DNA of 64,000 bases from Novosphingobium barchaimii LL02 (GTDB lineage: Bacteria > Pseudomonadota > Alphaproteobacteria > Sphingomonadales > Sphingomonadaceae): NCBI RefSeq assembly GCF_001046635.1, contig NZ_KQ130453.1:439001-503000 (forward strand), written 5' to 3'. A program made the position numbers and the translations under genes. The notes under the pieces were generated by a model. The model was not told where the DNA came from and did no database searches. It saw nothing but the letters and a program-made list of their open reading frames with translations. This document shows, one piece after another, positions 1 to 64,000 of the stretch. Each line of letters starts with the position of its first letter. The first letter of the stretch is position 1.

Positions 1-43
1 CGCGTTTCAGCAACGAGTCTATGGATTTACGCGGTCCGAGCAT
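1..43 (-). CDS. N-terminal fragment of a gene cut by the window edge
   Basis: The minus strand shows an AGGGGGAACC Shine-Dalgarno stretch, then ATG at position 43 and an open frame to the window edge reading MLGPRKSIDSLLKR. Only 14 residues are visible, so the family cannot be identified. The basic, amphipathic look would fit the start of an APC-type amino-acid permease, but this is a guess. The gene lies just downstream of the GntR gene on the same strand and could be co-transcribed with it. Confidence 0.45.
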   Translation of the reverse strand, partial: MLGPRKSIDSLLKR

Positions 44-64
44 GGTTCCCCCTGAAAATGTGGA

Positions 65-721
65 TCAGCCGGTCTGGCTGGCGGCGAAATGAGCGCGCAG
101 GTCGTCGAGCGTGCTGGCGATGTGCTGGGTGAGCAGACCCTTCACCTTGTCCGCCTCTCCGGCGAGCCAGGCGTCGAGCAGGTCACGGTGTTCGGAATGC
201 GCGCGGTCGCCGCGCCCCGCAGGTTCGAGATGCGCGATCACGTAGCGTTCGGCGAGAACCTCGAGCCGTTCGACGTGCTGGGTGGTCAGCAGGCGCTTAC
301 CGGGCCGCACCAGCGCAACGTGGAATTCCCGGTTGCGTAGGCCGACATTGGCAAGATCGCCGCGCGCCGCCTCATCGAGCCGTTCGAAGGCGGCCACGGC
401 GGCCTCCTTGTCGGCCTCGTCGGCGTGGCGGCAGGCATAGGCGACGGCCGCCGGTTCGATGGCCAGGCGAAGGAGGTAGATTTCCTCGGCCTGATCGCTC
501 GACATCGGGCGGACGAACCAGCCGCGATTGGCCTGACTGGTCAGCAGGCCCTCATGCTCGAGGCGGGTCAGCGCCTCGCGCAGGGGAATCTTGCTGACGC
601 CTAACTCCGCTGCAAGCGCGTCCTGGCGGACCGGCTCCATTACGGGAAGTTTACCTTCGACGATCCTTTCGCGGATCACGTCAAAAATCCGTTCTGCAAG
701 CGTGCGGACGACGATCGTCAC
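65..721 (-). CDS. GntR-family (FadR/FCD subfamily) transcriptional regulator
   Basis: This is a DNA-binding regulator of about 218 residues. An N-terminal winged helix (roughly residues 5-72) contains the typical stretch AAELGVSKIPLREALTRLE followed by a wing, LTSQANRGWFVRP. An all-helical FCD ligand-binding domain follows, with the usual histidines (EFHVALV, SEHRDLLDAWLAGE). A GGAGA ribosome site precedes both a TTG (724) and a GTG (721); the GTG has the better 7-nt spacing. The gene is divergent from a DadA-type oxidase and an Xaa-Pro dipeptidase. An 11-bp inverted repeat in the intergenic region is a plausible operator, so it probably controls amino-acid or peptide use. FCD regulators usually bind a carboxylic acid; the ligand here is unknown. 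Confidence 0.9.
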   Translation of the reverse strand: MTIVVRTLAERIFDVIRERIVEGKLPVMEPVRQDALAAELGVSKIPLREALTRLEHEGLLTSQANRGWFVRPMSSDQAEEIYLLRLAIEPAAVAYACRHADEADKEAAVAAFERLDEAARGDLANVGLRNREFHVALVRPGKRLLTTQHVERLEVLAERYVIAHLEPAGRGDRAHSEHRDLLDAWLAGEADKVKGLLTQHIASTLDDLRAHFAASQTG

Positions 722-770
722 CAATATATCTCCATATCGAAAGCAACCGTGTGAAACCCGGCCTCACTAA

Positions 771-951
771 CGTATACGGTAGATGATCCTGAATGCCCCT
801 GCAATCCGCGCCTCGTTTTCAGAGCCCACGAACTCATCGCCACGCGAATAGTGTCCCGATAAGGGCAACTTTTCTGAAGGCGGGTGAAGCCTGGGGTCAT
901 TGAGGATGCGGAGCCTTGTATCAGCGATGATCGGTGTATATACCGTATACG
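771..951. promoter_or_regulatory. Candidate GntR operators: inverted 11-bp repeat
   Basis: The 11-mer CGTATACGGTA at 771-781 recurs exactly inverted as TACCGTATACG at 941-951. Each copy contains the GTATAC core often seen in sites of FadR-subfamily GntR regulators. One copy lies 50 bp upstream of the gntR start and the other 28 bp upstream of the oxidase GTG. A symmetric pair inside a divergent promoter region suggests autoregulation plus control of the catabolic operon. That this regulator binds the sites is an inference. Confidence 0.6.
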
Positions 952-979
952 ATATCTCGTTCATTGCAACGGAGTTTTT

Positions 980-2200
980 GTGGGACTAATCGGGATCGTC
1001 GGCGGCGGGGTGGTCGGCCTGTGTACCGGCATCGAATTGCTGGAGGCGGGAGAGCGCGTGGCGATCATCGACAACGATGCCGCCGCGCAGGCCCCATCCT
1101 GGGGCAACGCCGGGCACATCGCGGTCGAGCAGGTAGAGCCGCTGGCCTCGATGAACACGGTGCGCACAATGCCCAGGCGTCTGTTCATGCGCGGCGGCGC
1201 AGTGGGCCTGCCGCCTCTGTCGCTGCCTGCATGGTTACCGTTTGGACTGCGCCTGCTGGCGGCGGCCCGTCCCGAGCGCTTTCGTAGCGGCTGCGCGGCG
1301 CTGGGACCGCTGCTGGATCGGTCAATGCCGGCGTGGGAATCCATGGCGACGCGCATCGGCGCGCCGGAATTGCTGCGGCAGGATGGGCATTTCGTGGTGT
1401 GGCACGGCGATGATGCCGCCAGTGCCGGACGCGCTTCCTGGGAAATGGCTCGTACCGGCACGGCACAAGTCCGCAGCGCGACGCCGGATGAGCGCGACAT
1501 GCTTGCTGCCCTCGGCAATCGACGTGTAGCCGGAGCGATCCGCTTTTCAGGCAGCGGGCAGATCGCCGATCTCGGCGCCCTGCGTGCTGCCCTGCGCGCA
1601 GCTTTCATCGGGCGCGGCGGCACGATCCACGAGGCATCCGCTGCGCTTGGCCTGAACCATGGACGCGCCGAAATCGCGGGGCTGGACGCGGAGCGGGTGA
1701 TCGTGTGTGCGGGGGTACACTCGCGGGCTCTAATGGAAGCGTTAGGCCATAAGGTGCCGATGATCGCCGAGCGCGGCTACCACGTCCGCGCCGAAGCCTC
1801 AGGCTGGCCGGAGGATCTGCCGCCGGTGGTGTTCGAAGAGCGTTCGATGATCGTGACCCGCTATGGGCCGACCGTGCAGGCGGCCAGCTTCGTGGAATTC
1901 AGCCGGCTCGATGCGCCGGCCGATCCGCGCAAATGGGAACGCCTCGAACACCATGTCGCGCAGCTTGGTTTGCCGATTTCCGGGCCGTTCCGCCGGTGGA
2001 TGGGGTGCCGGCCGACGTTGCCGGACTATCTTCCCGCGATCGGACGCTCGACGCGGGCGAGCAATCTCTACTATGCCTTCGGGCATCAGCACCTCGGGCT
2101 TACGCTCGCACCGATTACCGCCCAGTTGGTCAGGTCGATGGTCGGGGGCGGCCAAACGCAACTGCCGCTCGCACCTTTCGACCTCCAGCGCTTCGCATAA
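980..2200 (+). CDS. DadA-type FAD-dependent D-amino-acid/imino-acid oxidoreductase
   Basis: This is a flavoprotein oxidase or dehydrogenase of about 406 residues in the DAO/DadA superfamily. The N-terminal GIVGGGVVGLCTG is a Rossmann FAD-binding motif, followed by the acidic end of strand two (AIIDND) and the DadA-typical SWGNAGHI. The C-terminus has GCRPTLPDYLPAIGRS and YYAFGHQHLGLTLAP, the usual second FAD contact. The start is the GTG at 980, because GGAG lies 5 nt upstream and the Rossmann motif begins within five residues. A longer in-frame start at 884 would add residues that do not fit the family. It is followed after 8 nt by an Xaa-Pro dipeptidase gene, so the pair may handle proline-containing peptides or D-/hydroxy-proline. 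The substrate is inferred only. Confidence 0.85.
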   Translation: MGLIGIVGGGVVGLCTGIELLEAGERVAIIDNDAAAQAPSWGNAGHIAVEQVEPLASMNTVRTMPRRLFMRGGAVGLPPLSLPAWLPFGLRLLAAARPERFRSGCAALGPLLDRSMPAWESMATRIGAPELLRQDGHFVVWHGDDAASAGRASWEMARTGTAQVRSATPDERDMLAALGNRRVAGAIRFSGSGQIADLGALRAALRAAFIGRGGTIHEASAALGLNHGRAEIAGLDAERVIVCAGVHSRALMEALGHKVPMIAERGYHVRAEASGWPEDLPPVVFEERSMIVTRYGPTVQAASFVEFSRLDAPADPRKWERLEHHVAQLGLPISGPFRRWMGCRPTLPDYLPAIGRSTRASNLYYAFGHQHLGLTLAPITAQLVRSMVGGGQTQLPLAPFDLQRFA

Positions 2201-2208
2201 GGATAGAC

Positions 2209-3396
2209 ATGATGATTGGCGGATCGACCGCGCAGATCGAACTGGATCGCCTCCAGCCCTGGGCAAAACGCGCTCCCGCGATTACCGTTGCCGAGCGCAA
2301 GGCACGCATTGCCCGCGCGCAGGAACTGACAGACGCGCTCGGTGCCGACGCGCTGCTGGTCAACGCGGGCGCCTCGCTGCGCTACTTCTCAGGCCTGCCC
2401 TGGGGCCAGAGCGAGCGCCTTGTGGCGATGCTGCTGGTGCCGGGACGCGAGCCGATCATGATCTGCCCGCACTTCGAGATCGGCACGCTGGAAGCGGACC
2501 TTGCGATCCCGGTGGACATCCGTTCGTGGCAGGAAGACGAAGACCCGGCCGCTCTGGTGATCGACGTTCTTGCGCAAGTGGGCGCAAAGACGCTGGCCAT
2601 CGACCCCGAACTGCCCTTCCACTTTGCCGAGCGTATCCGTCAGGGCGGTGCCGCGCTGGTCGATGCGATGCCGGTGGTGAAGCAGTGCCGCATGGTCAAG
2701 TCGGCGGCCGAACTCGCGCTGATGCAGCAGGCGAAGGACATGACGCTGTCCATTCACCACGCCGCCGCGCGCATCCTCGCGCCCGGTATCCGCCAGAGCG
2801 AGGTGGTGCATTTCATCGACGCCGCGCACCGCAAGCTGGGCGCCAGCGGGTCGAGCTTCTGCATTGTCCAGTTCGGCGAGGCGACCGCCTACCCCCATGG
2901 CCTGCCTGGCGACCGCGCGCTGGAGGAGGGCCAACTCGTGCTGATCGACACCGGCTGCACGATCCAGGGTTATCACTCCGACATCACCCGCACGTACGGG
3001 TTCGGCGAAGTTTCGCAGGATATCCGCGACATCTGGGATATCGAGAAGGAAGCCCAGCAGGCTGCCTTCGACGCCGTACGCCCCGGCGAAACCTGTGAAA
3101 GCGTGGATGCTGCAGCGCGTGCGGTGCTGGTCAAGGCCGGGCTTGGGCCGGACTATGCGCTCCCCGGCCTGCCGCACCGCACCGGGCACGGCATCGGCCT
3201 ATCGATCCACGAACCGGCCTATCTGGTGCGCGGTGACCGTACTCTGCTGGAGCCGGGTATGTGCTTTTCGAACGAACCGATGATCGTCGTGCCGCAGCGG
3301 TTCGGCGTGCGGCTGGAAGATCACATGTTCGTGACGCCAACCGGCGCGCAGTGGTTCACGCAGCCCCAGGCATCCATAGACCGCCTAGCGGACTGA
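2209..3396 (+). CDS. M24-family Xaa-Pro dipeptidase/aminopeptidase
   Basis: This is a cytoplasmic metallopeptidase of about 395 residues that would release residues next to proline. An N-terminal creatinase-like domain is followed by a pita-bread catalytic domain. The five metal ligands of the family are visible in order: the Asp of LIDTG, the Asp of YHSDITRT, the His of HRTGHGIG, the Glu of SNEPMI and the Glu of RLEDH. Two adjacent ATG codons (2209 and 2212) follow AAGGATAG; I chose the first. It is 8 nt downstream of the DadA-type oxidase and clearly in the same operon. The operon is divergent from the GntR gene and ends at a hairpin facing the fbp end. Confidence 0.9.
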   Translation: MMIGGSTAQIELDRLQPWAKRAPAITVAERKARIARAQELTDALGADALLVNAGASLRYFSGLPWGQSERLVAMLLVPGREPIMICPHFEIGTLEADLAIPVDIRSWQEDEDPAALVIDVLAQVGAKTLAIDPELPFHFAERIRQGGAALVDAMPVVKQCRMVKSAAELALMQQAKDMTLSIHHAAARILAPGIRQSEVVHFIDAAHRKLGASGSSFCIVQFGEATAYPHGLPGDRALEEGQLVLIDTGCTIQGYHSDITRTYGFGEVSQDIRDIWDIEKEAQQAAFDAVRPGETCESVDAAARAVLVKAGLGPDYALPGLPHRTGHGIGLSIHEPAYLVRGDRTLLEPGMCFSNEPMIVVPQRFGVRLEDHMFVTPTGAQWFTQPQASIDRLAD

Positions 3397-3466
3397 GAGG
3401 GTAGGATTTGGCCGGCCTATCCATCCGCAATATGTCGCGCATCTGATCAGTGAACTCCACACGCGG

Positions 3467-3507
3467 GGCATCCCGGCGCCCGCTTCATCGCGAGGCTCCG
3501 GGATGCC
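3467..3507. terminator. Hairpin between convergent dipeptidase and fbp genes
   Basis: GGCATCCCGG (3467-3476) and CCGGGATGCC (3498-3507) form a perfect 10-bp stem with a 21-nt loop. It sits between two converging genes, so it probably works as a two-way terminator. No U-tract follows on either strand. Confidence 0.5.
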
Positions 3508-3513
3508 TGTGCA

Positions 3514-4548
3514 TCAGTTTCCGACGGTATCCATGGCTTCGTGGCCATAGGCCGCGACAGTCTCGACCTCGGCCTTGTCGCCCAGGACCACGCCAACCCG
3601 TTCGTGCAGCCCGGTGGGAAGGATGTCGAGGATACGGTCCAGCCCGTTGTTGGCGGCGCCGCCAGCCTGCTCGATCAGCAGGGCCATCGGGTTGGCCTCG
3701 TACATCAGGCGCAGGCGTGCCTTTCCGGGAGTGCGGTGGTCCGCCGGGTACAGGAACACCCCGCCGCGCTTCAGGATGCGGTGCACATCGGCCACCATCG
3801 AGCCGGTCCAGCGCATGTTGTAGTCCTTGGCGCAGGGGCCGGTTTCACCCTCCATACGCTCGTCGATATAGCGCGTGATCGCGGGCGACCATTGCTTGTG
3901 ACGGGCCATGTTGATGGCGAATTCGCAGTTGCCCGCCGGGATCTTCAACGGTCCGTCCGTCATCTTCCAGGCGCCGACTTCACGGTCGAGGGTGAATTCG
4001 TAGACGCCCGTGCCCAGCGTCAGCACCAGTAGCGTCTGCGGGCCGTAGATCGCATAGCCGGATGCGACCTGCGTTGCGCCCGGCTGCATGAAATCCTCCT
4101 CGGTGATCTCGCGGCCCGAGGCGCTGGCAGGTGCGCGCAGGACCGAGAAGATCGTGCCCACCGAAAGCCCGACGTCGATGTTGCTGGACCCGTCGATGGG
4201 ATCGAACAGCAGCAGGTATTCGCCCTTGGGATAACGGTTGGGGATGCGATGGATCGTCTCCATTTCCTCGGACGCCATGGCCGCGAGGTGGCCGCCCCAC
4301 TCGTTCGCTTCGAGGAGCAGTTCGTTGGCGATCACGTCCAGCTTCTTCTGGACCTCGCCCTGCACGTTTTCGCTGCCAAGGCTACCCAGCACTTCACCCA
4401 GCGCGCCCTTGCCAATGGAGTGGCTGATGGTCTTGCAGGCGCGTGCGACCGTCTCGATCAGCAGCCGAAGTTCGGGCCGCAGGACGCCGGAGCGACGCTG
4501 TTCTTCGATCATGAACCGGGTCAGGGTAAGGGGCTTCATCCTTGGCAT
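3514..4548 (-). CDS. fbp: Class I fructose-1,6-bisphosphatase
   Basis: The enzyme hydrolyses fructose 1,6-bisphosphate to fructose 6-phosphate in gluconeogenesis. About 344 residues match the class I family length. It begins [14 protein letters not shown] like other FBPases. It carries the metal site in [20 protein letters not shown] and the substrate/active-site signature [20 protein letters not shown]. Two close ATGs (4548 and 4539) are possible; the second gives the more usual start but has its AAGG too close, so I kept the first. It lies downstream of the AroE-like and LacI genes on the same strand with a gap of about 130 bp. It is next to the fructose PTS, whose product, fructose 1,6-bisphosphate, is its substrate. 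A role in balancing fructose flux is an inference. Confidence 0.95.
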
Positions 4549-4677
4549 ACTCTCGTTGGGGATGCGACGTTTCGCCGCGGACGCGAACGACATAAGCGGT
4601 TCGGGGACGGATTCGGAAGCCCCCCCGCGCGCCTTTGGCCTATACAACCGATTACATGGTCAATTTAACGGCCGATT

Positions 4678-5520
4678 TTACAGGATCAGCCGCTCTGCAA
4701 CCTGCGGTCCGTGCGCCGCAAGCGCCGCATCGCGGATCATCTCCGGGTCCGGGCGGATGCCGGTGTAGAGCACGAACTGCTCCACCGCCTGAAGCACGAT
4801 GACTTCCGCGCCGGAAATGATCTTCTTGCCGGCCTTGTCCGCAGCGAGGATGAACGGAGTCATGGCGGGCTGGGCGACCACGTCGAAAGCGATCTCGCAG
4901 CCGGCAATTTGAGCGTCGTCGAAGCTCATCGCGGCCTCGTCCGCGCCGGCCATGCCGAGAGGGGTGACATTGACGAGCAGCGGCGCGCCCCGCGCGGGAA
5001 CTTCGGCTTGCCACGCATAGCCGTACTGCTCGGCAAGCGACTGCCCGGCCTCCCGGTTGCGGGCGACAACCACACCTTCGCCAAAGCCGCAATCCCGCAG
5101 CGCCGCGACGACCGCCTTGGCCATGCCGCCGCTGCCGCGCACGGCGAAGGGCAGGGCCGGGTCGATCCTGCGCTGCACGAGGAGGTCCCGAACGGCCACG
5201 AAGTCGGTATTGTACCCGGTCAGGTGCCCATCATCGTTGACGATGGTGTTGACGCTGTCGATCGCGCTGGCGGAAGGTTCCATGGCGTCGATCAGCGGGA
5301 TCACCGCTTCCTTGAAGGGCATCGAAACCGCGCAGCCGCGAATGCCCAGCGCCCGGATGCCTCCGATCGCCGCAGGCAGGTCGGCGGTGCTGAATGACTT
5401 GTAGACATAGTCCAGCCCCAGCAGTTCATAGAGCCGGTTGTGCAGCATCGAGCCGGCATTTCCGGGCCGCGCCGAGAGCGACATGCACAGTTTCGTGTCA
5501 CGGCCGATCGGAGGTTTCAT
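4678..5520 (-). CDS. Shikimate dehydrogenase-like protein (SdhL/HI0607 type)
   Basis: This is an NAD(P)-dependent dehydrogenase of the AroE superfamily, about 280 residues. The N-terminal substrate domain keeps the catalytic lysine in the variant motif SMPFKEAV instead of the classical SxPxK form, followed by NTDF. The nucleotide site reads GSGGMAKAVVAAL, whereas canonical AroE has a GxGGA loop. Both variants are typical of the SdhL (HI0607-like) branch, which is known for weak shikimate activity. Its ATG overlaps the stop of the upstream LacI gene by 4 bp, so the two are translationally coupled. The overlap and a fructose-locus setting argue for a role outside aromatic biosynthesis. The true substrate is unknown. 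Confidence 0.8.
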   Translation of the reverse strand: MKPPIGRDTKLCMSLSARPGNAGSMLHNRLYELLGLDYVYKSFSTADLPAAIGGIRALGIRGCAVSMPFKEAVIPLIDAMEPSASAIDSVNTIVNDDGHLTGYNTDFVAVRDLLVQRRIDPALPFAVRGSGGMAKAVVAALRDCGFGEGVVVARNREAGQSLAEQYGYAWQAEVPARGAPLLVNVTPLGMAGADEAAMSFDDAQIAGCEIAFDVVAQPAMTPFILAADKAGKKIISGAEVIVLQAVEQFVLYTGIRPDPEMIRDAALAAHGPQVAERLIL

Positions 5521-6536
5521 GGGTTTGTCTCCTGAATTTTCGTGCGGGCCATATGGGGCGGCGAACTGGACGCCCGGGCGACGAGCCGTCCGGCCAGCAC
5601 CACGCGGCGGGCGGCGGCATCGGGATGGTCGATACGTTCGAACAGCATGGACATCGCGGCGCGGCCGATCTCTTCCACCGGCTGCTCGATCACGGTGAGG
5701 CCGCCGCCGACGAACTCCATCCAGTCCTCCTTGTCAAAGCCAGCAAGGGCGACGTCGTCCGGCACCGACAGCCCCAGGGCATGGAGCGCGCGCAGGACGG
5801 CCATCAGCATCACACCGTTGCTGGCGAGCAGGGCAGTCGGCGGGCAAGGCCCGGACATCACGGCGGCGACTGCCTTTTCCGCCTCGCCCACGCCGTGGGG
5901 GACTGACAGCGCCTGGCTGTCGACGCCCAGCGCCGCAGCGGCATGCTCGAAGCCGATACGGCGTTGCACGCCGGTTGCACTCAGCGCGCCAAACAGCCCG
6001 GCGATGCGGACATGGCCTTGCTCGTGAAGGTGAGTGACCAGCCCCGCCGCCATTGCCTCGTTATCGAGCACCACGCAGTCGCGCGAGGCGCCGGGCACGG
6101 CGCGGTCGATCAGGACCATGGGGAAGTCGGTGCTGAACCGTCCGGCGCTTTCGGAACCCGCGCGCGACGGCGCCAGCACCACGCCGGTGACGCGCTCCTC
6201 CTGCATCAGTTGCAGGTACATCGCCTCGCGCTCGGGGTCTTCGTCGGTGTTGCACAGGATGACGCGCAGGCCGCGCGAATAGGCGATGTCCTCGATCGCG
6301 CGCGATACGGCGGTGAAGAAGGGGTTGCGGATATCGGCGACGATCAGGCCGATGGTGTTGGTGTGGCGCGAACGCAGCCGCCGCGCCGCCAGATTGGGGC
6401 GGTAGCCGGTGGATTTGACCGCTGCCATGACCCGTTCCCGCATCGCCGGGTCGACCGCGCGGCCCGCCAGAACCCGCGAAACCGTGGCCGGGGAAACCTG
6501 CGCTACTTTCGCGACATCCTTGATTCCGACTGCCAT
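5517..6536 (-). CDS. LacI-family regulator, probable fructose repressor
   Basis: This is a repressor of about 339 residues. The N-terminal LacI helix-turn-helix reads IKDVAKVAQVSPATVSRVLA, with hinge YRPNLAARRLRSR. A periplasmic-binding-protein-like sensor domain follows (IGLIVADIRNPFF to DDVALAGFDKEDW). The start at 6536 gives the family-typical MAVGIKDVA; a GGAG lies 12 nt upstream, and an in-frame ATG at 6563 would add nine residues. It is divergent from fruB. Two related palindromes lie in the shared promoter region, one just upstream of its own ATG and one on the fruB promoter, so it most likely represses itself and the PTS. The inducer (fructose 1-phosphate or similar) is inferred from LacI-type FruR proteins. 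Confidence 0.85.
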   Translation of the reverse strand: MAVGIKDVAKVAQVSPATVSRVLAGRAVDPAMRERVMAAVKSTGYRPNLAARRLRSRHTNTIGLIVADIRNPFFTAVSRAIEDIAYSRGLRVILCNTDEDPEREAMYLQLMQEERVTGVVLAPSRAGSESAGRFSTDFPMVLIDRAVPGASRDCVVLDNEAMAAGLVTHLHEQGHVRIAGLFGALSATGVQRRIGFEHAAAALGVDSQALSVPHGVGEAEKAVAAVMSGPCPPTALLASNGVMLMAVLRALHALGLSVPDDVALAGFDKEDWMEFVGGGLTVIEQPVEEIGRAAMSMLFERIDHPDAAARRVVLAGRLVARASSSPPHMARTKIQETNP

Positions 6537-6538
6537 CG

Positions 6539-6552
6539 GGAAATCGTTCTCC
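6539..6552. promoter_or_regulatory. LacI-type operator next to the fruR start
   Basis: GGAAATCGTTCTCC reads as GGAGAACGATTTCC on the other strand. That matches 11 of 14 positions of the fruB site at 6637-6650, including the central AACGATTTC. It lies two bases upstream of the LacI-gene ATG, so it should mediate autoregulation. Confidence 0.6.
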
Positions 6553-6622
6553 ACCAAGTGCATTAGGAACTACGCACCGTTTGGGTGCTTATGCTGGAAA
6601 TGAGGGGCTGAACGCAAGGCCC

Positions 6623-6651
6623 TTGACAATTTTGTGAGAAAACGATTTCTA
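6623..6651 (+). promoter_or_regulatory. Probable fruB promoter
   Basis: A perfect TTGACA (6623-6628) is followed after 17 bp by TTTCTA (6646-6651), a fair -10 element. The LacI operator at 6637-6650 covers the spacer and the -10, a classic repressor arrangement. Confidence 0.6.
6637..6650. promoter_or_regulatory. LacI-type operator on the fruB promoter
   Basis: AGAAAACGATTTCT is a near-perfect palindrome around a central CG, the usual form of LacI-family operators. It overlaps the predicted -10 of fruB, so a bound repressor would block transcription of fruB-fruK-fruA-porin. Confidence 0.7.
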
Positions 6652-6683
6652 GAGCGATAGAACAAGACTGGAGAGGCCGTTTC

Positions 6684-9197
6684 ATGTTCGCAGATGCCCG
6701 CAATCCGCTGGGATTGGACGATCTTGTGCGGATCGATGCCCATGCTACCGACAAGGAAGATGCGATTCGCCAGGCAGGGCAACTGCTCATTGCCGCTGGC
6801 TGCGTCGGCCCGGGGTATGAGGAAAGCATGATCCGCCGCGAGGCGGTTGCGAACACCTACCTCGGTTCCGGCGTGGCGATCCCCCACGGTCTGGGCGAGG
6901 ACAAGGGGCTGGTGCGCAAGGACGGTATCGTCGTGCTTCAGCTGCGTGACGGCGTCGAGTGGAACCCGGGCCAGCGCGCGCATCTGGTGGTGGGCATCGC
7001 CGCCAGTTCGGACAGCCACATCGCCATCCTGCGCCGCCTGACCCGCCTGATCCAGGACGAGACCCGGCTCGAAGGTTTGTTTACAACGGCTGACAAGGCG
7101 CTGATTTCAAACGCTCTGCTGGAGGATGCGCCGCGCGCTGCCTCGGCAAAGCCCGCCCAGGATCTGGCCGAGCAGGTCACTTGGACCGTCGATTATCCCA
7201 CCGGCCTTCACGCCCGCCCGGCCACCGCCTGGAGCGAGGCCGCCAAGGCCGCCAGCGTGCCGCTACGGGTGCGCCACGGCGATGAAATGGCCGATCCGCG
7301 CAGCATGGTCGCGCTGCTGCAACTCGGGCTGAAGGCGGGGGACACCCTGACGATTTCCGCCTCGGGCGAAGGCGCGAAGGGCGCGCTGGACCAGTTCCTT
7401 CAGGCGGTGACACGCCTTTCCGCGCGGGAGAAGGCCGATGCCGCGCGCGCGGCGGAGAAGGCCAAGGCCCCCGTGCGCGGTTGGAAACCGGACGGCGACA
7501 CCGCGATGATCGCAGGCGTCGGGGCCAGCCCCGGCCTTGCCATCGGCAAAGTCCATGTTCTTGCCGCGACGCAGCTTGTGGTGCCCGATCAGCCAGTCGA
7601 CCTTGCTGCTGGCGGAGCATTGCTCGACGATGCGCTGGTCCGCACGCGCGCGCAGATGAAGGCGCTGGTTGATGATACAACGCGCCGCCTGGGCGCTTCC
7701 GAGGCGGCTATCTTCAAGGCGCAGGCCGCGCTGCTGGACGATACCGATCTTATCACCCTGACCTGCCAGATCATGGTGGAGGGCCACGGCGTTGCCTGGT
7801 CCTGGCATCAGGCGGTTGAGCGCATGGCGGGCCAGCTTTCGGCGCTGGGCAACCCGGTGCTGGCGGCGCGCGCGGCGGATTTCCACGATATCGGCCGCCG
7901 GGTGCTGTCGCATATCGACCCCGGCCTTGGCATCGGCACGCTTTCGGACTTGCCGGACGAGCCGTGCATCCTTGTCGCCGCCGACCTTTCGCCTTCGGAC
8001 ACGGCGACGCTCGACATCGAAAAGGTGGCCGGGATCGCCACGGCGCTGGGCGGGCCGACATCGCACAGCGCGATCCTGGCCCGCACCCTGGGGCTACCTT
8101 CGATGGTCGCGGGCGGCACCGACCTGCTCTCGCTGGCGGCCGGAGCGACTGCAATCGTCGATGGTGACGGCGGGCGGATCTGGCTCAACCCTTCGGACGC
8201 AGACCTTGCCTCCGCGCGGGGCTGGATCGACGAGATCGCGCGCAAACGGGCGGAGGAAGAATCCGAGCGCTCGAAGCCCGCTCGCACCGTCGACGGGCAT
8301 GAGGTGGCGATTGGCGCCAACGTCAACCGGCCCGATCAGGTCTCCTTCGCGGTAGCACAGGGCGGCGAGGGCGTGGGCCTGATGCGCACCGAATTCCTGT
8401 TCCTCGAACGCGGCGACAGCCCGACCGAGGATGAGCAGTATGCGATCTACCGCGAAATGATCGAGGCGCTTGGCGCCGATCGCCCGCTGATCGTGCGCGC
8501 GCTCGACATTGGCGGTGACAAGCAGGTTCCGCACCTCGACCTGCCGCGCGAGGAGAACCCGTTCCTTGGCGTGCGCGGCGCGCGCCTGCTGCTGCGCCGC
8601 CCCGATCTGCTGGAGCCGCAGCTTCGCGCGCTGTACCGGGCGGCGAAGGACGGCGGCGACCTGTCGATCATGTTCCCGATGATTACCTCGGTTACCGAAC
8701 TGCTCACCCTTCGCGAAATCTGCGAGGGCATCCGCGCTGAACTGGATGCGCCGGTGGTGCCCATCGGCATCATGATCGAGGTTCCCGCAGCCGCCGTGCA
8801 GGCGCATGTGCTGGCCGAGCATGCCGACTTCTTCTCCATCGGCACCAACGACCTGACGCAGTATGCCCTCGCCATCGACCGGCAGAACCCGGAACTAGCC
8901 AGCGAGGCCGACAGCCTGCACCCCGCCGTCCTGCGCCTGATCGCGATGACGGTGGCGGGCGCGGCGCGGCATGATCGCTGGGTCGGCGTGTGCGGCGGCA
9001 TTGCCGGCGATCCTTTCGGCGCGGCGCTGCTGACCGGGCTTGGGGTGAGCGAACTGTCGATGACCCCGCGTGACATTCCGGCGGTCAAGGCGCGCATCCG
9101 CAGCGCCAGCCTTGCCGACATGACCGCGCTGGCGGCAAAGGCGCTGGAGGCCGGGACGGCCGCCGAAGTGCGCGCGCTGAACGAGGAGGCAGCGTGA
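6684..9197 (+). CDS. fruB: Fructose PTS multiphosphoryl transfer protein (EIIA-HPr-EI fusion)
   Basis: This cytoplasmic fusion carries phosphate from phosphoenolpyruvate to the fructose permease. Its 837 residues hold three modules. EIIA-Fru (about 1-150) has His68 in GVAIPHGL. HPr (about 165-250) has His176 in TGLHARPA. Enzyme I (about 275-837) has the phospho-His461 in GGPTSHSAILAR, the PEP-domain stretch GLMRTEFLFL and Cys770 in GVCGGIAGDP. All key residues are intact, so the protein should be self-sufficient for fructose phosphotransfer. The ATG follows GGAGAGG. The next gene, fruK, overlaps its end by one base. It is probably induced by fructose through the adjacent LacI regulator. Confidence 0.97.
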   Translation: MFADARNPLGLDDLVRIDAHATDKEDAIRQAGQLLIAAGCVGPGYEESMIRREAVANTYLGSGVAIPHGLGEDKGLVRKDGIVVLQLRDGVEWNPGQRAHLVVGIAASSDSHIAILRRLTRLIQDETRLEGLFTTADKALISNALLEDAPRAASAKPAQDLAEQVTWTVDYPTGLHARPATAWSEAAKAASVPLRVRHGDEMADPRSMVALLQLGLKAGDTLTISASGEGAKGALDQFLQAVTRLSAREKADAARAAEKAKAPVRGWKPDGDTAMIAGVGASPGLAIGKVHVLAATQLVVPDQPVDLAAGGALLDDALVRTRAQMKALVDDTTRRLGASEAAIFKAQAALLDDTDLITLTCQIMVEGHGVAWSWHQAVERMAGQLSALGNPVLAARAADFHDIGRRVLSHIDPGLGIGTLSDLPDEPCILVAADLSPSDTATLDIEKVAGIATALGGPTSHSAILARTLGLPSMVAGGTDLLSLAAGATAIVDGDGGRIWLNPSDADLASARGWIDEIARKRAEEESERSKPARTVDGHEVAIGANVNRPDQVSFAVAQGGEGVGLMRTEFLFLERGDSPTEDEQYAIYREMIEALGADRPLIVRALDIGGDKQVPHLDLPREENPFLGVRGARLLLRRPDLLEPQLRALYRAAKDGGDLSIMFPMITSVTELLTLREICEGIRAELDAPVVPIGIMIEVPAAAVQAHVLAEHADFFSIGTNDLTQYALAIDRQNPELASEADSLHPAVLRLIAMTVAGAARHDRWVGVCGGIAGDPFGAALLTGLGVSELSMTPRDIPAVKARIRSASLADMTALAAKALEAGTAAEVRALNEEAA

Positions 9198-10147
9198 TGC
9201 GGGTCGTCACCGTCACCTTCAACCCGGCGATCGACCAGACCGTCACGCTGGACCATCTCGTCCCCGGCGCGGTCCACCGTGCGCTTTCGGCGCGGCAGGA
9301 TGCGGGCGGCAAGGGCGTCAACGTGGCCAGCTGCCTTGCCGACTGGGGCACCGCTGTGTCTGTCCACGGCTTGCTGGGCACAGACAATGCCGCTGCGTTC
9401 GAGGCTCTGTTCGCGAACAAGGGCATTACCGATCGCTTCATCCGCCGCGCCGGGGCTACCCGCGTCAACCTCAAGCTGGTGGACGGCGATGGCACCACCG
9501 ACGTCAACATGGATGGGACGCCCGCCGATCCTTACCAGATCGAGGCGGTGATCGCGGCGGTCGTCGAAGAAGCCGGGCCGGACGCGCTGATGGTCCTTGC
9601 CGGCAGCCTGCCTCCCGGTTTTCCGCACGATATCTACGCGCGGATCGTGGGGCGCGTTCGCGGCACCGGCGCGCTGGTCCTGCTCGACAGCAGCGGCGCC
9701 TCGCTGCGCGCCGCGCTGGAGAGCGACGCGCTGCCCGATATCGTCAAGCCCAACCGCCACGAGCTTTCCGAATGGCTGGGCGCTCCGGTGGAAACCATGG
9801 CCGAAGTCCACCGCGTTGCCGCCGACCTGCATGAACGCGGCGTAAGCCTTGTCGCGGTGTCGCTGGGCGAGGAGGGCGCGTTCTTCCTCTCCGGTGAGGG
9901 CGCGCTGACAGCAAGGCTGGCCGCCGCCGATGTGGCCAGCACCGTGGGCGCGGGCGATGCCATGGTGGCGGGCATCGCCGCCGCGCTTGCCGAGGGCGGC
10001 ACTCTGGAGCGGATCGCGCGCCTGTCCACCGCCTTCGCGGTCGGCAAGCTGGGCCGCGCGGGGCCGCACTTACCTAAAAAAGAGACCGTGCAGACGCTGG
10101 CAGACAGCGTTCGCATCGACACGGTTCTGGCGGGAGAAGAAAAGTGA
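9197..10147 (+). CDS. fruK: 1-phosphofructokinase
   Basis: A PfkB-family kinase of about 316 residues, it phosphorylates fructose 1-phosphate to fructose 1,6-bisphosphate. It shows the N-terminal signature FNPAIDQTV, the substrate motif [10 protein letters not shown] and the C-terminal ATP/catalytic motif [12 protein letters not shown] with base Asp254. The ATG at 9197 has GAGGAGG seven bases upstream; a GTG at 9194 is also in frame but worse spaced. The start overlaps the fruB stop by one base, and its own stop overlaps the fruA GTG, so the three genes are translationally coupled. Confidence 0.96.
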
Positions 10148-11856
10148 GCAGGATTTTCGCCATCGTCCAGGCCGGTGCATCCGGCGTTACCGGCGTCCTT
10201 GCCGGTGAGGCGCTGCGCAAGGCGGCGCAGGCTGCCGGGCGCGAGATCGAGGTCGAAGTGCATACCGACCTTGGCGTGCTGAACCCGCTCGCTCCCGAAA
10301 CCCTTTCGCCCGATGACATGCTGCTGTTCGTTGCACCGCAAGCAGCGGACGACGGCGTCATGAAGGGCAAACCCCACCGCCGCGTCGACATCGATGCGGT
10401 GCTTTCCGATCCGGCCGCTGTGCTGGACGGTGCCGGCGGCGATGCTGGCGCGCTACCCTCCTCCAGCGCACCCAGCATCGTCGCCGTCACTTCCTGCCCG
10501 ACCGGCATCGCTCACACCTTCATGGCGGCAGAGGGCCTTCAGGAAGGCGCGCGCCAGCTCGGCTACCCGATCCGGGTGGAGACGCAGGGCTCGGTCGGCG
10601 CGGGGAATGAATTGACGGACGCGGAAATCGCCGCCGCCGACGTGGTCATCATCGCCGCCGACCGTGAGGTCGATCGCGGCCGCTTCGCCGGCAAGCGCGT
10701 TTTCGCCAGCAACACCAAGCCCGCCATCACCGGCGGCGCGAAGCTGATCGAACGGGCGCTGGCCGAGGCGAAAGTGCAGGGCGGCCAGGCCTCCGGTGCC
10801 GCCAAGGCAGACCGCGAGGAACGCGTCGGCCCTTACAAGCACCTCATGACCGGCGTATCCTTCATGCTGCCGTTCGTAGTGGCGGGCGGTTTGCTGATCG
10901 CCCTGGCCTTCGCGCTTGGCGGCATTCACGCCAATGACGATGCGGCCAAGGGCACGCTGGCCCATGCGCTGTTCCAGATCGGCGCGAACGGCGGCTTTGC
11001 GCTGATCGTGCCGGCCTTGGCCGGCTACATCGCCTTTTCCATCGCCGACCGCCCGGGCATCGCGCCGGGCATGATCGGCGGCATGTTGGCGGCCAATATC
11101 GGCGCAGGCTTCCTCGGCGGCATCGTCGCGGGGTTCATCGCGGGGTACGGTGTCCACTGGCTCAATCGCCTGATCCAGTTGCCCAGGAACCTGCAGGGCC
11201 TGAAACCGGTGCTGATCCTGCCGCTGCTCGGCTCGCTGCTGACGGGCCTGCTGATGATCTACGCGGTCGGCACGCCTGTAGCCGCGCTGCTTGCGACCCT
11301 GACCGAGGCGCTGCGTTCCATGCAGGGATCGAGCGCCATCGTGCTGGGCCTGATCCTGGGCGCGATGTCCGCTTTCGACATGGGCGGGCCGGTGAACAAG
11401 GCGGGCTATGCCTTCTCGGTCGGCCTGATCGCCAGCGAGGTCTATACGCCGATGGCCGCGACCATGGCGGCGGGCATGGTGCCGCCGCTGGGCCTCGCGC
11501 TGGCGACCCGCCTGTTCCGCAACCGCTTTACCACGGAAGAACTGGAAGCCAGCGGCGCGGCTGCCGTGCTGGGGCTCGCCTTCGTGACGGAGGGCGCTAT
11601 CCCCTTTGCGGCGCGCGATCCCTTCCGTGTGATCCCGGCGCTCATGGCCGGATCGGCAGTTGCGGGCGCGATCTCGATGGGCAGCGGCGTGGAACTGCGC
11701 GTGCCCCATGGCGGCGTGTTCGTTCTGCCGATCCCCGGTGCGGTGACGCACCTGCTGGCTTACGGCGCCGCGATCGTGGCGGGAACCGTGGTGACGGCGC
11801 TGGTGGTCGGGCTGCTCAAGCGGCCGGTCACGGTGGCGGAACCTGTGCCGGCCTGA
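10144..11856 (+). CDS. fruA: Fructose-specific PTS permease EIIB'BC
   Basis: This inner-membrane permease imports fructose and phosphorylates it at C1. Of 570 residues, about 1-100 form a degenerate EIIB' domain without the active cysteine. About 110-215 form EIIB with phospho-Cys118 in [16 protein letters not shown]. The rest is the membrane EIIC domain, with motifs such as [15 protein letters not shown] and [13 protein letters not shown]. It starts at a GTG overlapping the fruK stop, with GGGAGAAG just upstream. Together with fruB and fruK it makes a full fructose PTS. The porin gene follows after 52 bp. Confidence 0.97.
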
Positions 11857-11908
11857 CGGGGCTGGACCGCTTCGACCCTGCAATACAGATCCATCTGGAA
11901 GATCGCCC

Positions 11909-13288
11909 ATGCCGACTATCCTTGTGCGCGCCTTGTGCTGCGCCGGCGCCGTTACCTCCTTCGCCGCACCCGTGCTGGCGCAGGACACCGCGGACGAGAC
12001 AGCCCGTACCACGCAGTCCGCCGCGCCCGTTGAAAAGGCGCAGGATGATACGCGCAACTGGCAGCCGCTGGCGGATGAGGGCATCACCCTCTCGCTCAGC
12101 TACACCGGTGAGGCTGCGACGAACGTCTCGGGAGGGGTGCGCCGCGACGCAGCCTATGCCGGGCAGGTCTACGTCGGCGCCGACTTCGACATGGACAGGA
12201 TCGCCGGGATCGGGGGCGCCGCGATCCATGCCGCCGTTACCGACCGTCACGGCCAGAACCTTGCCGCCATCGCGATCGGCAACAATACCTCGGTCCAGGA
12301 AATCTACGGCACCCAGAACACCCATCTGGCGATCCTGACGTGGCAGCAGAAGCTGCTGAATGGCGCGGTGGATATTGAGGTGGGCCGTAGCCAGGCGAAC
12401 ATCCATTTCCTGAACTCGCCGCTCTACTGCAATTTCCAGAGCAATTCGGCCTGCGGAAATCCGACGTTCGTATTCAAGAACAGCAACTTCACCTACTTTC
12501 CCGCTTCCAGCTGGATGGCCCATGCCAAAGTGAACTTGACGCCCAAGGTCTGGATTCACGCCGGCGCCTATGAAGTGAACCCCGACCGCAAGCGTCCTAC
12601 CGACAACGGCTTCAACTTCAGCGCGAAGAACGCCACGGGCGTGATCGTGCCGTGGGAACTGGGCTACGGGACGGACTTCACCAACGACCGCCTGCCGCGC
12701 CATTACATCCTGGGCGGGTGGTTCGACCGGGGCGACTACGCAGATCCTCTGCGCGATGACCGGGACGGGATCGCCGCCGTATCGGGCCGTGCGGCGCAGA
12801 CCCGTCATGGCCGCTCGGGCATCTATTTCCGCTTCGACCAGATGCTGACCCGCCCGGACCCAATGACCCAGCGCGGCCTCAGCCTGTTCGGGGTGGCGAT
12901 GACCAACCTGTCGGGCCGGGTCGAGGAGAGCCACTTTCTCGAACTCGGCCTAGTCCAGACCGGCACTTTTGCCGGACGAGACAAGGATACGCTGGGCTTC
13001 GTCATCAACGATCAGCGTTTCAGCGATCTGGCGATGGAGCGCATGCGTGCCGCGCGTGTCTTTGCCGGCGGCACGGACGGGATCGCGCGGCATCAGTACA
13101 TGATGGAACTGGCTTACGGCGCGCAGGTGGGCCCGGCGATCCGCCTGTCGCCCAACATCCAGTACATCGTCCACCCCGACCAGTCCTCGGTCCCGTTTCG
13201 GACCAGCGACATCCCGAACGCCTGGGTGCTGGGCTTCAAGTTCACCGTGGATGCGAGTGCGCTGGCGGGGAGCGTGTTCCGGCCGTAA
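11909..13288 (+). CDS. OprB-family carbohydrate-selective porin
   Basis: This is an outer-membrane beta-barrel of 459 residues with a cleavable signal peptide ending APVLA-QD near residue 25. After a short linker, WQPLADEGITLSLSYTGE starts the barrel, and the rest is made of alternating strands, with the tail NAWVLGFKFTVDASAL. The length and the N-terminal pattern match OprB/CarO sugar porins. It lies 52 bp after fruA on the same strand, so it probably provides fructose entry through the outer membrane and belongs to the FruR-controlled unit. A GGAAGA site precedes the ATG. Confidence 0.88.
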   Translation: MPTILVRALCCAGAVTSFAAPVLAQDTADETARTTQSAAPVEKAQDDTRNWQPLADEGITLSLSYTGEAATNVSGGVRRDAAYAGQVYVGADFDMDRIAGIGGAAIHAAVTDRHGQNLAAIAIGNNTSVQEIYGTQNTHLAILTWQQKLLNGAVDIEVGRSQANIHFLNSPLYCNFQSNSACGNPTFVFKNSNFTYFPASSWMAHAKVNLTPKVWIHAGAYEVNPDRKRPTDNGFNFSAKNATGVIVPWELGYGTDFTNDRLPRHYILGGWFDRGDYADPLRDDRDGIAAVSGRAAQTRHGRSGIYFRFDQMLTRPDPMTQRGLSLFGVAMTNLSGRVEESHFLELGLVQTGTFAGRDKDTLGFVINDQRFSDLAMERMRAARVFAGGTDGIARHQYMMELAYGAQVGPAIRLSPNIQYIVHPDQSSVPFRTSDIPNAWVLGFKFTVDASALAGSVFRP

Positions 13289-13301
13289 CGGCCCGCCCGC
13301 A

Positions 13302-14846
13302 TCAAAGCGTGACGCCGCGCTTCCAGATGCCGATGGCGCGTTCGTCGTTGCTCTCGTTGCGCGCGGGTTCGCCGCTGGCGATGGCGACGATCCGGTCCAG
13401 CAGGGCGGCGGCAGCGGCTTCCATGCCGATGTCCAGCGCCAGCGCCGCATCGAAGTCTATCCAGCCGGGTTTGCGCTCCGCCAGTGAGTGGTTGGAGGCG
13501 ATCTTCACCGTTGGCACCGGGCTGCCCAGCGGCGTGCCGCGCCCGGTCGAGAACAGGGTTATGGTCGCCCCCGCCGCCGCCAGCGCGGTGGTGGAAACGG
13601 CATCGTTGCCCGGCCCCTCCAGCACCGTCAGCCCGCCGGGAGACTGGCTGAGCGACATCCGTTCGCCATAACCGATGACATCGTGGATCGGCGCAAGTCC
13701 GCCTTTCTGCACCGCGCCCAGCGACTTTTCCTCCAGCGTGGTGATGCCGCCGGCGATATTGCCGGGGCTGGGGTTTTCCGAAACCGGCTCGCCGTGGTCG
13801 AGGAAGTAGCGTTTGAATGCGTTCACCAGTTCGGAGAGTTTGTCGAACACCTCCTGATTGGCCGCTCGTTCCAGCAGCAGGGTTTCCGCGCCGAACACTT
13901 CGGGGATTTCGGTAAGGATCGCAGCGCCCCCGGCCTGCGTCACCGCATCGGCCATCAGCCCGATCAGGGGGTTGGCGGTCAGGCCGCTCATCGCGTCGGA
14001 ACCGCCGCACTTGACGCCAAGGCGCAGTTTGGAGAGCGGAACCTCCTCGCGCCGGTCGGTGGCCATCAGGCCCATCAGTTCGGCGATCAGGGCTTCCCCG
14101 GCGGCGAATTCGTCGCCTTCCGACTGGGCGCGCAGTATCCGCAGACGGGTGCGGCGTTCTGGCGGAATACGCTCCAGCAACGCATCGAGCTGGTTGGATT
14201 CGCAGCCCAGCCCGAGCAGCAGCACCCCGCCGGCATTGGGATTGAGCGCGAGCGAGGCGATGATCGCCGCCGTGCCGTCAAGATCGGCGCCGAGCTGCGA
14301 GCAGCCGAACGGATGGTTGAAGGCGTGGACCCCGTCGACACCGGGCGCATTGCCCGCACGCTGCGCCAGCCGCTCACCCAGCCGTCCCACGCAGCCGACC
14401 GTGGGCAGGATCCATAGCTCGTTGCGGGTGCCGACAGTGCCGTCAGGCCGGACATAGCCGCGAAAACTGCGCGCGGGGGCCGGGGCGCGCGTTTCGGCGC
14501 CGGCTTGCGGCCCGGCGAAGGCATAGGCGCGCTCTCCAACCAGCGCGGTGGCGACGTTGTGCGTGTGGACATGCTCGCCCACCGCGATGTCCCGCGTGGC
14601 TACGCCGATCGGCGCGCGGTAGCGGCGCACCGGCGCGCCTTGCGCGATGGGCGTCACGGCAAACTTGTGCCCTGCGCCGATCGCATCGCGCAGGCGCACC
14701 GACTGTCCATCCACCTCTACGTCTTCACCCGATTCGAGCGCGCGCAGGGCGACGGCGACATCGTCCTGTGCTGCGATCCTGACGGCGTCTCTGGGGCGTG
14801 CGGCGGTATCGGCGAGGGTTTCTGGCATGGCTGCCGAATACATCAT
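13302..14846 (-). CDS. uxaA: Altronate dehydratase
   Basis: UxaA converts D-altronate to 2-keto-3-deoxygluconate in galacturonate breakdown. About 514 residues cover the SAF domain (DDVAVALRALESGEDVEVDG, GHKFAVTPIAQGAPV, PIGVATRDIAVGEHVHTHN) and the dehydratase core (GTRNELWILPTVGCV, FGCSQLGADL, LRLGVKCGGSDAMSGLTANP, ENPSPGNIAGGITTLEEKSLG). The end EARGVTL-like tail reads IWKRGVTL, as in E. coli. Two ATGs (14846 and 14828) are possible and neither has a clear ribosome site, so the N-terminus is uncertain. It is divergent from uxaC across a 14-bp palindrome and convergent with the porin gene, 13 bp away. Confidence 0.95.
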   Translation of the reverse strand: MMYSAAMPETLADTAARPRDAVRIAAQDDVAVALRALESGEDVEVDGQSVRLRDAIGAGHKFAVTPIAQGAPVRRYRAPIGVATRDIAVGEHVHTHNVATALVGERAYAFAGPQAGAETRAPAPARSFRGYVRPDGTVGTRNELWILPTVGCVGRLGERLAQRAGNAPGVDGVHAFNHPFGCSQLGADLDGTAAIIASLALNPNAGGVLLLGLGCESNQLDALLERIPPERRTRLRILRAQSEGDEFAAGEALIAELMGLMATDRREEVPLSKLRLGVKCGGSDAMSGLTANPLIGLMADAVTQAGGAAILTEIPEVFGAETLLLERAANQEVFDKLSELVNAFKRYFLDHGEPVSENPSPGNIAGGITTLEEKSLGAVQKGGLAPIHDVIGYGERMSLSQSPGGLTVLEGPGNDAVSTTALAAAGATITLFSTGRGTPLGSPVPTVKIASNHSLAERKPGWIDFDAALALDIGMEAAAAALLDRIVAIASGEPARNESNDERAIGIWKRGVTL

Positions 14847-14860
14847 TGCCAGCGCTGGCA
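14847..14860. promoter_or_regulatory. Perfect 14-bp palindrome between uxaA and uxaC
   Basis: TGCCAGCGCTGGCA is a perfect palindrome around a central CG, the LacI-family operator form. It lies directly before the uxaA start and 53 bp before uxaC, so one bound repressor could control both directions. It shares 9 of 14 positions with the xylose-operon site at 18949-18962. Which LacI protein binds it is not clear. Confidence 0.6.
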
Positions 14861-14913
14861 CAACTCGGTAATCGAGCCTCGTGAAAGGCCATGCGCCAAG
14901 GAGTCTCCCGTCG

Positions 14914-16362
14914 ATGCCACAGCTTTCGCTTAACCCCGACCGCTTGCTTCCCGCCGATCCGACGACGCGCGCCATCGCCCGCGAACTTTATGCGCAAGTG
15001 GCCGGCGCGCCGATCATCAGCCCGCACGGCCACACCGACCCGGAATGGTTCGCCAGCAACGCCGCGTGGTCGAACGCGACCGAACTGCTGCTGGCGCCGG
15101 ATCACTACCTGTTCCGCATGCTCTATTCGCAAGGCGTTTCGCTGGACGCGCTGGGCGTGCCCCGGCGCGGCGGGCAGATGCCGGATACGGACCCGCGCGA
15201 GGCATGGCGCCTGTTTGCCGCGAACTGGAAGCTGTTCCGGGGCACGCCGTCAAGCATGTGGCTGAACCATGTCTTCGCGGAAGTATTCGGGATCGAGGTC
15301 ACGCTGGATGAAGGCACGGCGGACCATTATTTCGACGTGATGGGCGAGGCGCTGGCATCCCCGGCATTCCGTCCGCGCGCGCTGTTCGAGCGCTTCAACA
15401 TCGAACTGCTCGCCACTACCGAAGGCGCGGGCGATGATCTTCAGCATCACAAGGCGACCCGCGCTTCAGGCTGGGGCAAGGCAGGCGCGGTGGTCACCAC
15501 TTATCGCCCCGATTCCGTGATCGACCCCGAGCACGATTCCTTCACGCGTGACATGGCCCGCTTCGCCGAGCTTTCGGGCGAGGACGTGACAAGCTGGACC
15601 GGCTACCTCGCCGCGCATCGCAGGCGCCGTGCCGATTTCCGTGCGATGGGCGCCACCGCGACCGACCACGGTTTCCTGACGCCGCGCACCGCCAATCTCT
15701 CGAAGGCGCAATGCGAGGCGCTGTTCGGCAAAGTCATGGGCGGAAAAGCGGACGCCGATGAGGCGGAACTGTTCCGCGCGCAGATGCTCACCGAAATGGC
15801 GCGTATGAGCCTGGAGGACGGCATGACCATGCAGATCCACCCCGGCGCCACGCGCAACCACAACGCCCGCCTGTTCGCCAGCCATGGCCGCGACAAGGGC
15901 GCCGACATCCCGCGCGGCACCGAATATGTCGAGGCGCTGCGCCCGATGCTGGACCTGTTCGGCAATGAGGCGGACCTCACGGTGATCCTCTTCACCCTCG
16001 ACGAGACGACCTATGCGCGTGAACTGGCGCCGTTGGCCGGGCATTATCCCTGCCTCAAGCTGGGCCCGGCATGGTGGTTCCACGACAGCCCCGAAGGCAT
16101 GCGCCGTTTCCGCGAGATGACCACGGAAAGCGCCGGTTTCTACAACACCGTGGGCTTCAACGACGATACCCGCGCCTTCCTGTCGATCCCGGCGCGCCAC
16201 GATGTGGCCCGGCGCATCGATTGCGGCTTCCTGGCCCGCCTGGTGGCCGAGCATCGGTTGGCGGACTGGGAAGCGGCGGAACTGGCGCAGGAACTGACGA
16301 CCGGTCTGGTGCGCAAGGCTTACGGTCTCAAAGCCCCCGCGCGCGTGGTGGAACCGGCATGA
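14914..16362 (+). CDS. uxaC: Uronate isomerase (glucuronate/galacturonate isomerase)
   Basis: UxaC isomerises D-galacturonate to tagaturonate or D-glucuronate to fructuronate. About 482 residues form the amidohydrolase-like barrel. Typical motifs include ISPHGHTDPEWF near the N-terminus, SSMWLNHVFAEVFG, TTYRPDSVIDPEH, MQIHPGATRNHN and LKLGPAWWFHDSPEGM. The ATG at 14914 follows AAGGAG with a 10-nt gap; an earlier GTG at 14881 is less likely. Its stop overlaps the ATG of the next reductase, so the two form an operon. It is divergent from uxaA, suggesting shared control at the palindrome between them. Confidence 0.95.
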   Translation: MPQLSLNPDRLLPADPTTRAIARELYAQVAGAPIISPHGHTDPEWFASNAAWSNATELLLAPDHYLFRMLYSQGVSLDALGVPRRGGQMPDTDPREAWRLFAANWKLFRGTPSSMWLNHVFAEVFGIEVTLDEGTADHYFDVMGEALASPAFRPRALFERFNIELLATTEGAGDDLQHHKATRASGWGKAGAVVTTYRPDSVIDPEHDSFTRDMARFAELSGEDVTSWTGYLAAHRRRRADFRAMGATATDHGFLTPRTANLSKAQCEALFGKVMGGKADADEAELFRAQMLTEMARMSLEDGMTMQIHPGATRNHNARLFASHGRDKGADIPRGTEYVEALRPMLDLFGNEADLTVILFTLDETTYARELAPLAGHYPCLKLGPAWWFHDSPEGMRRFREMTTESAGFYNTVGFNDDTRAFLSIPARHDVARRIDCGFLARLVAEHRLADWEAAELAQELTTGLVRKAYGLKAPARVVEPA

Positions 16363-17789
16363 CCCGGCTTTCGCAAGACACGCTGACTGCGCTCCCCGGC
16401 TCCGTAGCTCGTCCGCAATACGACCGTGCGGCGTTGCGCGGCGGCGTGGTGCATTTCGGGCCGGGCGCGTTTCATCGGGCCCATCAGGCGGCGGCGTTCG
16501 ATACCCTGCTGGGCCATGATCCGCGCTGGGGCATCACGGGCGTCAGCCTCAATTCGCGCGGGGTTGCCGATGCGCTGAACCCGCAGGGCGGGCTATACAC
16601 GCTGGCGCTGCTTGAGGAGCAGACCGAATTTCGCGTGATCGGCAGTATCGGCCGGGTGCTCACTCGCGATGAACCGGGCGCGATCCTGGGCGCGCTGGCG
16701 CATGGCGATACACGCATCGTCAGTTCCACCGTCACCGAGAAAGGCTATTGCCTGAGCGCTGACGGCACGCTCGATTTCGCCCATCCGGCGATCCGCGCCG
16801 ATCTGGACGCTGCCAAGTCTGCGGACTGGGTGCCCGGATCGTTCATCGGCTGGCTGGTCCATGGACTGCGGGCGCGGCGGCTTGCCGGCCTGCTCGGCGT
16901 CACCGTGCTTTCGTGCGACAACCTGACCGACAACGGCCGCAAGCTGGAGGCCGCGACCATCGCGCTGGCCGAGGCGATCGACCCGGAAACCGCCCGCTGG
17001 ATCGCAGGCGAAGTGTGTTTTCCCAACGCCATGGTCGATTCCATCACGCCCGCCACCGACGACGCCCTGCGCGCCCGCGTCGCCGCCGCGACCGGGCTTG
17101 AGGACGCCTGGCCGATCCAGCGCGAACGCTTCACGCAGTGGGTGATCGAGGATCGTTTCGCCGGAGAGCGCCCCGCGCTGGAATGCGCCGGAGTGACGTT
17201 CGCGGGAGAGGTTCGCCCGTTCGAGACCGCCAAGCTGCGACTCCTCAACGGCGCCCATTCCTCGCTGGCCTATATCGGGCTGGGCCTGGGTTTCGAAACC
17301 GTGGCCGAGGCGATGGCCGACCCCGGCCTTGCCGCCTTTGCAGAGCGCCTGATGCGCGAGGACATCGCGCCTTCGGTCAGCGCGCCGCCGGGGCTGGACC
17401 TGCCTGTCTATATCGCCGACGTGCTGGCGCGCTTCGCCAATCCGGCGATCCGGCACCTATTGTCACAGATCGCGTGGGACGGGTCGCAGAAGCTGCCGTA
17501 CCGCCTGCTCGATACCACGCGCGATGCCCTTGTCGCCGGGCGTCCGGTGGATCGCCTTGCGCTGCCGATCGCGGCGTGGCTGCGCTTCCTCGACCGCGCC
17601 GCGCGTAGTGGGGGCAGCATTACCGATCCGCTGTCGGGACCGCTGCTGGAACGGGCTGGCGACTGGCGCCGTGTCGTCGGTATGCGGGAAATCTTCGGTG
17701 ATCTGGGCGAGGATGCTCGCTTTCTGCGCGCCGTGGAGGCAGGGCTCGCCGCGCTGGAGGCAGGCCGGTTGGAGCCGCAGCCAGCCTGA
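16359..17789 (+). CDS. Mannitol-dehydrogenase-family uronate reductase (UxuB type)
   Basis: This is an NAD-dependent long-chain polyol dehydrogenase of about 476 residues. The Rossmann-side start is HFGPGAFHRAHQA. The middle shows VLSCDNLTDNGRKLE and CFPNAMVDSITP. The catalytic set is Lys292, Asn297 and His300 in ETAKLRLLNGAHSSLA. Sequence features place it with UxuB (fructuronate reductase) and mannitol dehydrogenases, not with the E. coli UxaB type. Its partners here are UxaC and UxaA, and no mannonate dehydratase (UxuA) is in the window. To complete galacturonate breakdown it would have to reduce tagaturonate to altronate. The ATG overlaps the uxaC stop. Whether it is UxuB, UxaB or both in function is open. 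Confidence 0.85.
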   Translation: MTRLSQDTLTALPGSVARPQYDRAALRGGVVHFGPGAFHRAHQAAAFDTLLGHDPRWGITGVSLNSRGVADALNPQGGLYTLALLEEQTEFRVIGSIGRVLTRDEPGAILGALAHGDTRIVSSTVTEKGYCLSADGTLDFAHPAIRADLDAAKSADWVPGSFIGWLVHGLRARRLAGLLGVTVLSCDNLTDNGRKLEAATIALAEAIDPETARWIAGEVCFPNAMVDSITPATDDALRARVAAATGLEDAWPIQRERFTQWVIEDRFAGERPALECAGVTFAGEVRPFETAKLRLLNGAHSSLAYIGLGLGFETVAEAMADPGLAAFAERLMREDIAPSVSAPPGLDLPVYIADVLARFANPAIRHLLSQIAWDGSQKLPYRLLDTTRDALVAGRPVDRLALPIAAWLRFLDRAARSGGSITDPLSGPLLERAGDWRRVVGMREIFGDLGEDARFLRAVEAGLAALEAGRLEPQPA

Positions 17790-17811
17790 CGGCAGGAGTT
17801 GGCCGGGCCGG

Positions 17812-18846
17812 TTACTGCGGTGCCGGTCCGGTCGATTCCGCCGCAACGATCTGTAATGTCGCTTGATAGGGCAGGGGCGCGGCAAGTCCCTCGATGCGGG
17901 CGATCAGCTGGTCCGCTGCTGCCGCCGCCATCTCGGAAAAGGGGCGCAGTACCGAGGTCAGCGCGGGAGTCAGCATCTTCGTCAGCAGGCTGCCGTCGAA
18001 GCCGACGACTGACAAGTCGCCCGGCACCGCGATGCCCCGGCTGGCCGCGACCTTGAGGACGCCCGCTGCCATGATATCGTTGGCGGCGAATATCCCGGTG
18101 GGCCGCTGGCCGAGGCTTAGAAGGTGATCGGCGGCGCTCACCCCGGATGCAAAGCCGTAGTCGCCCGACGCTTCGGCAACGCTGACCCCGCCATGGCGCT
18201 CGGCTTCCGCCAGAAATCCAGCGCGGCGTTCCATGGCGGAAGCAGTGTCTGCCGGGCCGTTGATGATCGCCAGCCGCCGATGGCCCAGGTCCAGCAGATG
18301 GCGCGCCACCTGGGCGCCTGCGGCCCGCTCCTCGCTAAGAATCACGCCGGCAAACCCCTCGATCGGTACGGAGGACAGCGCCATAGCGGGAACCTGCGCG
18401 TCCTCCAGCGCGGCGGCGAGACCGGGCACGCCCGAGATCGGCGGCAGGATCACCAGCCCATCCACCCGCGACCTTTCGGCAAAGCCCACCACGTCGCAGA
18501 TGGCGGCCTCGGCCTCCAGCGGCGCGGCGTGGACGATCAGTTCGTAGCCACGCGCGGAGGTCCGAGCGACGATGCCGCGCTGGATGGAATCGAGCACCAG
18601 CGCGTTGCGATCGTTGTGCACCAGCCCGATCAGGAACGAGCGCCGCATGGCAAAAGCCCGCGCGCGCAGGCTGGGGCGGAAATTCAGCTGCGCGATGGCA
18701 TCCTCGATCCGCTCGCGGGTCTGGGCATTCACCTTGGGCGATTTGTTGAGAACGCGCGAGACGGTGCGGATCGAAACGCCGGCCGCCGCTGCCACGTCCT
18801 CGATGGTGGGATCGTTCGCGCGGGGTTTGCCGGGAGTTTCGTCCAT
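17812..18846 (-). CDS. LacI-family regulator, probable xylose repressor
   Basis: This is a repressor of about 344 residues. The HTH is TIEDVAAAAGVSIRTVSRVLN with following KSPKVNAQTRERIEDAI. The sensor domain runs from FLIGLVHNDRNALVLDSIQRG to LSVVGFDGSLLTKMLTPALT. It is divergent from the xylose operon (GH43-xylX-xylB-symporter-mutarotase). A site resembling the Caulobacter xylose motif lies in that shared region, so a XylR role is the best reading. It converges on the uxa operon with a gap of only 22 bp. It could also act at the uxaA-uxaC palindrome; this is unproven. It is closely similar in layout to the KdgR-like LacI at 45.6 kb. Confidence 0.85.
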   Translation of the reverse strand: MDETPGKPRANDPTIEDVAAAAGVSIRTVSRVLNKSPKVNAQTRERIEDAIAQLNFRPSLRARAFAMRRSFLIGLVHNDRNALVLDSIQRGIVARTSARGYELIVHAAPLEAEAAICDVVGFAERSRVDGLVILPPISGVPGLAAALEDAQVPAMALSSVPIEGFAGVILSEERAAGAQVARHLLDLGHRRLAIINGPADTASAMERRAGFLAEAERHGGVSVAEASGDYGFASGVSAADHLLSLGQRPTGIFAANDIMAAGVLKVAASRGIAVPGDLSVVGFDGSLLTKMLTPALTSVLRPFSEMAAAAADQLIARIEGLAAPLPYQATLQIVAAESTGPAPQ

Positions 18847-18929
18847 CGTCCCTGTCTATGGACTGCGGCGCGGCGATCAAGTCGGTCGGGAAGATTGTTG
18901 GCGGTAAGACGAGGGTCCGATCATTTCCA

Positions 18930-18962
18930 TTGACACGCGGGCTGTCGATGATAGCGTTACCA
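18930..18962 (+). promoter_or_regulatory. Xylose operon promoter with XylR-like operator
   Basis: A perfect TTGACA occurs at 18930-18935. The palindromic TGATAGCGTTACCA lies at 18949-18962, where a -10 element would be. This 14-mer differs at two positions from the Caulobacter xylose-repressor motif TGTTAGCGCTACCA as I recall it. It sits 30 bp upstream of the GH43 GTG start and is shared with the divergent LacI gene. Confidence 0.7.
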
Positions 18963-18991
18963 CAAATTGATAACAAGGCGGAGAGAGACGC

Positions 18992-20626
18992 GTGAAAATC
19001 GATCGCCGCGAGGCGCTGTCGGCAGCATTGGGAGCCGTATCGCTGACTGCGCTGGGCGCGGCTGCGCCTGCATCAGCGCGGGTTGCGGCAGGAAGCAGTG
19101 GCGCAGCAAAGGGCAGCGCGGGCAAGGCGCCGCCGCCCTACCGCCGGGGGTTCGACAACCAGCGGATCGCAGACCTTCAGGACGGCCGGTTCCTTAACCC
19201 GCTGATGGCCGGCGATCACCCGGACCCTTCGATCATGCGCGACGGGAAGGACTATTACATGACCTTCTCGACCTTCGATTCCTATCCGGGGCTGGTCGTC
19301 TGGCATTCTCGCGATCTGCTGAACTGGCAGCCGATCACGGCGGCGCTGACGAAGAACGTCGGCGCGGTCTGGGCGCCGGATATCTGCCGGCACGGCGGCC
19401 GCTATTTCATATACTTCCCCGCCAAGGCCAGCCCCAACGCCAACTACGTGATCTGGGCGGACCGGATCGAAGGCCCGTGGAGCGATCCGATAGACCTGGG
19501 CCTGCCCGACCATATCGACCCCGGCCATGCCGTGGGCGAAGACGGATCGCGCTGGCTGTTCCTGTCGGGCGGCGACCGTATCCGCCTGAGCGAGGACGGC
19601 CTTTCCACCGTGGGCAAAGTGGAGCATGTCTACGATCCCTGGCACTATCCCGATGACTGGGACGTGGAGGGCTTCTCCCCCGAAGGCCCCAAGATCGTGC
19701 GTCATGGGGATTATTATTATCTCATTACCGCGGTGGGCGGCACCGCCGGTCCGCCGACCGGGCACATGGTGATCGCAGCGCGCTCCAAATCCATTCACGG
19801 GCCTTGGGAGAACTGCCCCCACAACCCGATCGTGCGCACCGTCGATCTTGCTGAGAAGTGGTGGTCGCGCGGCCATGCCACGTTGTTCGAAGGGCCGGGG
19901 GGAGATTGGTGGTCGGTCTACCACGGCTATGAGCGCGATTTCTGGACGCTGGGGCGACAGACCCTGCTGGACCCCATCACCTGGACGGCGGACGGCTGGT
20001 TCCGCATGGAAGGCGGCGACCTGTCGCAGCCGATCGCGGCGCCCAGGGGTGGCAGCAAGTCCGGCCCGCAGGGCATCGCGCTGTCCGACGATTTTACCAC
20101 GCTCGAACTGGGCAAGCGCTGGAACTTCTTCAAACCCTCCGCCGACGAATCCGTCCGAGCGCGGGTTTCGGACAAGTGTCTGCATCTGGCCGCCAGCGGC
20201 AAGGCGCCCGTTGATTCCTCGCCGCTGCTGCTCGTCGCCGGAGATCAGGCCTATGAATTCCAGTGCGACATAGAGATCGACCCCGGTACCACCGCGGGCC
20301 TTCTGCTGTTCTACGACCAGCAGCTTTACTGCGGGCTTGGCTTTGACGCCGATAAGTTCGTCACCCACCAATACGGCATGGAGCGGGGCCGCCCGGCCAA
20401 CCCGCACGGCCGCCGGATGCTGATGCGGGTGCGCAATGACCGGCACATCGTATCTTTCCATACCAGCGGCGATGGCGGCAAGACATGGAAGCGTTTTGAC
20501 CGGGGCATGGAAGTTTCGGGCTATCACCATAATGTACGCGGCGGTTTCCTGATGTTGCGGCCCGGGCTTTATTCCGCAGGCAAGGGCAGCGCCCGTTTCC
20601 GCAATTTCACGTTCCGCGCGCTTTGA
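18992..20626 (+). CDS. Exported GH43 glycoside hydrolase, probable beta-xylosidase
   Basis: This is a GH43 enzyme of 544 residues that should act outside the cytoplasm. The N-terminus has RR followed by a hydrophobic stretch and an Ala-rich cleavage region (about 1-30), which suits Tat or Sec export. The five-bladed propeller follows. Asp78 in DHPDPSIMRDG is the likely base, Asp176 in HIDPGHA the pKa modulator and Glu231 in FSPEGPKI the acid. A C-terminal beta-sandwich (about 355-544) is typical of xylan-active members. The start is a GTG after GGCGGAGAGAG. It is first in an operon with xylX, xylB, a pentose symporter and a mutarotase, which strongly suggests xylose release from xylo-oligosaccharides. 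An arabinofuranosidase activity is also possible. Confidence 0.87.
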   Translation: MKIDRREALSAALGAVSLTALGAAAPASARVAAGSSGAAKGSAGKAPPPYRRGFDNQRIADLQDGRFLNPLMAGDHPDPSIMRDGKDYYMTFSTFDSYPGLVVWHSRDLLNWQPITAALTKNVGAVWAPDICRHGGRYFIYFPAKASPNANYVIWADRIEGPWSDPIDLGLPDHIDPGHAVGEDGSRWLFLSGGDRIRLSEDGLSTVGKVEHVYDPWHYPDDWDVEGFSPEGPKIVRHGDYYYLITAVGGTAGPPTGHMVIAARSKSIHGPWENCPHNPIVRTVDLAEKWWSRGHATLFEGPGGDWWSVYHGYERDFWTLGRQTLLDPITWTADGWFRMEGGDLSQPIAAPRGGSKSGPQGIALSDDFTTLELGKRWNFFKPSADESVRARVSDKCLHLAASGKAPVDSSPLLLVAGDQAYEFQCDIEIDPGTTAGLLLFYDQQLYCGLGFDADKFVTHQYGMERGRPANPHGRRMLMRVRNDRHIVSFHTSGDGGKTWKRFDRGMEVSGYHHNVRGGFLMLRPGLYSAGKGSARFRNFTFRAL

Positions 20627-20637
20627 AGGACCAGCAG

Positions 20638-21765
20638 ATGACCGCGATACTTTCGATGCTCCCCCCGGACTGGCGAGAGGGTACGTTCCTTGGCCGCCTC
20701 GATCTGGGCGAGGGGCCGGTGCCCGTCCTGCTGGCGGGCGGCACGGTGCATGACATGTCGGGCGCGGCGCCGACCGTGGCCGATCTTGTCGATCTGGGCG
20801 CGTTCGATCCGGCGCAGGGCAGCGTGCTGGGTTCTGCCGAGGATGTGCTGGCCCGCGCCGCGCTGCTCAGCCCGGTCGACCTGCAATGCATCAAGGCGGC
20901 GGGCGTCACTTTCGCCGTCTCGGCGCTGGAGCGCGTCATCGAGGAACGTGCGCGCGGCGACGCCGATCAGGCACAGGCGGTGCGCGGCGGGCTGGAGGAG
21001 CGCATTGGCGGCTCGATCCGCTCGGTCGTGCCCGGTTCGGCTGAGGCGGCGGCGCTGAAAGCGGCCTTGATCGAGGACGGCATGTGGTCGCAGTATCTCG
21101 AAGTGGCCATCGGGCCGGATGCGGAGATTTTCACCAAGTCGCCGGTGCTTTCCACCGTGGGGTCGGGCGCGGTGATTGGCGTGCGTTCGGATTCCGACTG
21201 GAACAACCCCGAACCGGAAATCGTGATCCTTTCGGACCGGCATGGCAAGGCGGTCGGCGCGGCGCTGGGCAACGACGTCAACTTGCGCGATTTCGAAGGC
21301 CGCTCGGCGCTGCTGTTGGGCAAGGCAAAGGATAACAACGCAAGCTGTTCGATCGGCCCTTTCGTGCGCTTGTTCGATGCCGGCTACACGATGGCCGAGA
21401 TCGAAAACGCGAAAGTCCTGCTGCGCATCGAAGGGCCGGAAGGCTTCCTGCTCGAAGGCGAAAGCCGCATGGCTGAGATCAGCCGCCCGCCGCTTGATCT
21501 GCTGCGCCAGGCGTTCAGCGAACATCAGTATCCGGACGGCATCGTGCTATTCCTGGGCACTTTGTTCGCGCCGACGCAGGACCGCGACACCCAGGGGCGC
21601 GGCTTCACCCACAAGGTGGGCGACGTGGTGACCATCTCCAGCGAGCGGCTGGGCACACTGGTCAACACGGTGGCCACTTCGCGCGATGCACCGGCGTGGG
21701 AGACGGGCATCTCGGCGCTGTATCGCAACCTTGCCGCGCGCGGGCTGATCGGCGGCCGGGCGTGA
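20638..21765 (+). CDS. xylX: XylX-type 2-keto-3-deoxy-D-xylonate dehydratase (FAH superfamily)
   Basis: In the Weimberg route this enzyme turns 2-keto-3-deoxyxylonate into 2-oxoglutarate semialdehyde. About 375 residues closely resemble Caulobacter XylX as I remember it. Shared stretches include APTVADL, LSPVDLQCIKAAGVTFAVS, LERVIEERARGDA, WSQYLEVAIGPDAEIFTK, WNNPEPE, GNDVNLRDFEGRSALLL, KAKDNNASC, QYPDGI and FTHKVGD. The ATG at 20638 follows GAAGGA with an 8-nt gap; a TTG at 20623 overlapping the GH43 stop is a weaker option. The next gene, xylB, overlaps its stop. Related FAH proteins act in L-arabinose pathways, so substrate should be checked, but the neighbours support xylose. Confidence 0.88.
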   Translation: MTAILSMLPPDWREGTFLGRLDLGEGPVPVLLAGGTVHDMSGAAPTVADLVDLGAFDPAQGSVLGSAEDVLARAALLSPVDLQCIKAAGVTFAVSALERVIEERARGDADQAQAVRGGLEERIGGSIRSVVPGSAEAAALKAALIEDGMWSQYLEVAIGPDAEIFTKSPVLSTVGSGAVIGVRSDSDWNNPEPEIVILSDRHGKAVGAALGNDVNLRDFEGRSALLLGKAKDNNASCSIGPFVRLFDAGYTMAEIENAKVLLRIEGPEGFLLEGESRMAEISRPPLDLLRQAFSEHQYPDGIVLFLGTLFAPTQDRDTQGRGFTHKVGDVVTISSERLGTLVNTVATSRDAPAWETGISALYRNLAARGLIGGRA

Positions 21766-22532
21766 GTGTTTCGCAGATGGCAAGCTACCCGTCGCTTCGC
21801 GGAAAAGGCGTATTCGTATCGGGCGGCGGCTCGGGCATCGGTGCGGCGCTGGTGGAGGGATTTGCCCGCCAGGGCGCGAAAGTCCTGTTCGTCGACATTG
21901 CGGACGAACCTTCACAAGCACTGGTCGCGAAGCTGGACGGCGAGGTCGATTTCACCCCGCGCTTCGTCTGCGGCGATCTGACGGACCTGGCGTTCGTCAA
22001 GGCGCAGGTAGAGGCCGCCCATGTGCTGTTAGGCGGTCTTCAGATACTGGTGAACAACGCCGCCAACGACGATCGCCACGCGATTGCCGAGGTCACCCCC
22101 GAATACTGGGATGAGCGCATGGCGGTGAACCTGCGGCATCTGTTTTTCGCCGCGCAGGCCGCAGTGCCCTTGATGGAGGCGGCAGGCGGCGGGGTGATCC
22201 TGAACTTCGGGTCGATCAGCTGGCACCTCGCGCTGGACCAGCTCTCGCTCTACCAGACCGCCAAGGCCGGGATCGAGGGCATGACCCGCGCGATGGCCCG
22301 CGAACTGGGCGGCAAGGGTATCCGCGTCTGCGCGATCGTGCCGGGCAACGTCCAGACCCCGCGTCAGGAGAAATGGTACACCCCCGAGGGTGAGCGCGAA
22401 ATTCTCGATGCACAGTGCCTAAAAAGCCGCGTCCAGCCCGATGACGTGGCGGCACTGACCCTGTTCCTGGCCTCCGACGATGCGCGCATGTGTACGGGCC
22501 ACGAATACTTCGTCGACGCCGGCTGGCGCTGA
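21762..22532 (+). CDS. xylB: D-xylose 1-dehydrogenase (SDR, XylB type)
   Basis: This short-chain dehydrogenase of about 256 residues should oxidise D-xylose to xylonolactone with NAD. It has the Rossmann motif GGGSGIG, VNNA at about 97-100, a catalytic serine in NFGSISWHL, and Tyr164/Lys168 in YQTAKAG. It matches Caulobacter XylB closely in remembered stretches: YPSLRGK, GFARQGA, DIADE, NDDRH, VNLRH, RQEKWYTPEGE and CTGHEYFVDAGWR. The GTG at 21762 overlaps the xylX stop; an ATG at 21777 is an alternative start. The xylonolactonase, xylonate dehydratase and semialdehyde dehydrogenase of the pathway are not in this window. Confidence 0.9.
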   Translation: MSVSQMASYPSLRGKGVFVSGGGSGIGAALVEGFARQGAKVLFVDIADEPSQALVAKLDGEVDFTPRFVCGDLTDLAFVKAQVEAAHVLLGGLQILVNNAANDDRHAIAEVTPEYWDERMAVNLRHLFFAAQAAVPLMEAAGGGVILNFGSISWHLALDQLSLYQTAKAGIEGMTRAMARELGGKGIRVCAIVPGNVQTPRQEKWYTPEGEREILDAQCLKSRVQPDDVAALTLFLASDDARMCTGHEYFVDAGWR

Positions 22533-22576
22533 CGCGGCCACCTGGCCCGATCAAAAACAAAAAGAGGATCAATGGG

Positions 22577-23998
22577 ATGAGTGATGCGCAGGCAGGCGGC
22601 GAAGAGGGCAGGGTTAACCTCGCCTTCGTCGCCATGATCGTGGTCGTGGCGACGATCGGTGGCTTCATGTTCGGCTATGACAGCGGCGTCATCAATGGCA
22701 CGCAGGACGGCCTGGAAAGTGCGTTCGGCCTCTCCAAGCTGGGCACCGGGCTGAACGTGGGCGCGATCCTGCTGGGCTGCGCGGTGGGTGCTTTCGTGGC
22801 GGCAAGGCTGGCGGACCTCATTGGCCGGCGCAGCGTCATGATGATCGGCGCGGCCCTGTTCGTGGCGAGCGCCATCGGCGCGGGCGCGGCGGGCAGTTCG
22901 CTAATGTTCATCATCGCCCGCTTCATCGGCGGCGTGGGCGTCGGCGCGGCGAGCGTATTGGCACCGGTCTATATCAGCGAGGTGACGCCCGCCTCGATCC
23001 GGGGGCGCCTGTCCAGCCTGCAGCAGATCATGATCATCACCGGGCTGACGGGGGCTTTCGTCGCCAACTACCTGCTGGCGCGGAACGCGGGCAGCAGCAC
23101 CGCTCCCTTGTGGTTCGACCTGCCTGCGTGGCGCTGGATGTTCTGGATGCAGGTGATCCCGGCGCTGATCTACCTTTTCGCGCTGATGATGATCCCGGAA
23201 AGCCCGCGCTATCTGGTCGCGCGTGGCCGCGACGCCGAGGCACTGGCGACCCTGACCCGTATCTTCGGGCCACCGCGCGCCACCGCGCTGGTTGCGGAAA
23301 TCCGGGCGAGCCTCGCCGCCGACCACCACCGCCCGCGTTTCGCCGATCTGGTCGATCCTGCCACCGGCCGCCTGCGCAGGCTGGTCTGGGCGGGCATCGG
23401 CATCGCCGTGTTTCAGCAGCTGGTAGGCATCAACATCGTCTTCTACTACGGCGCGGTGCTGTGGCAGTCGGTGGGCTTCAGCGAGAGCGACGCGTTGCTT
23501 ATCAACATCCTCTCGGGCACGCTTTCGATCCTCGCGTGCTTCGTGACGGTGGCGTTGATCGACAAACTGGGCCGCAAGCCTCTGCTGCTTGTCGGCTCGG
23601 CGGGCATGGCGGTGACGCTGGGAACGATGGCCGTCTGTTTCGGCACCGGCACTTTCGCGGGCGGACACCTTGTCCTTTCTGACAACGTGGGCGTCGTTGC
23701 CCTGATCGCCGCCAACGCCTACGTCGTATTCTTCAACCTGAGCTGGGGGCCGGTAATGTGGGTGATGCTGGGGGAGATGTTCCCCAACCAGATTCGGGGG
23801 TCGGCGCTGGCCGTGTCGGGTTTTGCGCAGTGGATCGCCAATTTCGGCATCTCGGTCAGCTTTCCCGCCATGGCGGCGGGGCTGGGCCTGATGGTCACTT
23901 ACGGTTTTTACGCCGCCAGCGCGTTCCTCTCGTTCTTCTTCGTGCGCGCCATGGTGCGTGAAACACGCGGCCGCTCGCTGGAGGAAATGGCGGGATGA
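22577..23998 (+). CDS. MFS sugar porter, probable xylose:H+ symporter
   Basis: This is an inner-membrane symporter of about 473 residues with 12 predicted helices. Family signatures are GYDSGVINGTQD in helix 1, RLADLIGRRSVMM after helix 2, the sugar-porter motif PESPRYLVARGR before the central loop, FQQLVGINIVFYYG in helix 7 and EMFPNQIRGSALA near helix 10. These place it with XylE/AraE/GalP proteins. The ATG at 22577 follows AAGAGG. It lies 44 bp after xylB and its stop overlaps the mutarotase ATG. The operon context points to xylose as the main substrate. Confidence 0.9.
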   Translation: MSDAQAGGEEGRVNLAFVAMIVVVATIGGFMFGYDSGVINGTQDGLESAFGLSKLGTGLNVGAILLGCAVGAFVAARLADLIGRRSVMMIGAALFVASAIGAGAAGSSLMFIIARFIGGVGVGAASVLAPVYISEVTPASIRGRLSSLQQIMIITGLTGAFVANYLLARNAGSSTAPLWFDLPAWRWMFWMQVIPALIYLFALMMIPESPRYLVARGRDAEALATLTRIFGPPRATALVAEIRASLAADHHRPRFADLVDPATGRLRRLVWAGIGIAVFQQLVGINIVFYYGAVLWQSVGFSESDALLINILSGTLSILACFVTVALIDKLGRKPLLLVGSAGMAVTLGTMAVCFGTGTFAGGHLVLSDNVGVVALIAANAYVVFFNLSWGPVMWVMLGEMFPNQIRGSALAVSGFAQWIANFGISVSFPAMAAGLGLMVTYGFYAASAFLSFFFVRAMVRETRGRSLEEMAG

Positions 23999-24861
23999 GC
24001 GATACGCTTGTCCTGCGGCAGGGTAGCTATGAACTGGAGATCCTGCCCCGGCTAGGCGGCGCTATCGGACGTTTCGATGTGGCGGGCCGCCCCATCCTGC
24101 GTCCGACGCCGCAAGGTACAGCGAACGTGCTGGAAACGGCGTCCTTCCCGCTGGTGCCCTATGCCAACCGCATCGCCGGGGGCCGTTTCACTTTCGCTGG
24201 GGCCGAGCATGTGCTGCCGTCCAACTTCGCAGGGTTCGTGCATCCGCTGCACGGCCTGGGCTGGGTCAAGCGATGGGACGTGACGGAAGCGACTTCGGCG
24301 AGCGCCGCGATCACCTGTTCGCATTTGGCGGACGAACACTGGCCATGGAGCTGGTCCGCGACCCAGCACTTTTCGCTTGATGGCGCGGGGCTGAATGTCT
24401 CGCTCGAACTGATCAATACTTCGGCCGAAGCGATGCCGTCCGGGCTGGGGCAGCATCCCTATTTCGTGCGGGGGGTGGCCCAAAAGCTGGCGTTCTCGGC
24501 TGCCGGTGTCTGGGAAAATGACGAGGCGATGATCCCGGTGCAGACGCTTCCCGCCGAGGCGTTCGGCGATTTTGCGCAAGGGCATGTCCCCGATAACCAT
24601 CGGCTGATCGACAATTGCTACTTTGGCTGGCGCGGCGAAGCGCAATGGGGGGCGGAAATATCGCTCCATTCGCGCAGCGCCCGGTTCCTGCACGTATTCG
24701 CGCCGCCGGGGGAGGATTTCATCTGCCTTGAACCCACCAGCCAGATGCCCGACGCCCTTAATCGCCCTGACTTCGCGGCGGCGGGCGGCGTAACCCTTGC
24801 ACCGGGGGCGCGGCAGGTGATCGATCTGGAGATCAGGGTGCGTCCCTTGCGCGCCACCTGA
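23995..24861 (+). CDS. Aldose 1-epimerase (mutarotase)
   Basis: The enzyme interconverts alpha and beta anomers of sugars in the cytoplasm. The 288 residues fit the galactose-mutarotase fold: PYANRIAGGRF, the catalytic histidine regions HPLHGLGW and GLGQHPYF, and the catalytic glutamate in FICLEPTSQMPDALN. Its ATG overlaps the stop of the sugar symporter, so it is the last gene of the xylose operon. It would supply the anomer used by XylB. A strong hairpin follows. Confidence 0.9.
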   Translation: MSDTLVLRQGSYELEILPRLGGAIGRFDVAGRPILRPTPQGTANVLETASFPLVPYANRIAGGRFTFAGAEHVLPSNFAGFVHPLHGLGWVKRWDVTEATSASAAITCSHLADEHWPWSWSATQHFSLDGAGLNVSLELINTSAEAMPSGLGQHPYFVRGVAQKLAFSAAGVWENDEAMIPVQTLPAEAFGDFAQGHVPDNHRLIDNCYFGWRGEAQWGAEISLHSRSARFLHVFAPPGEDFICLEPTSQMPDALNRPDFAAAGGVTLAPGARQVIDLEIRVRPLRAT

Positions 24862-24896
24862 TGGGCGCCTTGCCGGTCTTGGCGGCGTAGGCTTGC

Positions 24897-24929
24897 GCAC
24901 CGACCGGCGCATCGGGCGCCGGTCGGTGC
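24897..24929. terminator. Strong hairpin after the xylose operon
   Basis: GCACCGACCGGCGC (24897-24910) and GCGCCGGTCGGTGC (24916-24929) form a perfect 14-bp stem with a 5-nt loop. It sits between the mutarotase end and the converging TonB receptor end, so it probably stops transcription from both sides. There is no U-tract. Confidence 0.65.
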
Positions 24930-24938
24930 ATCACTCGA

Positions 24939-27533
24939 TCAGAAGTTCACGCTGACCCTTCCATACAGGAAGCGCCCGTTGAAGCCGGCCGGCGAGAACG
25001 CGCTATAGGGAATGAAATACCCGTTCAGCCCATAGTTCTGGCCATTTTGCAGCCCGGCGTAGACCGTGTCGGGATAGCTGTCGAAGATGTTGTTGGCGCC
25101 CACCGCCAGTTCCAGCTGCTGGGTGGGCTTTATCCGCAGTTCCAGGTCGGCGATCCACTGGCGGCCCAGTTCCTGATCGCGCGCGGCATCGGCCCCGGGC
25201 GCCAGCACCTTGCCGTACCGGTTGGCGCGGGCAGTGAGGCCGACGATGTCGTAGTCCCAATCGAGCCCGACATTGATCTTGTCGCGCGGCTGGCCCCGGG
25301 TCAGGCGCAGCGATTCCTGGCGGCCGAACAGGGTCAGGCCGGGCAGGCTGGTCAGTTCAGCATAGTCGGTGATCTTGGTCTTGTTGTAGTTGTAGCCCGC
25401 CGTCAGCGAAAGGCGGCCAAAGCCCATGTCGGGCACGCGATAGGTGCCCACAACTTCGACGCCCTGCGTGCGCGTATCGATGCCGTTCACGAAGAAGCGC
25501 GCAGACGTGATATTGTTGAAGCCTGCTCCTTGCAGCAGCGAGACCACCTGTGCGCCCTGCAGGTTCTCGGTGACGACGATCCGGTCCTTGATCTTGATGT
25601 TATAATAGTCTGCCGTGATCGACAGGCCGTGTATCAGCGAGAAGGTCACGCCGCCCGAAAGATTGAGCGACTTTTCGGGATCGAGCGGCTGCGAGCCGAG
25701 CGCGATCGCGACCGGATCCGAGACGGGGAAAGTCCCGATCTCCACCAAAGTGCCGTTGACGTTGTTGGTTGAAGTCGTGGCATAATACTGCTGGTGCAGC
25801 GACGGGGCCCGGAAACCCGTGGAGATCGAACCGCGCAGGGCGATGCCGTCCACCGGCTCCAGCCGGGCCGCTGCCTTGCCGTTCACGGTATCGCCGAAGT
25901 CGCTGAAATGTTCGTAGCGACCGGCAAGCTGGAGGGTCAGGATATTCGCGAAGTCACCTTCCAGTTCCAGGTAGCCCGCGAAGCTGTCGCGGCTGGCGTC
26001 GACTTCGTTGCTGGGGCGAAAGCCGGGAAAGACCTGCGCGCCGGCTGCGCCGTTGAACGGAGGACCGGCATAAGGCCCGCCGAGGTAGCTTTGCGGGTCA
26101 CCGGCCTGGATGCGGAAGTTCTCGTTGCGATACTCGCCGCCGAACGCCACCGACAAGTCGGTGAAGCCCACGTCGAAGCTCTTCTGCAGGTCGAGATTGG
26201 CGGTCGTCTGACCGAAGGATAGCTTGCCTGCATCGAAGCGCTGCTGGCTGGCCTCGCTGCCGTAGGACACGTTGAAGCTGTCCTCGACGAAGAAGTGGAA
26301 CGAGTTGTGCCCGTAGGCAAGCGATGCGTCATAGTTCCACCCATCCACATTGCCCTTGAACCCGCCAGCAGCCGAGACATCCTCGATGGTCGAGACGATC
26401 AGGGGCAGGAAGCCTTCGGGGTAATAGGGCACGAAGCTGGTGGCGGAGGCCGAAAAGTCGCGATTGCGTGCGTCGTTCGGGCGGCGGAAGAAGCCCGCGC
26501 TTTCGGCATCGCGGATGCCGTAGCTGCCAAAAGCGTAGAATTCGACATCGGGACTGAGTTCGTAACCGCCGTTCAGGAAGAAGTTGTAATCGGTGGTCCC
26601 GGGATCACCGTAGCGGTGGTTGAAACGATTGACGGTCAACTCGCGCGGATCGGCCAGACCGCCGACGCTGGTGTATTGCTGGCGCGGATCGGCGCCGGAA
26701 CGATTGGTCGGGTCCTTGTCCTGATACTGCGCGGTAAAGTTGAGGTAGCCGGCATCGCCCACCGGCAGGCCGATATTGGTCGCCAAAGTCAGCGATTCGC
26801 CGTCGCGGCGCTTGCGCTTGCCGCCGGGCGCCAGCTGGTAGACACCGCCTGCACCGGCATTGGCATCCAGCGCGGGCTGGCCGTTCGCGCCCGTTACCAC
26901 GCCGCCGTAGTTGGCAACGCCGTCCATCGTCGTCACGTATTTGCCCCAGGTGGCCGAGGCATGCATCCCCGCCGACTTGCGCAGCTGGATGTTGATGACG
27001 CCTGCGATCGCGTCCGATCCGTACTGCGAGGACGCGCCGTCACGCAGCACTTCGATGCGTTCGATCGCGATCGTGGGGATGGTGTTGAGGTCGACCGCCG
27101 CCGAGCCGCGCCCCACCGATCCGTTGATGTTGAGCAGCGCCGAAGTGTGGCGCCGCTTGCCGTTGACCAGCACCAGCGTCTGGTCGGGAGACAGGCCGCG
27201 CAGCGTTGCCGGGCGCAGCGCGTCGGTGCCATCGGTGATCGACGGCTGCGGGAAGTTGAAGCTGGGCACGAGCTGGTTCAGCACGCGGGCGGTGTCGGTG
27301 TAGCCGGACTGGGTCAGCGCTGCTCCGCCGATCACGTCCACGGGAACCGTGCTGTCTGCCACGGTTCTGTCCTGCCTGCGCGAACCGATGACCACGATCT
27401 GGTCCTGCGGCGCCGCCTCTCCTTCAGCGGCCGGCCCCTGGCCGATGTCCTGCGCCTGTGTCGGCGTGGTTGAAAGTGAAATGGCAATCACCGCCACAGC
27501 GCAACCCGAAAACCTCTTCGCACCTAGAGTCAT
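24939..27533 (-). CDS. TonB-dependent outer-membrane receptor
   Basis: This is a receptor of 864 residues. A signal peptide ends TPTQA-QD near residue 28. The plug domain begins DQIVVIGSRR, with QSGYTDTARVLNQLVPSFNF, LRGLSPDQTLVLVNGKRRH and ERIEVLRDGASSQYGSDAIAGVINI. The barrel ends in FNGRFLYGRVSVNF with the terminal aromatic. No N-terminal signalling domain is present. The ATG follows GGAGTAAACC. It is convergent with the xylose operon and has no enzyme gene next to it on its own strand. A role in importing oligosaccharides is likely from location only; the ligand cannot be read from the sequence. Confidence 0.92.
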   Translation of the reverse strand: MTLGAKRFSGCAVAVIAISLSTTPTQAQDIGQGPAAEGEAAPQDQIVVIGSRRQDRTVADSTVPVDVIGGAALTQSGYTDTARVLNQLVPSFNFPQPSITDGTDALRPATLRGLSPDQTLVLVNGKRRHTSALLNINGSVGRGSAAVDLNTIPTIAIERIEVLRDGASSQYGSDAIAGVINIQLRKSAGMHASATWGKYVTTMDGVANYGGVVTGANGQPALDANAGAGGVYQLAPGGKRKRRDGESLTLATNIGLPVGDAGYLNFTAQYQDKDPTNRSGADPRQQYTSVGGLADPRELTVNRFNHRYGDPGTTDYNFFLNGGYELSPDVEFYAFGSYGIRDAESAGFFRRPNDARNRDFSASATSFVPYYPEGFLPLIVSTIEDVSAAGGFKGNVDGWNYDASLAYGHNSFHFFVEDSFNVSYGSEASQQRFDAGKLSFGQTTANLDLQKSFDVGFTDLSVAFGGEYRNENFRIQAGDPQSYLGGPYAGPPFNGAAGAQVFPGFRPSNEVDASRDSFAGYLELEGDFANILTLQLAGRYEHFSDFGDTVNGKAAARLEPVDGIALRGSISTGFRAPSLHQQYYATTSTNNVNGTLVEIGTFPVSDPVAIALGSQPLDPEKSLNLSGGVTFSLIHGLSITADYYNIKIKDRIVVTENLQGAQVVSLLQGAGFNNITSARFFVNGIDTRTQGVEVVGTYRVPDMGFGRLSLTAGYNYNKTKITDYAELTSLPGLTLFGRQESLRLTRGQPRDKINVGLDWDYDIVGLTARANRYGKVLAPGADAARDQELGRQWIADLELRIKPTQQLELAVGANNIFDSYPDTVYAGLQNGQNYGLNGYFIPYSAFSPAGFNGRFLYGRVSVNF

Positions 27534-27712
27534 GGTTTACTCCTGTTTTCCCCGCAGGGTGGAGTATGCCGCACTGCAACATGAAACGAACATACGATGC
27601 TGTAAGGTCGTGTTTTTCGTGCGCCTATGTTGCGGTCTTGTCACACTGTGGTCAATTACGGTGGGTATTTGCCTTTATGCGCCGCCCATTTGTTTGGTGT
27701 AAGCAAGGTGCC

Positions 27713-28195
27713 ATGCGCTATTATCTTGCCATCGCGGCCGGTCTTTGCCTGCTTGCTCCATCGGCGATGGCGCAAGGTGCCTTGCCGCCAGCGGAAAAGA
27801 CGGCGGCTTTCCGTGCGGGCGGGTTCAAGCTGCAAGGCGGGAAATGGCATGCGTGCGGCGATCCGGGGACGGCCAGTTACACCGCTGGCTCTGTCGAGAC
27901 CGTCAAGGACCTGAACGGAGATGGGCGCCCCGAAGTCGTCCTCACAGAGGGTAGTACGTACTGCTTCGGCAATACGGGAACGGGCTTCAAATTGCTGAGC
28001 AAGCAGGCGGACGGCACCTGGAAGCTCGTCACCGAAAGCGAAGGGATTGCTACCTTCCTGGCCGGGAAGGGCGTTGGTGGATGGCCCGACATCGAGATCG
28101 GCGGTCCCGGCTTCTGCTTTCCGGTAGAGCGCTGGAACGGCCGGGACTATGTGCTCAACCGCCATCAGTATGAAGGCAAGCCCTGCCGGCCCTAG
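27713..28195 (+). CDS. Small secreted protein of unknown function
   Basis: About 160 residues, with a clear signal peptide ending APSAMA-QG near residue 21. The mature part contains VKDLNGDGRPEVVLTEGS, an Asp/Asn-rich loop like those of FG-GAP/VCBS repeats or EF-hand-type calcium loops. Four cysteines are spread over the mature part (ACGD, TYCF, GFCF, KPCRP), which could form disulfides in the periplasm. The ATG at 27713 follows AAGGTG. It is divergent from the TonB receptor. Its TAG stop overlaps the stop of the converging LysR gene. No function can be assigned. Confidence 0.75.
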   Translation: MRYYLAIAAGLCLLAPSAMAQGALPPAEKTAAFRAGGFKLQGGKWHACGDPGTASYTAGSVETVKDLNGDGRPEVVLTEGSTYCFGNTGTGFKLLSKQADGTWKLVTESEGIATFLAGKGVGGWPDIEIGGPGFCFPVERWNGRDYVLNRHQYEGKPCRP

Positions 28196-29151
28196 CCGCT
28201 TCGCGCGCGGTTGCCAGACCACACCGCCGCCAGGCCGCCGGGCAGGGCTTTGGCCAGATAGCCTGCGATCTCGGCGGCGGAAGGGTGCTCGGCCGCCAGA
28301 CGTGCGCCTTGCAGCAGTACCACCTTGCGCCGGATGGATGGCTGGGTCAGCGGAACGACCGCCAGCGCTTCATGATCGTGGCCGCGCACGTAAAGGCGGG
28401 GCATCACCCCCGCCGCAAGGCCGCTTTCCACGAGGCCAAACAGCGATTCCATGTGATCTACCCGGTAGCGGCGCGAATGGACGATGTTGTTCTCGCGCAT
28501 GGCGGCCGCGCTGATTTCGCCGATGCTGCCGCTGGTGAAGTGCACTACTTCCATCTCGGCAAGCGCGCTCCATGGCAGCTGCGCGGCGCCGGCCAGCGGG
28601 TGTTCGCGCGATAGCACCAGCGTCATCTCGTCCTCGATCAGCGGGGTGGAGACCAGCCCCTCCTCGATAAGGCTGGCGACGCAGACGGCCATGTCCAGCG
28701 CGCCGCGATGCAGCTGCGCGATGAGGGCGTCGCTGGTCCCGTCCGTCAGGTGCAGGTTCACGCGGTGGGCGTCCTGATCGATCCCGGCAACGATTTGCGC
28801 GGCGGCGGGCAGGGCCGAGGGCACCGAGCCGATGCGCACCGTCGCCCGGCTGCGCTGCAAGGTGTCGCTCATGTCCTGAAAGGCGTTGTCCGCCGTCGTC
28901 AGCAGGCGCCACGCATGGGGCAGCAGGGATTGCCCGGCCTCTGTCAGGACGACGCTGTGGGTGGTGCGATCGAACAGGCGGGTGTCGAGCAGGTGTTCGA
29001 TCTGGCGGATCGCGGCGCTGAGCGCCGGCTGGGAGACGGCCATGGTTTCCGCCGCCCGGCTGAAGTTTCCGCTCTGGCTCAACGCCACGAAAAAGCGCAA
29101 TTGCCGGATAGAGAGCGGCATGCGGCCGGCGGGCAGCTGTCTGGACGGCAT
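28192..29151 (-). CDS. LysR-family transcriptional regulator
   Basis: This regulator has about 319 residues. The N-terminal winged HTH is LSIRQLRFFVALSQSGNFSRAAETMAVSQ followed by PALSAAIRQIEHLLDTRLFDRT, and the rest is the LysR substrate-binding domain. Starts at 29151 and 29121 are both possible. A TATAAT-like -10 at 29186-29181 on this strand would put the transcript start near 29174, which argues against the longer TTG start at 29178. It is divergent from the purine TonB-receptor operon, so that operon is its likely target. The effector is unknown. Its stop overlaps that of the converging small secreted protein. Confidence 0.88.
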   Translation of the reverse strand: MPSRQLPAGRMPLSIRQLRFFVALSQSGNFSRAAETMAVSQPALSAAIRQIEHLLDTRLFDRTTHSVVLTEAGQSLLPHAWRLLTTADNAFQDMSDTLQRSRATVRIGSVPSALPAAAQIVAGIDQDAHRVNLHLTDGTSDALIAQLHRGALDMAVCVASLIEEGLVSTPLIEDEMTLVLSREHPLAGAAQLPWSALAEMEVVHFTSGSIGEISAAAMRENNIVHSRRYRVDHMESLFGLVESGLAAGVMPRLYVRGHDHEALAVVPLTQPSIRRKVVLLQGARLAAEHPSAAEIAGYLAKALPGGLAAVWSGNRARSG

Positions 29152-29180
29152 GCAACAGATTCCCTGACGGAGTTGCAACG

Positions 29181-29233
29181 ATTATAAGGCAATTTTATGA
29201 AATGATAAATATAAACAGTTTCCATTAATAGAA
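29181..29233. promoter_or_regulatory. Divergent lysR / receptor promoter region with possible LysR box
   Basis: On the minus strand TTATCA (29208-29203) and TATAAT (29186-29181) are spaced by 16 bp and suit a lysR promoter. TTCCATTAATAGAA (29220-29233) is a nearly palindromic AT-rich site of the general LysR type. Both assignments are tentative. Confidence 0.35.
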
Positions 29234-29389
29234 GGCCCGACATAGCCTCATTCCTGTCCTGCCATCCGGGCCGTATGAGGCGAACCCGGGCGGCTTTCGG
29301 CGCATCAACGCGGAAAATCCGTGGCGCCCGAAAACACAGGGACAGTGGATGATCCTGACAGGCCGCGAGATTTCTCAAGGGGGTTTTCC

Positions 29390-32377
29390 ATGCTGTCGTC
29401 TGCCGTCGCCGCACGTTCACCGCATCAGGTTTCATCCAAAGGCCGGGCATCGCGCGCCATGCGTACCGCAACGCTGATGACCGCTTCGCTGCTGGCCCTT
29501 TCGCCGGCCATCGCCTTTGCGCAGGACACTGCCGCTCCGGAAGCCGGTCCCGCGGGCGGCAATGACATCGTGGTTACCGGATCGCGCATCCGCGTCCCCA
29601 ACGCGACCAGCGTCAGCCCGATCACGACGGTGAGCAGCGAAGACCTCGCGCAGCGCGGCGTCACCCGCCTGGAAGACATGCTCAACACCCTGCCGCAGGT
29701 CTATGCCGACCAGGGCGGCGGCAACCGCGGCGGCACCGTGGGCGCCAGCGGCACCGCGACGATCAACCTGCGCAACCTCGGCAACCAGCGCACTCTGGTG
29801 CTCATCAATGGCCGCCGTCTGATGCAGGGCGATCCGGCCCGCTCTGCCGCGCAGGCAGCCGACATCAACAACGTGCCCGCCGCCCTGGTGGAGCGCATCG
29901 ACGTGGTGACCGGCGGCGCCTCGGCGGTCTACGGTTCGGACGCGCTGGCAGGCGTGGTCAACTTCGAGCTGAAGAAGAACTTCGAAGGCGTCCAGCTCGA
30001 CGCCAGCTCGGGCGTTTTCCAGCACGACAACGGCAATTCGATCGCCTCGGTCGCAACCGCCGCCGGGCAGGACGTGCCCACCGGCAGCACCGTGGGCGGC
30101 CTGCAGCAGAGCTTCTCGGTCACCGCCGGTCACAACTTCGCCGATGGCCGAGGCAACATCACAGGCTTCGTGAGCTATCGCCACATCGACGGCGTCGGCA
30201 CGTCCGAGCGCGACTTCTCGATCTGCAACCTTAACGCGACTGCGGCGGGCTATTCCTGCTCGCTTTCTTCAACGACCTACCCCGCGCAGTTCCAGCTGAC
30301 CAACCCGGCGACCGGCGCGACGCGCGGCAGTTACACGCTGAACCCCACCACCGGTAACACCTTCCGCACCTACCGCACGTCGGACGGTTTCAACAACGGC
30401 AACACCTACGACCTGCAGGCACCGGACGAGCGTATCAACGCCGACCTGCTCGCCCACTTCGAGGTGTCGCCCGCCCTCGAACTCTACGGTGAGGCCATGT
30501 TCATGCGCGACAAGGCCGACATCCGCCTGTCGCCCACCGGCGTGTTCACCGTGCCGGAAAGCATCAACTGCTCCAACCCGTTCCTGTCGGCGCAGCAGAA
30601 GAACCTGATGTGCACCTCGGTGGGCCTGACCGACGCGCAGAGCGCCACCGTCAACGTGTCGCTGCGCAACGCGCCCGGCGGATCGCGCCATGATTACACC
30701 AAGCACACGTCCTACCGCGCGGTTGGCGGCGTGCGCGGCGAGATCGCGCCCGGCTGGCGCTACGACGCCTACGCGCAGTATGGCCGCACCAACTACAGCT
30801 CGCGCCTGACCGGCGACATATCGCTCGCCAGCTTCGCCAATTCGCTGCGCGCGGTGACCAACAGCAGCGGCCAGATCGTCTGTGAGAACGCGGCGGACGG
30901 CTGCGTCCCGCTCAACATCTTCTCGACCACCGGCGTCACCGCCGATGCGCTGAACTACGTGCAGGGCACCTTCACCCGTACCGGCTTTACCGAAGAGACG
31001 ATCGTGAGCGGATCGGTGACTGGCGACCTTGGCGTCGCCAGTCCGTTCGCCAGCAACCCGATCAGCGTCGCGCTGGGCACCGAGTATCGCAAGGAGCGGA
31101 TCGGGTTCACTCCCGACACGCACTATTCCAGCCGCGACGTGGCCGGCAACTCGGGCGGCGAATACCCGATCTCCGGCTCGTTCGACGTCAAGGAACTCTA
31201 CGGCGAAGTGCGCGTGCCGCTGGTCGAGGATCGGCCGTTCTTCAAGAGCCTCGCCGTCGAAGGCGGCGCGCGCTACTCGCACTACAGCACCGCTGGCGAC
31301 ACTTTCGCGTGGAAGGCGGGCGCTGAATGGTCGCCGGTCGACGCGATCCGCTTCCGTGGCAGCTTCCAGCACGCGGTCCGCGCGCCCAATCTGGTCGAGC
31401 TGTTCGGTCCGCAGCGCGTCACCACCGCGCGTCTGACCGATCCGTGCGAGGGCGTGCGGCCCACCGCGACTTTCGCGCAGTGCGCCCAGTCCGGCGTGAC
31501 CGCCACGCAGTACGGCACGATCGAGCCGGCAGCGGGCCAGCTTTCCGGCGCGCTCGTCGGAGGTAACCCGAACCTCAAGCCCGAAAAGTCGAACACCAAG
31601 TCGTTCGGCGTGCAGATCGCGCCGCCGTTCCTGCGCGGCCTGACGCTGTCGGTCGATTACTTCGACATCAAGGTGGACGATCTGATCACCACCTTGCCCG
31701 CCACGATCACGCTGAGCCAGTGCATCAACGCCGGCACCTTCTGCGACCAGATCCTGCGTAATCCGGCCACCGGTTCGCTGGTGACGACCGGCTACGTGCT
31801 GACCACGAACCTCAACGCGGGTTACCTCCAGACCACCGGCATCGACTTTTCGGCCAGCGCGAAGCAGGACCTTGGCGATCTGGTGAAGGCGGATCTGGGC
31901 ACCGTGGGCTTCAACTTCTCGGGTACGCGCACCAACAAATACGAAGTGCAGATCGTGCCCGGCACCCAGGCCTATCGCTGCGACGGCTACTTCGGCGTGA
32001 CCTGCGGCCAGCCGATCCCGACCTGGCGCCACCGCGCCGAAGTCAACTGGACCGCGCCCAGCGGCGCCATCCGCCTCGCGGCGACGTGGCGCTACATTGG
32101 CGGCACCCGCAACGACAAGTCGAGCAGCGCGACGTTCCTGGCCGGCACCTATCAGCCCTACGACTACAAGCTGAAGGCGGTGAACTACTTCGATCTGGCA
32201 GCTTCCTTCGACGTGTCCGGTTCGTACACGCTGCGTCTGGGCATCAGCAACGTCTTCGACCGCGATCCGCCGATCACCGCCAGCACCAGCGGGCAGACGT
32301 CGAACGGCGCGTTCTATGCGGGCATGTACGACTCGCTTGGCCGCTATCTTTTCGCCAGCGTGACCGCCAAGCTCTGA
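29390..32377 (+). CDS. TonB-dependent receptor, probably for nucleosides or purines
   Basis: This is an outer-membrane receptor of about 995 residues. It starts with an unusually long basic leader of about 23 residues, then a signal-peptide core MRTATLMTASLLALSPAIAFA-QD. The plug opens with DIVVTGSRIRVPNATSVSP and includes LNTLPQVYADQGGGNRGG, LRNLGNQRTLVLINGRR and ERIDVVTGGASAVYGSDALAGVVNF. The barrel ends GRYLFASVTAKL. The ATG at 29390 follows AAGGGGG. It is 42 bp upstream of a secreted nucleoside hydrolase, then a purine permease and adenosine deaminase, so nucleoside uptake is the natural reading. Substrate is inferred from context. Confidence 0.92.
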   Translation: MLSSAVAARSPHQVSSKGRASRAMRTATLMTASLLALSPAIAFAQDTAAPEAGPAGGNDIVVTGSRIRVPNATSVSPITTVSSEDLAQRGVTRLEDMLNTLPQVYADQGGGNRGGTVGASGTATINLRNLGNQRTLVLINGRRLMQGDPARSAAQAADINNVPAALVERIDVVTGGASAVYGSDALAGVVNFELKKNFEGVQLDASSGVFQHDNGNSIASVATAAGQDVPTGSTVGGLQQSFSVTAGHNFADGRGNITGFVSYRHIDGVGTSERDFSICNLNATAAGYSCSLSSTTYPAQFQLTNPATGATRGSYTLNPTTGNTFRTYRTSDGFNNGNTYDLQAPDERINADLLAHFEVSPALELYGEAMFMRDKADIRLSPTGVFTVPESINCSNPFLSAQQKNLMCTSVGLTDAQSATVNVSLRNAPGGSRHDYTKHTSYRAVGGVRGEIAPGWRYDAYAQYGRTNYSSRLTGDISLASFANSLRAVTNSSGQIVCENAADGCVPLNIFSTTGVTADALNYVQGTFTRTGFTEETIVSGSVTGDLGVASPFASNPISVALGTEYRKERIGFTPDTHYSSRDVAGNSGGEYPISGSFDVKELYGEVRVPLVEDRPFFKSLAVEGGARYSHYSTAGDTFAWKAGAEWSPVDAIRFRGSFQHAVRAPNLVELFGPQRVTTARLTDPCEGVRPTATFAQCAQSGVTATQYGTIEPAAGQLSGALVGGNPNLKPEKSNTKSFGVQIAPPFLRGLTLSVDYFDIKVDDLITTLPATITLSQCINAGTFCDQILRNPATGSLVTTGYVLTTNLNAGYLQTTGIDFSASAKQDLGDLVKADLGTVGFNFSGTRTNKYEVQIVPGTQAYRCDGYFGVTCGQPIPTWRHRAEVNWTAPSGAIRLAATWRYIGGTRNDKSSSATFLAGTYQPYDYKLKAVNYFDLAASFDVSGSYTLRLGISNVFDRDPPITASTSGQTSNGAFYAGMYDSLGRYLFASVTAKL

Positions 32378-32419
32378 TCTTGGACGACGGAATACCGGGA
32401 ACCTAGGGAACGTTCGCGC

Positions 32420-33496
32420 ATGAAAAAACTGCTGACCATACTGCTTGCAGGCGCGGCGTTGCTGGGATCGGTGCCCGAGGCACTGGCCGCCGAGGACGAC
32501 CGGGTCATGATCTTCTTCGACAACGATTTCCTCGGCCCCGGGCAGAGCAATATCCAGTCGATGATCCCGCTGCTGCGGGACAGCCGGGTTAACCTGATCG
32601 GCGTCGGCGTCGTCACCGGCGATGCCTGGATGACGGAAGAGACGCAGCATCTGCTGCGCTTCCTAGAGATCGCGGGGCGTCCCGAAGTGCCGGTGCACAA
32701 GGGTGCCTCGATGCCGCTGCTGCGCACCCAGGCCGAGATGGCGAACTGGGAGGCGCGCTACGGCCGCATTCCGTTCAAGGGCGCTTGGAATGCGCCCCGC
32801 CCGGGCCGTACCTATCATCCCAACGAGCCTGACCTTGTGCCGCCGATGCCCGAAGGCACGCCGCGCATCAAGGCGCAGGCGAACGGCGCGGTCGACGCGC
32901 TGATCGCGGCGGTTCGCGCCCATCCCGGCAAAGTGACTATCGTCTCCGCCGGGCCGCTCACCAATATTGCGCTGGCTCTTCGGGTCGCACCGGACATAGC
33001 GCAGCTGGCGAAGGAAATCGTGATAGAACCAGGAAAACTGGACACGGCCTTCGCCCGCACCACTTCCAACACCGACTATTCGACGGACTTCAACTTCCTG
33101 TTCGACCCCGAAGCGGCGCACATCGTGCTGACGGCGCCGTGGAAGTCGATCACGCTGGTCGGCAACGTCAGCTCGAAAGTGAAAGCGACGCCCGAGGTGG
33201 TGGACAGCATCGCCAGCGCGGGAAGCCCCGTGGCGAAATACGTGAAGACCTATGCCCGCCTCGGCCAGCCGTTCTGGGACGAGGTGACCGTTGCCGTCGC
33301 TATCGACCGTTCGCTCGTCACCGACGACCTCGTCGTGCGGATGGACGTCGATACGATGCCAGGCATGCATTACGGCGAACCGCAGGTATGGACCGAGGAA
33401 ATGGCGCCGAAGGCGGGTGAACGCCCCGTCCACATCGTGCGCGCCATCGACGAGGAGCGCTTCCTCGCCGGCTTCGTGGCCCAGGCCCGCAAGTGA
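32420..33496 (+). CDS. Exported nucleoside hydrolase family protein
   Basis: The protein has 358 residues and a Sec signal peptide ending PEALA-AE near residue 23, so it should work in the periplasm. It belongs to the inosine-uridine nucleoside hydrolase superfamily: VNLIGVGVVTGDAW, VPVHKGAS, VTIVSAGPLTNIALALR, FNFLFDPEAAHIVL and DEVTVAVAIDRS. The usual N-terminal calcium motif DxDxGxDD is altered to DNDFLGPGQSN (Asp34 and Asp36 remain, the later Asp pair is lost). It is followed by a purine permease and adenosine deaminase, and the GTG of the permease overlaps its stop. It would split nucleosides to base and ribose, but the changed motif means activity should be tested. Confidence 0.85.
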   Translation: MKKLLTILLAGAALLGSVPEALAAEDDRVMIFFDNDFLGPGQSNIQSMIPLLRDSRVNLIGVGVVTGDAWMTEETQHLLRFLEIAGRPEVPVHKGASMPLLRTQAEMANWEARYGRIPFKGAWNAPRPGRTYHPNEPDLVPPMPEGTPRIKAQANGAVDALIAAVRAHPGKVTIVSAGPLTNIALALRVAPDIAQLAKEIVIEPGKLDTAFARTTSNTDYSTDFNFLFDPEAAHIVLTAPWKSITLVGNVSSKVKATPEVVDSIASAGSPVAKYVKTYARLGQPFWDEVTVAVAIDRSLVTDDLVVRMDVDTMPGMHYGEPQVWTEEMAPKAGERPVHIVRAIDEERFLAGFVAQARK

Positions 33497-34818
33497 CCGC
33501 CCCGAAGCAGGGCCTGCTGGAACGCCGCTTCGCGCTGACTGCGCGGGGGACAAGCATCCCGCGCGAGATGATCGCGGGGATGACCACGTTCCTTGCGGCC
33601 GCCTACCTTATCGTCGTCATCCCCTCGCTGCTGGCCAGCGGCGGGATGGACCGCGCGGCCGTCACCGCCGGGGTCATCATCGTGATGGCGGTGGGCAGCA
33701 TTGCCATGGCCCTTTACGCCAACCTGCCGTTCATCGTCGGCCCCGGCATCGGCGGATCGGCGATCCTTGGCGTCACGCTGGCGCAGGTGGAGCATATCCC
33801 CTGGCAGACGGGCCTTGGCATCGCGATGATGTCGGGCATCGCTTTTGTCATCCTCACCCTGACGGGCGCGCGCGAGATGGTCGTGCGCATGATTCCGCCG
33901 CAGATCAAGCTGGGCCTTGGCGCCTCGATCGGGCTGTTCATCGCGATGCTCGGCTGCCGCGATGCGGGGCTGGTGTCGGTGGACGTGAAGCGCCATGCGC
34001 TGGCGCTGGGTGACTTCAGCCAGCCGGGGCCGGTGGTGGCCCTGATCGGCCTTGCCGTCGCCATTGCCCTCCAGGCCCGGCGCGTGCCCGGCGCGGTGCT
34101 GGTCGGGATCGTCGCGGCGGCGCTGGTCGGGGTGCCGCTTGGCATCACCAGCTTTACCGGCGGTTTGTCGCTGCCGCATTCGCCCATGCCGGTGACCGGC
34201 AAGGTCGACCTGCTCGGCGCGTTCACCCTGGTGGCGCTGCCCTACATGTTCACCTTCTTCGCGGCGGAGTTCTTCTCCACCCTGGGCACCACACTGGCGA
34301 TCGGCGCCAAGGCCGGGCTGACGGACGAGCAGGGCAACCTGCCCGGCATCGAGCGTCCGTTCCTGGTCGACTCGCTGGCGGCCACGCTGGGCCCGCTGGT
34401 CGGCGTGCCGGGCGGAACCGCGCTGGTGGAATCGGCTGCCGGCGTGGAAGCGGGCGGGCGTACCGGCCTGACGCCGCTGACCGCCGCCGGCCTGTTCCTG
34501 CTGACCCTGCTGCTGATGCCGCTGGCGATGGCGATCCCGCGCGAGGCGACCGCGCCCGCCCTGATCCTCATCGGCATATCCATGCTCGGCACGATCCGTA
34601 ACGCCAAGGGAGACGATATCGTCGACCTGTTCCCGGCGATGGCGATGATGCTCCTCACGCTGATTTCCAACAGCTTCGGCACCGGGATCGCGGGCGGACT
34701 GCTGGTCCATGTGATCGTTCAGGTGCTGGCGGGGCGCTGGCGGGAAATCCCGCTGGGCCTGTTCATCCTGACATTGCCGCTTGGCTACTATTTCTACGGC
34801 GCCGCCACCGCGCATTGA
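33493..34818 (+). CDS. NCS2-family purine permease (AzgA/GhxP type)
   Basis: This is an inner-membrane carrier of 441 residues with about 12-14 helices. Near the start, SIPREMIAGMTTFLAAAYLIVV is typical of AzgA-like proteins (split here as SIPREMIAGMTTF and LAAAYLIVV). Other family marks are LPFIVGPGIGGSAI, IPPQIKLGLGASIGLFIAMLG, FFAAEFFSTLGTTLAIG and GVPGGTALVESAAGVEAGGRTGLT. These fit uptake of adenine, guanine or hypoxanthine. The start is a GTG overlapping the nucleoside-hydrolase stop by 4 bp. It is between the hydrolase and adenosine deaminase, so it should import the free base made in the periplasm. Confidence 0.92.
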   Translation: MTAPKQGLLERRFALTARGTSIPREMIAGMTTFLAAAYLIVVIPSLLASGGMDRAAVTAGVIIVMAVGSIAMALYANLPFIVGPGIGGSAILGVTLAQVEHIPWQTGLGIAMMSGIAFVILTLTGAREMVVRMIPPQIKLGLGASIGLFIAMLGCRDAGLVSVDVKRHALALGDFSQPGPVVALIGLAVAIALQARRVPGAVLVGIVAAALVGVPLGITSFTGGLSLPHSPMPVTGKVDLLGAFTLVALPYMFTFFAAEFFSTLGTTLAIGAKAGLTDEQGNLPGIERPFLVDSLAATLGPLVGVPGGTALVESAAGVEAGGRTGLTPLTAAGLFLLTLLLMPLAMAIPREATAPALILIGISMLGTIRNAKGDDIVDLFPAMAMMLLTLISNSFGTGIAGGLLVHVIVQVLAGRWREIPLGLFILTLPLGYYFYGAATAH

Positions 34819-34850
34819 GCGCGCGGCCCGATCTTTTTTCCAGGACTTAT

Positions 34851-35984
34851 ATGGCAGACCAGACCCCGGCCTCCTTTGGGCCAGCCTCCATCGGCTATGT
34901 TCCGTCGTCTCCGCTTGCCCGGACGCTGACGGATAGCCAGCGCAGCTTCTTCGAACGCATCCCCAAGGTGGAACTGCACTGCCACCTGCTGGGCGCGGTG
35001 CGCCGCGACACGTTCCTCGATCTGGCGGAGAAGCACGCCGCGCCGCTGAGCCGCGAGGATGTGGAGGGGTTCTACCACCGGGGCTCCAAGCCGATCGGCG
35101 TCCTGCGCGTGCTGCGCGCACTGGAAGCGCACCTGCTGCTGGCGCCTGAGGACTTCCACCGGATCGCCTACGAATACCTGGAAGACGCCGCCGCCGGAGG
35201 CATCCGCCACACCGAATTCTTCTGGAACCCCACGGCGACGATCCGCGACGCCGGACTGCCCTACGAAGCAGCGGTTTCCGGCATCCTTTCGGGTATGCGC
35301 GAGGCGCTGGCAGACTTCGACATCAGTTCGCTGCTGATCCCCTCCATCGACCGCGAGGCACCCGCCGCCGATGCGCTGGCGATGGTGGAGCAGGTGGTCG
35401 CCCATCCCGATCCGCTGGTGGCCGGCATCGGCATCGACTACCGCGAGCCGGACGGCCCGCCCGAAATGTTCGCGGCGGCTTATGCCCTTGCCAAGCGGCA
35501 CGGCCTGCGCGCCACTGCCCATGCGGGTGAATTCGGCATGCCGTGGACCAACGTGGCCACCGTGGTGGACGACATCGGCGTGGACCGGGTGGACCACGGC
35601 TACACCATCGTTGACAATCCCGACCTTGCCCGCAGCTATGCGCAGCGCGGGCTATTGTTCACCATCGTCCCGACCAATTCGTACTACTTGCGCACGCTCG
35701 ACCCGGATCGCTGGGCGCTTGACCATCCGATCCGCCGAATGGCGCAGCTGGGGCTGAAAATGCACCCCAATACCGACGACCCCACGCTGCACCACGTCAG
35801 TCCCGCAGGTGCGTGGGAACTGATGTACACGCACCTCGGATTCGATGTGGCGGACCTTCGCGCCATGATGCTCAACGGCATCGACGGGTCTTGGGCCAGC
35901 GATGCCCAGCGCGCGGAATGGCGCGCGGAATGGCCGGCCGAGTTCGACGCGATCGCCGTGCAAACCGGTATCGGTACGATTTGA
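34851..35984 (+). CDS. Adenosine/adenine deaminase
   Basis: This is a zinc-dependent deaminase of about 377 residues. The metal and catalytic residues are all present: His43 and His45 in ELHCHLLGA, His224 and Glu227 in TAHAGEFG, His249 in DHGYTI, and Asp309-Asp310 in HPNTDDPTLH. The ATG at 34851 follows AGGA with a 5-nt gap; a TTG at 34815 overlapping the permease stop is less likely. It is the last gene of the nucleoside operon and would turn adenosine into inosine or adenine into hypoxanthine in the cytoplasm. Since the operon seems to deliver free bases, an adenine deaminase activity is plausible. It converges on the esterase gene with an 8-bp gap. Confidence 0.9.
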   Translation: MADQTPASFGPASIGYVPSSPLARTLTDSQRSFFERIPKVELHCHLLGAVRRDTFLDLAEKHAAPLSREDVEGFYHRGSKPIGVLRVLRALEAHLLLAPEDFHRIAYEYLEDAAAGGIRHTEFFWNPTATIRDAGLPYEAAVSGILSGMREALADFDISSLLIPSIDREAPAADALAMVEQVVAHPDPLVAGIGIDYREPDGPPEMFAAAYALAKRHGLRATAHAGEFGMPWTNVATVVDDIGVDRVDHGYTIVDNPDLARSYAQRGLLFTIVPTNSYYLRTLDPDRWALDHPIRRMAQLGLKMHPNTDDPTLHHVSPAGAWELMYTHLGFDVADLRAMMLNGIDGSWASDAQRAEWRAEWPAEFDAIAVQTGIGTI

Positions 35985-35992
35985 ATCGGGGC

Positions 35993-37003
35993 CTATCCCA
36001 GTCCCACCGTCCGGGCCCAGTTACGCCATAGGTCCGGCCAGACCTCTGCCGGTTTGCCGATCGCGCGGCGCAGGCCGAAGCCGTGGCCGCCGTTGGCGAA
36101 CAGGTGCGTTTCCACCGGCACACCGCGCGCCTTGAGCGCGGCGCGCAGGCGCAAGGTATTCTCGACCGGAACCGTCGCGTCGTCCTCGGCATGGGCAAGG
36201 AAGTGCGGCGGGGCATCCGCAGGTACGTTCCGGTCGGGCGAATGCGCCGCTTCCAGCGCCGGGGTAGGCGAGGGACCAAGCAGCAGGCCGCGCGATCCGG
36301 CATGGGCGATCGCCGCGTCCATGCTGACGACCGGGTACATCGGCGCGGCGCAAAGCGGCTTGGCAGAGAGCTTGTCGGCGGCGTCGACGGGGGCATAGAC
36401 GTTCGCTGAAAAGCGCGCGGCAAGGTCGGCGCAGACGTGCCCGCCAGCGGAAAAGCCCATCGCCGCAACGCGCTCCGGGTCGATGGCGAAATCCCGCGCG
36501 CGGTGGCGGATCAGACGTATGGCGCGCTGCGCGTCCGCCAGCGGAGTGTCGGGGCCGCTGGCCCAGCCGTCGCCGGGCAGGCGATAGAACAGGACGAAAG
36601 CGGTGAAGCCGCGCGCCGTCAGCCAGCGGGCCATTTCATAGCCTTCCTTGTCGACCACGATCCATTTGTAGCCGCCGCCCGGCGTAATCATCACCGCCGC
36701 GCCGTTCGGCCGGTCGGGCCGGAATACCGCCATGCGCGGACGGGTAATACCGTAAACGGCGCGGTCGGTGATGAGCGCATCGGTGGAGCGCTCGTCGAAC
36801 TTTTCGGTGAGCGGCGTGCGCGGCATCCCGGGCGCGCCTTTGGGCCACAGGTCGATCGTCTCTGTCGGTTGTGGCAGCCCCGGGGGGAGGGCCCCGGGGC
36901 TGCCTGGCGGCGCTGTCTGCGCCGCCGCGCTCGTGATGAGCCCTTTGCTCAGGGCTCCGGCAGCAAGGGAGCCGGCGATCAGGGTTCTGCGATCGAAGTC
37001 CAT
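35993..37003 (-). CDS. Tat-exported alpha/beta hydrolase, probable carbohydrate acetylesterase
   Basis: This is an esterase-like protein of 336 residues. The leader MDFDRRTLIAGSLAAGALS is a Tat signal. The fold shows the oxyanion segment ITPGGGYKWI, the nucleophile Ser in GFSAGGHVCADLA, an acid in HAEDDATVP and the catalytic His in NGGHGFGLRR. This set matches the BD-FAE / acetyl-xylan-esterase-like group. It is 26 bp downstream of the TonB receptor on the same strand and so falls under the CCGG-type operator upstream of that receptor. Removing acetyl groups from pectin-derived oligomers in the periplasm is the likely job, inferred from context. Confidence 0.85.
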   Translation of the reverse strand: MDFDRRTLIAGSLAAGALSKGLITSAAAQTAPPGSPGALPPGLPQPTETIDLWPKGAPGMPRTPLTEKFDERSTDALITDRAVYGITRPRMAVFRPDRPNGAAVMITPGGGYKWIVVDKEGYEMARWLTARGFTAFVLFYRLPGDGWASGPDTPLADAQRAIRLIRHRARDFAIDPERVAAMGFSAGGHVCADLAARFSANVYAPVDAADKLSAKPLCAAPMYPVVSMDAAIAHAGSRGLLLGPSPTPALEAAHSPDRNVPADAPPHFLAHAEDDATVPVENTLRLRAALKARGVPVETHLFANGGHGFGLRRAIGKPAEVWPDLWRNWARTVGLG

Positions 37004-37029
37004 GGCCGTCTCCCGGTTTGCCGTCTTCG

Positions 37030-39897
37030 TCAGATTTTCGCGCGCGCACCGAACAGGATGGTGCGGCCGAAGTGATTGTTCTCGTAGTTACGGACCGCGT
37101 CGGCATCGTTGAAGCGATAACGATACTCGTCGGTCAGGTTGTTGCCGTCGATCGACAGTTCCAGCCATTCCGTCGCCTTGTACCGGATCGCCGCATCGAC
37201 GCTGGTATACGAACCATAGCCTTCAAAGACGTTGAATGTGGCGCTGGTGCCATCAACGAAGGGACCGCGATAACTTACCGAGCCACGGATGCTGAACTTG
37301 CCGTCGTCGTAATAAAGCGTCGCGTTCCACGCCTTCTTGGATACGCCAAGCAGGGTCTGGTTGTAGTCCTTCGTAACGCCCGTAAGGGAGCAGGCGCCGG
37401 TTGTGCGGGTGCAGGCCGAAGTCGCCGGGCCGGTGATCGTATAGTCGGCGTCGCTCTTGATGAAGGTGGCGTTGCCCTGGAAGCCGGTATGGCTGAGCAG
37501 GCCGGGCAGGAAGGTGAACGGCAGCTGCAAGGCCACTTCGACCCCCTTGAGCGTCGCGCCTTGCCCGTTCACCTGCGAGGACACCACGTATTCCTGGTTG
37601 GGATCATAGTTGATGAAGGCCGGAGTACTTGCACCCAGCACCGAACGATCAAGTCCAAGCTGCGGCAGTGTGGCCACATAGGTGCCGGAAACCGGGAAGC
37701 TATCGATCTTCTTGATGAAACCTGCGACCGAGAACAGCGCCTGCGGGGCGAAGTACCACTCGGCCGAGATGTCGAAGTTGGTCGCGCGGTAGGGATCGAG
37801 GAACGGGTTGCCGAAAGTAACGCGGTAGTTGAACCCGTCGACCGAACCGCCCGGGTTGAGGTTGCCAAGCGAAGGACGGGTAATGACCTTGGCCACCGCA
37901 CCGCGCAGGATCACGTCAAGACGCGGATAGAACGCCAGGTTCATCGAAGGCAGCCAGTCGTCATAGCTGCGCTCGACAGTTGCCGCGACGCCGGCGGTGT
38001 ATCCGGTCGAGGACTGCTTGGTGTGGGCATAGCGCATACCGGCATTGCCCGCGTATTCGAGGCCGAAAATCTCACCCTTGACGTCGAACTGCAGATAGCC
38101 GCCCGATGTCGTCTCGCGCACCTTGCGGTTGGAGCCCAGATCCTCGACGGCGGTACGGCCATAAAGGTTGGTATAGTCCGCCGCGTTGGCGATGTTGCCG
38201 ACGATCCACGAATTGGTGGTGCCGTCCGGCTGGCCGGCATCGCCAAGGTTGACCAGATCGGAAATGCCCGAAGTCACCGGCAGGCCGTATACGCTGGACG
38301 AGCAGGTGACCGCGCCCAGGATCAGATCGCGCGTGCCATTGGCGCCGCAGGCGGCGGTGTCACGCTGGAACAGCTGGGTGCGGAAATCGTAGCGGCGCCA
38401 CATCGCGCCGGCCTTGACGGTGAAGCCGTCGGTCAGGTCCCATTCGGTACGCAGCTGCCCGGTCTTGAAGCGGTTGCGTACATAGGACGGACGGTCGCGG
38501 ATTTCGGCGAGCTGGAAGTTCGCCGGGTTGGTGACGTCCAGATCATAACCGAGCACCGGCGACTTCATGTTCGAATAGTCGTAGCTGAAGCCGTTGGCGT
38601 TGCGGTTGTCATAGGCGATAGTCGTCTCGACCGGGATGTCGGCCTTTGACTGCGACATGCCGCCCAGCACGGTGAAGCGGAAAGTATCGCCCACTTCCTG
38701 ATCCCATGTCGCGCCGATCTGGTGGAACTTGGTCTCGGATTTGCGCAAGTAGCTTTCGGTACGCACGTAGGCATTGTTGAAGGTCGCGCTGACCATGTTG
38801 CCTTTGTCGTCATAGCCCGGGTTAACGACATCGAAGCGGCGCTCGTTCGAGCGGGCGAGCACTTCGAGCCACTGCTCGGCGCGGTCTTCCTTGAATGAGG
38901 AGAACAGGCCGTCGACGGAAATCTTGGTACGATCGCTGGGTTCGAACTGGATCGAGCCGGTCAGGCCCAGGCGGCGGCGGTCATGCTCGATCACGCCGTA
39001 GCGCGGAATACGCGGGTGGAACGAAAGCGAAGCCGCGTCGCACGCCTCGGACGGACGGTAGCCGCCGCCCGAATTGACCGGAGTGCCACCGGTCGCCCCG
39101 ACGTTGGAATAGAAGCAGGGCGTGCCGCCGACCGAGTTGAAATAGGCCTGCGACCAGCGCACCGAGTTGTTGCCGTTCTCGATGGTGTCGGTATGCGAAT
39201 AGGCGGCCGAGACGTTGACGCCCAGCGTGCCCGCATCGTTCTTCCACGACAGCAGCCCGGCAATGCGGGGGCCGACATTGTCGGACAGGTCGTTGTACGA
39301 ACCCTGCACGTTGAGAACCGCGCTGAGGCCGGTCTTGCCCGCCAGCGGGTTGCCGGTGTTGAGGTCCACCACCGCGCCCAGCGAACCCTCGTCGAGCGTG
39401 GCTTCGGCGGTCTTGTGGACCACCAGGCTGCTGAACAGTTCCGAGGCGAAGACATTGAAATCGAACGAGCGGTCGCGGTTGGCGGAGGCGCCGTCCGAGC
39501 TGGTGGCGATCGTCTCCAGCCCGTTCACACGCACGCGGGTGAACTGCGCGCCCAGGCCGCGCACGGTGATCGACCGCCCTTCGCCACCATCCTTCTGGAT
39601 CGAGATACCGGGAATGCGCTGGAGCGATTCTGCCAGGTTCTGGTCGGGAAACTTGGCCATGTCCTCGGCCACGATCGCATCGACCGCCGCGACCGAAGTA
39701 CGCTTCACGTTGAGCGCGGCCTCCAGCGACTGACGAAAGCCGGTAACGATGATGTCCTGCGGCGTGGCTTCCGGGGCGGGCTCGGCAGCGGCGGTTTCGG
39801 CGGTGTCCTGTGCGAACCCGAGTTGCGGCATGGCCAGAGCGCTGCCGGCGAACAGGGCAATCTTCACAAGCGAGATTCTAGAAATGGTATGGCGCAT
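37030..39897 (-). CDS. TonB-dependent receptor, pectin-type regulon (paralogue A)
   Basis: This is a receptor of 955 residues. The signal peptide ends LGFA-QD near residue 30. The plug opens IIVTGFRQSLEAAL and contains KFPDQNLAESLQRIPG, EGRSITVRGLGAQFTRVRVNG and FNVFASELFSSLVVHK, and the barrel ends HFGRTILFGARAKI. It is a clear paralogue of the receptor at 50.6-53.5 kb, and both belong to the large Caulobacter/Xanthomonas-type receptor subfamily. The site TGATACCGGTGTCA lies 35 bp upstream of its ATG. An exported esterase follows in the same transcript. Uptake of uronate-containing oligosaccharides is the most likely role. Confidence 0.93.
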   Translation of the reverse strand: MRHTISRISLVKIALFAGSALAMPQLGFAQDTAETAAAEPAPEATPQDIIVTGFRQSLEAALNVKRTSVAAVDAIVAEDMAKFPDQNLAESLQRIPGISIQKDGGEGRSITVRGLGAQFTRVRVNGLETIATSSDGASANRDRSFDFNVFASELFSSLVVHKTAEATLDEGSLGAVVDLNTGNPLAGKTGLSAVLNVQGSYNDLSDNVGPRIAGLLSWKNDAGTLGVNVSAAYSHTDTIENGNNSVRWSQAYFNSVGGTPCFYSNVGATGGTPVNSGGGYRPSEACDAASLSFHPRIPRYGVIEHDRRRLGLTGSIQFEPSDRTKISVDGLFSSFKEDRAEQWLEVLARSNERRFDVVNPGYDDKGNMVSATFNNAYVRTESYLRKSETKFHQIGATWDQEVGDTFRFTVLGGMSQSKADIPVETTIAYDNRNANGFSYDYSNMKSPVLGYDLDVTNPANFQLAEIRDRPSYVRNRFKTGQLRTEWDLTDGFTVKAGAMWRRYDFRTQLFQRDTAACGANGTRDLILGAVTCSSSVYGLPVTSGISDLVNLGDAGQPDGTTNSWIVGNIANAADYTNLYGRTAVEDLGSNRKVRETTSGGYLQFDVKGEIFGLEYAGNAGMRYAHTKQSSTGYTAGVAATVERSYDDWLPSMNLAFYPRLDVILRGAVAKVITRPSLGNLNPGGSVDGFNYRVTFGNPFLDPYRATNFDISAEWYFAPQALFSVAGFIKKIDSFPVSGTYVATLPQLGLDRSVLGASTPAFINYDPNQEYVVSSQVNGQGATLKGVEVALQLPFTFLPGLLSHTGFQGNATFIKSDADYTITGPATSACTRTTGACSLTGVTKDYNQTLLGVSKKAWNATLYYDDGKFSIRGSVSYRGPFVDGTSATFNVFEGYGSYTSVDAAIRYKATEWLELSIDGNNLTDEYRYRFNDADAVRNYENNHFGRTILFGARAKI

Positions 39898-39931
39898 CGT
39901 AACATCCCCTCCACGGCCTCTGACGGCCGAA

Positions 39932-39945
39932 TGATACCGGTGTCA
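39932..39945. promoter_or_regulatory. KdgR-like operator upstream of receptor A
   Basis: TGATACCGGTGTCA, a 14-bp near-palindrome centred on CCGG. It is identical to the site before the paralogous receptor at 53.5 kb and is one of six copies in the window. Confidence 0.75.
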
Positions 39946-40065
39946 ATGACGCGCGCAGTGGCGGCGCATCCTCTCCGGCAACACAACTCCCTTGCCCCTC
40001 GCGGGGCATCGCGGACGACCCTCCAAGATCGCCCGACCGTTCCCAAGTTCATTCTTGCGAGCTTT

Positions 40066-40079
40066 GGTAACCGGTGTCA
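40066..40079. promoter_or_regulatory. KdgR-like operator upstream of the cupin gene
   Basis: GGTAACCGGTGTCA, identical to the kduI site and to the reverse complement of the kdgR-gene site. It lies 59 bp upstream of the cupin GTG start. Confidence 0.75.
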
Positions 40080-40138
40080 TGAATAGTTGCCGCAGGGAGG
40101 GCGCCCTGTCAAGAACCACTGTCATTGGGAGATGCAAA

Positions 40139-40735
40139 GTGAAAATTCGCAGGCTGGCAGGGCAGTTTGTTCCTGTTGTTCTCCTGTTCCCCGCTGCTGC
40201 GCACGCAGCAATTGCTGCGCCGGGAGAGACTTCGGCTACCGTTTCGGCCGAGCAGAATCGCGGCAAAAAGGGGCGAATTATTCGCGTCAACGCGCTGGCG
40301 AAGGACGATCAGCGCTCCGTCACGCAAGTCGCGGAGGCCAAAGGCAAGCGCATCGCCGTGTCCGCGGTGCCCGCTCCACCGATGGCAGTGATCGACGAGC
40401 GTGATACCGTGCGGGAGGAGGCGCCTCCGCATGGTGAGATCGGCATGAGCACCGCCTATCGGATCTCGGATGCTGCGCCCGGACCGCGTGCGATGGAATT
40501 TCGCCGCCGCGTGCTGCACAAGGGCGCGGCGATCGGCGAACATCCCATCGACCATGACGAGGTCTACTACGTCACCGCAGGGGAGGGTGAGGTCGTCTCG
40601 GACGGCAAGCGTGCGGCCCTCAGGCCGGGCATGGCGGCTTATCTCTACCGCGGCGCGGTGGTGGGCATCTGGCAGAAGGGGGCGGAGCCGCTGGCCCTGG
40701 TGATCGCTTATCCCAATCCGCCCAAGGCGCGGTGA
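40139..40735 (+). CDS. Secreted cupin-domain protein of the uronate regulon
   Basis: About 198 residues with a signal peptide ending AAAHA-AI near residue 24. An Ala/charged-rich stretch of about 80 residues follows, then a C-terminal single cupin: EFRRRVLHKGAAIGEHPIDHDEVYY in two halves, VTAGEGEVVSDGKRAALRPGMAAYLYRG. The conserved His/Glu of a metal site (HPIDHDEVYYV) is present. The GTG start at 40139 has GGGAG seven bases before it. A KdgR-like operator precedes it, so it is induced with the pectin genes. The small cupin KdgF, which opens unsaturated galacturonate, is a tempting comparison, but KdgF is shorter and cytoplasmic; the identity is open. Confidence 0.7.
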   Translation: MKIRRLAGQFVPVVLLFPAAAHAAIAAPGETSATVSAEQNRGKKGRIIRVNALAKDDQRSVTQVAEAKGKRIAVSAVPAPPMAVIDERDTVREEAPPHGEIGMSTAYRISDAAPGPRAMEFRRRVLHKGAAIGEHPIDHDEVYYVTAGEGEVVSDGKRAALRPGMAAYLYRGAVVGIWQKGAEPLALVIAYPNPPKAR

Positions 40736-41297
40736 ATGGGCGACCGGCTTGATAAATATAACCGTATCGGTTATAGGACGCCGCATCCGCTGACCTGACG
40801 TACAAGGGTTGGCGGTGTATCGGGTCGGCGCCGTGGGCCGGACGCGAGCGCAAGCCGTGGACCACGCCACCAGCGTCCGACCGGATCGGTTCCCGATTCC
40901 CCTTCACTGGGGCAATTCGTCAGGTCTTCCGCCATCGGCCCGCCTCCCACGAAGAGGGGGCTTTGCGGATGCCCTTCTCGAAGCGGCGGCTTTTGCGAGT
41001 CCGCGCGGCCGTTTCGAACCGATCCGTCAGGACCGAGCCGGGCTGTAGTAGCCGCTATCCGGCCGTTCGCACCAAAGGCCACCCTCCTCGCGTCCTGGCA
41101 CAGGACGCCCCGACGCCGACCCGATGTTTCTCTCGGTTTACGCGTTTTTCCTCGGCGTTACCCCGCACTCGCCAGCGGGCGATGTCCCGTATCCAAGCGC
41201 TTTTCCAGTGCTTGGAGACCGTTTGAGATTGCGCTTTGCCCATTCCAAATGCGCTCTGCTACGCATTTCAAACGATCGGTTGGCGAAGGGCCGGGCT
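40736..41297. other. 562-bp gene-free stretch with inverted repeats
   Basis: No convincing gene was found here; the short open frames have no ribosome site or recognisable content. Two hairpins are visible near the right end: TCCAAGC (41192-41198) with GCTTGGA (41210-41216), and AAATGCG (41247-41253) with CGCATTT (41262-41268). GTTTGA (41221-41226) also pairs with TCAAAC (41268-41273). An AT-rich segment, ATAAATATAACCGTATCGGTTATA, lies near 40752-40775 and includes an inverted repeat TAACCGTATCGGTTA. The stretch may be a decayed element or hold a structured RNA. Confidence 0.4.
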
Positions 41298-42851
41298 TCA
41301 GGTACCTGGCTGGACGTAGGGCGCAGTCGCCCAAAGCTCTCGCTGCCAGCGGCGCGGGTCGTTTTCAATCCGCACGGTGTCGTCGAAGACCATCGTCGCA
41401 CGTTCGGGCAGGCGATAGGCCGACCATTCCGGAAGTCCGGGTCGTCCGGTTTTCGCAAGGCCGGTGAACGCTCGCATCATCGCGATGCTGAGTCTGCGCG
41501 CAGCCTCGTCGGTCCCGGAAAAGCTCCCCGGCGCATCCAGCGTGCCGAAGACATAGGGGATGTCGTCCGTATGCGCGGCCCCGCGCAGGGGATCGACGGG
41601 CGAAGGGCGATCGAGCTGGTATACCCACGTCGAGGAAGCGCCCGCAGCGGCGCGTTCGTCCGCCTCGATCACCTGTCCCGGCCACGAACGACCTGCCGTG
41701 GTAGCGGCGTAATAGACCTGTTGGGGGGACCAATCTGGTTCGCGGCTTCGATACTGCTCAACCACCCAGACAGGGTCGAGGTCGATCTTGATCTCGGGCA
41801 GGATGCGCGCCGCGATGTTCTCCCAGGAGAGGCCCTCAAGTTTTGGACCGCGCGGGTTGAGGAACGCGCGGGTCTCCTCACGCACATTGCCCAGAATCAT
41901 GGGCACCGCCAGCGATTGCTGCGCAGCATCCGGCCAGAACGGGTGGCGCGGCAGGTTGGTCATGTCGAGAACGGGACCGAAATAGACCCCGCCGCCCATT
42001 ACGGGATCAGTGGCGCCCAAACCTTCCATCAACCGTTCGACCGGCATGGTGCGCAAGGCTTCGACATCGCCGGGCGCCAGTTTCAGCGCGGCCATTAAAG
42101 CCTGGGTGCGGCTCCATGCATGGGCCGGGCCGCTTGCCTGCACCTGCTGGCCGCTCATGGTCGCGGCCGTATGGAACAGGGCTTTTGCGGAGGGCATGGC
42201 CATCAAGGTGGCGATCTTGGCGCCGCCGCCCGACTGGCCAAAGACCATGACCCGCGCCGGATCGCCGCCGAATGCTGCAATGTGATCGCGCACCCATTGC
42301 AAGGCCAGGATCAGGTCGAGCTGGCCAAGATTGCCGCTATCGGCATAGCGCGCACCGAAAGGCTTGAGCCAGGCATAACCCAGCGCATTGAGTCGGTGGT
42401 TGACCGTCACCACCACCACATCGCCCTCTGCGGCGAGTTTGGCGCCGTGGGTCAACGGATCGGTGACGGAGCCGGTGGTGTAGGCGCCGCCGTGAAAATA
42501 GACCATCACCGCCCGGCCCGCGCGCGGGTTCGCCTCGGGTGTCCAGACGTTGAGGAACAGGCAGTCTTCCGATTGCGCTTCCCCGCCCATGGCGCGCTGC
42601 GGGCAGATTGGACCGAACTTGTCGGCGCCGAGGGCAGGGCCGTCCCATGGCTCGGCGACGGCGCGGGCAAACCGCGCGGCTCGGCCGTAGCGGATGCCCT
42701 TGAAGGCGAGGACGCCGTTCTCGGCCAGTCCGGTATAGCGGCCCACACGCGGACGTGTCACGCTGCGCGCGAGTAGCGGTGCGGGTGCGGCGCTAGCCAG
42801 TACGGCAGCGGATTTGACGAGGGTGCGCCGGGTGATCCTGGCGGTGTTCAT
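41298..42851 (-). CDS. Tat-exported type-B carboxylesterase
   Basis: This is a carboxylesterase of about 517 residues. The Tat leader is ITRRTLVKSAAVLASAAPAPLL. Family marks are SEDCLFLNVWTPEA, the oxyanion region VYFHGGAYTTGS, the nucleophile Ser in VFGQSGGGAKIATLM, and a C-terminal His in RGAAHTDDIPYVFGT. The ATG at 42851 follows GGGAGTGGACAGC. It lies 68 bp downstream of kdgK and is probably the last gene of the kduI-kduD-kdgK unit. A role in removing ester groups from pectin fragments or phenolic esters is suggested by location only. Confidence 0.88.
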   Translation of the reverse strand: MNTARITRRTLVKSAAVLASAAPAPLLARSVTRPRVGRYTGLAENGVLAFKGIRYGRAARFARAVAEPWDGPALGADKFGPICPQRAMGGEAQSEDCLFLNVWTPEANPRAGRAVMVYFHGGAYTTGSVTDPLTHGAKLAAEGDVVVVTVNHRLNALGYAWLKPFGARYADSGNLGQLDLILALQWVRDHIAAFGGDPARVMVFGQSGGGAKIATLMAMPSAKALFHTAATMSGQQVQASGPAHAWSRTQALMAALKLAPGDVEALRTMPVERLMEGLGATDPVMGGGVYFGPVLDMTNLPRHPFWPDAAQQSLAVPMILGNVREETRAFLNPRGPKLEGLSWENIAARILPEIKIDLDPVWVVEQYRSREPDWSPQQVYYAATTAGRSWPGQVIEADERAAAGASSTWVYQLDRPSPVDPLRGAAHTDDIPYVFGTLDAPGSFSGTDEAARRLSIAMMRAFTGLAKTGRPGLPEWSAYRLPERATMVFDDTVRIENDPRRWQRELWATAPYVQPGT

Positions 42852-42919
42852 GCTGTCCACTCCCGTTATATCATATCGCTGCCCCGGATCGGGTCCGCAG
42901 CGGCGGGGTATCCAATCGC

Positions 42920-43930
42920 TCAGCGCCTTACGTCGCCCCCACTGGCGGAGAAGGCTTCGAGTTCCGCAGGCCCGATCAGACACATGTCGCCGGGCTGGGT
43001 ATGTTTGAGGACGGTATAGGCAAGGCCCGCCTGCGCCGTTGAGACGGTGTCCGCGCCTTGGAGCCACTTGTGCAGCACTCCTGCAGCAAAGGCATCGCCC
43101 GTGCCGATGCGGTCGACGATGCCGGTGACGTCGACTTCGGCGGTCTGGTGAGCCGCATCCCGCGTATCTATGCGGGCGGCGATGCGGTGGTGGCCGGCGT
43201 TCACGACATGGCGCGCGGTGGAGGCGATCAGTTGCAGCTTGGGGAAAGCCTCGAATGCGGCCAGCGCGGCTTCGCGGCGGCGGTCGGAAGCGTCGCCGGA
43301 AAACGGCTTGCCCAGCAGCAGTGAGATGTCGCGGTGGTTGCCGATCATGACCGTGGCCGATTGCATCAGATCGGTCAGAATGCTGCGCGGGTCGCTGTCC
43401 CATGCATCCCATAGCAGCGCGCGGTAATTACCGTCGAAGCAGATCGGCACGCCTGCAGCATTCGCCGCAGCAACGGCGGCCCGGGCCAGCGCCACGCCGC
43501 CGGGGCCAAGCGCCGGTGTGATCCCGGAAAGGTGCAGCAGCCGGGCACCTTCAAGCGCGGAGGCGAAGTTGAAATCGTCCGGCGCGGAATTCGCGAACAC
43601 GCTGCCAGCGCGATCATAAGTGATCGATGAGGGCCTGAGTCCTGCGCCGCTCTCCAGAAAGTAGAGCCCCATGCGGCCCGCCGTGCGGCCGATGTGGAGG
43701 GTATCCACACCGGCTGCCCCCAGCACCGCGCGGGCCTTGTCGCCGAGCGTGCTGGACGGCAACCGGGTGAGCATCCTAACGCCGTGGCCAAGTGAGGCGA
43801 GGCCAGCGCCGACGTTCGCCTCGGCGCCGCCCACCACCATGTCCAGCGCATCGCACTGGACAGTCAGGCGGGCGGCGGGGGTGGCGAAGCGCAGCAGCAC
43901 TTCGCCAAAGCACAGGACATGCCCGATCAT
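42920..43930 (-). CDS. kdgK: 2-keto-3-deoxygluconate kinase
   Basis: A PfkB-family kinase of 336 residues, it phosphorylates KDG to KDPG. The N-terminus reads LCFGEVLLRF with the substrate motif GGAEANVGAGLASLG, as in KdgK. The C-terminal ATP/catalytic motif is DRIGTGDAFAAGVL with base Asp279. It starts one base after the kduD stop, so the genes are translationally coupled. It serves both the kduI-kduD branch and the uxaC-uxaA branch in this window. The KDPG aldolase needed next is not in the window. Confidence 0.93.
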   Translation of the reverse strand: MIGHVLCFGEVLLRFATPAARLTVQCDALDMVVGGAEANVGAGLASLGHGVRMLTRLPSSTLGDKARAVLGAAGVDTLHIGRTAGRMGLYFLESGAGLRPSSITYDRAGSVFANSAPDDFNFASALEGARLLHLSGITPALGPGGVALARAAVAAANAAGVPICFDGNYRALLWDAWDSDPRSILTDLMQSATVMIGNHRDISLLLGKPFSGDASDRRREAALAAFEAFPKLQLIASTARHVVNAGHHRIAARIDTRDAAHQTAEVDVTGIVDRIGTGDAFAAGVLHKWLQGADTVSTAQAGLAYTVLKHTQPGDMCLIGPAELEAFSASGGDVRR

Positions 43931-43931
43931 C

Positions 43932-44687
43932 TCAGCGCGCCAGCCAGCCGCCGTCGACGGCTAGAACGTGGCCCGTCACGTAGTTCGAGGCGGGGGAGGC
44001 CAGGAACACCGCCGCGCCGGCGATGTCGTCCGGATTGCCCCAGCGGCCGGTCGGTATGCGCTCCAGGATCTGGCGATTGCGCGTCTCGTCGCCCTGAAGC
44101 GCTGCGGTGTTGTTGGTGGAGATATAGCCCGGAGCGATCGCGTTGACCTGTACGCCCCTGGGCGCCAGTTCATTGGCCATCGCCTTGGTCACGCCGCTGA
44201 CGCCGGACTTGGCCGCGGCATAGCTGGGCACCCGGATACCGCCCTGAAAGGTAAGCAGCGAGGCGATGTTGACTATCTTGCCGCTGCCCTGTTCGACCAT
44301 GCCCTTCGCGGCGGCCTGGCTCAGGAAGAACAGCGTCTTGAGGTTGGTGTCGATCACCGCATCCCAGTCCTCTTCCGAGAACTGGAGCAGGTCGTCGCGG
44401 CGGATGATGCCGGCGTTGTTGACCAGCACGTCCAGCTTGCCGAGACCGGCGACGGCCTCTGCGATGACGCGCTGGACAGGTTCGATGCTGGAGAGATCGG
44501 CCTTGATGTTGACGGCCTTGCGGCCTGTCTGTGCGATCAGGTCGAGCGTCTCGGCAGGTTCGGAGCGGCCGGCCACCGCAACGTCGGCGCCGGCCTGTGC
44601 GAGGGCCACGGCAATCGCCTGCCCGATCCCGGTGTTGGCACCGGTGACCAGGGCGGACTTGCCTTCGAGGCTGAAGGAAATTGCCAT
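43932..44687 (-). CDS. kduD: 2-dehydro-3-deoxy-D-gluconate 5-dehydrogenase
   Basis: This SDR enzyme of 251 residues reduces 3-deoxy-D-glycero-2,5-hexodiulosonate to KDG in pectin breakdown. It has the coenzyme motif GANTGIG, NNAGIIRR, Ser143 in NIASLLTFQGG and Tyr156/Lys160 in YAAAKSG. The stretches FSLEGKSALVTG and TGRWGNPDDIAGAAVFLAS are typical of KduD. It lies 4 bp after kduI and 1 bp before kdgK. Confidence 0.93.
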   Translation of the reverse strand: MAISFSLEGKSALVTGANTGIGQAIAVALAQAGADVAVAGRSEPAETLDLIAQTGRKAVNIKADLSSIEPVQRVIAEAVAGLGKLDVLVNNAGIIRRDDLLQFSEEDWDAVIDTNLKTLFFLSQAAAKGMVEQGSGKIVNIASLLTFQGGIRVPSYAAAKSGVSGVTKAMANELAPRGVQVNAIAPGYISTNNTAALQGDETRNRQILERIPTGRWGNPDDIAGAAVFLASPASNYVTGHVLAVDGGWLAR

Positions 44688-44691
44688 CGAA

Positions 44692-45528
44692 CTACTGCAG
44701 CTGGCAGATGTCGAGGACGTTCATGTCGGTATAGTCGAGGTTTTCCCCGCCCATAGCCCAGATGAACGCGTACTTCTTGGTGCCCGAACCCATGTGGATC
44801 GACCAAGGCGGGCTGATGACGGCTTCTTCGTTGGCGATGACGATGTGGCGCATCTGGTCCGGCTCTCCCATGTAGTGGAAGATGCGGTCGTTCTCTTCGG
44901 GCAGTTCGAAGTAGAGGTAGATTTCACTGCGGCGATCGTGAAGGTGCGGAGGCATGGTGTTCCATACCGAACCTTCTTCCAGCACGGTCAGGCCGAGCAG
45001 GAGCTGGGCGCTGTCGCAGACGCCGGGGATCACCAGCTGGTAGATCGTGCGCTGGTTCGAATTGGCAAGATCGCCGCGTGCCAGCGGGTTGGCCTGGTCC
45101 AGCGTGATGTGCTTGATCGGCAGCGCCTTGTGGGCCGGGACCGAGGCGATGTAGAACCGCGCACCCTGGCCTTCGAAGATCACCTCATTGGTGCCCATCG
45201 GCACGTAGAGGCATTCCTTGTTCTTCATCTCGAAGCGCTGGCCGTCGACGGTGATCGCGCCCGGTCCGCCGATGTTGGTGATGCCGGCTTCGCGGCGCTC
45301 GAAGAAGGACTTGCCTTCCGCGCTTTTCGGAACGGTCTGCAGCGGCAGGGGAAGCGGGGTCGCACCCGGAACCGCGCCGCCGATGATGAAGCGCTCGTTG
45401 TGCGAGTAGTTGAGGTTGACTTCGCCATCCTTGAACATGCCCGTGACGAGGTAGCGGTCGCGCAGTTCCTCGTTGGAGACGCATTCCATCATGTCCGGAT
45501 GGGTGGCGTGATAGGTTTTGCAGAACAC
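44692..45528 (-). CDS. kduI: 5-dehydro-4-deoxy-D-glucuronate isomerase
   Basis: KduI isomerises 5-keto-4-deoxyuronate, the product of unsaturated uronates from pectin lyases. Its 278 residues equal the E. coli protein length. The zinc ligands appear as His195, His197 and Glu202 in [15 protein letters not shown] and His245 in WSIHMGSG. Other conserved parts are [16 protein letters not shown] and [16 protein letters not shown]. The start is a GTG at 45528 after GGGAGAG. A KdgR-like operator lies 46 bp upstream. It heads the unit kduI-kduD-kdgK-carboxylesterase. Confidence 0.96.
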
Positions 45529-45574
45529 TTGGAACTCTCCCGTTAAGCTCTCGAGGGTCTTGGTATCCGCATTA

Positions 45575-45588
45575 GGTAACCGGTGTCA
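45575..45588. promoter_or_regulatory. KdgR-like operator upstream of kduI
   Basis: GGTAACCGGTGTCA, one of six related 14-mers. It lies between the divergently placed... same-strand kdgR end and the kduI start, 46 bp upstream of the kduI GTG. Confidence 0.8.
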
Positions 45589-45635
45589 ACGCTTCTGGAC
45601 GGTGATCGGCTTTCTTTGCCGGACGGAAAAATTCT

Positions 45636-46652
45636 TCAGGGCAGATATTCGATCGCAGAGGCGCGGCGGACCAGATCGGAGAGGAAGAACGAAGGTTCGG
45701 AAGCTGCCGTTTCCGGGCGCGTCAGCTTGGCGGCGGCAGTGGCCGCCATGGCGCGGATCGGCCAGCGCACTGTGGTCAGGGGGGGCCAGATATGCGCGGC
45801 GATCGCGGTATCGTCGAAGCCGATGATCGACAGGTCTTCAGGCACGCTCATGCCGCGTTCGCGCGCGGCGTGGAGGACGCCGGCGGCCATTTCGTCGTTG
45901 CTGGAGAAGATCGCGGAAGGCGGAGACTTGGCGGAAAGCAGTTTCTGCCCTGCAGCAAGACCCGATTCGAAACGGTAGTTGCCGCGCGCCGCGATCTTCG
46001 CATCGGGCTTCAGTCCGGCGCGCGCCATGCCCTCGGCAAAGCCGAGTTCGCGTTCTCGGGCCGAGAGAAATCCTTCGGGTCCGGCGACGAACCCGATGCG
46101 CTTGTGGCCCAACTCCGCCAGCCAGGCGACGGCGTCGCTTACTGCCTGCCGGTCGTTGGATGCCACCAGGTGAGCGTCATCGTCCAGCCGGGCCGAGCCC
46201 ATGCGTACCACGGTGCATCCCAGATCGCGGCAGGCCTGCGCCAGTTCGTCGTTCTCGGAAATCGGCGGAAGCAGCATTACGCCGTAGAGCCGCTGTTGCT
46301 CGATAAAGCCCCGGATGTCCTCGACCATTGTGGGCGAATGGCGGTCCACCGGGCGCACGACCAAGGCGAATTCGGTATTGCGGATGGTGTCGAGAATACC
46401 CTCCTGCACGCCGAGCACCATCTGGGCGTTCGGGTTGTCGTGGATCAGGCCGATCAGGAAATTGCGCCGCAGCGCCAGTGCACGGGCCTGCGGATTGGGC
46501 ACATACTCCAGTTCGGCGATGACCGCTTCGACCTTCTCGCGGGTGGCCTGGTTGAGCAGCGGCGATTTGTTGATGACCCGGCTGACCGTCTTTTTCGACA
46601 CACCCGACAGGCGCGCGACGTCGTTGATGGTAGGTTTCTGCCCTTTTGCCAT
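45636..46652 (-). CDS. LacI-family regulator of uronate genes (KdgR-like)
   Basis: This is a repressor of about 338 residues. The HTH is TINDVARLSGVSKKTVSRVIN and the next segment is KSPLLNQATREKVEAVIAEL. The sensor domain contains FLIGLIHDNPNAQMVLGVQEG, VMLLPPISEND and DLSIIGFDDTAIA. The ATG at 46652 follows AAAGGACG. It lies upstream of kduI on the same strand, and a CCGG-type operator lies 69 bp before its own ATG, so it should repress itself. The regulator sits in the middle of the six-site regulon and is the best candidate to bind those sites. It is distinct from the IclR-type KdgR of enterobacteria. Confidence 0.88.
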   Translation of the reverse strand: MAKGQKPTINDVARLSGVSKKTVSRVINKSPLLNQATREKVEAVIAELEYVPNPQARALALRRNFLIGLIHDNPNAQMVLGVQEGILDTIRNTEFALVVRPVDRHSPTMVEDIRGFIEQQRLYGVMLLPPISENDELAQACRDLGCTVVRMGSARLDDDAHLVASNDRQAVSDAVAWLAELGHKRIGFVAGPEGFLSARERELGFAEGMARAGLKPDAKIAARGNYRFESGLAAGQKLLSAKSPPSAIFSSNDEMAAGVLHAARERGMSVPEDLSIIGFDDTAIAAHIWPPLTTVRWPIRAMAATAAAKLTRPETAASEPSFFLSDLVRRASAIEYLP

Positions 46653-46721
46653 ACGGCGTCCTTTTGACCTCGTGTCGTGCACGATTTTCCGACTTGCCTT
46701 CGGGTGAGCCAAAAGGCAAGA

Positions 46722-46735
46722 TGACACCGGTTACC
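46722..46735. promoter_or_regulatory. KdgR-like operator upstream of the LacI regulator
   Basis: TGACACCGGTTACC, the exact reverse complement of the kduI and cupin sites. It lies 69 bp upstream of the LacI-gene ATG, suggesting autoregulation. Confidence 0.75.
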
Positions 46736-46876
46736 ATTCTATGGGGCGCGCGCCTGTCGGGTTTAGTTATAGACCCGATTCCCGCCTCCGGCATAGAGAT
46801 AGGCGAAGTTCGCCTGAGGTAATCGATCCTGAGAGCAATCTCCGGAAGTTTTGCGGTAAGCGATCGGGTTCTGGTT

Positions 46877-46890
46877 TGACACCGGTGTCC
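46877..46890. promoter_or_regulatory. KdgR-like operator upstream of the hydratase-exuT operon
   Basis: TGACACCGGTGTCC, a nearly perfect palindrome and the closest to the symmetric form TGACACCGGTGTCA. It lies 31 bp upstream of the hydratase ATG. Confidence 0.8.
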
Positions 46891-46921
46891 ATGACGGACT
46901 TAAGGGCAGACCGGGACGGCG

Positions 46922-47743
46922 ATGCGGTTGAGTATGGGGATTGGTTTGACTGATACGGCAAAAGCAGTAGCCGAGGCTTTCGTGGCGGCCCGGCGCGAAA
47001 AGCGCGCGCTGGTGTCTTACCCCGGAGAGACGCCGGCCGACATGGGCGGCGGCTATACGATCCAGGACTTCGCCATTGCCATAGACGGCCGCGAGATCTC
47101 GGGCTGGAAGGTCGGCAAGATCAATCCACCCGACGACGAGCGCCTTGGCAGCAACCGCCTCGCGGGGCCGATTTTTACGGACAGCGTGGTAACGGTAAAC
47201 GTGGGTGAAGCGCCTGCAATGCCGGTTTTCGCCGATGGTTTTGCCGCGGCAGAGGCGGAGTTCCTGCTGCACGTCGCCGCCGGCTGGGATGGCACCGTCC
47301 CGCAGGACGATGATGCGACGCGCGCTGTCCTCGACGCAGTGCATCTGGGAATCGAAGTCGCCAGTTCGCCGTATCCAGGCATCAACGCCGATGGGCCGCC
47401 GGTCACGGTATCGGACTATGGCAACAACTATGGTCTGGTCATTGGACCGGCGCTTGCCGGTTGGGAAACCATCGACTTTGCCAGTGTCCTCGTCCGCCTC
47501 GAGATAGATGGGTCCGTCGCGGGGGAGAACACCACTGCCGCCATGCTCGACGGGCCGCTGGGCGCGGTACGCTTCCTGCTGGGAAATCTCGCCGGGCGGG
47601 GGATCGACTGCAGCGCGGGCACATGGGTATCCACAGGCGCGGTCACGGGTGTCCACCCGGTGGTGCCGGGAGAGCAGGTTCTCGCTACCTTCGAGGGGCA
47701 GGGGACCGTAGCTTGCGGTATCGTGGCGGCGACGTCGGCCTGA
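46922..47743 (+). CDS. MhpD-like 2-keto-4-pentenoate hydratase family protein
   Basis: The protein has about 273 residues and the FAH/MhpD fold: VAEAFVAARREKRAL, GYTIQDFAIAIDGREISGWKVG, the acidic metal site in AAAEAEFLLHVA, a mid-domain LGIEVASSPYPG, and TWVSTGAVTGVHPVVPGEQV. The family hydrates or decarboxylates unsaturated 2-keto acids. It is first in an operon with the ExuT-like transporter, 53 bp ahead of it, and has its own KdgR-like operator. No standard pectin-pathway step needs such an enzyme, so its substrate is unknown; an unsaturated keto-uronate is a reasonable guess. The ATG at 46934 is an alternative start. Confidence 0.75.
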   Translation: MRLSMGIGLTDTAKAVAEAFVAARREKRALVSYPGETPADMGGGYTIQDFAIAIDGREISGWKVGKINPPDDERLGSNRLAGPIFTDSVVTVNVGEAPAMPVFADGFAAAEAEFLLHVAAGWDGTVPQDDDATRAVLDAVHLGIEVASSPYPGINADGPPVTVSDYGNNYGLVIGPALAGWETIDFASVLVRLEIDGSVAGENTTAAMLDGPLGAVRFLLGNLAGRGIDCSAGTWVSTGAVTGVHPVVPGEQVLATFEGQGTVACGIVAATSA

Positions 47744-47796
47744 GGAAGAATACGAGCACGGCAGGATAACAAGGCCGCCGTTACGGGAGTTGGGAA

Positions 47797-49095
47797 ATGG
47801 GTGCGGAAACAGGCGGCGCAATCAAAGCCGGAGACAAGGTAGGCCGCTATCGATGGGTCGTGGTCGCGCTGCTGTTCGCGGCCACGGCGATCAACTATAT
47901 CGACCGGCAGATGATCGGCGTGCTCAAGCCCACGCTCGCTGCCGAATTTCATTGGTCCGAAACAGACTTTGCGGGCATCGTGTTCTGGTTCCAGGTGGCC
48001 TATGCGATTGGCTACCTGTCATTCGGCAAGGTGGTTGACGCGCTGGGCGCTAGGCTGGGCTACACGATCGCCATCGTGATCTGGACCATCAGCCACATGG
48101 CGCATGGTTTCGCCACTGGCATGATCTCGTTCGCGCTGGCGCGCTTTGGCCTGGGTATCGGCGAATCGGGCAACTTCCCGGCCGGCATCCGCGCCGTGAC
48201 CGACTGGTTCCCGCAGAAGGAGCGCGCTTTCGCCATTGGCGTGTTCAACGCCGGGGCCAATGTCGGCGCCATCATCACCCCGCTGCTGGTGCCGCTGCTG
48301 GTGCTGTGGTTCGACTGGCGGATGGCCTTCTTCGTGACCGGCCTGTTCGGCATCATCTGGCTGGCGGTGTGGTGGATGGTGTACCGCCACCCCACCGAGC
48401 ACACCCGCGTAACGCCCGGCGAACTCGCCTGGATCCGGCAGGACCCGGCCGACCCGGTAGAGAAGATCGGTTGGGGACGCCTGCTCACCGTCAAGGAAAC
48501 CTGGGCTTATGCGCTCGGCAAGTTCCTGATCGACCCGATCTGGTGGTTCTTCCTGTTCTGGCTGCCGGGCTACCTGTTCGACCGTTACGATCTTGACCTC
48601 AAGACTTTCGGCCTGCCTCTGGCGGCGATCTACCTGATCTCCGATCTGGGCAGTGTGGCGGGTGGCTGGTTGTCCTCGAAGCTCATCAAGGCCGGGCGCA
48701 CGCCGAACTTCGCGCGCAAGGTGACGATGCTGATCTGCGCTATTTGCGTGCTGCCGATCTGGTTTGTGCAGGGGATCGACAATGTCTGGATGGCGGTGCT
48801 GGTGATCGGCCTTGCCACGGCGGCGCATCAGGCGTTTTCCGCGAACCTCTACACCCTGCCATCGGATGTGTTTCCGCGCGGCGCGGTGGGGTCGGTGGTC
48901 GGCATAGGCGGCACCGTGGGCGCGTTTGGCGGCATGGGCATGGCGCTGTTCGCCGGCTACATCCTGGATGCCACGCATAGCTACGAGGTGCTGTTCGCGA
49001 TCTGCGCGAGCGCGTACCTGCTGGCGCTGCTGGTGGTGCATATCCTCAGCCCGCGCCTTGCGCCGGTGCGGATCGAGGATGTTTCCCAGCGGTAA
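47797..49095 (+). CDS. MFS hexuronate transporter (ExuT-like)
   Basis: This is an inner-membrane anion:cation symporter family protein of 432 residues with about 12 helices. Family marks are INYIDRQMIGVLKPTLAAEF in helix 1, GKVVDALGARLGY in the loop, GIGESGNFPAGIRAVTDWFPQ and ERAFAIGVFNAGANVGAII. These closely follow ExuT. The ATG has GGGAGTTGGGAA upstream. It follows the MhpD-like hydratase in a KdgR-like controlled operon and should import galacturonate, glucuronate or unsaturated forms. A strong hairpin follows. Confidence 0.9.
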   Translation: MGAETGGAIKAGDKVGRYRWVVVALLFAATAINYIDRQMIGVLKPTLAAEFHWSETDFAGIVFWFQVAYAIGYLSFGKVVDALGARLGYTIAIVIWTISHMAHGFATGMISFALARFGLGIGESGNFPAGIRAVTDWFPQKERAFAIGVFNAGANVGAIITPLLVPLLVLWFDWRMAFFVTGLFGIIWLAVWWMVYRHPTEHTRVTPGELAWIRQDPADPVEKIGWGRLLTVKETWAYALGKFLIDPIWWFFLFWLPGYLFDRYDLDLKTFGLPLAAIYLISDLGSVAGGWLSSKLIKAGRTPNFARKVTMLICAICVLPIWFVQGIDNVWMAVLVIGLATAAHQAFSANLYTLPSDVFPRGAVGSVVGIGGTVGAFGGMGMALFAGYILDATHSYEVLFAICASAYLLALLVVHILSPRLAPVRIEDVSQR

Positions 49096-49102
49096 TGAAC
49101 TG

Positions 49103-49131
49103 GCGGCGGCGGGGTTGTTCCCCGCCGCCGC
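49103..49131. terminator. Strong hairpin after exuT-like gene
   Basis: GCGGCGGCGGGG (49103-49114) and CCCCGCCGCCGC (49120-49131) form a perfect 12-bp stem with a 5-nt loop, between the converging transporter and GH43 genes. Likely two-way terminator. Confidence 0.65.
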
Positions 49132-49184
49132 AGATGAAGACGTTTCTTGGAAGTTTGCTTGCCGGTGAAGGAAAGGCTGCGCTC

Positions 49185-50444
49185 TTAAACCTCGCGCGGG
49201 GTGAAGTCAGCCACCAGCCGGCCTTTTTCATCCATGCGGGCAGGGACGATGCCGGGTTTCTCGCGGAACGGGGCTTCGTCGTCGTTACCGAAGATGGTGC
49301 ACCACCAGCGGCCTTCCTTGTCCTTGAAGATGTTGCCGCCGCCGCCGCAGGCCACGCTTTCATAGCGGTCGCGGTAGGGGCCGAAGGGCTTGTCCGAAGT
49401 CGCCAGCGCGAAGGAATAGCGGTTGTTCACGAAGCGGTCGACGGCGCCGAGGTAGTACGTGCCATCGTGCTTGAACATCGTCGCGCCTTCGAAGCCGATG
49501 TCCTTGAAACCCCGGTGGACACACTTCTTGTTGTGGTGCGCGGGGTCCGGGTCAGGGTTTTCCAGCGCGATCGGCTGCCAGTCGCCGTCGTAGCCAGACA
49601 GGTCCGGCTTGAGGCGCACCATCTCGAATGCCCCGGCATAGGTCAGGTAGACCGCGCCGTCGTCGTCGCCGAACAGCGTGGCGTCGATGCCGTTGCGCAA
49701 GGGTTTGTCCGGCGAAAAGGCGTGGACGTAAGGGCCTTCCGCCTTGCCTGTCGTACTGCGCAGCACGGCAATGCCGGAGCGGCTGATCGAATGGCAGATG
49801 TAGTAGTTGCCGTTGATGAAGTGGATTTCCGGCGCCCATACCGCCCGGAAGTAGTCGCCCTTGCGCACCGACCACTGCTTTTCCCAGACACCGTCCCGCT
49901 CGATGCTCCAGACCAGGCCAAGATAATCCCACTGCTTGAGATCGGGCGAGCGCCAGAGTTCGACGCCGTCATTGGCCTTCCAGATGTCATCGCCGGTCGA
50001 GCCGGTCATGTAGTAATTGCCGTCGCCGCCAAGGCAAACGATGGTGTCGCGAAGGTGCAGATGCAGCAGCGGCTTGACCGGCGGGATCAGGCCTTGCGTA
50101 ACCACGCGTGCCGAGTCCGAATTGGCCCAGGGCAGCAGGTTCGCCGGCGCCGGGCCGGGGCCTTTGTAGCGCACGCCCTTGCGGTCCACCGCCGCTTCGC
50201 TGGTCACCCAGCCGCCGCGCTCGGTTTCAGCGGTGACGGGCAGGCCGGGACCGCTGCGCCGCGCGACATCGTAGTAGCCTGGCGGCGGCGGATCGACTGG
50301 GCGGCCGTTGTCATCCTCGATGGGGAAAGGCGGGCGCTTTTGCGGCGCGACCAGTTCCTTCCCCAAGGCAGGGGCGCCAGCGCCCAGCAACAGGGCGCTC
50401 CCCGCAATCATCGAGCGGCGGCTGAATTCGAAACCTTTGGTCAC
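49185..50444 (-). CDS. Tat-exported GH43 family glycoside hydrolase
   Basis: This is a five-bladed propeller enzyme of about 419 residues. The leader FSRRSMIAGSALLLGAGAPALG is a Tat signal. GH43-like segments include LRDTIVCLGGDGNYYMTGS, ELWRSPDLKQWDYLG, RAVWAPEIHFINGNYYI, NGIDATLFGDDDG (candidate acidic residue) and GFEGATMFKHDGTYYL (candidate acid Glu). It differs from the xylose-operon GH43 and lacks the extra C-terminal sandwich. The start is a GTG after GGGAGAG. It is downstream of TonB receptor B on the same strand, but a strong terminator lies between them. The substrate, perhaps arabinan or galactan side chains of pectin, is inferred. Confidence 0.82.
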   Translation of the reverse strand: MTKGFEFSRRSMIAGSALLLGAGAPALGKELVAPQKRPPFPIEDDNGRPVDPPPPGYYDVARRSGPGLPVTAETERGGWVTSEAAVDRKGVRYKGPGPAPANLLPWANSDSARVVTQGLIPPVKPLLHLHLRDTIVCLGGDGNYYMTGSTGDDIWKANDGVELWRSPDLKQWDYLGLVWSIERDGVWEKQWSVRKGDYFRAVWAPEIHFINGNYYICHSISRSGIAVLRSTTGKAEGPYVHAFSPDKPLRNGIDATLFGDDDGAVYLTYAGAFEMVRLKPDLSGYDGDWQPIALENPDPDPAHHNKKCVHRGFKDIGFEGATMFKHDGTYYLGAVDRFVNNRYSFALATSDKPFGPYRDRYESVACGGGGNIFKDKEGRWWCTIFGNDDEAPFREKPGIVPARMDEKGRLVADFTPREV

Positions 50445-50477
50445 GCTGCGTCTCTCCCGGTTGTCTCGTCAATGCGA

Positions 50478-50520
50478 GTGTAGCCAAGCGACCCAGGCGA
50501 TCTGGATTGCTTGGCTACAC
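50478..50520. repeat. 12-bp inverted repeat upstream of GH43
   Basis: GTGTAGCCAAGC (50478-50489) and GCTTGGCTACAC (50509-50520) are perfectly inverted with a 19-nt spacer. It lies 33 bp upstream of the GH43 GTG and is separate from the receptor terminator. It may be an operator, a leader hairpin or an mRNA-stability element. Confidence 0.5.
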
Positions 50521-50568
50521 GCGCACCGACGAAGAGTTTCGGTAGTTATGTCTCATACTTTCGTCCTG

Positions 50569-50610
50569 AAAAAAGGACCCCGGCCCTGCGCTGTGTGCAG
50601 GACCGGGGTC
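50569..50610 (-). terminator. Rho-independent terminator of TonB receptor B
   Basis: On the minus strand GACCCCGGTCCTGC and GCAGGGCCGGGGTC (50610-50597 and 50589-50576) form a 14-bp stem with one mismatch and a 7-nt loop. A run of six T follows after CC (50574-50569). This is the only canonical intrinsic terminator with a U-tract seen in the window. It directly follows the receptor stop. Confidence 0.85.
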
Positions 50611-50615
50611 AGCCG

Positions 50616-53471
50616 TCAGTACTTGAAACGTACGCCGAAGTAGAACTGGCGCCCGAAGGTGTGGTTCAGCACGACGCGGTTATCCTCGTCGATGTACTGA
50701 TCCTTGCGCTCGTTGGTGAGGTTGTTGCCCTCGATGGTAAGGGTGAGGGCATCGGTAATGTTCACGCCGATGGAGGCGTCGACATTGATCGCGCTGTTCA
50801 CGCCTTCCTCGGTGTTCTGATCCCGCGCGCCGCCGCCGAAAGATTCCACGTAGCCCGAACGATAGGATACCGAACCGCGAAGGGAGAGCAGCTTGTCCTC
50901 GTAGAACAGGGTGCCGTTGGCGGTATGCTTGGACAAATTGGTGAGCGGGCCGGTGACCACGCCGATACCGCCGGGGCCCGGGTACTTCAGGTCTGCCTTG
51001 ACGTACGTATAGTTCGCCAGGATGCCGAGGTTGCGGAAGATACCAGGCAGGAAGTCAAGCTGATGCTGGTAGTTGACCTCAAAGCCCTTGAGCTTGCCGC
51101 CATCGCCGTTGATCGTGCGGCGCACGGTAACCGGCACGTCGGGGGCAAGGCCTTGGTCGGTCGCCAGATTCAGCGGGAAGCCGAGCTGGTTGAATGGCAC
51201 CAGTGTCGAGATCTGGGTACCGCTCAGCGACCCGATGTCCTTCTGGAACAGACTGACGCCCAGCAGCGATCCGGGGGCGAAGTACCATTCAGCGGAAAGG
51301 TCGAGGTTGAATGCCTCGGTGGGGTTCAGGAAGGGGTTGCCCTGGTTGAACACCTGGTTCGCGGCCTGCAATGTCAGGTTGCCGCCGGGGGAAAGCGCGC
51401 CCAGCCCCGGACGGGTGATGACCTGCGCGGCGCCGAAGCGAATGAGGAATTCAGGAGAGAATTCCGCCACCAGGTTCATCGAAGGCAGCCAGTTCTCATA
51501 GCTGCGCTTGACGGTGATCGGCGTGGCGACACCGCTGGCAAGGCCATAGCCGAACGAGGTCTGCTGCGTCTTGACGTAACGCATACCCGCATCGCCGCGA
51601 ACGGTGACACCGCCGAACTCCTGCTCGAAGTCCACCTGGAACCACAGCGCCTTGTCGACCTCCTTGATGTTGCCCGTGTTGCTGGCGGCGGTGGCGTTGG
51701 GGTTGGACCCGGCGACGTCGCGGTCGTTGACGCGGAAGTCCACGGCGCGTCCGTTGATGTCGGTCACGCAGTTGCAGTAGATGCCCAGCGTGTCGACGAA
51801 GCCCTGCAGGTTCGGAATGACGTAGCCGCCGTAAGCCGGATCGCCGGTAACGCCGCCGAAGGGCGTGGTTAGTGCGGCGACTTGCGCAGGCGTCAGTGTG
51901 CCCGATGACGTTTCGGCCACGAAGCGGCGGGATTCGAATGTGTCGTAGCGGAAGCGGCGATATTCACCGCCGAACGACAGCTTGAAGCCTTCGGCCAGAT
52001 CCCATTGACCGCCGAGTTTGGTCGAGAGGTAGTCGTTGGTGACTTCGTTCTTGCGGATACGCACGTCGGATGTGCCGTTGATGAACGACCAGTTTGCCGG
52101 ATTGTTGGGATCGAAGCCCCAGTTTATCGTGGGCGAGCGGTCGTTGTCGCGGTAGTCCCAGCTGAAGCCGTCTGAGTTCAGGCGGTCAAGTACCACGGTG
52201 GTCTGGACCGGGCTGTCGAATTTGGACTTGGAATAGCCGACATAGCCATTGACCCGGAAAGTGTCGGACAGTTCCTGCTTCAGTTCCGAATTGACCTGAT
52301 AGAACGTGGTGCTGAATTCGTCGTGGCGCGATTCGATGCGCATGTCGACGTCATCGAACACGCCGTAGACCAGCTCGTTCTGGTCGTTCACTTCGCCGTC
52401 GCGGATGATCGTCTGCGACTTGCCAGACGCTCCGGTGCGGCTGAACGACAGCGCCTCGATATAGTTTTCCTGACGCTTCGTCTTGGACTTCGAATAGAGC
52501 CCCTCGACGGTGATTTCGGTGCGATCCGAGGGCTTCCACTGGACAGCGCCGGTCAGCCCCAAGCGCTTGATGTCGTTGGTCCAGGTATCGTAGCGCGGAA
52601 TGCGCGGGTGGTAAATCAGGCTGTCCCAGTTGGAGCCGTCCGCCGCGGGCGCGGTGTTGATCTGGGCGGCTGTATAACCGGGCAGGGTGGAGGCGGCGTT
52701 GAACCCGCCGTTGACGCCCGCCGGGCTCCAGCGCACGGTGGAGTGGCCGGTTTCCTTGATGGTGCGGGTCGAATAGGCGCCCGAGGCGAGCACGCCGAAC
52801 GTGCCGCTGTCGTTCTGCCAGCTTACCAGCCCGGCGAAGCGCGGATCCCACGCTTTCGACAGGTCATTGTAACCGGCGCGGGCCGATCCGGCGATCACGA
52901 AGTTGTCCTTGTAGTCCAGCGGGCGGGCCGCCTGAAGGTCTACAGTGGCGCCCAGCGAGCCTTCTTCCACCGAGGCCGAGGCGGTCTTGCGCACGGTCAG
53001 CGAGTTGAACAGTTCGGATGCGAAGACGTTGAAATCGAAGCCGCGGCCCCGGTTGACGCCGCCGCCGGCATCGGAACCGCCCGTGGTGGCGACCGCTTCC
53101 ATTCCGTTGATGCGCACGCGGGTATATTCGGGACCAAGGCCGCGCACGGAGATGCTGCGTCCTTCGCCGCCCTCTCGCGAGATCGCGACGCCGGGAATGC
53201 GCTGGAGGGATTCTGCGAGATTGTTGTCGGGGAACTTGGCGATGTCTTCGGCCTTGATGACATCGACCGCGCCGGTCGCTTCGCGCTTTTCCGCCTGCGC
53301 GGTCTGCACCGAGTTGCGAAAGCCCGTGACGATGATGTCGGCAGGGCTGGCACCGCCCAGGCCTTCGGCCTCGCTATCCTGCGCAATCGCGGGAGAAACG
53401 CAGGCGATCGCCAGTACCGTGATGGAAGCGCTGCGCGCCAGGCGGCGACGAAGTACCATTGAAGACGTCAT
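50616..53471 (-). CDS. TonB-dependent receptor, pectin-type regulon (paralogue B)
   Basis: This is a receptor of 951 residues. The signal peptide ends VSPAIA-QD near residue 30. The plug has IIVTGFRNSVQTAQAEKR, KFPDNNLAESLQRIPG, EGRSISVRGLGPEYTRVRING and FNVFASELFNSLTVRK, and the barrel ends FGRQFYFGVRFKY. These segments nearly repeat those of receptor A at 37-39.9 kb. An operator identical to that of receptor A lies 86 bp upstream of its ATG. It ends at a canonical terminator, with a GH43 gene beyond. Uronate oligosaccharide uptake is the likely role. Confidence 0.93.
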   Translation of the reverse strand: MTSSMVLRRRLARSASITVLAIACVSPAIAQDSEAEGLGGASPADIIVTGFRNSVQTAQAEKREATGAVDVIKAEDIAKFPDNNLAESLQRIPGVAISREGGEGRSISVRGLGPEYTRVRINGMEAVATTGGSDAGGGVNRGRGFDFNVFASELFNSLTVRKTASASVEEGSLGATVDLQAARPLDYKDNFVIAGSARAGYNDLSKAWDPRFAGLVSWQNDSGTFGVLASGAYSTRTIKETGHSTVRWSPAGVNGGFNAASTLPGYTAAQINTAPAADGSNWDSLIYHPRIPRYDTWTNDIKRLGLTGAVQWKPSDRTEITVEGLYSKSKTKRQENYIEALSFSRTGASGKSQTIIRDGEVNDQNELVYGVFDDVDMRIESRHDEFSTTFYQVNSELKQELSDTFRVNGYVGYSKSKFDSPVQTTVVLDRLNSDGFSWDYRDNDRSPTINWGFDPNNPANWSFINGTSDVRIRKNEVTNDYLSTKLGGQWDLAEGFKLSFGGEYRRFRYDTFESRRFVAETSSGTLTPAQVAALTTPFGGVTGDPAYGGYVIPNLQGFVDTLGIYCNCVTDINGRAVDFRVNDRDVAGSNPNATAASNTGNIKEVDKALWFQVDFEQEFGGVTVRGDAGMRYVKTQQTSFGYGLASGVATPITVKRSYENWLPSMNLVAEFSPEFLIRFGAAQVITRPGLGALSPGGNLTLQAANQVFNQGNPFLNPTEAFNLDLSAEWYFAPGSLLGVSLFQKDIGSLSGTQISTLVPFNQLGFPLNLATDQGLAPDVPVTVRRTINGDGGKLKGFEVNYQHQLDFLPGIFRNLGILANYTYVKADLKYPGPGGIGVVTGPLTNLSKHTANGTLFYEDKLLSLRGSVSYRSGYVESFGGGARDQNTEEGVNSAINVDASIGVNITDALTLTIEGNNLTNERKDQYIDEDNRVVLNHTFGRQFYFGVRFKY

Positions 53472-53866
53472 TGTTATCCTCCCCTTTTATTCGACCCGGC
53501 ACTTCAAAGAGCGCCGTTATCGTTGAGCTTCCCCGGCTCTGCTTTATCAGTAAACTTGATACCGGTGTCAGCAACCGCGAATTTGGTCTTGGGACGATAG
53601 GCGCAGTCGTCCGTTGCTTCGTCCGCGAAAAGAGGCACGATCGATGCACGCGCAGCATCGGTTGCAACATGGCGGTGGCCGGCAAGGCAATTCGACGGAC
53701 GCGGCGCGCTTCAGCCGGGGCAAATTTGGTACGATCCTACGGGCTGCGCGGTGGATGATGCGCAGCCGGCATTGATCGAGTTCAATTGCGGCATGGATGG
53801 GCCGCCCGTCGCGCGCCTAGTCTGGACGAACGATAAGCCCGCAAATGGGCCAAGGGAGAGTTGGAC
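53472..53866. other. 395-bp divergent intergenic region
   Basis: No gene was recognised between receptor B and the GudP-like transporter. It contains the operator TGATACCGGTGTCA at 53557-53570, which is closer to the receptor (86 bp) than to the transporter (296 bp). The remaining sequence shows no clear repeat or hairpin. Confidence 0.6.
53557..53570. promoter_or_regulatory. KdgR-like operator upstream of receptor B
   Basis: TGATACCGGTGTCA, identical in all 14 bases to the site before receptor A at 39932-39945. Confidence 0.75.
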
Positions 53867-55213
53867 GTGTCAAGCAGAGCCGAAATTGCCGTCCCGCCAG
53901 CCAGTATCGCCAAACCCACCCGCGTCCGGTTTCTGATTATCGCGCTGGTCTTCGTCATCACCTCGCTGAACTACGCGGACCGTTCGACCTTTTCGATTGC
54001 CGGTGCCTCGGCTTCGGATGAACTGGGGCTGGGGGCGATCGAGACCGGGTTCATTCTTTCCGCATTCGCGTGGGCCTATGCTGCGGCCCAGATACCGGGC
54101 GGGTTGTTGCTCGATCGCTTCGGGACACGTCCGGTCTATATTGCCGCGATCGGTACATGGTCGACCTTCACCGCGATCCAGGGCTTTGCGGGCTTCCTGA
54201 CCGGAGCAGCCGTGGTCGCGCAGCTGTTCGTGCTGCGCTTTTTGGTGGGGCTATGCGAGGCGCCGTCGTTTCCCGGCAACGCCCGCATCGTCACCGCCTG
54301 GTTCCCGGCGAGGGAACGGGGCACGGCATCGGCGATCTTCAATTCCGCGCAGTATTTCTCGCTGGTTGCTTTTGCGCCGTTGATGGGCTGGGTGGTCCAC
54401 ACCTTCGGCTGGAGGGCGGTGTTCTTCGTCATGGGCGGATTGGGCCTGATGGCGATGCTGGCCTTTGCCGCGTTCATTCGGGATCCCGTCAGACACAAGT
54501 GGGCCAACCGGGCCGAGGTCGACCTTATTCGCGAAGGCGGCGGGCTGGTCGAACTCGATAGCCAGAAGGGCAAGCGCGGCGATCCGACCTTCACCTGGAA
54601 CAATGTGCGCCAGTTGCTTGCGAACCGGATGATGATCGGCATCTATCTGGGCCAGTACTGCATCAACGTGCTGACCTATTTCTTCGTGACGTGGTTTCCG
54701 ATCTACCTCGTCAAGGATCGCGGGTTCGACATTCTGGAGGCCGGTTTCGTGGCCGCCGTACCGGCGCTGTGCGGCTTCGTTGGCGGGGTTGCGGGGGGCG
54801 TCGTGTCTGACAAAATTCTCGCGCGTACCGGGTCCATCACGCTGGCCCGCAAGGCGCCGCTGCTGGGCGGGATGCTGCTGGCCAGCCTGATCATGGCCGC
54901 CGCCTATGTGGAGAGCCGCTGGGGTGTAATTCTGCTGATGTCGCTGGCGTTCTTCGGCAAAGGCGTGGCCTCGCTCGGCTGGGCGGTCATGTCGGATGTT
55001 GCGCCGCGCAAGCTGGCGGGGCTGGCAGGGGGTGTGTTCAATACGTTCGGCAATGCGGCGGGTATCGTCACCCCCATCGTCGTAGGCGTGCTGGTCGCCA
55101 ATGCGGGGTCGTTCGATACGGCGCTGGTCTTTGTCGGCGCGCATTGCCTGCTGACCATCGTTGCCTACTTCGTCATCGTGCAGAAACTGGAACGCCTGGA
55201 GCTGGTGCCATGA
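53867..55213 (+). CDS. MFS sugar-acid transporter (GudP/GarP-like)
   Basis: This is an anion:cation symporter family carrier of about 448 residues. Marks are SLNYADRSTFSIAGASASDEL in helix 1 (split here as SLNYADRSTFS and IAGASASDEL), LLLDRFGTRPVY, GLCEAPSFPGNARIVTAWFP and ERGTASAIFNSAQYFS. These match glucarate/galactarate carriers of the D-galactonate transporter group. The GTG at 53867 follows GGGAGAG with a 6-nt gap; a TTG at 53861 is possible. It overlaps the next Tat-protein gene by 4 bp. The nearby kdgD gene makes an aldarate substrate plausible. Confidence 0.88.
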   Translation: MSSRAEIAVPPASIAKPTRVRFLIIALVFVITSLNYADRSTFSIAGASASDELGLGAIETGFILSAFAWAYAAAQIPGGLLLDRFGTRPVYIAAIGTWSTFTAIQGFAGFLTGAAVVAQLFVLRFLVGLCEAPSFPGNARIVTAWFPARERGTASAIFNSAQYFSLVAFAPLMGWVVHTFGWRAVFFVMGGLGLMAMLAFAAFIRDPVRHKWANRAEVDLIREGGGLVELDSQKGKRGDPTFTWNNVRQLLANRMMIGIYLGQYCINVLTYFFVTWFPIYLVKDRGFDILEAGFVAAVPALCGFVGGVAGGVVSDKILARTGSITLARKAPLLGGMLLASLIMAAAYVESRWGVILLMSLAFFGKGVASLGWAVMSDVAPRKLAGLAGGVFNTFGNAAGIVTPIVVGVLVANAGSFDTALVFVGAHCLLTIVAYFVIVQKLERLELVP

Positions 55214-57069
55214 ATTTCGACCGACGCTCCCTCCTTGCCGGCAGCGGTATCGTTGCGCTGACCGCTGCGATGCCCGGCCTTGCCGCCGAGGCCCGCAAGG
55301 CGCCCGAAATCGCCATCGATACACCAATGGCGGCGCCGCGCTGGGCGGTGCTGCAGCGCCACCTGATCGCCATGCAGGGCGACGCCGCGCAGGCGTTCCA
55401 CGACCGCTACTTCAACCAGAAGCACGAGATCGAGGCGTTTCTGCGCTGGGGTGCCAACGATGGCCCGGACGATGCCATCGAGGCGGTGAACGACTGGCCC
55501 TATCTCTACCTGATGGGCGGGGGCGACCATATCCTCCAGCTGGCCCGCGCAGTGCAGGAAGCGCATTTCGCGCAATATTCGAGGGCGAAGACCCGCGACG
55601 TGCCGATGGGCCGAAACGGCATGTACGTGCGCGAATTTCCGCCCCAGATGGATTGGCAACACATCTCCGAAGGCCTGACCACCTTCAACCAGCTTGGTCT
55701 GTGCACGCCAGGCGACCGCAAGCTGATCGAGCGTGCGCGCCGTTTCGCGGACTTCTACACCGGGCGCGATCCCATCGCCGCCAATTACGATCCCAAGCTG
55801 CGACTGATCCGCTCGATGTTCAACGGCAGCATCGGCCCGCTTATGCGCCCGGCGACGATGCTCGACTGGGCGGGCGATCCGTTCGACACCGCGCCCTTCG
55901 AAATGGTCCACGGCGAAACCAGTTACGCGGACACGCTCGAACACTACCGCGAATATACTGAGACGGTGGGCGACAACCCTCTAAACCTCCACTCCACCGC
56001 GCTGGGCTTCAACGCCTGGATGCTGACGGGCGAGAACCGGTTTCGCGACTGGATGCTGGAATATGTCGAGGCATGGGCAGCCCGTGCCCGCGCCAATGAC
56101 GGCATTTTGCCCAGCAACATCGGCCCCGATGGCATTGTCGGCGGCGGCGCGGACGGCAAGTGGTATGGCGGCACCTATGGCTGGGGGTTCAGCCCGATAA
56201 ACCCCGTCACCGGCAAGCGCGAGGACCGCAACCGCATCCCGCGCGCGATCATGGGTTTCATGAATGCCTATATCGCCACGGGCGACGATCGCTACCTGCA
56301 GGTGTGGCGCGATCAGAATGCGCGGATCAATGCGGCTTCACGCAAGGTGGACGGCGTGATGTCGGCCCCGACGATGCACGGCAGTGATGGCTGGTACAGC
56401 TTCAAACCCGGCCCCTACCGCTTCAATACCGGCGAAATCTGGTATCTCTCGATGCGCGGTGACGACCGCGCCGCCATGGCTTCCACGCCGTGGACGCAGT
56501 TCCTTGATGGCAAGGCGCCGGACTGGGCCGAACAGTCTCTGCTGGCCGACATGGAGCGGGTGCGTACGCAACTCGTCCGCGTGCGTGAGGACAAGACCAC
56601 CGCGCAGACCCGTCTGGCGGACAATCCGATCGAGCGTAATCCGGTTTCGGTGACGGCGCTGATGCACCAGACGATGGGGGCCATCCACGTTGCGCGGCCG
56701 CCCTGGTCGCCGACGTCGCCTAACCAGGGCGGGACGTTGCTGTTTGCACGGCTGCGGCACTTCGATGCCGATCGCGGGCGTCCCGGCTTGCCCGAAGACG
56801 TGGCGGCGCTGGTGGAGAAGCTGGACGCGGACACGACGACGCTGTCGCTGGTGAACCTCAACCCGGCGCTGGCGAGGCGACTGGTGATCCGGGGCGGTGG
56901 TTATGGCGAACACCGGATCGAGGCGGTACGATTGGGCAACCGGCGCATCCCCGTAGGCAGCCGTGATCTGGCCCTGCGAATTGAACCGGGGTCAGGCGCG
57001 CGCATTATCTTGGAGATGGCCCGTCATAGCCAGCAGCCGACTTTGGCATGGCCTGAACTGATCGCGTGA
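55210..57069 (+). CDS. Tat-exported protein of unknown function, possible alpha/alpha-barrel enzyme
   Basis: The protein has about 619 residues. The leader NFDRRSLLAGSGIVALTAAM is a Tat signal, cleaved near AAEA. I do not recognise the family. The middle part (about 60-420) is helix-rich with aromatic and acidic patches such as NDWPYLYLMGGGDHILQLA, NGMYVREFPPQMDWQHISEG, FNGSIGPLMRPATMLDWAGD and GKWYGGTYGWGFSPINP. This style suits six-hairpin (alpha/alpha) barrel glycosidases or lyases. The C-terminal 150 residues look like a beta-domain. Its ATG overlaps the stop of the GudP-like carrier, so it likely frees that carrier's substrate in the periplasm. An uncharacterised carbohydrate-active enzyme is the best guess. 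Confidence 0.7.
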   Translation: MNFDRRSLLAGSGIVALTAAMPGLAAEARKAPEIAIDTPMAAPRWAVLQRHLIAMQGDAAQAFHDRYFNQKHEIEAFLRWGANDGPDDAIEAVNDWPYLYLMGGGDHILQLARAVQEAHFAQYSRAKTRDVPMGRNGMYVREFPPQMDWQHISEGLTTFNQLGLCTPGDRKLIERARRFADFYTGRDPIAANYDPKLRLIRSMFNGSIGPLMRPATMLDWAGDPFDTAPFEMVHGETSYADTLEHYREYTETVGDNPLNLHSTALGFNAWMLTGENRFRDWMLEYVEAWAARARANDGILPSNIGPDGIVGGGADGKWYGGTYGWGFSPINPVTGKREDRNRIPRAIMGFMNAYIATGDDRYLQVWRDQNARINAASRKVDGVMSAPTMHGSDGWYSFKPGPYRFNTGEIWYLSMRGDDRAAMASTPWTQFLDGKAPDWAEQSLLADMERVRTQLVRVREDKTTAQTRLADNPIERNPVSVTALMHQTMGAIHVARPPWSPTSPNQGGTLLFARLRHFDADRGRPGLPEDVAALVEKLDADTTTLSLVNLNPALARRLVIRGGGYGEHRIEAVRLGNRRIPVGSRDLALRIEPGSGARIILEMARHSQQPTLAWPELIA

Positions 57070-57075
57070 AACCCT

Positions 57076-57097
57076 GTCCTCCCGATATGGGGAGGAC
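57076..57097. terminator. Hairpin between the unknown Tat protein and lysR
   Basis: GTCCTCCC (57076-57083) and GGGAGGAC (57090-57097) make a perfect 8-bp stem with a 6-nt loop in the 29-bp gap between two converging genes. Likely two-way terminator without a U-tract. Confidence 0.55.
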
Positions 57098-57098
57098 A

Positions 57099-58007
57099 TC
57101 AGGCTGCCGATATCGCTTTCAGGCACAAGTCCCGGAATGCCGGCAGGGCGGGGTTCTCGCTCTCGCGCCGCCAGGCGAGGTGCAGTTCCACCGGCGTTTC
57201 CGGCTCGCTTACGAATGGGCGGAACACTACCCCTCGCGGGTGCAGCCCCGCCGCTGCCTCAGGCACGATCCCCGGTGCCAGCGCGGCGCCCACGAGGCCC
57301 AGCAGCGAATGGATCTGGGTGACATACTGCACGTAGTTCGGTGCCGCTCCGGCCCGCTCGAACAGGCTGCTGAGCAACCGGTGAAAGTATCCGGCGCCGC
57401 GCTGGGCATACATGACAAGGTCGATGCCGTCGAAGTCTGCCGGGCCGAAACTTTGCTGTCCGGCCAGCGGATGATCCTCGGGCAGGGCGACAAGCAGGTT
57501 TTCCAGCAGCAGCGGCGCGGAATCGAACTGCACCCGGTCTATCGGCGGACGTACCAGCGCAAGATCGATCAGCCCGGTATGCAGCGCCTCGAACTGATCG
57601 CCCGAGACCAGTTCATGCAATTGCAGTTCCAGCCCCGGCAGTTCCACTGCCGCGCGCTTGACGATGCGCGGCAGCAGGACATAGCCCGAGACCGCGGTGA
57701 AGCCGATCGAGATACGCCCCGTCTCGCCTTTCCATACACGCCGAGCCGCCAGCGCCGCGCTTTCGGACAGACGGACGATGCGCCGCGCTTCGTGGAGGAA
57801 CGTCTCACCGGCCAGCGTCAGCGTGACCCGCCGGCTGGTGCGGTTGAACAGTTCTACCCCCAGGATGCGTTCCAGCACCTGGATCTGCCGGCTGAGCGGC
57901 GACTGGGTCATATGCAGGCGCTCTGCCGCGCGGCCGAAGTGGAGTTCTTCGGCCAGAATGACGAAGCAGCGCAAGTGGGTCAGTTCGAACATGATCGATG
58001 CGTACAT
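57099..58007 (-). CDS. LysR-family transcriptional regulator, probably of kdgD
   Basis: This regulator has about 302 residues. The HTH is ELTHLRCFVILAEELHFGRAAERLHMTQ followed by SPLSRQIQVLERILGVELFNRTSRR, shown here in parts: FVILAEELHFGRAAERLHM and SPLSRQIQVLERILG. The effector domain follows with ISIGFTAVSGYVLLPRIV and MYAQRGAGYFHRL. Starts at 58007 and 57992 are both possible. It is divergent from kdgD, the usual LysR arrangement, so sugar-acid-dependent activation of kdgD is the natural inference. Confidence 0.88.
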   Translation of the reverse strand: MYASIMFELTHLRCFVILAEELHFGRAAERLHMTQSPLSRQIQVLERILGVELFNRTSRRVTLTLAGETFLHEARRIVRLSESAALAARRVWKGETGRISIGFTAVSGYVLLPRIVKRAAVELPGLELQLHELVSGDQFEALHTGLIDLALVRPPIDRVQFDSAPLLLENLLVALPEDHPLAGQQSFGPADFDGIDLVMYAQRGAGYFHRLLSSLFERAGAAPNYVQYVTQIHSLLGLVGAALAPGIVPEAAAGLHPRGVVFRPFVSEPETPVELHLAWRRESENPALPAFRDLCLKAISAA

Positions 58008-58075
58008 GCTGCCCGCTCTCAGTGAAAGACGCGAGGTTATCCCGCCTGACGCATTCTATCGATGCCGGGTGGACA

Positions 58076-58091
58076 TGAATTGATCCATTCA
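58076..58091. promoter_or_regulatory. Possible LysR-type site before kdgD
   Basis: TGAAT-TGATCC-ATTCA is a short inverted repeat in the divergent lysR-kdgD region, 65 bp before the kdgD ATG. It has the size of a LysR recognition site. Weak evidence. Confidence 0.35.
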
Positions 58092-58156
58092 AAGCGGTGG
58101 GTGCACGGGCGCGGGACGGCTAGCAAAGTGGCACAGGATCAATTGGAGCATTAGCG

Positions 58157-59083
58157 ATGTCGCCTCAGGAATTGGCTGCCCGGATCGGCGCAGGCCTTCT
58201 CTCGTTCCCGGTCACCCATTTCGACCGGGACATGGCCTTCGATGAAGGGGCCTACCGCGAGCATCTCGCTTGGCTTTCGGATTACGATGTCGCGGGCCTG
58301 TTCGCGGCTGGCGGCACCGGTGAATTCTTCTCGCTGACGCCGGCGGAAGTGCCAGTGGTGGTCAAGGCCGCAGTCGAGGAAGCGGGCGGCAAGGTGCCCG
58401 TGCTTTCGGGGTGCGGCTATGGCACCGCAATCGCCACCGGGATCGCCCGGGACGTGGAGCAGGCCGGTGCCAACGGCATCCTGCTGCTGCCGCCCTATCT
58501 CGTCAATTCGACGCAGGAAGGACTGGCCGCGCATATCGAAGCGGTCTGCAAGGCGACTTCGCTGGGCGTGATCGTCTACAACCGCGACAACGCGATCATC
58601 AATGAAGATACGCTGGCCGGGCTTTGCGAGCGCAATGTCAACCTCATCGGCTACAAGGACGGCATCGGCGATGTGGAACTGATGATGCGTATCTATGCCA
58701 GGATGGGCGACAGGCTGACCTACATCGGCGGCCTGCCCACCGCAGAAACCTTCGCCCCGGCCTATCTGGAGATGGGCGTGACGACCTATTCCTCAGCCAT
58801 TTTCAACTTCATGCCGAAATGGGCGCTCGGCTTCTACAAGGCCGTGCGCGCGCGCGACAAGGTGGCGGTCATGGCGCAGCTCAGCGACTTCGTGCTGCCT
58901 TATATCGCCATTCGCAACCGCAATGCGGGCTACGCCGTCTCGATCGTGAAGGCGGGCATGAACGTAATCGGCCGCCCCGCCGGTCCGGTGCGCCTGCCGC
59001 TTACCGACCTGACCGATGCAGAGCAGCAGGATCTGCGCGCCCTTGTGGAAAAGGCGAATGCCTCTCTGCGGGCGCCTGCCTGA
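58157..59083 (+). CDS. kdgD: 5-dehydro-4-deoxyglucarate dehydratase
   Basis: This is a DapA-superfamily lyase of 308 residues. It converts 5-keto-4-deoxyglucarate to 2-oxoglutarate semialdehyde with loss of water and CO2. Marks are [13 protein letters not shown] in the substrate loop, Tyr141 in VIVYNRDNA and the Schiff-base Lys167 in [16 protein letters not shown]. Length and motifs fit KdgD well. It is divergent from a LysR gene and near a GudP-like carrier. No glucarate or galactarate dehydratase is in the window. Its product is the same as that of XylX. Confidence 0.9.
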
Positions 59084-59124
59084 ACTGCCTCGCGCGCGGG
59101 TTGCTCCAACAGCCCGTGCGCGAG

Positions 59125-59151
59125 CCTGCCAGCGTGCGCATCGCTGGCAGG
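59125..59151 (+). terminator. Hairpin after kdgD
   Basis: CCTGCCAGCG (59125-59134) and CGCTGGCAGG (59142-59151) form a perfect 10-bp stem with a 7-nt loop, 41 bp after the kdgD stop. No U-tract follows. Confidence 0.55.
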
Positions 59152-59302
59152 GGAAACACCCGCTCGACTTTCTCCGGGACTTTCGCCGCGCAATGCAGAC
59201 CAACGCAATGAAGATATACCATAATTGCGGTGGGTTTCAGCAGTCTGTCCCGATTGCCGGCGGGCAAGTCAGCAGGGTCAGCCCTGTTTTCGTGCGCCCC
59301 GC

Positions 59303-60604
59303 TCAGACTAAAACGGGCGCGGCGACGTGGCCGGCCGTGCCGAAGATGCGGCGATAGCGTGCGACTTCCTCGGGCAGGCCGGTTGCCTTGGACGGGTTGT
59401 CCGACAGCTTGACGGCCGGTCTGCCATTGGCGCTCGTCACCTTGCAGACGAGCGAGATCGGCTCCAGCCCGGCGACGCCGTCCGGGTCGCAGCCGCGAAA
59501 GTCGTTGGTGAGGTTGGTGCCCCAGCCAAAGCTCATGCGCACGCGGCCATGGAAGTGGCGGTAGGTCTGCTCGATGGTGCCGATGTCCATGCCGTCGGAG
59601 AAGATCAGCAGCCGCTTGGCGGGGTCCACGCCGCGTTCCTGCCACCAGCGGATGATCTGTTCGCCTGCCTCTATCGGCGGGCTGTCTGGGCGGAAACCGG
59701 TCCAGTTCGCCAGCCAGTCGGGTGCGTTCTTGAGGAAGGCAGTGGTGCCGAAGGCGTCGGGCAGGGCGATCAGAAGGTTGCCGTTGTAGTGGGCCTGCCA
59801 TTCTTCCAGCACCTGGTATGGCGCATTGAGAAGCGCGTCGTCGCTTTTGGCGAGGGCGGCGGCGACCATAGGCAGTTCGTGCGCATTGGTGCCGATCGCC
59901 TCAAGGTCCGCGTCCATCGCCAGCAGCACGTTGGAGGTGCCTATGAAGCGGTTTCCGAGACCTTCCTTCAGCGCATCCACGCACCAGCGCTGCCACAGAA
60001 ATCCGTGTCGCCGCCGCGTGCCGAAGTCCGAAATCACAAGGTCGGGCAGTTCGCGCAGCCGCTCGACCTTGTCCCACAGCTTGGTCTTGGCCCGGGCATA
60101 GAGCACGTCGAGCGCGAACTTGCCCCGATCGCGCATCGCCGCGCGCGAGCGCAGTTCGTTGATGATGGCGAGTGCCGGGATTTCCCACATCGTCGTGTGG
60201 GTCCAGGGGCCTTCGAAGCGCAATTCGTACTGCCCGTCGACTTTGCGCAGATCATAAGCCGGCAGACGGAATTCGGCCAGCCAGGCGATGAAATCGGGCG
60301 CGAACATCTGCTGCTTGCCGTAGAAGCTGTTGCCGGCAAGCCAGATCAGCTCCTTCTTCGAAAACCGCACGGAGCGGGCATGGTCCAGTTGCGCCCGCAG
60401 TTCCGCCTCGTCGATCACTTCGGCCAGTCGCACAGAGGTGGTGCGGTTGATGAGCGAGAAGGTAGCCTTCACATCCGAATGGATATGGCGGATCATCTGC
60501 AGCATCAGCAGCTTGTAGAAGTCGGTATCGAGAAGACTGCGCACGATCGGATCGAGCCGGAAATTGTGATCGTAGGTGCGGGTTGCGAGATCTGTGACGG
60601 CCAT
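59303..60604 (-). CDS. pncB: Nicotinate phosphoribosyltransferase
   Basis: PncB makes nicotinate mononucleotide from nicotinate and PRPP, the committed NAD-salvage step. About 433 residues show [21 protein letters not shown] at the N-terminus, [33 protein letters not shown] with the conserved catalytic His, and [20 protein letters not shown] with [12 protein letters not shown] for PRPP. The ATG at 60604 follows AAGGA. It is the last gene of the unit nrtR-SPFH-NADK-like-pncB; gaps are 11-18 bp. Confidence 0.95.
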
Positions 60605-60615
60605 GAAAACGATCC

Positions 60616-61539
60616 TTACCCGATGACGAGGTGGAGGCAACGGGGCGCGGGCGAAACGTGTACCCGGCGCCCCCAATCGAAGGCGATGAAGTCCTGCTCG
60701 ATGCCATCCGCGAAGATCACGCCGCCATCGTTCATCCGCGAAGTGATCAGGAGCGGTACGTCGGTGACCTTGCCCGCGCGCATCTGCGTGGCGGTGACGA
60801 TGCTGGGGAAAGGTTCGCGGACCCAGTAGCCGACCGCGCGTTCCTCCAGCCCCAAAGGCTGGTCGATGTGCGTGGCCTGCGCGATGGAGCGCGCCCAGCC
60901 GGTGGCGCCTGTGCCCGATGCGACGATCAGGCCAGAGGAACTGTGATCCTCGGTCATGCCGTGTGCCTCGATACGATATCGGGCCGACTGGTGGCTGCGG
61001 TGGCCGACGAATATCTCGTTAAGCGCAGTCAGTGTCTCGCCGCCGTCGAGTGTGGCCTGGACCATGGTTCGCCGTTCTATCGCAGCGTCGCGGGCGGCGC
61101 TGGCCGGCAAGAGCCGGGCGAGCTTGTCCACCGCGATGCGCACCAGCACTCCGTCATGAAGATCGGGCGCGGGGTTCACCCCGATCACGGGCTGGCCGTC
61201 GAGGTACTTGGCGACATTGGCGACCAGCCCGTCCTGCCCCACCGGCACAACTACATCGTCCCGCGCGAACAGGAAGCGATCAAGGTCGGCGCGCTTTACC
61301 AGTGCTTGCCGCCAATGCCCGGGGACGGCGCCGCGTGCCGAAGCAAGCGCGGCGTGGAAACGATGGTGGCGAGCTTCCACGTCCTCGATCCGCTGGCCCC
61401 TTGTCTCCAGGAAGAACCGGGCCTGATCGCGCGTTGCATGGCGCGCGATCAGCAATTCGTAGTCGGTTTCCCGCGTGACGAACACGGCGCGCGGCGCGAT
61501 CGTCGAGACGGGGGGAGGTGAGGACATCGGGGCAGGCAT
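60616..61539 (-). CDS. NAD-kinase-like protein
   Basis: The protein has about 307 residues. It keeps the NAD-kinase pattern in order: [18 protein letters not shown] at the GGDG position (here GQDG), [29 protein letters not shown] at the NE-box (split as [15 protein letters not shown] and ARYRIE) and [19 protein letters not shown] at the TG-box. The first glycine of GGDG is replaced by Gln but the Asp remains. It is co-transcribed with pncB and an NrtR-type regulator, so it probably makes NADP from NAD or a related dinucleotide. Lipid or other small-molecule kinase activity cannot be excluded. Confidence 0.75.
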
Positions 61540-61550
61540 GACGGCGTCCT

Positions 61551-62534
61551 TCAGCGTGCCTCGATCGCGGCGGGTGCCTTGCGGAACTCGCCCAAGACGG
61601 TGGCCAGAAGATCGGGGGTGATGTTGACGTGCTCGATCGTCTCCAGCTTGCCCGCCAGCTGCTGCGCGGCAAGGCCAAGCAGGATCGCGGGCGGCAGGTC
61701 GCGGTAGACGGCGATGCGCTGCTTCTCGGCGTCGGCGCGCGCGCCTTCCACCGTGCGGATGCGGTTTGCTTCCGCTGCCGCCTCTACCTCGCTGGCTTCG
61801 GCGACACCGGCGGCGCGGTTGCGGGCGTTGCTTGCTTCCTCAGCGATCAGCAGCTTTTCCTGCCGGGCGAGTTCGGTGCGGGTGACCAGTTCGTTCTCGG
61901 CAATGGCGCGCTCCTTTTCCACCGCAAGGGCGCGGCGTTCGAAGGTGGCTTCGTCGGCCTTCTGCTGGAGCGCCTCGAAGGTGGGGGGCTGCAAGGCGCG
62001 TTCCAGCTCGCTGCTGGGCGCCAGGTTGGTCAGCCGCACAGCGACCGCCGCGACCCCGATTTCCGCCAATGCGGCATCGCGCGCCAAGGCCGCCGCGACT
62101 TGCAGGCGCAGGGGTTCCGGTCCGGCATCGAGCAGGGCGCGCACCGGCATCTGCGCCAGATATTGCAACACGGCCTGGTTGGCGATGCCGGTGATGCGCG
62201 CCTCGATCTTGTCAACTGGCTCACCTTGCGGACGGCCTGTGCTGAGCGCGATGCTGAAATCGATCCGCTCCGCCAGCCGTTCGGGGTCAGTGACGTGCCA
62301 GCCGATGGTGCCCTGGATCGAGACCGTCTGGAAATCCTGGCTGCGGCCTTTGACGAACAGCGTCATGTCGCGGTCGTCCATGGGAATTTCGGCGATGCTG
62401 GCGGTTTCCGGGCGGAACCAGAAGACAAGCCCGCGCCCGCTCTGCCGGGGACGACCGCCGCGGTAGCGGATGACGTGGTTGCTGGCTTCGCTCCTGAGCT
62501 GGGCGAGAAAGCCGAAGTTGTGGATCGTGGCCAT
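61551..62534 (-). CDS. SPFH/band-7 domain protein
   Basis: The protein has about 327 residues and no signal peptide or clear membrane helix. Residues about 20-200 form the SPFH domain (IRYRGGRPRQSGRGLVFWF, DMTLFVKGRSQDFQTVSIQG, VKLTNLAPSSELERAL-like end). Residues about 205-280 are a charged Ala/Glu-rich coiled coil (EALQQKADEATFERRALAVE, EASNARNRAAGVAEASEVEA), as in slipins and flotillins. Such proteins usually form oligomeric scaffolds at membranes. Its place between an NAD regulator and NAD-salvage enzymes, with 18- and 11-bp gaps, is unusual. Its function there is unknown. Confidence 0.82.
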   Translation of the reverse strand: MATIHNFGFLAQLRSEASNHVIRYRGGRPRQSGRGLVFWFRPETASIAEIPMDDRDMTLFVKGRSQDFQTVSIQGTIGWHVTDPERLAERIDFSIALSTGRPQGEPVDKIEARITGIANQAVLQYLAQMPVRALLDAGPEPLRLQVAAALARDAALAEIGVAAVAVRLTNLAPSSELERALQPPTFEALQQKADEATFERRALAVEKERAIAENELVTRTELARQEKLLIAEEASNARNRAAGVAEASEVEAAAEANRIRTVEGARADAEKQRIAVYRDLPPAILLGLAAQQLAGKLETIEHVNITPDLLATVLGEFRKAPAAIEAR

Positions 62535-62552
62535 GATGTCCTCCTTTTGGGG

Positions 62553-63278
62553 TCAGAGCGGTCTTTGGAAACGAAAGAGTTCGGCAGGGCGGTAGGAAGT
62601 GCCTTCTTCCCGCGTGCCGGTCGCGGCGAGCCAGCCCCGGTCCTGCATCCGCCGCCGGAAAGCGGGCTTGTTGAGCGCGGTGCCCAGGATTGCCTCGTGC
62701 ACGTCCTGAAGCTGGCGCAGGGTGAACAGTTCGGGCAGCAGCGCGAAGCCTATCTCGGAATAGTCCAGCTTGCCGCGCAGCCGCTGCACGGCAAGGGCAA
62801 GAATCGCGGCATGGTCGAACGCCAGATCGATCGGCGTGCCGCCGGGCGTCGCTACGGTGATCGGACCACCTGCATCGCCGGCCCAGGGAACGTCTATGGC
62901 GGCGGGCAGAAGCGCCGGATTCGCCGCCAGCGCTGCGGCAAAGTCCTGCTCGTTCAGCAAGGCCAGCCACGAGACGGTTATGACCCGCATTCGAGGATCG
63001 CGGTCCACCGCGCCGAATGTGTAGAGCTGTTCCAGGTGGGCTCTCTCAAGCCGGGCCTTTTCGTGAAGTGTCCGCTCGGCGGCGCTTTCCAGCGCCTCGT
63101 CGATCCCCACGAAGCTGCCCGGCAGCGCCCAGCGCTTCTTGAAGGGAGGATCGCGCCGTTCTTGAAGCAGCACCGCCGGGCGGCCTCCGCGCAGCCCCAT
63201 GAGGACCAGATCGACAGTGACCGATGGCCTTTCATAGGCGGCGGGGTCATACCCTTCGAGGAATACCGATTCCGTCAT
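62553..63278 (-). CDS. NrtR-type Nudix-related transcriptional regulator of NAD genes
   Basis: The regulator has about 241 residues. The N-terminal Nudix-like domain (about 18-150) has VDLVLMGLRGGRPAVLLQER and WALPGSFVGIDEALESAAER. The Nudix box continues TLHEKARLE, so the usual REUxEExGU is degenerate and hydrolysis is probably lost. The C-terminal winged helix reads FTLRQLQDVHEAILGTALNK and PAFRRRMQDRGWL, typical of NrtR. It is first in the NAD-salvage unit and divergent from the nicotinamidase gene, so it probably controls both. ADP-ribose or NAD sensing is known for the family and inferred here. Confidence 0.87.
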   Translation of the reverse strand: MTESVFLEGYDPAAYERPSVTVDLVLMGLRGGRPAVLLQERRDPPFKKRWALPGSFVGIDEALESAAERTLHEKARLERAHLEQLYTFGAVDRDPRMRVITVSWLALLNEQDFAAALAANPALLPAAIDVPWAGDAGGPITVATPGGTPIDLAFDHAAILALAVQRLRGKLDYSEIGFALLPELFTLRQLQDVHEAILGTALNKPAFRRRMQDRGWLAATGTREEGTSYRPAELFRFQRPL

Positions 63279-63361
63279 CGAACAAGCCTTATGTGCAAGA
63301 TGCGCTTTACTTATGTTTGATTCGGATATATGTCAAGCGGCACGCAATTGAGGAGGTTTTA

Positions 63362-63958
63362 ATGGCGCGCTTCGTGATCGTGGTGGATACACAGAAAGAC
63401 TTCATGACGGCGCAGGGCGCACTCGGCGTTACCGGTGCGGAAGCGCTGGTGGAGCCTATGAACGCTTGGCTTGCGTCGCTCGATCCGCGCGATACGGCAG
63501 GTGTCCTGTTCACGTTCGACACGCATGAACCCGAAATCTACGCCGGCTCGATGGAGGCCGAGGCGTTTCCGATCCACTGCGTGCGTGGCAGCGAGGGCTG
63601 GGCGAACCTGCTGGATGCCGCCCTGATCGACCCTGCGATCCCGGTATGGCGGATCGAGAAGGGTGTGTTCGATATGTGGGCGGAGCCGGGGCTGGAAATC
63701 GAGGACGCGCGCGGTCTTCAGGCAGCGCCGATATCCCGCGAACCTTTCTTCGCAGACCTGAAGGCAAGCGACGTGGACGAGGTGACGGTGATCGGCGTCG
63801 CGGCCGACTACTGCGTGCGCTGGGCGATCGATGGCCTGATCGCACGCGGTTTCGCGGTTACCGTACCGGCGGCGTTGACGCGCGGGATCGAGCGGCAGAT
63901 CGAAACGGTGGCGGCGCAGGACTTCGCCGGAGCCCGTTTACAGGTAACGGCGGCCTGA
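63362..63958 (+). CDS. Isochorismatase-fold protein, probable nicotinamidase
   Basis: About 198 residues. The catalytic triad is Asp9 in VVDTQKDF, Lys100 in RIEKGVFDMW and Cys151 in GVAADYCVRWA. Candidate metal ligands are Asp53 and His55 in FDTHEP and His72 in PIHCVRG. This suits nicotinamidase, which deamidates nicotinamide to nicotinate for PncB. The ATG at 63362 follows AGGAGG with a 5-nt gap. It is divergent from the nrtR-led unit containing pncB, giving a complete nicotinamide-to-nicotinate-mononucleotide route. Other amidohydrolase roles in this fold are possible but less likely here. Confidence 0.85.
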   Translation: MARFVIVVDTQKDFMTAQGALGVTGAEALVEPMNAWLASLDPRDTAGVLFTFDTHEPEIYAGSMEAEAFPIHCVRGSEGWANLLDAALIDPAIPVWRIEKGVFDMWAEPGLEIEDARGLQAAPISREPFFADLKASDVDEVTVIGVAADYCVRWAIDGLIARGFAVTVPAALTRGIERQIETVAAQDFAGARLQVTAA

Positions 63959-63976
63959 CCCCTAAAACGCAGCGGG

Positions 63977-64000
63977 CCCCGGCGCGATGTCGCGCCGGGG
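63977..64000 (+). terminator. Hairpin after the nicotinamidase gene, at the window edge
   Basis: CCCCGGCGCGA (63977-63987) and TCGCGCCGGGG (63990-64000) form a perfect 11-bp inverted repeat with almost no loop. It lies 18 bp after the stop codon. Any U-tract would be beyond the window. Confidence 0.6.

Follow-up and report, generated by a model that had tools for sequence, protein, structure and literature searches.

A predicted LacI-family regulon for pectin and uronate use with six CCGG-centred operators in Novosphingobium barchaimii

The locus and its six sites

In the 64-kb stretch of Novosphingobium barchaimii LL02 DNA that was analysed (hereafter the window), genes for pectin and uronate use lie on both sides of a gene for a LacI-family protein, LacI1, whose PF00356 (70 bits) and PF13377 (122 bits) domains both score above cut-off (Table 1). 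The divergent unit begins with a hydratase-fold enzyme for which NCBIfam offered 2-oxo-3-hexenedioate decarboxylase and hydratases as weak matches, and whose AlphaFold model (pLDDT 94.9) matched MhpD (1sv6) in Foldseek with a TM score of 0.80. The GH43 enzyme is probably co-transcribed with TonB-dependent receptor 2 (TBDR2), and operator 6 also precedes, at about 290 bp, a divergent MFS transporter. A 620-aa protein at 55207-57069 yielded a structure model from two sequences with a pLDDT of only 36.5.

Table 1. Predicted operators and genes in the window
Feature	Position	Strand or site	Context or assignment
Predicted operator 1	39932..39945	TGATACCGGTGTCA, both halves TGAYACC	upstream of the unit of TBDR1 and the PaeX-like esterase; relatives also have a site before TBDR1
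Predicted operator 2	40066..40079	GGTAACCGGTGTCA, asymmetric	between TBDR1 and the pectate-lyase/cupin place; same word before pectate lyase in relatives
Predicted operator 3	45575..45588	asymmetric	before kduI-kduD-kdgK-esterase
Predicted operator 4	46722..46735	TGACACCGGTTACC, asymmetric	upstream of lacI (putative autoregulation), faces the divergent unit
Predicted operator 5	46877..46890	TGACACCGGTGTCC	before the hydratase-exuT unit
Predicted operator 6	53557..53570	TGATACCGGTGTCA, both halves TGAYACC	upstream of TBDR2 and GH43
Decayed operator counterpart	18931..18944		between second lacI and GH43 gene; G001 and G033 keep it intact
LacI1, LacI-family repressor, predicted binder	45636..46652	-	Pfam LacI and Peripla_BP_3
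kduI, 5-dehydro-4-deoxy-D-glucuronate isomerase	44692..45528	-	NCBIfam NF002091, above cut-off
kduD, 2-dehydro-3-deoxy-D-gluconate 5-dehydrogenase	43932..44687	-	TIGR01832, above cut-off
PfkB-family kinase, probable KDG kinase (kdgK)	42920..43930	-	Pfam PfkB; best NCBIfam models of KDG-kinase type, below cut-off
Carboxylesterase	41298..42851	-	last gene of the kdu unit; Pfam COesterase; ATG at 42851 set by comparison
Hydratase/decarboxylase-fold enzyme	46922..47743	+	opens the divergent unit; core regulon member
MFS transporter, ExuT-like	47797..49095	+	Pfam MFS_1; D-galactonate transporter subfamily, below cut-off
TonB-dependent receptor 1 (TBDR1)	37030..39897	-	TIGR01782, above cut-off
PaeX-like esterase behind TBDR1	35993..37003	-	NF041902 (pectin acetylesterase PaeX), E 2.1e-96 but below cut-off (323 of 550 bits)
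Fusion ORF, pectate-lyase N-terminus and cupin	40078..40735	+	start uncertain; junction near 40363
TonB-dependent receptor 2 (TBDR2)	50616..53471	-	TIGR01782, above cut-off
GH43 enzyme	49185..50444	-	Pfam Glyco_hydro_43; downstream of TBDR2, same strand

The six CCGG-centred 14-mers listed in the sequence-only reading were recovered exactly as written. All have an even length and an ACCGGT core with CG at the centre, and two of the six have both halves TGAYACC. Each was also said to precede a transcription unit, and all six do lie upstream of genes, although the site at 40066 touches one candidate ATG for the cupin ORF, the start of which is not certain. Operator 3 overlaps a TTGACA -35-like box, with a spacer of 18 nt to TACCAA. 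The 9-mer CCGGTGTCA, counted on either strand, occurs six times in the window and is confined to the six sites, and TGACACCGGTGTCA with up to three mismatches gave 10 matches against 2.15 expected, a number reached in none of 100 shuffles. With a matrix built from the six sites, their own scores range from 19.6 to 22.4 and the runner-up in the window, inside kduD, scores 14.4. A matrix from 325 sites of relatives, which leaves out the window, G001 and L087 but whose sites were themselves found with the six-site matrix, ranks the same six first (21.0-22.1; next in the window, 12.7), and 60 first-order Markov resamplings scored with it averaged 0.017 such sites per 64 kb.

What had been read as a secreted cupin turned out to be a deletion fusion, in which the start of a pectate lyase is joined to a cupin and about 1.16 kb is missing in comparison with the nearest genome (G001). 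As the corresponding place in relatives holds a pectate lyase and, behind it, a small cupin, operator 2 would originally have served the lyase and/or the divergent receptor. For a reading of the cupin as KdgF there were only weak PDB sequence matches (5fpz, 5fpx, 5fq0; E 0.1-0.5). The xylose part is free of the site, as had been noted, within this 64-kb window; G001 and G033 carry an intact one at the second lacI/GH43 pair, and its counterpart near 18931 retains only the TGACAC half.

Distribution of the site and of LacI1 in relatives

We found LacI1 orthologues in 23 of 59 same-genus genomes. The pattern GGWAACCGGTGTCA occurs in 21 of these 23 vs 2 of the 36 without an orthologue (Fisher, 1.1e-11), and both of the latter are explicable; TGAYACCGGTRTCA occurs in 17 and in none, respectively (Fisher, 3.6e-10). 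Across 98 genomes GGWAACCGGTGTCA gave 97 matches and the reversed pattern 2. Against this pairing, three genomes of other families without an orthologue (G071, G072 and G073) carry one TGAYACCGGTRTCA each. The exact word is absent from G023 and G054, which hold the most diverged same-genus orthologues (56-58% identity): the 17.5 kb read in G023 contains no site, and G054 has only a variant, before lacI. The DNA-reading residues K20 and K21 are invariant in all 23 aligned proteins, and KK is found in 80 of 80 GTDB loci. KK residues as a sufficient code for ACCGGT are nevertheless unsupported, as several KK-type proteins (L168, L172, L176, L177, L040 to L043) have no site within the about 4 kb read; in the genome of L040, sites are present further off. 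Among 12 non-KK paralogues, two stand beside a site, L186 and L188, the latter being the second LacI of G001.

In G001, seven of the ten matches of TGACACCGGTNNC in 6.6 Mb fall in the syntenic 32 kb. All of the best 80 GTDB loci contain sites, and 79 have intergenic ones; the total is 302 sites, 282 of them intergenic, and one Markov resampling of that DNA gave 8. The 20 sites inside called genes include some that recur at one place, such as TGTCACCGGTTTCC in L156, L158, L163, L165 and L166. Of the 79 GTDB loci in which lacI was called, 69 have a site no more than 450 bp ahead of that gene. Where the next gene behind lacI encodes an isomerase, a site precedes it in every case (61/61; 27 kduI, 18 DhuI-like, 16 uxaC), and where it is another named gene the site is absent (8/8), with 11 further loci unresolved. 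Because one operator stands before three unrelated isomerases, the regulation appears, on this comparison, more stable than the enzyme it would control. Unlinked (trans) sites were found at edd-glk-eda in five genomes and, elsewhere, at uxaC/manD, GH43/garD, lyase and TonB genes; those in G051, G077, G031:C10 and G040:C13 lie within called ORFs and were put down to chance. The suggested local pectin/uronate regulon is thus strongly supported by comparison in its content but is not purely local in some relatives.

As this word and a repressor of this type accompany each other before the same pathway genes in many relatives, the six words are very probably docking sites of LacI1. The earlier choice of this protein as binder is strongly supported by its co-occurrence with the site, the site at its own gene, K20 and K21, and the trans sites. 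We consider it highly probable that the six are operators of a LacI1 repressor that controls itself and the pectin/uronate genes and is released by a pathway intermediate. The intact site just upstream of its gene in G001 and G033 would fit the second LacI (17812-18846, next to garD-uxaC-uxuB) as the true binder or as a co-binder. We regard this as very unlikely: only 6 of 98 relatives have an orthologue (at least 56% identity), and each of the six has LacI1 as well, whereas TGAYACCGGTRTCA is found in 11 further genomes with LacI1 but not the second LacI, a distribution on which the latter was rejected as binder. Its reading residues are IR, vs KK in LacI1, and its promoter holds a single site with a different word, TGATAGCGTTACCA, at 18949. 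A second-LacI regulon around TGATAGCGTTACCA was rejected, with one close match in the window and totals within chance.

Promoter overlap, polarity and predicted control

Among the promoters, TTG-17-TA surrounds the operator in 77% of those of the hydratase (n=82); all 17 uxaC promoters have TTG at -13, and their TA belongs to the operator; and 62% and 27% of kduI promoters (n=37) fall in two registers sharing bases with the operator. Hydratase promoters carry 1.4-2.0 bits in the operator columns, 1.1-1.3 in the -35/-10 columns, 0.8 in the base before the operator and at most 0.6 in the other printed columns. In the window's own hydratase promoter the -35 box of the majority is missing, and no clear register emerged for the uxaA, TBDR1, PLyase and LacI1 promoter classes. 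In some kduI promoters a -35-like box falls on the TGACAC half, as would be expected if the words were conserved promoter elements without a regulator (TTGACA being the -35 box) spread by shared ancestry of the locus. This explanation is the least credible of those weighed, as the -35/-10 of most hydratase promoters fall beyond the operator, with almost no conservation in the rest of the flanks, unlinked genes also have intergenic sites, and the words are almost confined to genomes with a LacI1 orthologue.

The overlap with several promoter classes suggests that LacI1 represses by occluding promoters. Dual LacI-family regulators exist, PckR being predicted as such (PMC4052901), and LacI1 might bind the sites as an activator or a dual regulator. 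We judge this improbable, given that the operators share ground with the core promoter, rather than standing ahead of it, in all uxaC promoters examined and in most of those of hydratase and kduI, and that lacI so often has its own upstream site. Looping between paired operators appears unlikely, since the TBDR1/lyase spacings vary from 112 to 171 bp between genomes and no fixed helical phase is seen.

For the LacI1 repressor we infer binding, the inducer and, by analogy, repression as the sign of control. Without inducer, LacI1 would sit on its own promoter and on those of the TonB receptors, the lyase/cupin place, kduI-kduD-kdgK-esterase and hydratase-exuT, blocking RNA polymerase, and an intermediate of uronate breakdown would release it. 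The KduI/KduD, DhuI/KduD and UxaC/UxaA branches, which share this operator, all lead to KDG (2-keto-3-deoxygluconate), which makes it the likeliest inducer.

Of 342 sites, 272 match GGWAACCGGTGTCA, which is inverted only in N-G-N-N-A-C-C, and 23 have both halves TGAYACC. The TGAYACC half lies upstream and the GGWAACC half faces the gene in 172 of 174 distinct kduI, uxaC, uxaA and hydratase promoters, nearly all from lacI-linked loci of Sphingomonadales; at such promoters elsewhere the polarity holds in only 6 of 10, which lowers the odds for a directional operator. We propose tentatively, at somewhat below even odds, that the natural operator of the LacI1 group is directional, not palindromic, with a dimer that reads two unlike halves. 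Affinity, or fit to RNA polymerase, could then differ by promoter, with symmetric sites at some TonB receptors and tuned asymmetric sites at catabolic operons. Lyase polarity as a by-product of the divergent TonB receptor was discarded, as the lyase of G095 (L194) has no called divergent neighbour within 500 bp and the same polarity. The conserved asymmetry raises the question of why a dimeric repressor keeps unequal half-sites.

LacI1 is a testable candidate regulator of how a large group of bacteria from soil, plants and water uses pectin and uronates. Its predicted operator ties orphan genes to the pathway, namely the hydratase-fold enzyme, the esterases and, likewise, a 1272-aa LamG protein that follows a TGATACCGGTGTCA site in two genomes.

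Comparison with known systems

KdgR of Erwinia/Dickeya controls pectate lyases, kduI, kduD and kdgK; it belongs to the IclR family, whereas the predicted binder here is of LacI type. Among the literature matches listed, no title or abstract opening describes the LacI1 pectin/uronate regulon. The Xanthomonas XCC0120 locus, induced by polygalacturonate, shares with ours a TonB receptor adjoining pectin-degrading enzymes, and the available text of its two descriptions gives no LacI operator for it (PMC1790865, PMC3551730). ExuR, KdgR, UxaR and UxuR are LacI-family uronate regulators (Ravcheev et al. 2014, PMC4052901) that have the protein family and kind of pathway in common with LacI1; KdgR, UxaR and UxuR of Bacteroides form one lineage-specific branch, and the string 'sphingomon' is absent from the main text of that paper. 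LacI-family operators are usually palindromes of inverted repeats (PMC4052901), and LacI1 was assigned to the family by its domains, not by operator palindromy. The available text on PtxS of Pseudomonas describes a LacI-family repressor of a sugar-acid pathway that represses ptxS itself from a 14-bp operator, TGAAACCGGTTTCA, near the -10 region (PMC5902321). None of the six window sites equals that operator, but the ACCGGT core is shared. PtxS differs in its palindromic operator, its effector 2-ketogluconate and its targets (kgu, gad, ptxS and others), whereas the sites described here precede uronate/pectin genes and are mostly asymmetric.

Six probable operator sites in the window and their counterparts in the nearest genome

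All six 14-mers reported by the sequence-only reading were found at the positions listed in the table, and no further copy of CCGGTGTCA is present on either strand of the window. Allowing up to three mismatches, TGACACCGGTGTCA has 10 matches in the window compared with 2.15 expected; in 100 shuffles, the count never reached 10. A matrix built from the six sites leaves a clear gap in the window between the lowest of them (19.6) and the next-best place (14.4). The same six came out on top (21.0–22.1 vs. 12.7) with a matrix of 325 sites from relatives, built without the window, the nearest genome G001, and the locus L087, though this matrix is not wholly independent because its sites were found with the six-site matrix.

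Positions of features in the window and in loci of relatives (L-numbers)
Feature	Location	Position	Remark
Operators 1–6	window	39932, 40066, 45575, 46722, 46877, 53557	predicted 14-mer sites
TonB receptor 1 (TBDR1)	window	37030..39897	
LacI1	window	45636-46652 (-)	predicted binder
Second LacI	window	17812-18846	
Decayed operator and adjoining word	window	18931-18962	
Cupin ORF	window	40078-40735	
Hydratase	window	46922..47743	
620-aa protein	window	55207-57069	downstream of MFS gene near operator 6
~1272-aa protein	L069	6924-10742	LamG domain
~1272-aa protein	L070	6837-10628	
~1272-aa protein	L049	15285-19100	LamG domain
Operator before DctP	L126, L133	near 2000	family checked in L126

G001 has 26% of sampled words in common with the window. 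Its 6.6 Mb contains TGACACCGGTNNC at 10 places, seven of them within 32 kb syntenic with the window; two of the other three lie in called ORFs, and one carries no site at score 15. One syntenic site stands between a second lacI and a GH43 gene, and only half a site is kept at its counterpart in the window. Next to the decayed ACCGGT operator in the window is a further word of palindrome-like form, TGATAGCGTTACCA (G001: TGATAGCGTTATCA), to which the second LacI protein may bind.

The gene following operator 2 in G001 is a 477-aa pectate-lyase ORF (PelZ-like, E 2.4e-98, below the cut-off) that overlaps a small cupin, and a gap of ~1.16 kb relative to G001 fuses the lyase N terminus to the cupin in the window. 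The cupin ORF of the window is a fusion with the start of a pectate lyase, most of whose gene is missing. A lyase occupies this place in G033 and in many relatives.

Co-occurrence of LacI1 and the operator

Orthologues of LacI1 (57% identity or more) were found in 23 of 98 relatives, every one within the 59 same-genus genomes. The motif TGAYACCGGTRTCA occurs in 17 of the 23 same-genus genomes with an orthologue vs. 0 of 36 without (Fisher 3.6e-10), and the asymmetric word GGWAACCGGTGTCA in 21 of 23 vs. 2 of 36 (Fisher 1.1e-11), values that overstate the number of independent events because the genomes are related. Across the 98 genomes, GGWAACCGGTGTCA has 97 matches vs. 2 for the reversed control. 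The two same-genus genomes with GGWAACCGGTGTCA and no orthologue are G051, with both sites inside called ORFs, and G019 (80% complete), with sites upstream of the hydratase, of TBDR1, and of a DhuI-like gene and with contigs ending where lacI is expected. Three of the 39 other-genus genomes (G071, G072, and G073) have one TGAYACCGGTRTCA each without a LacI1 orthologue. In G095, which belongs to another family, four sites of GGWAACCGGTGTCA lie close to a 45% LacI relative; G077 has a single one, within an ORF.

A GTDB scan queried with the alignment of the 23 orthologues confirmed at least 592 relatives, and the best 80 were kept, representing Novosphingobium, Sphingomonas, Blastomonas, Altererythrobacter, Qipengyuania, and others. 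Among these best 80 of at least 592 loci, all 80 contain at least one site, 78 two or more, and 79 an intergenic site (the exception being L165); 282 of the 302 sites are outside called genes, and one Markov resampling of the surveyed 1.27 Mb gave 8 sites. A site is found at most 450 bp upstream of lacI in 69 of the 79 loci with lacI called, and residues K20 and K21, at the DNA-reading positions of LacI proteins, are KK in all 80. In five Sphingomonas-type loci (L156, L158, L163, L165, and L166), the word TGTCACCGGTTTCC recurs within a called gene.

In a 289-genome draw of the class, 12 genomes had a match at E 1e-80. Reading ~4 kb around each of the eleven best matches, G001's own among them, gave sites in seven, five of which come from outside the order, and no site in the remaining four. 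Weaker non-KK paralogues had a site in 2 of 12 cases.

Genes and pathways behind the operator

Within the locus, kduI, kduD, and the two TonB receptors gave family matches above curated cut-offs, and the PfkB kinase, carboxylesterase, GH43, and two MFS transporters have Pfam-level support; the "PaeX" esterase matches pectin acetylesterase, but below that model's cut-off. For the hydratase, Pfam gave no family at E 0.001. In Foldseek, the nearest structures to its model (pLDDT 94.9) are 4-oxalocrotonate decarboxylase and MhpD (TM 0.75–0.80, 19–23% identity), which makes it a hydratase/decarboxylase-fold enzyme. The secreted-looking 620-aa protein has no match in Pfam or NCBIfam; in G031 (L199), an operator lies 195 bp upstream of a relative with 50% identity.

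Wherever the gene next to lacI encodes an isomerase (61 loci: 27 kduI, 18 DhuI-like, and 16 uxaC), the site following lacI precedes it; the site is absent in all eight loci with another named next gene, and 11 further loci are left out of both counts. The DhuI-like protein matches PDB entry 4u8e (gbs1892, the DhuI protein; E 5e-79). According to excerpts of PMC12838403, DhuI and KduI are nonhomologous enzymes of the same step, and dhuI-kduD clusters were confined to Sphingomonadaceae and Erythrobacteraceae within its survey.

Five genomes have an unlinked operator before edd (L195, L196, L200, L201, and L202), with the order zwf-edd-glk-eda seen in two (L195 and L200; families checked in L200). 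As the site precedes edd-glk-eda, KDPG aldolase, the step after KDG (2-keto-3-deoxygluconate) kinase, would share the control, which may connect uronate sensing with the Entner–Doudoroff operon. Elsewhere, unlinked sites in intergenic DNA stand before uxaC/manD, GH43/garD, lyase, and TonB genes; in two genomes, such a site also stands before the gene of a 1272-aa LamG-domain protein. The ~1272-aa proteins of L069 and L070 are directly behind a TGATACCGGTGTCA site on a contig other than that of lacI, and no family besides LamG was found in those of L069 and L049. The Altererythrobacter loci have an operator before the gene of DctP, a TRAP solute-binding protein and thereby a likely alternative system for uronate uptake. 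As KDG is the common product of the branches under the site, we propose it as the inducer.

Operator asymmetry, promoter overlap, and known systems

LacI-family operators are described as palindromes in excerpts of PMC4052901. Among 342 distinct intergenic sites, 272 are GGWAACCGGTGTCA and 23 have TGAYACC in both halves (TGATACCGGTGTCA); the scoring matrix is not the source of this bias, as it was symmetrised and scores the symmetric form higher. The promoters of kduI, uxaC, uxaA, and the hydratase have TGAYACC as their upstream half and the other half gene-facing in 172 of 174 cases. The polarity is reversed in lyase (30/30) and lacI sites (32/38). The TBDR1 sites form a mixed group: of 59, 18 are symmetric, 35 upstream-only, and 6 proximal-only. 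In a check of 22 additional loci, most of them unlinked or from outside the order, the four promoter classes keep their polarity in 6 of 10 cases (not in L170, L171, L205, and L206), and edd sites keep it in 5 of 5. The L194 lyase shows the reverse polarity with no called divergent gene within 500 bp.

Of 82 distinct hydratase promoters, 77% have the operator enclosed by a TTG at -7 and a TA, with a 17-nt spacer between them, the next-best register reaching 1%; the window's own hydratase promoter is without the majority box. Each of the 17 uxaC promoters carries TTG at -13 with a 17-nt spacer, which would make the GGTTACC half the -10; the TA of this half is fixed by the operator sequence itself. 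The 37 kduI promoters show two registers, 62% with an 18-nt and 27% with a 17-nt spacer, both having bases in common with the operator. No clear register was seen for uxaA (best 24% of 38) or for the TBDR1, PLyase (the pectate-lyase place after operator 2), and LacI1 classes (8% or less). In the hydratase class, operator columns carry 1.4–2.0 bits, the -35/-10 columns outside it 1.1–1.3, the base directly 5' of the operator 0.8, and all other printed columns 0.6 or less. Registers and column conservation fit repression by promoter blocking, in which the repressor on its operator would block the promoter.

In content, the regulon is similar to the one controlled by KdgR in soft-rot bacteria, where KdgR is an IclR protein. 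The nearest described operator found is TGAAACCGGTTTCA of PtxS, the Pseudomonas LacI-family repressor for 2-ketogluconate (excerpts of PMC5902321 and PMC12195362). Our literature search, RegPrecise being outside its scope, gave no account of the regulon among the matches listed, and no description was found in excerpts of PMC5507952, PMC1790865, PMC10766802, and PMC3551730. The operator shape of this regulon is unusual.
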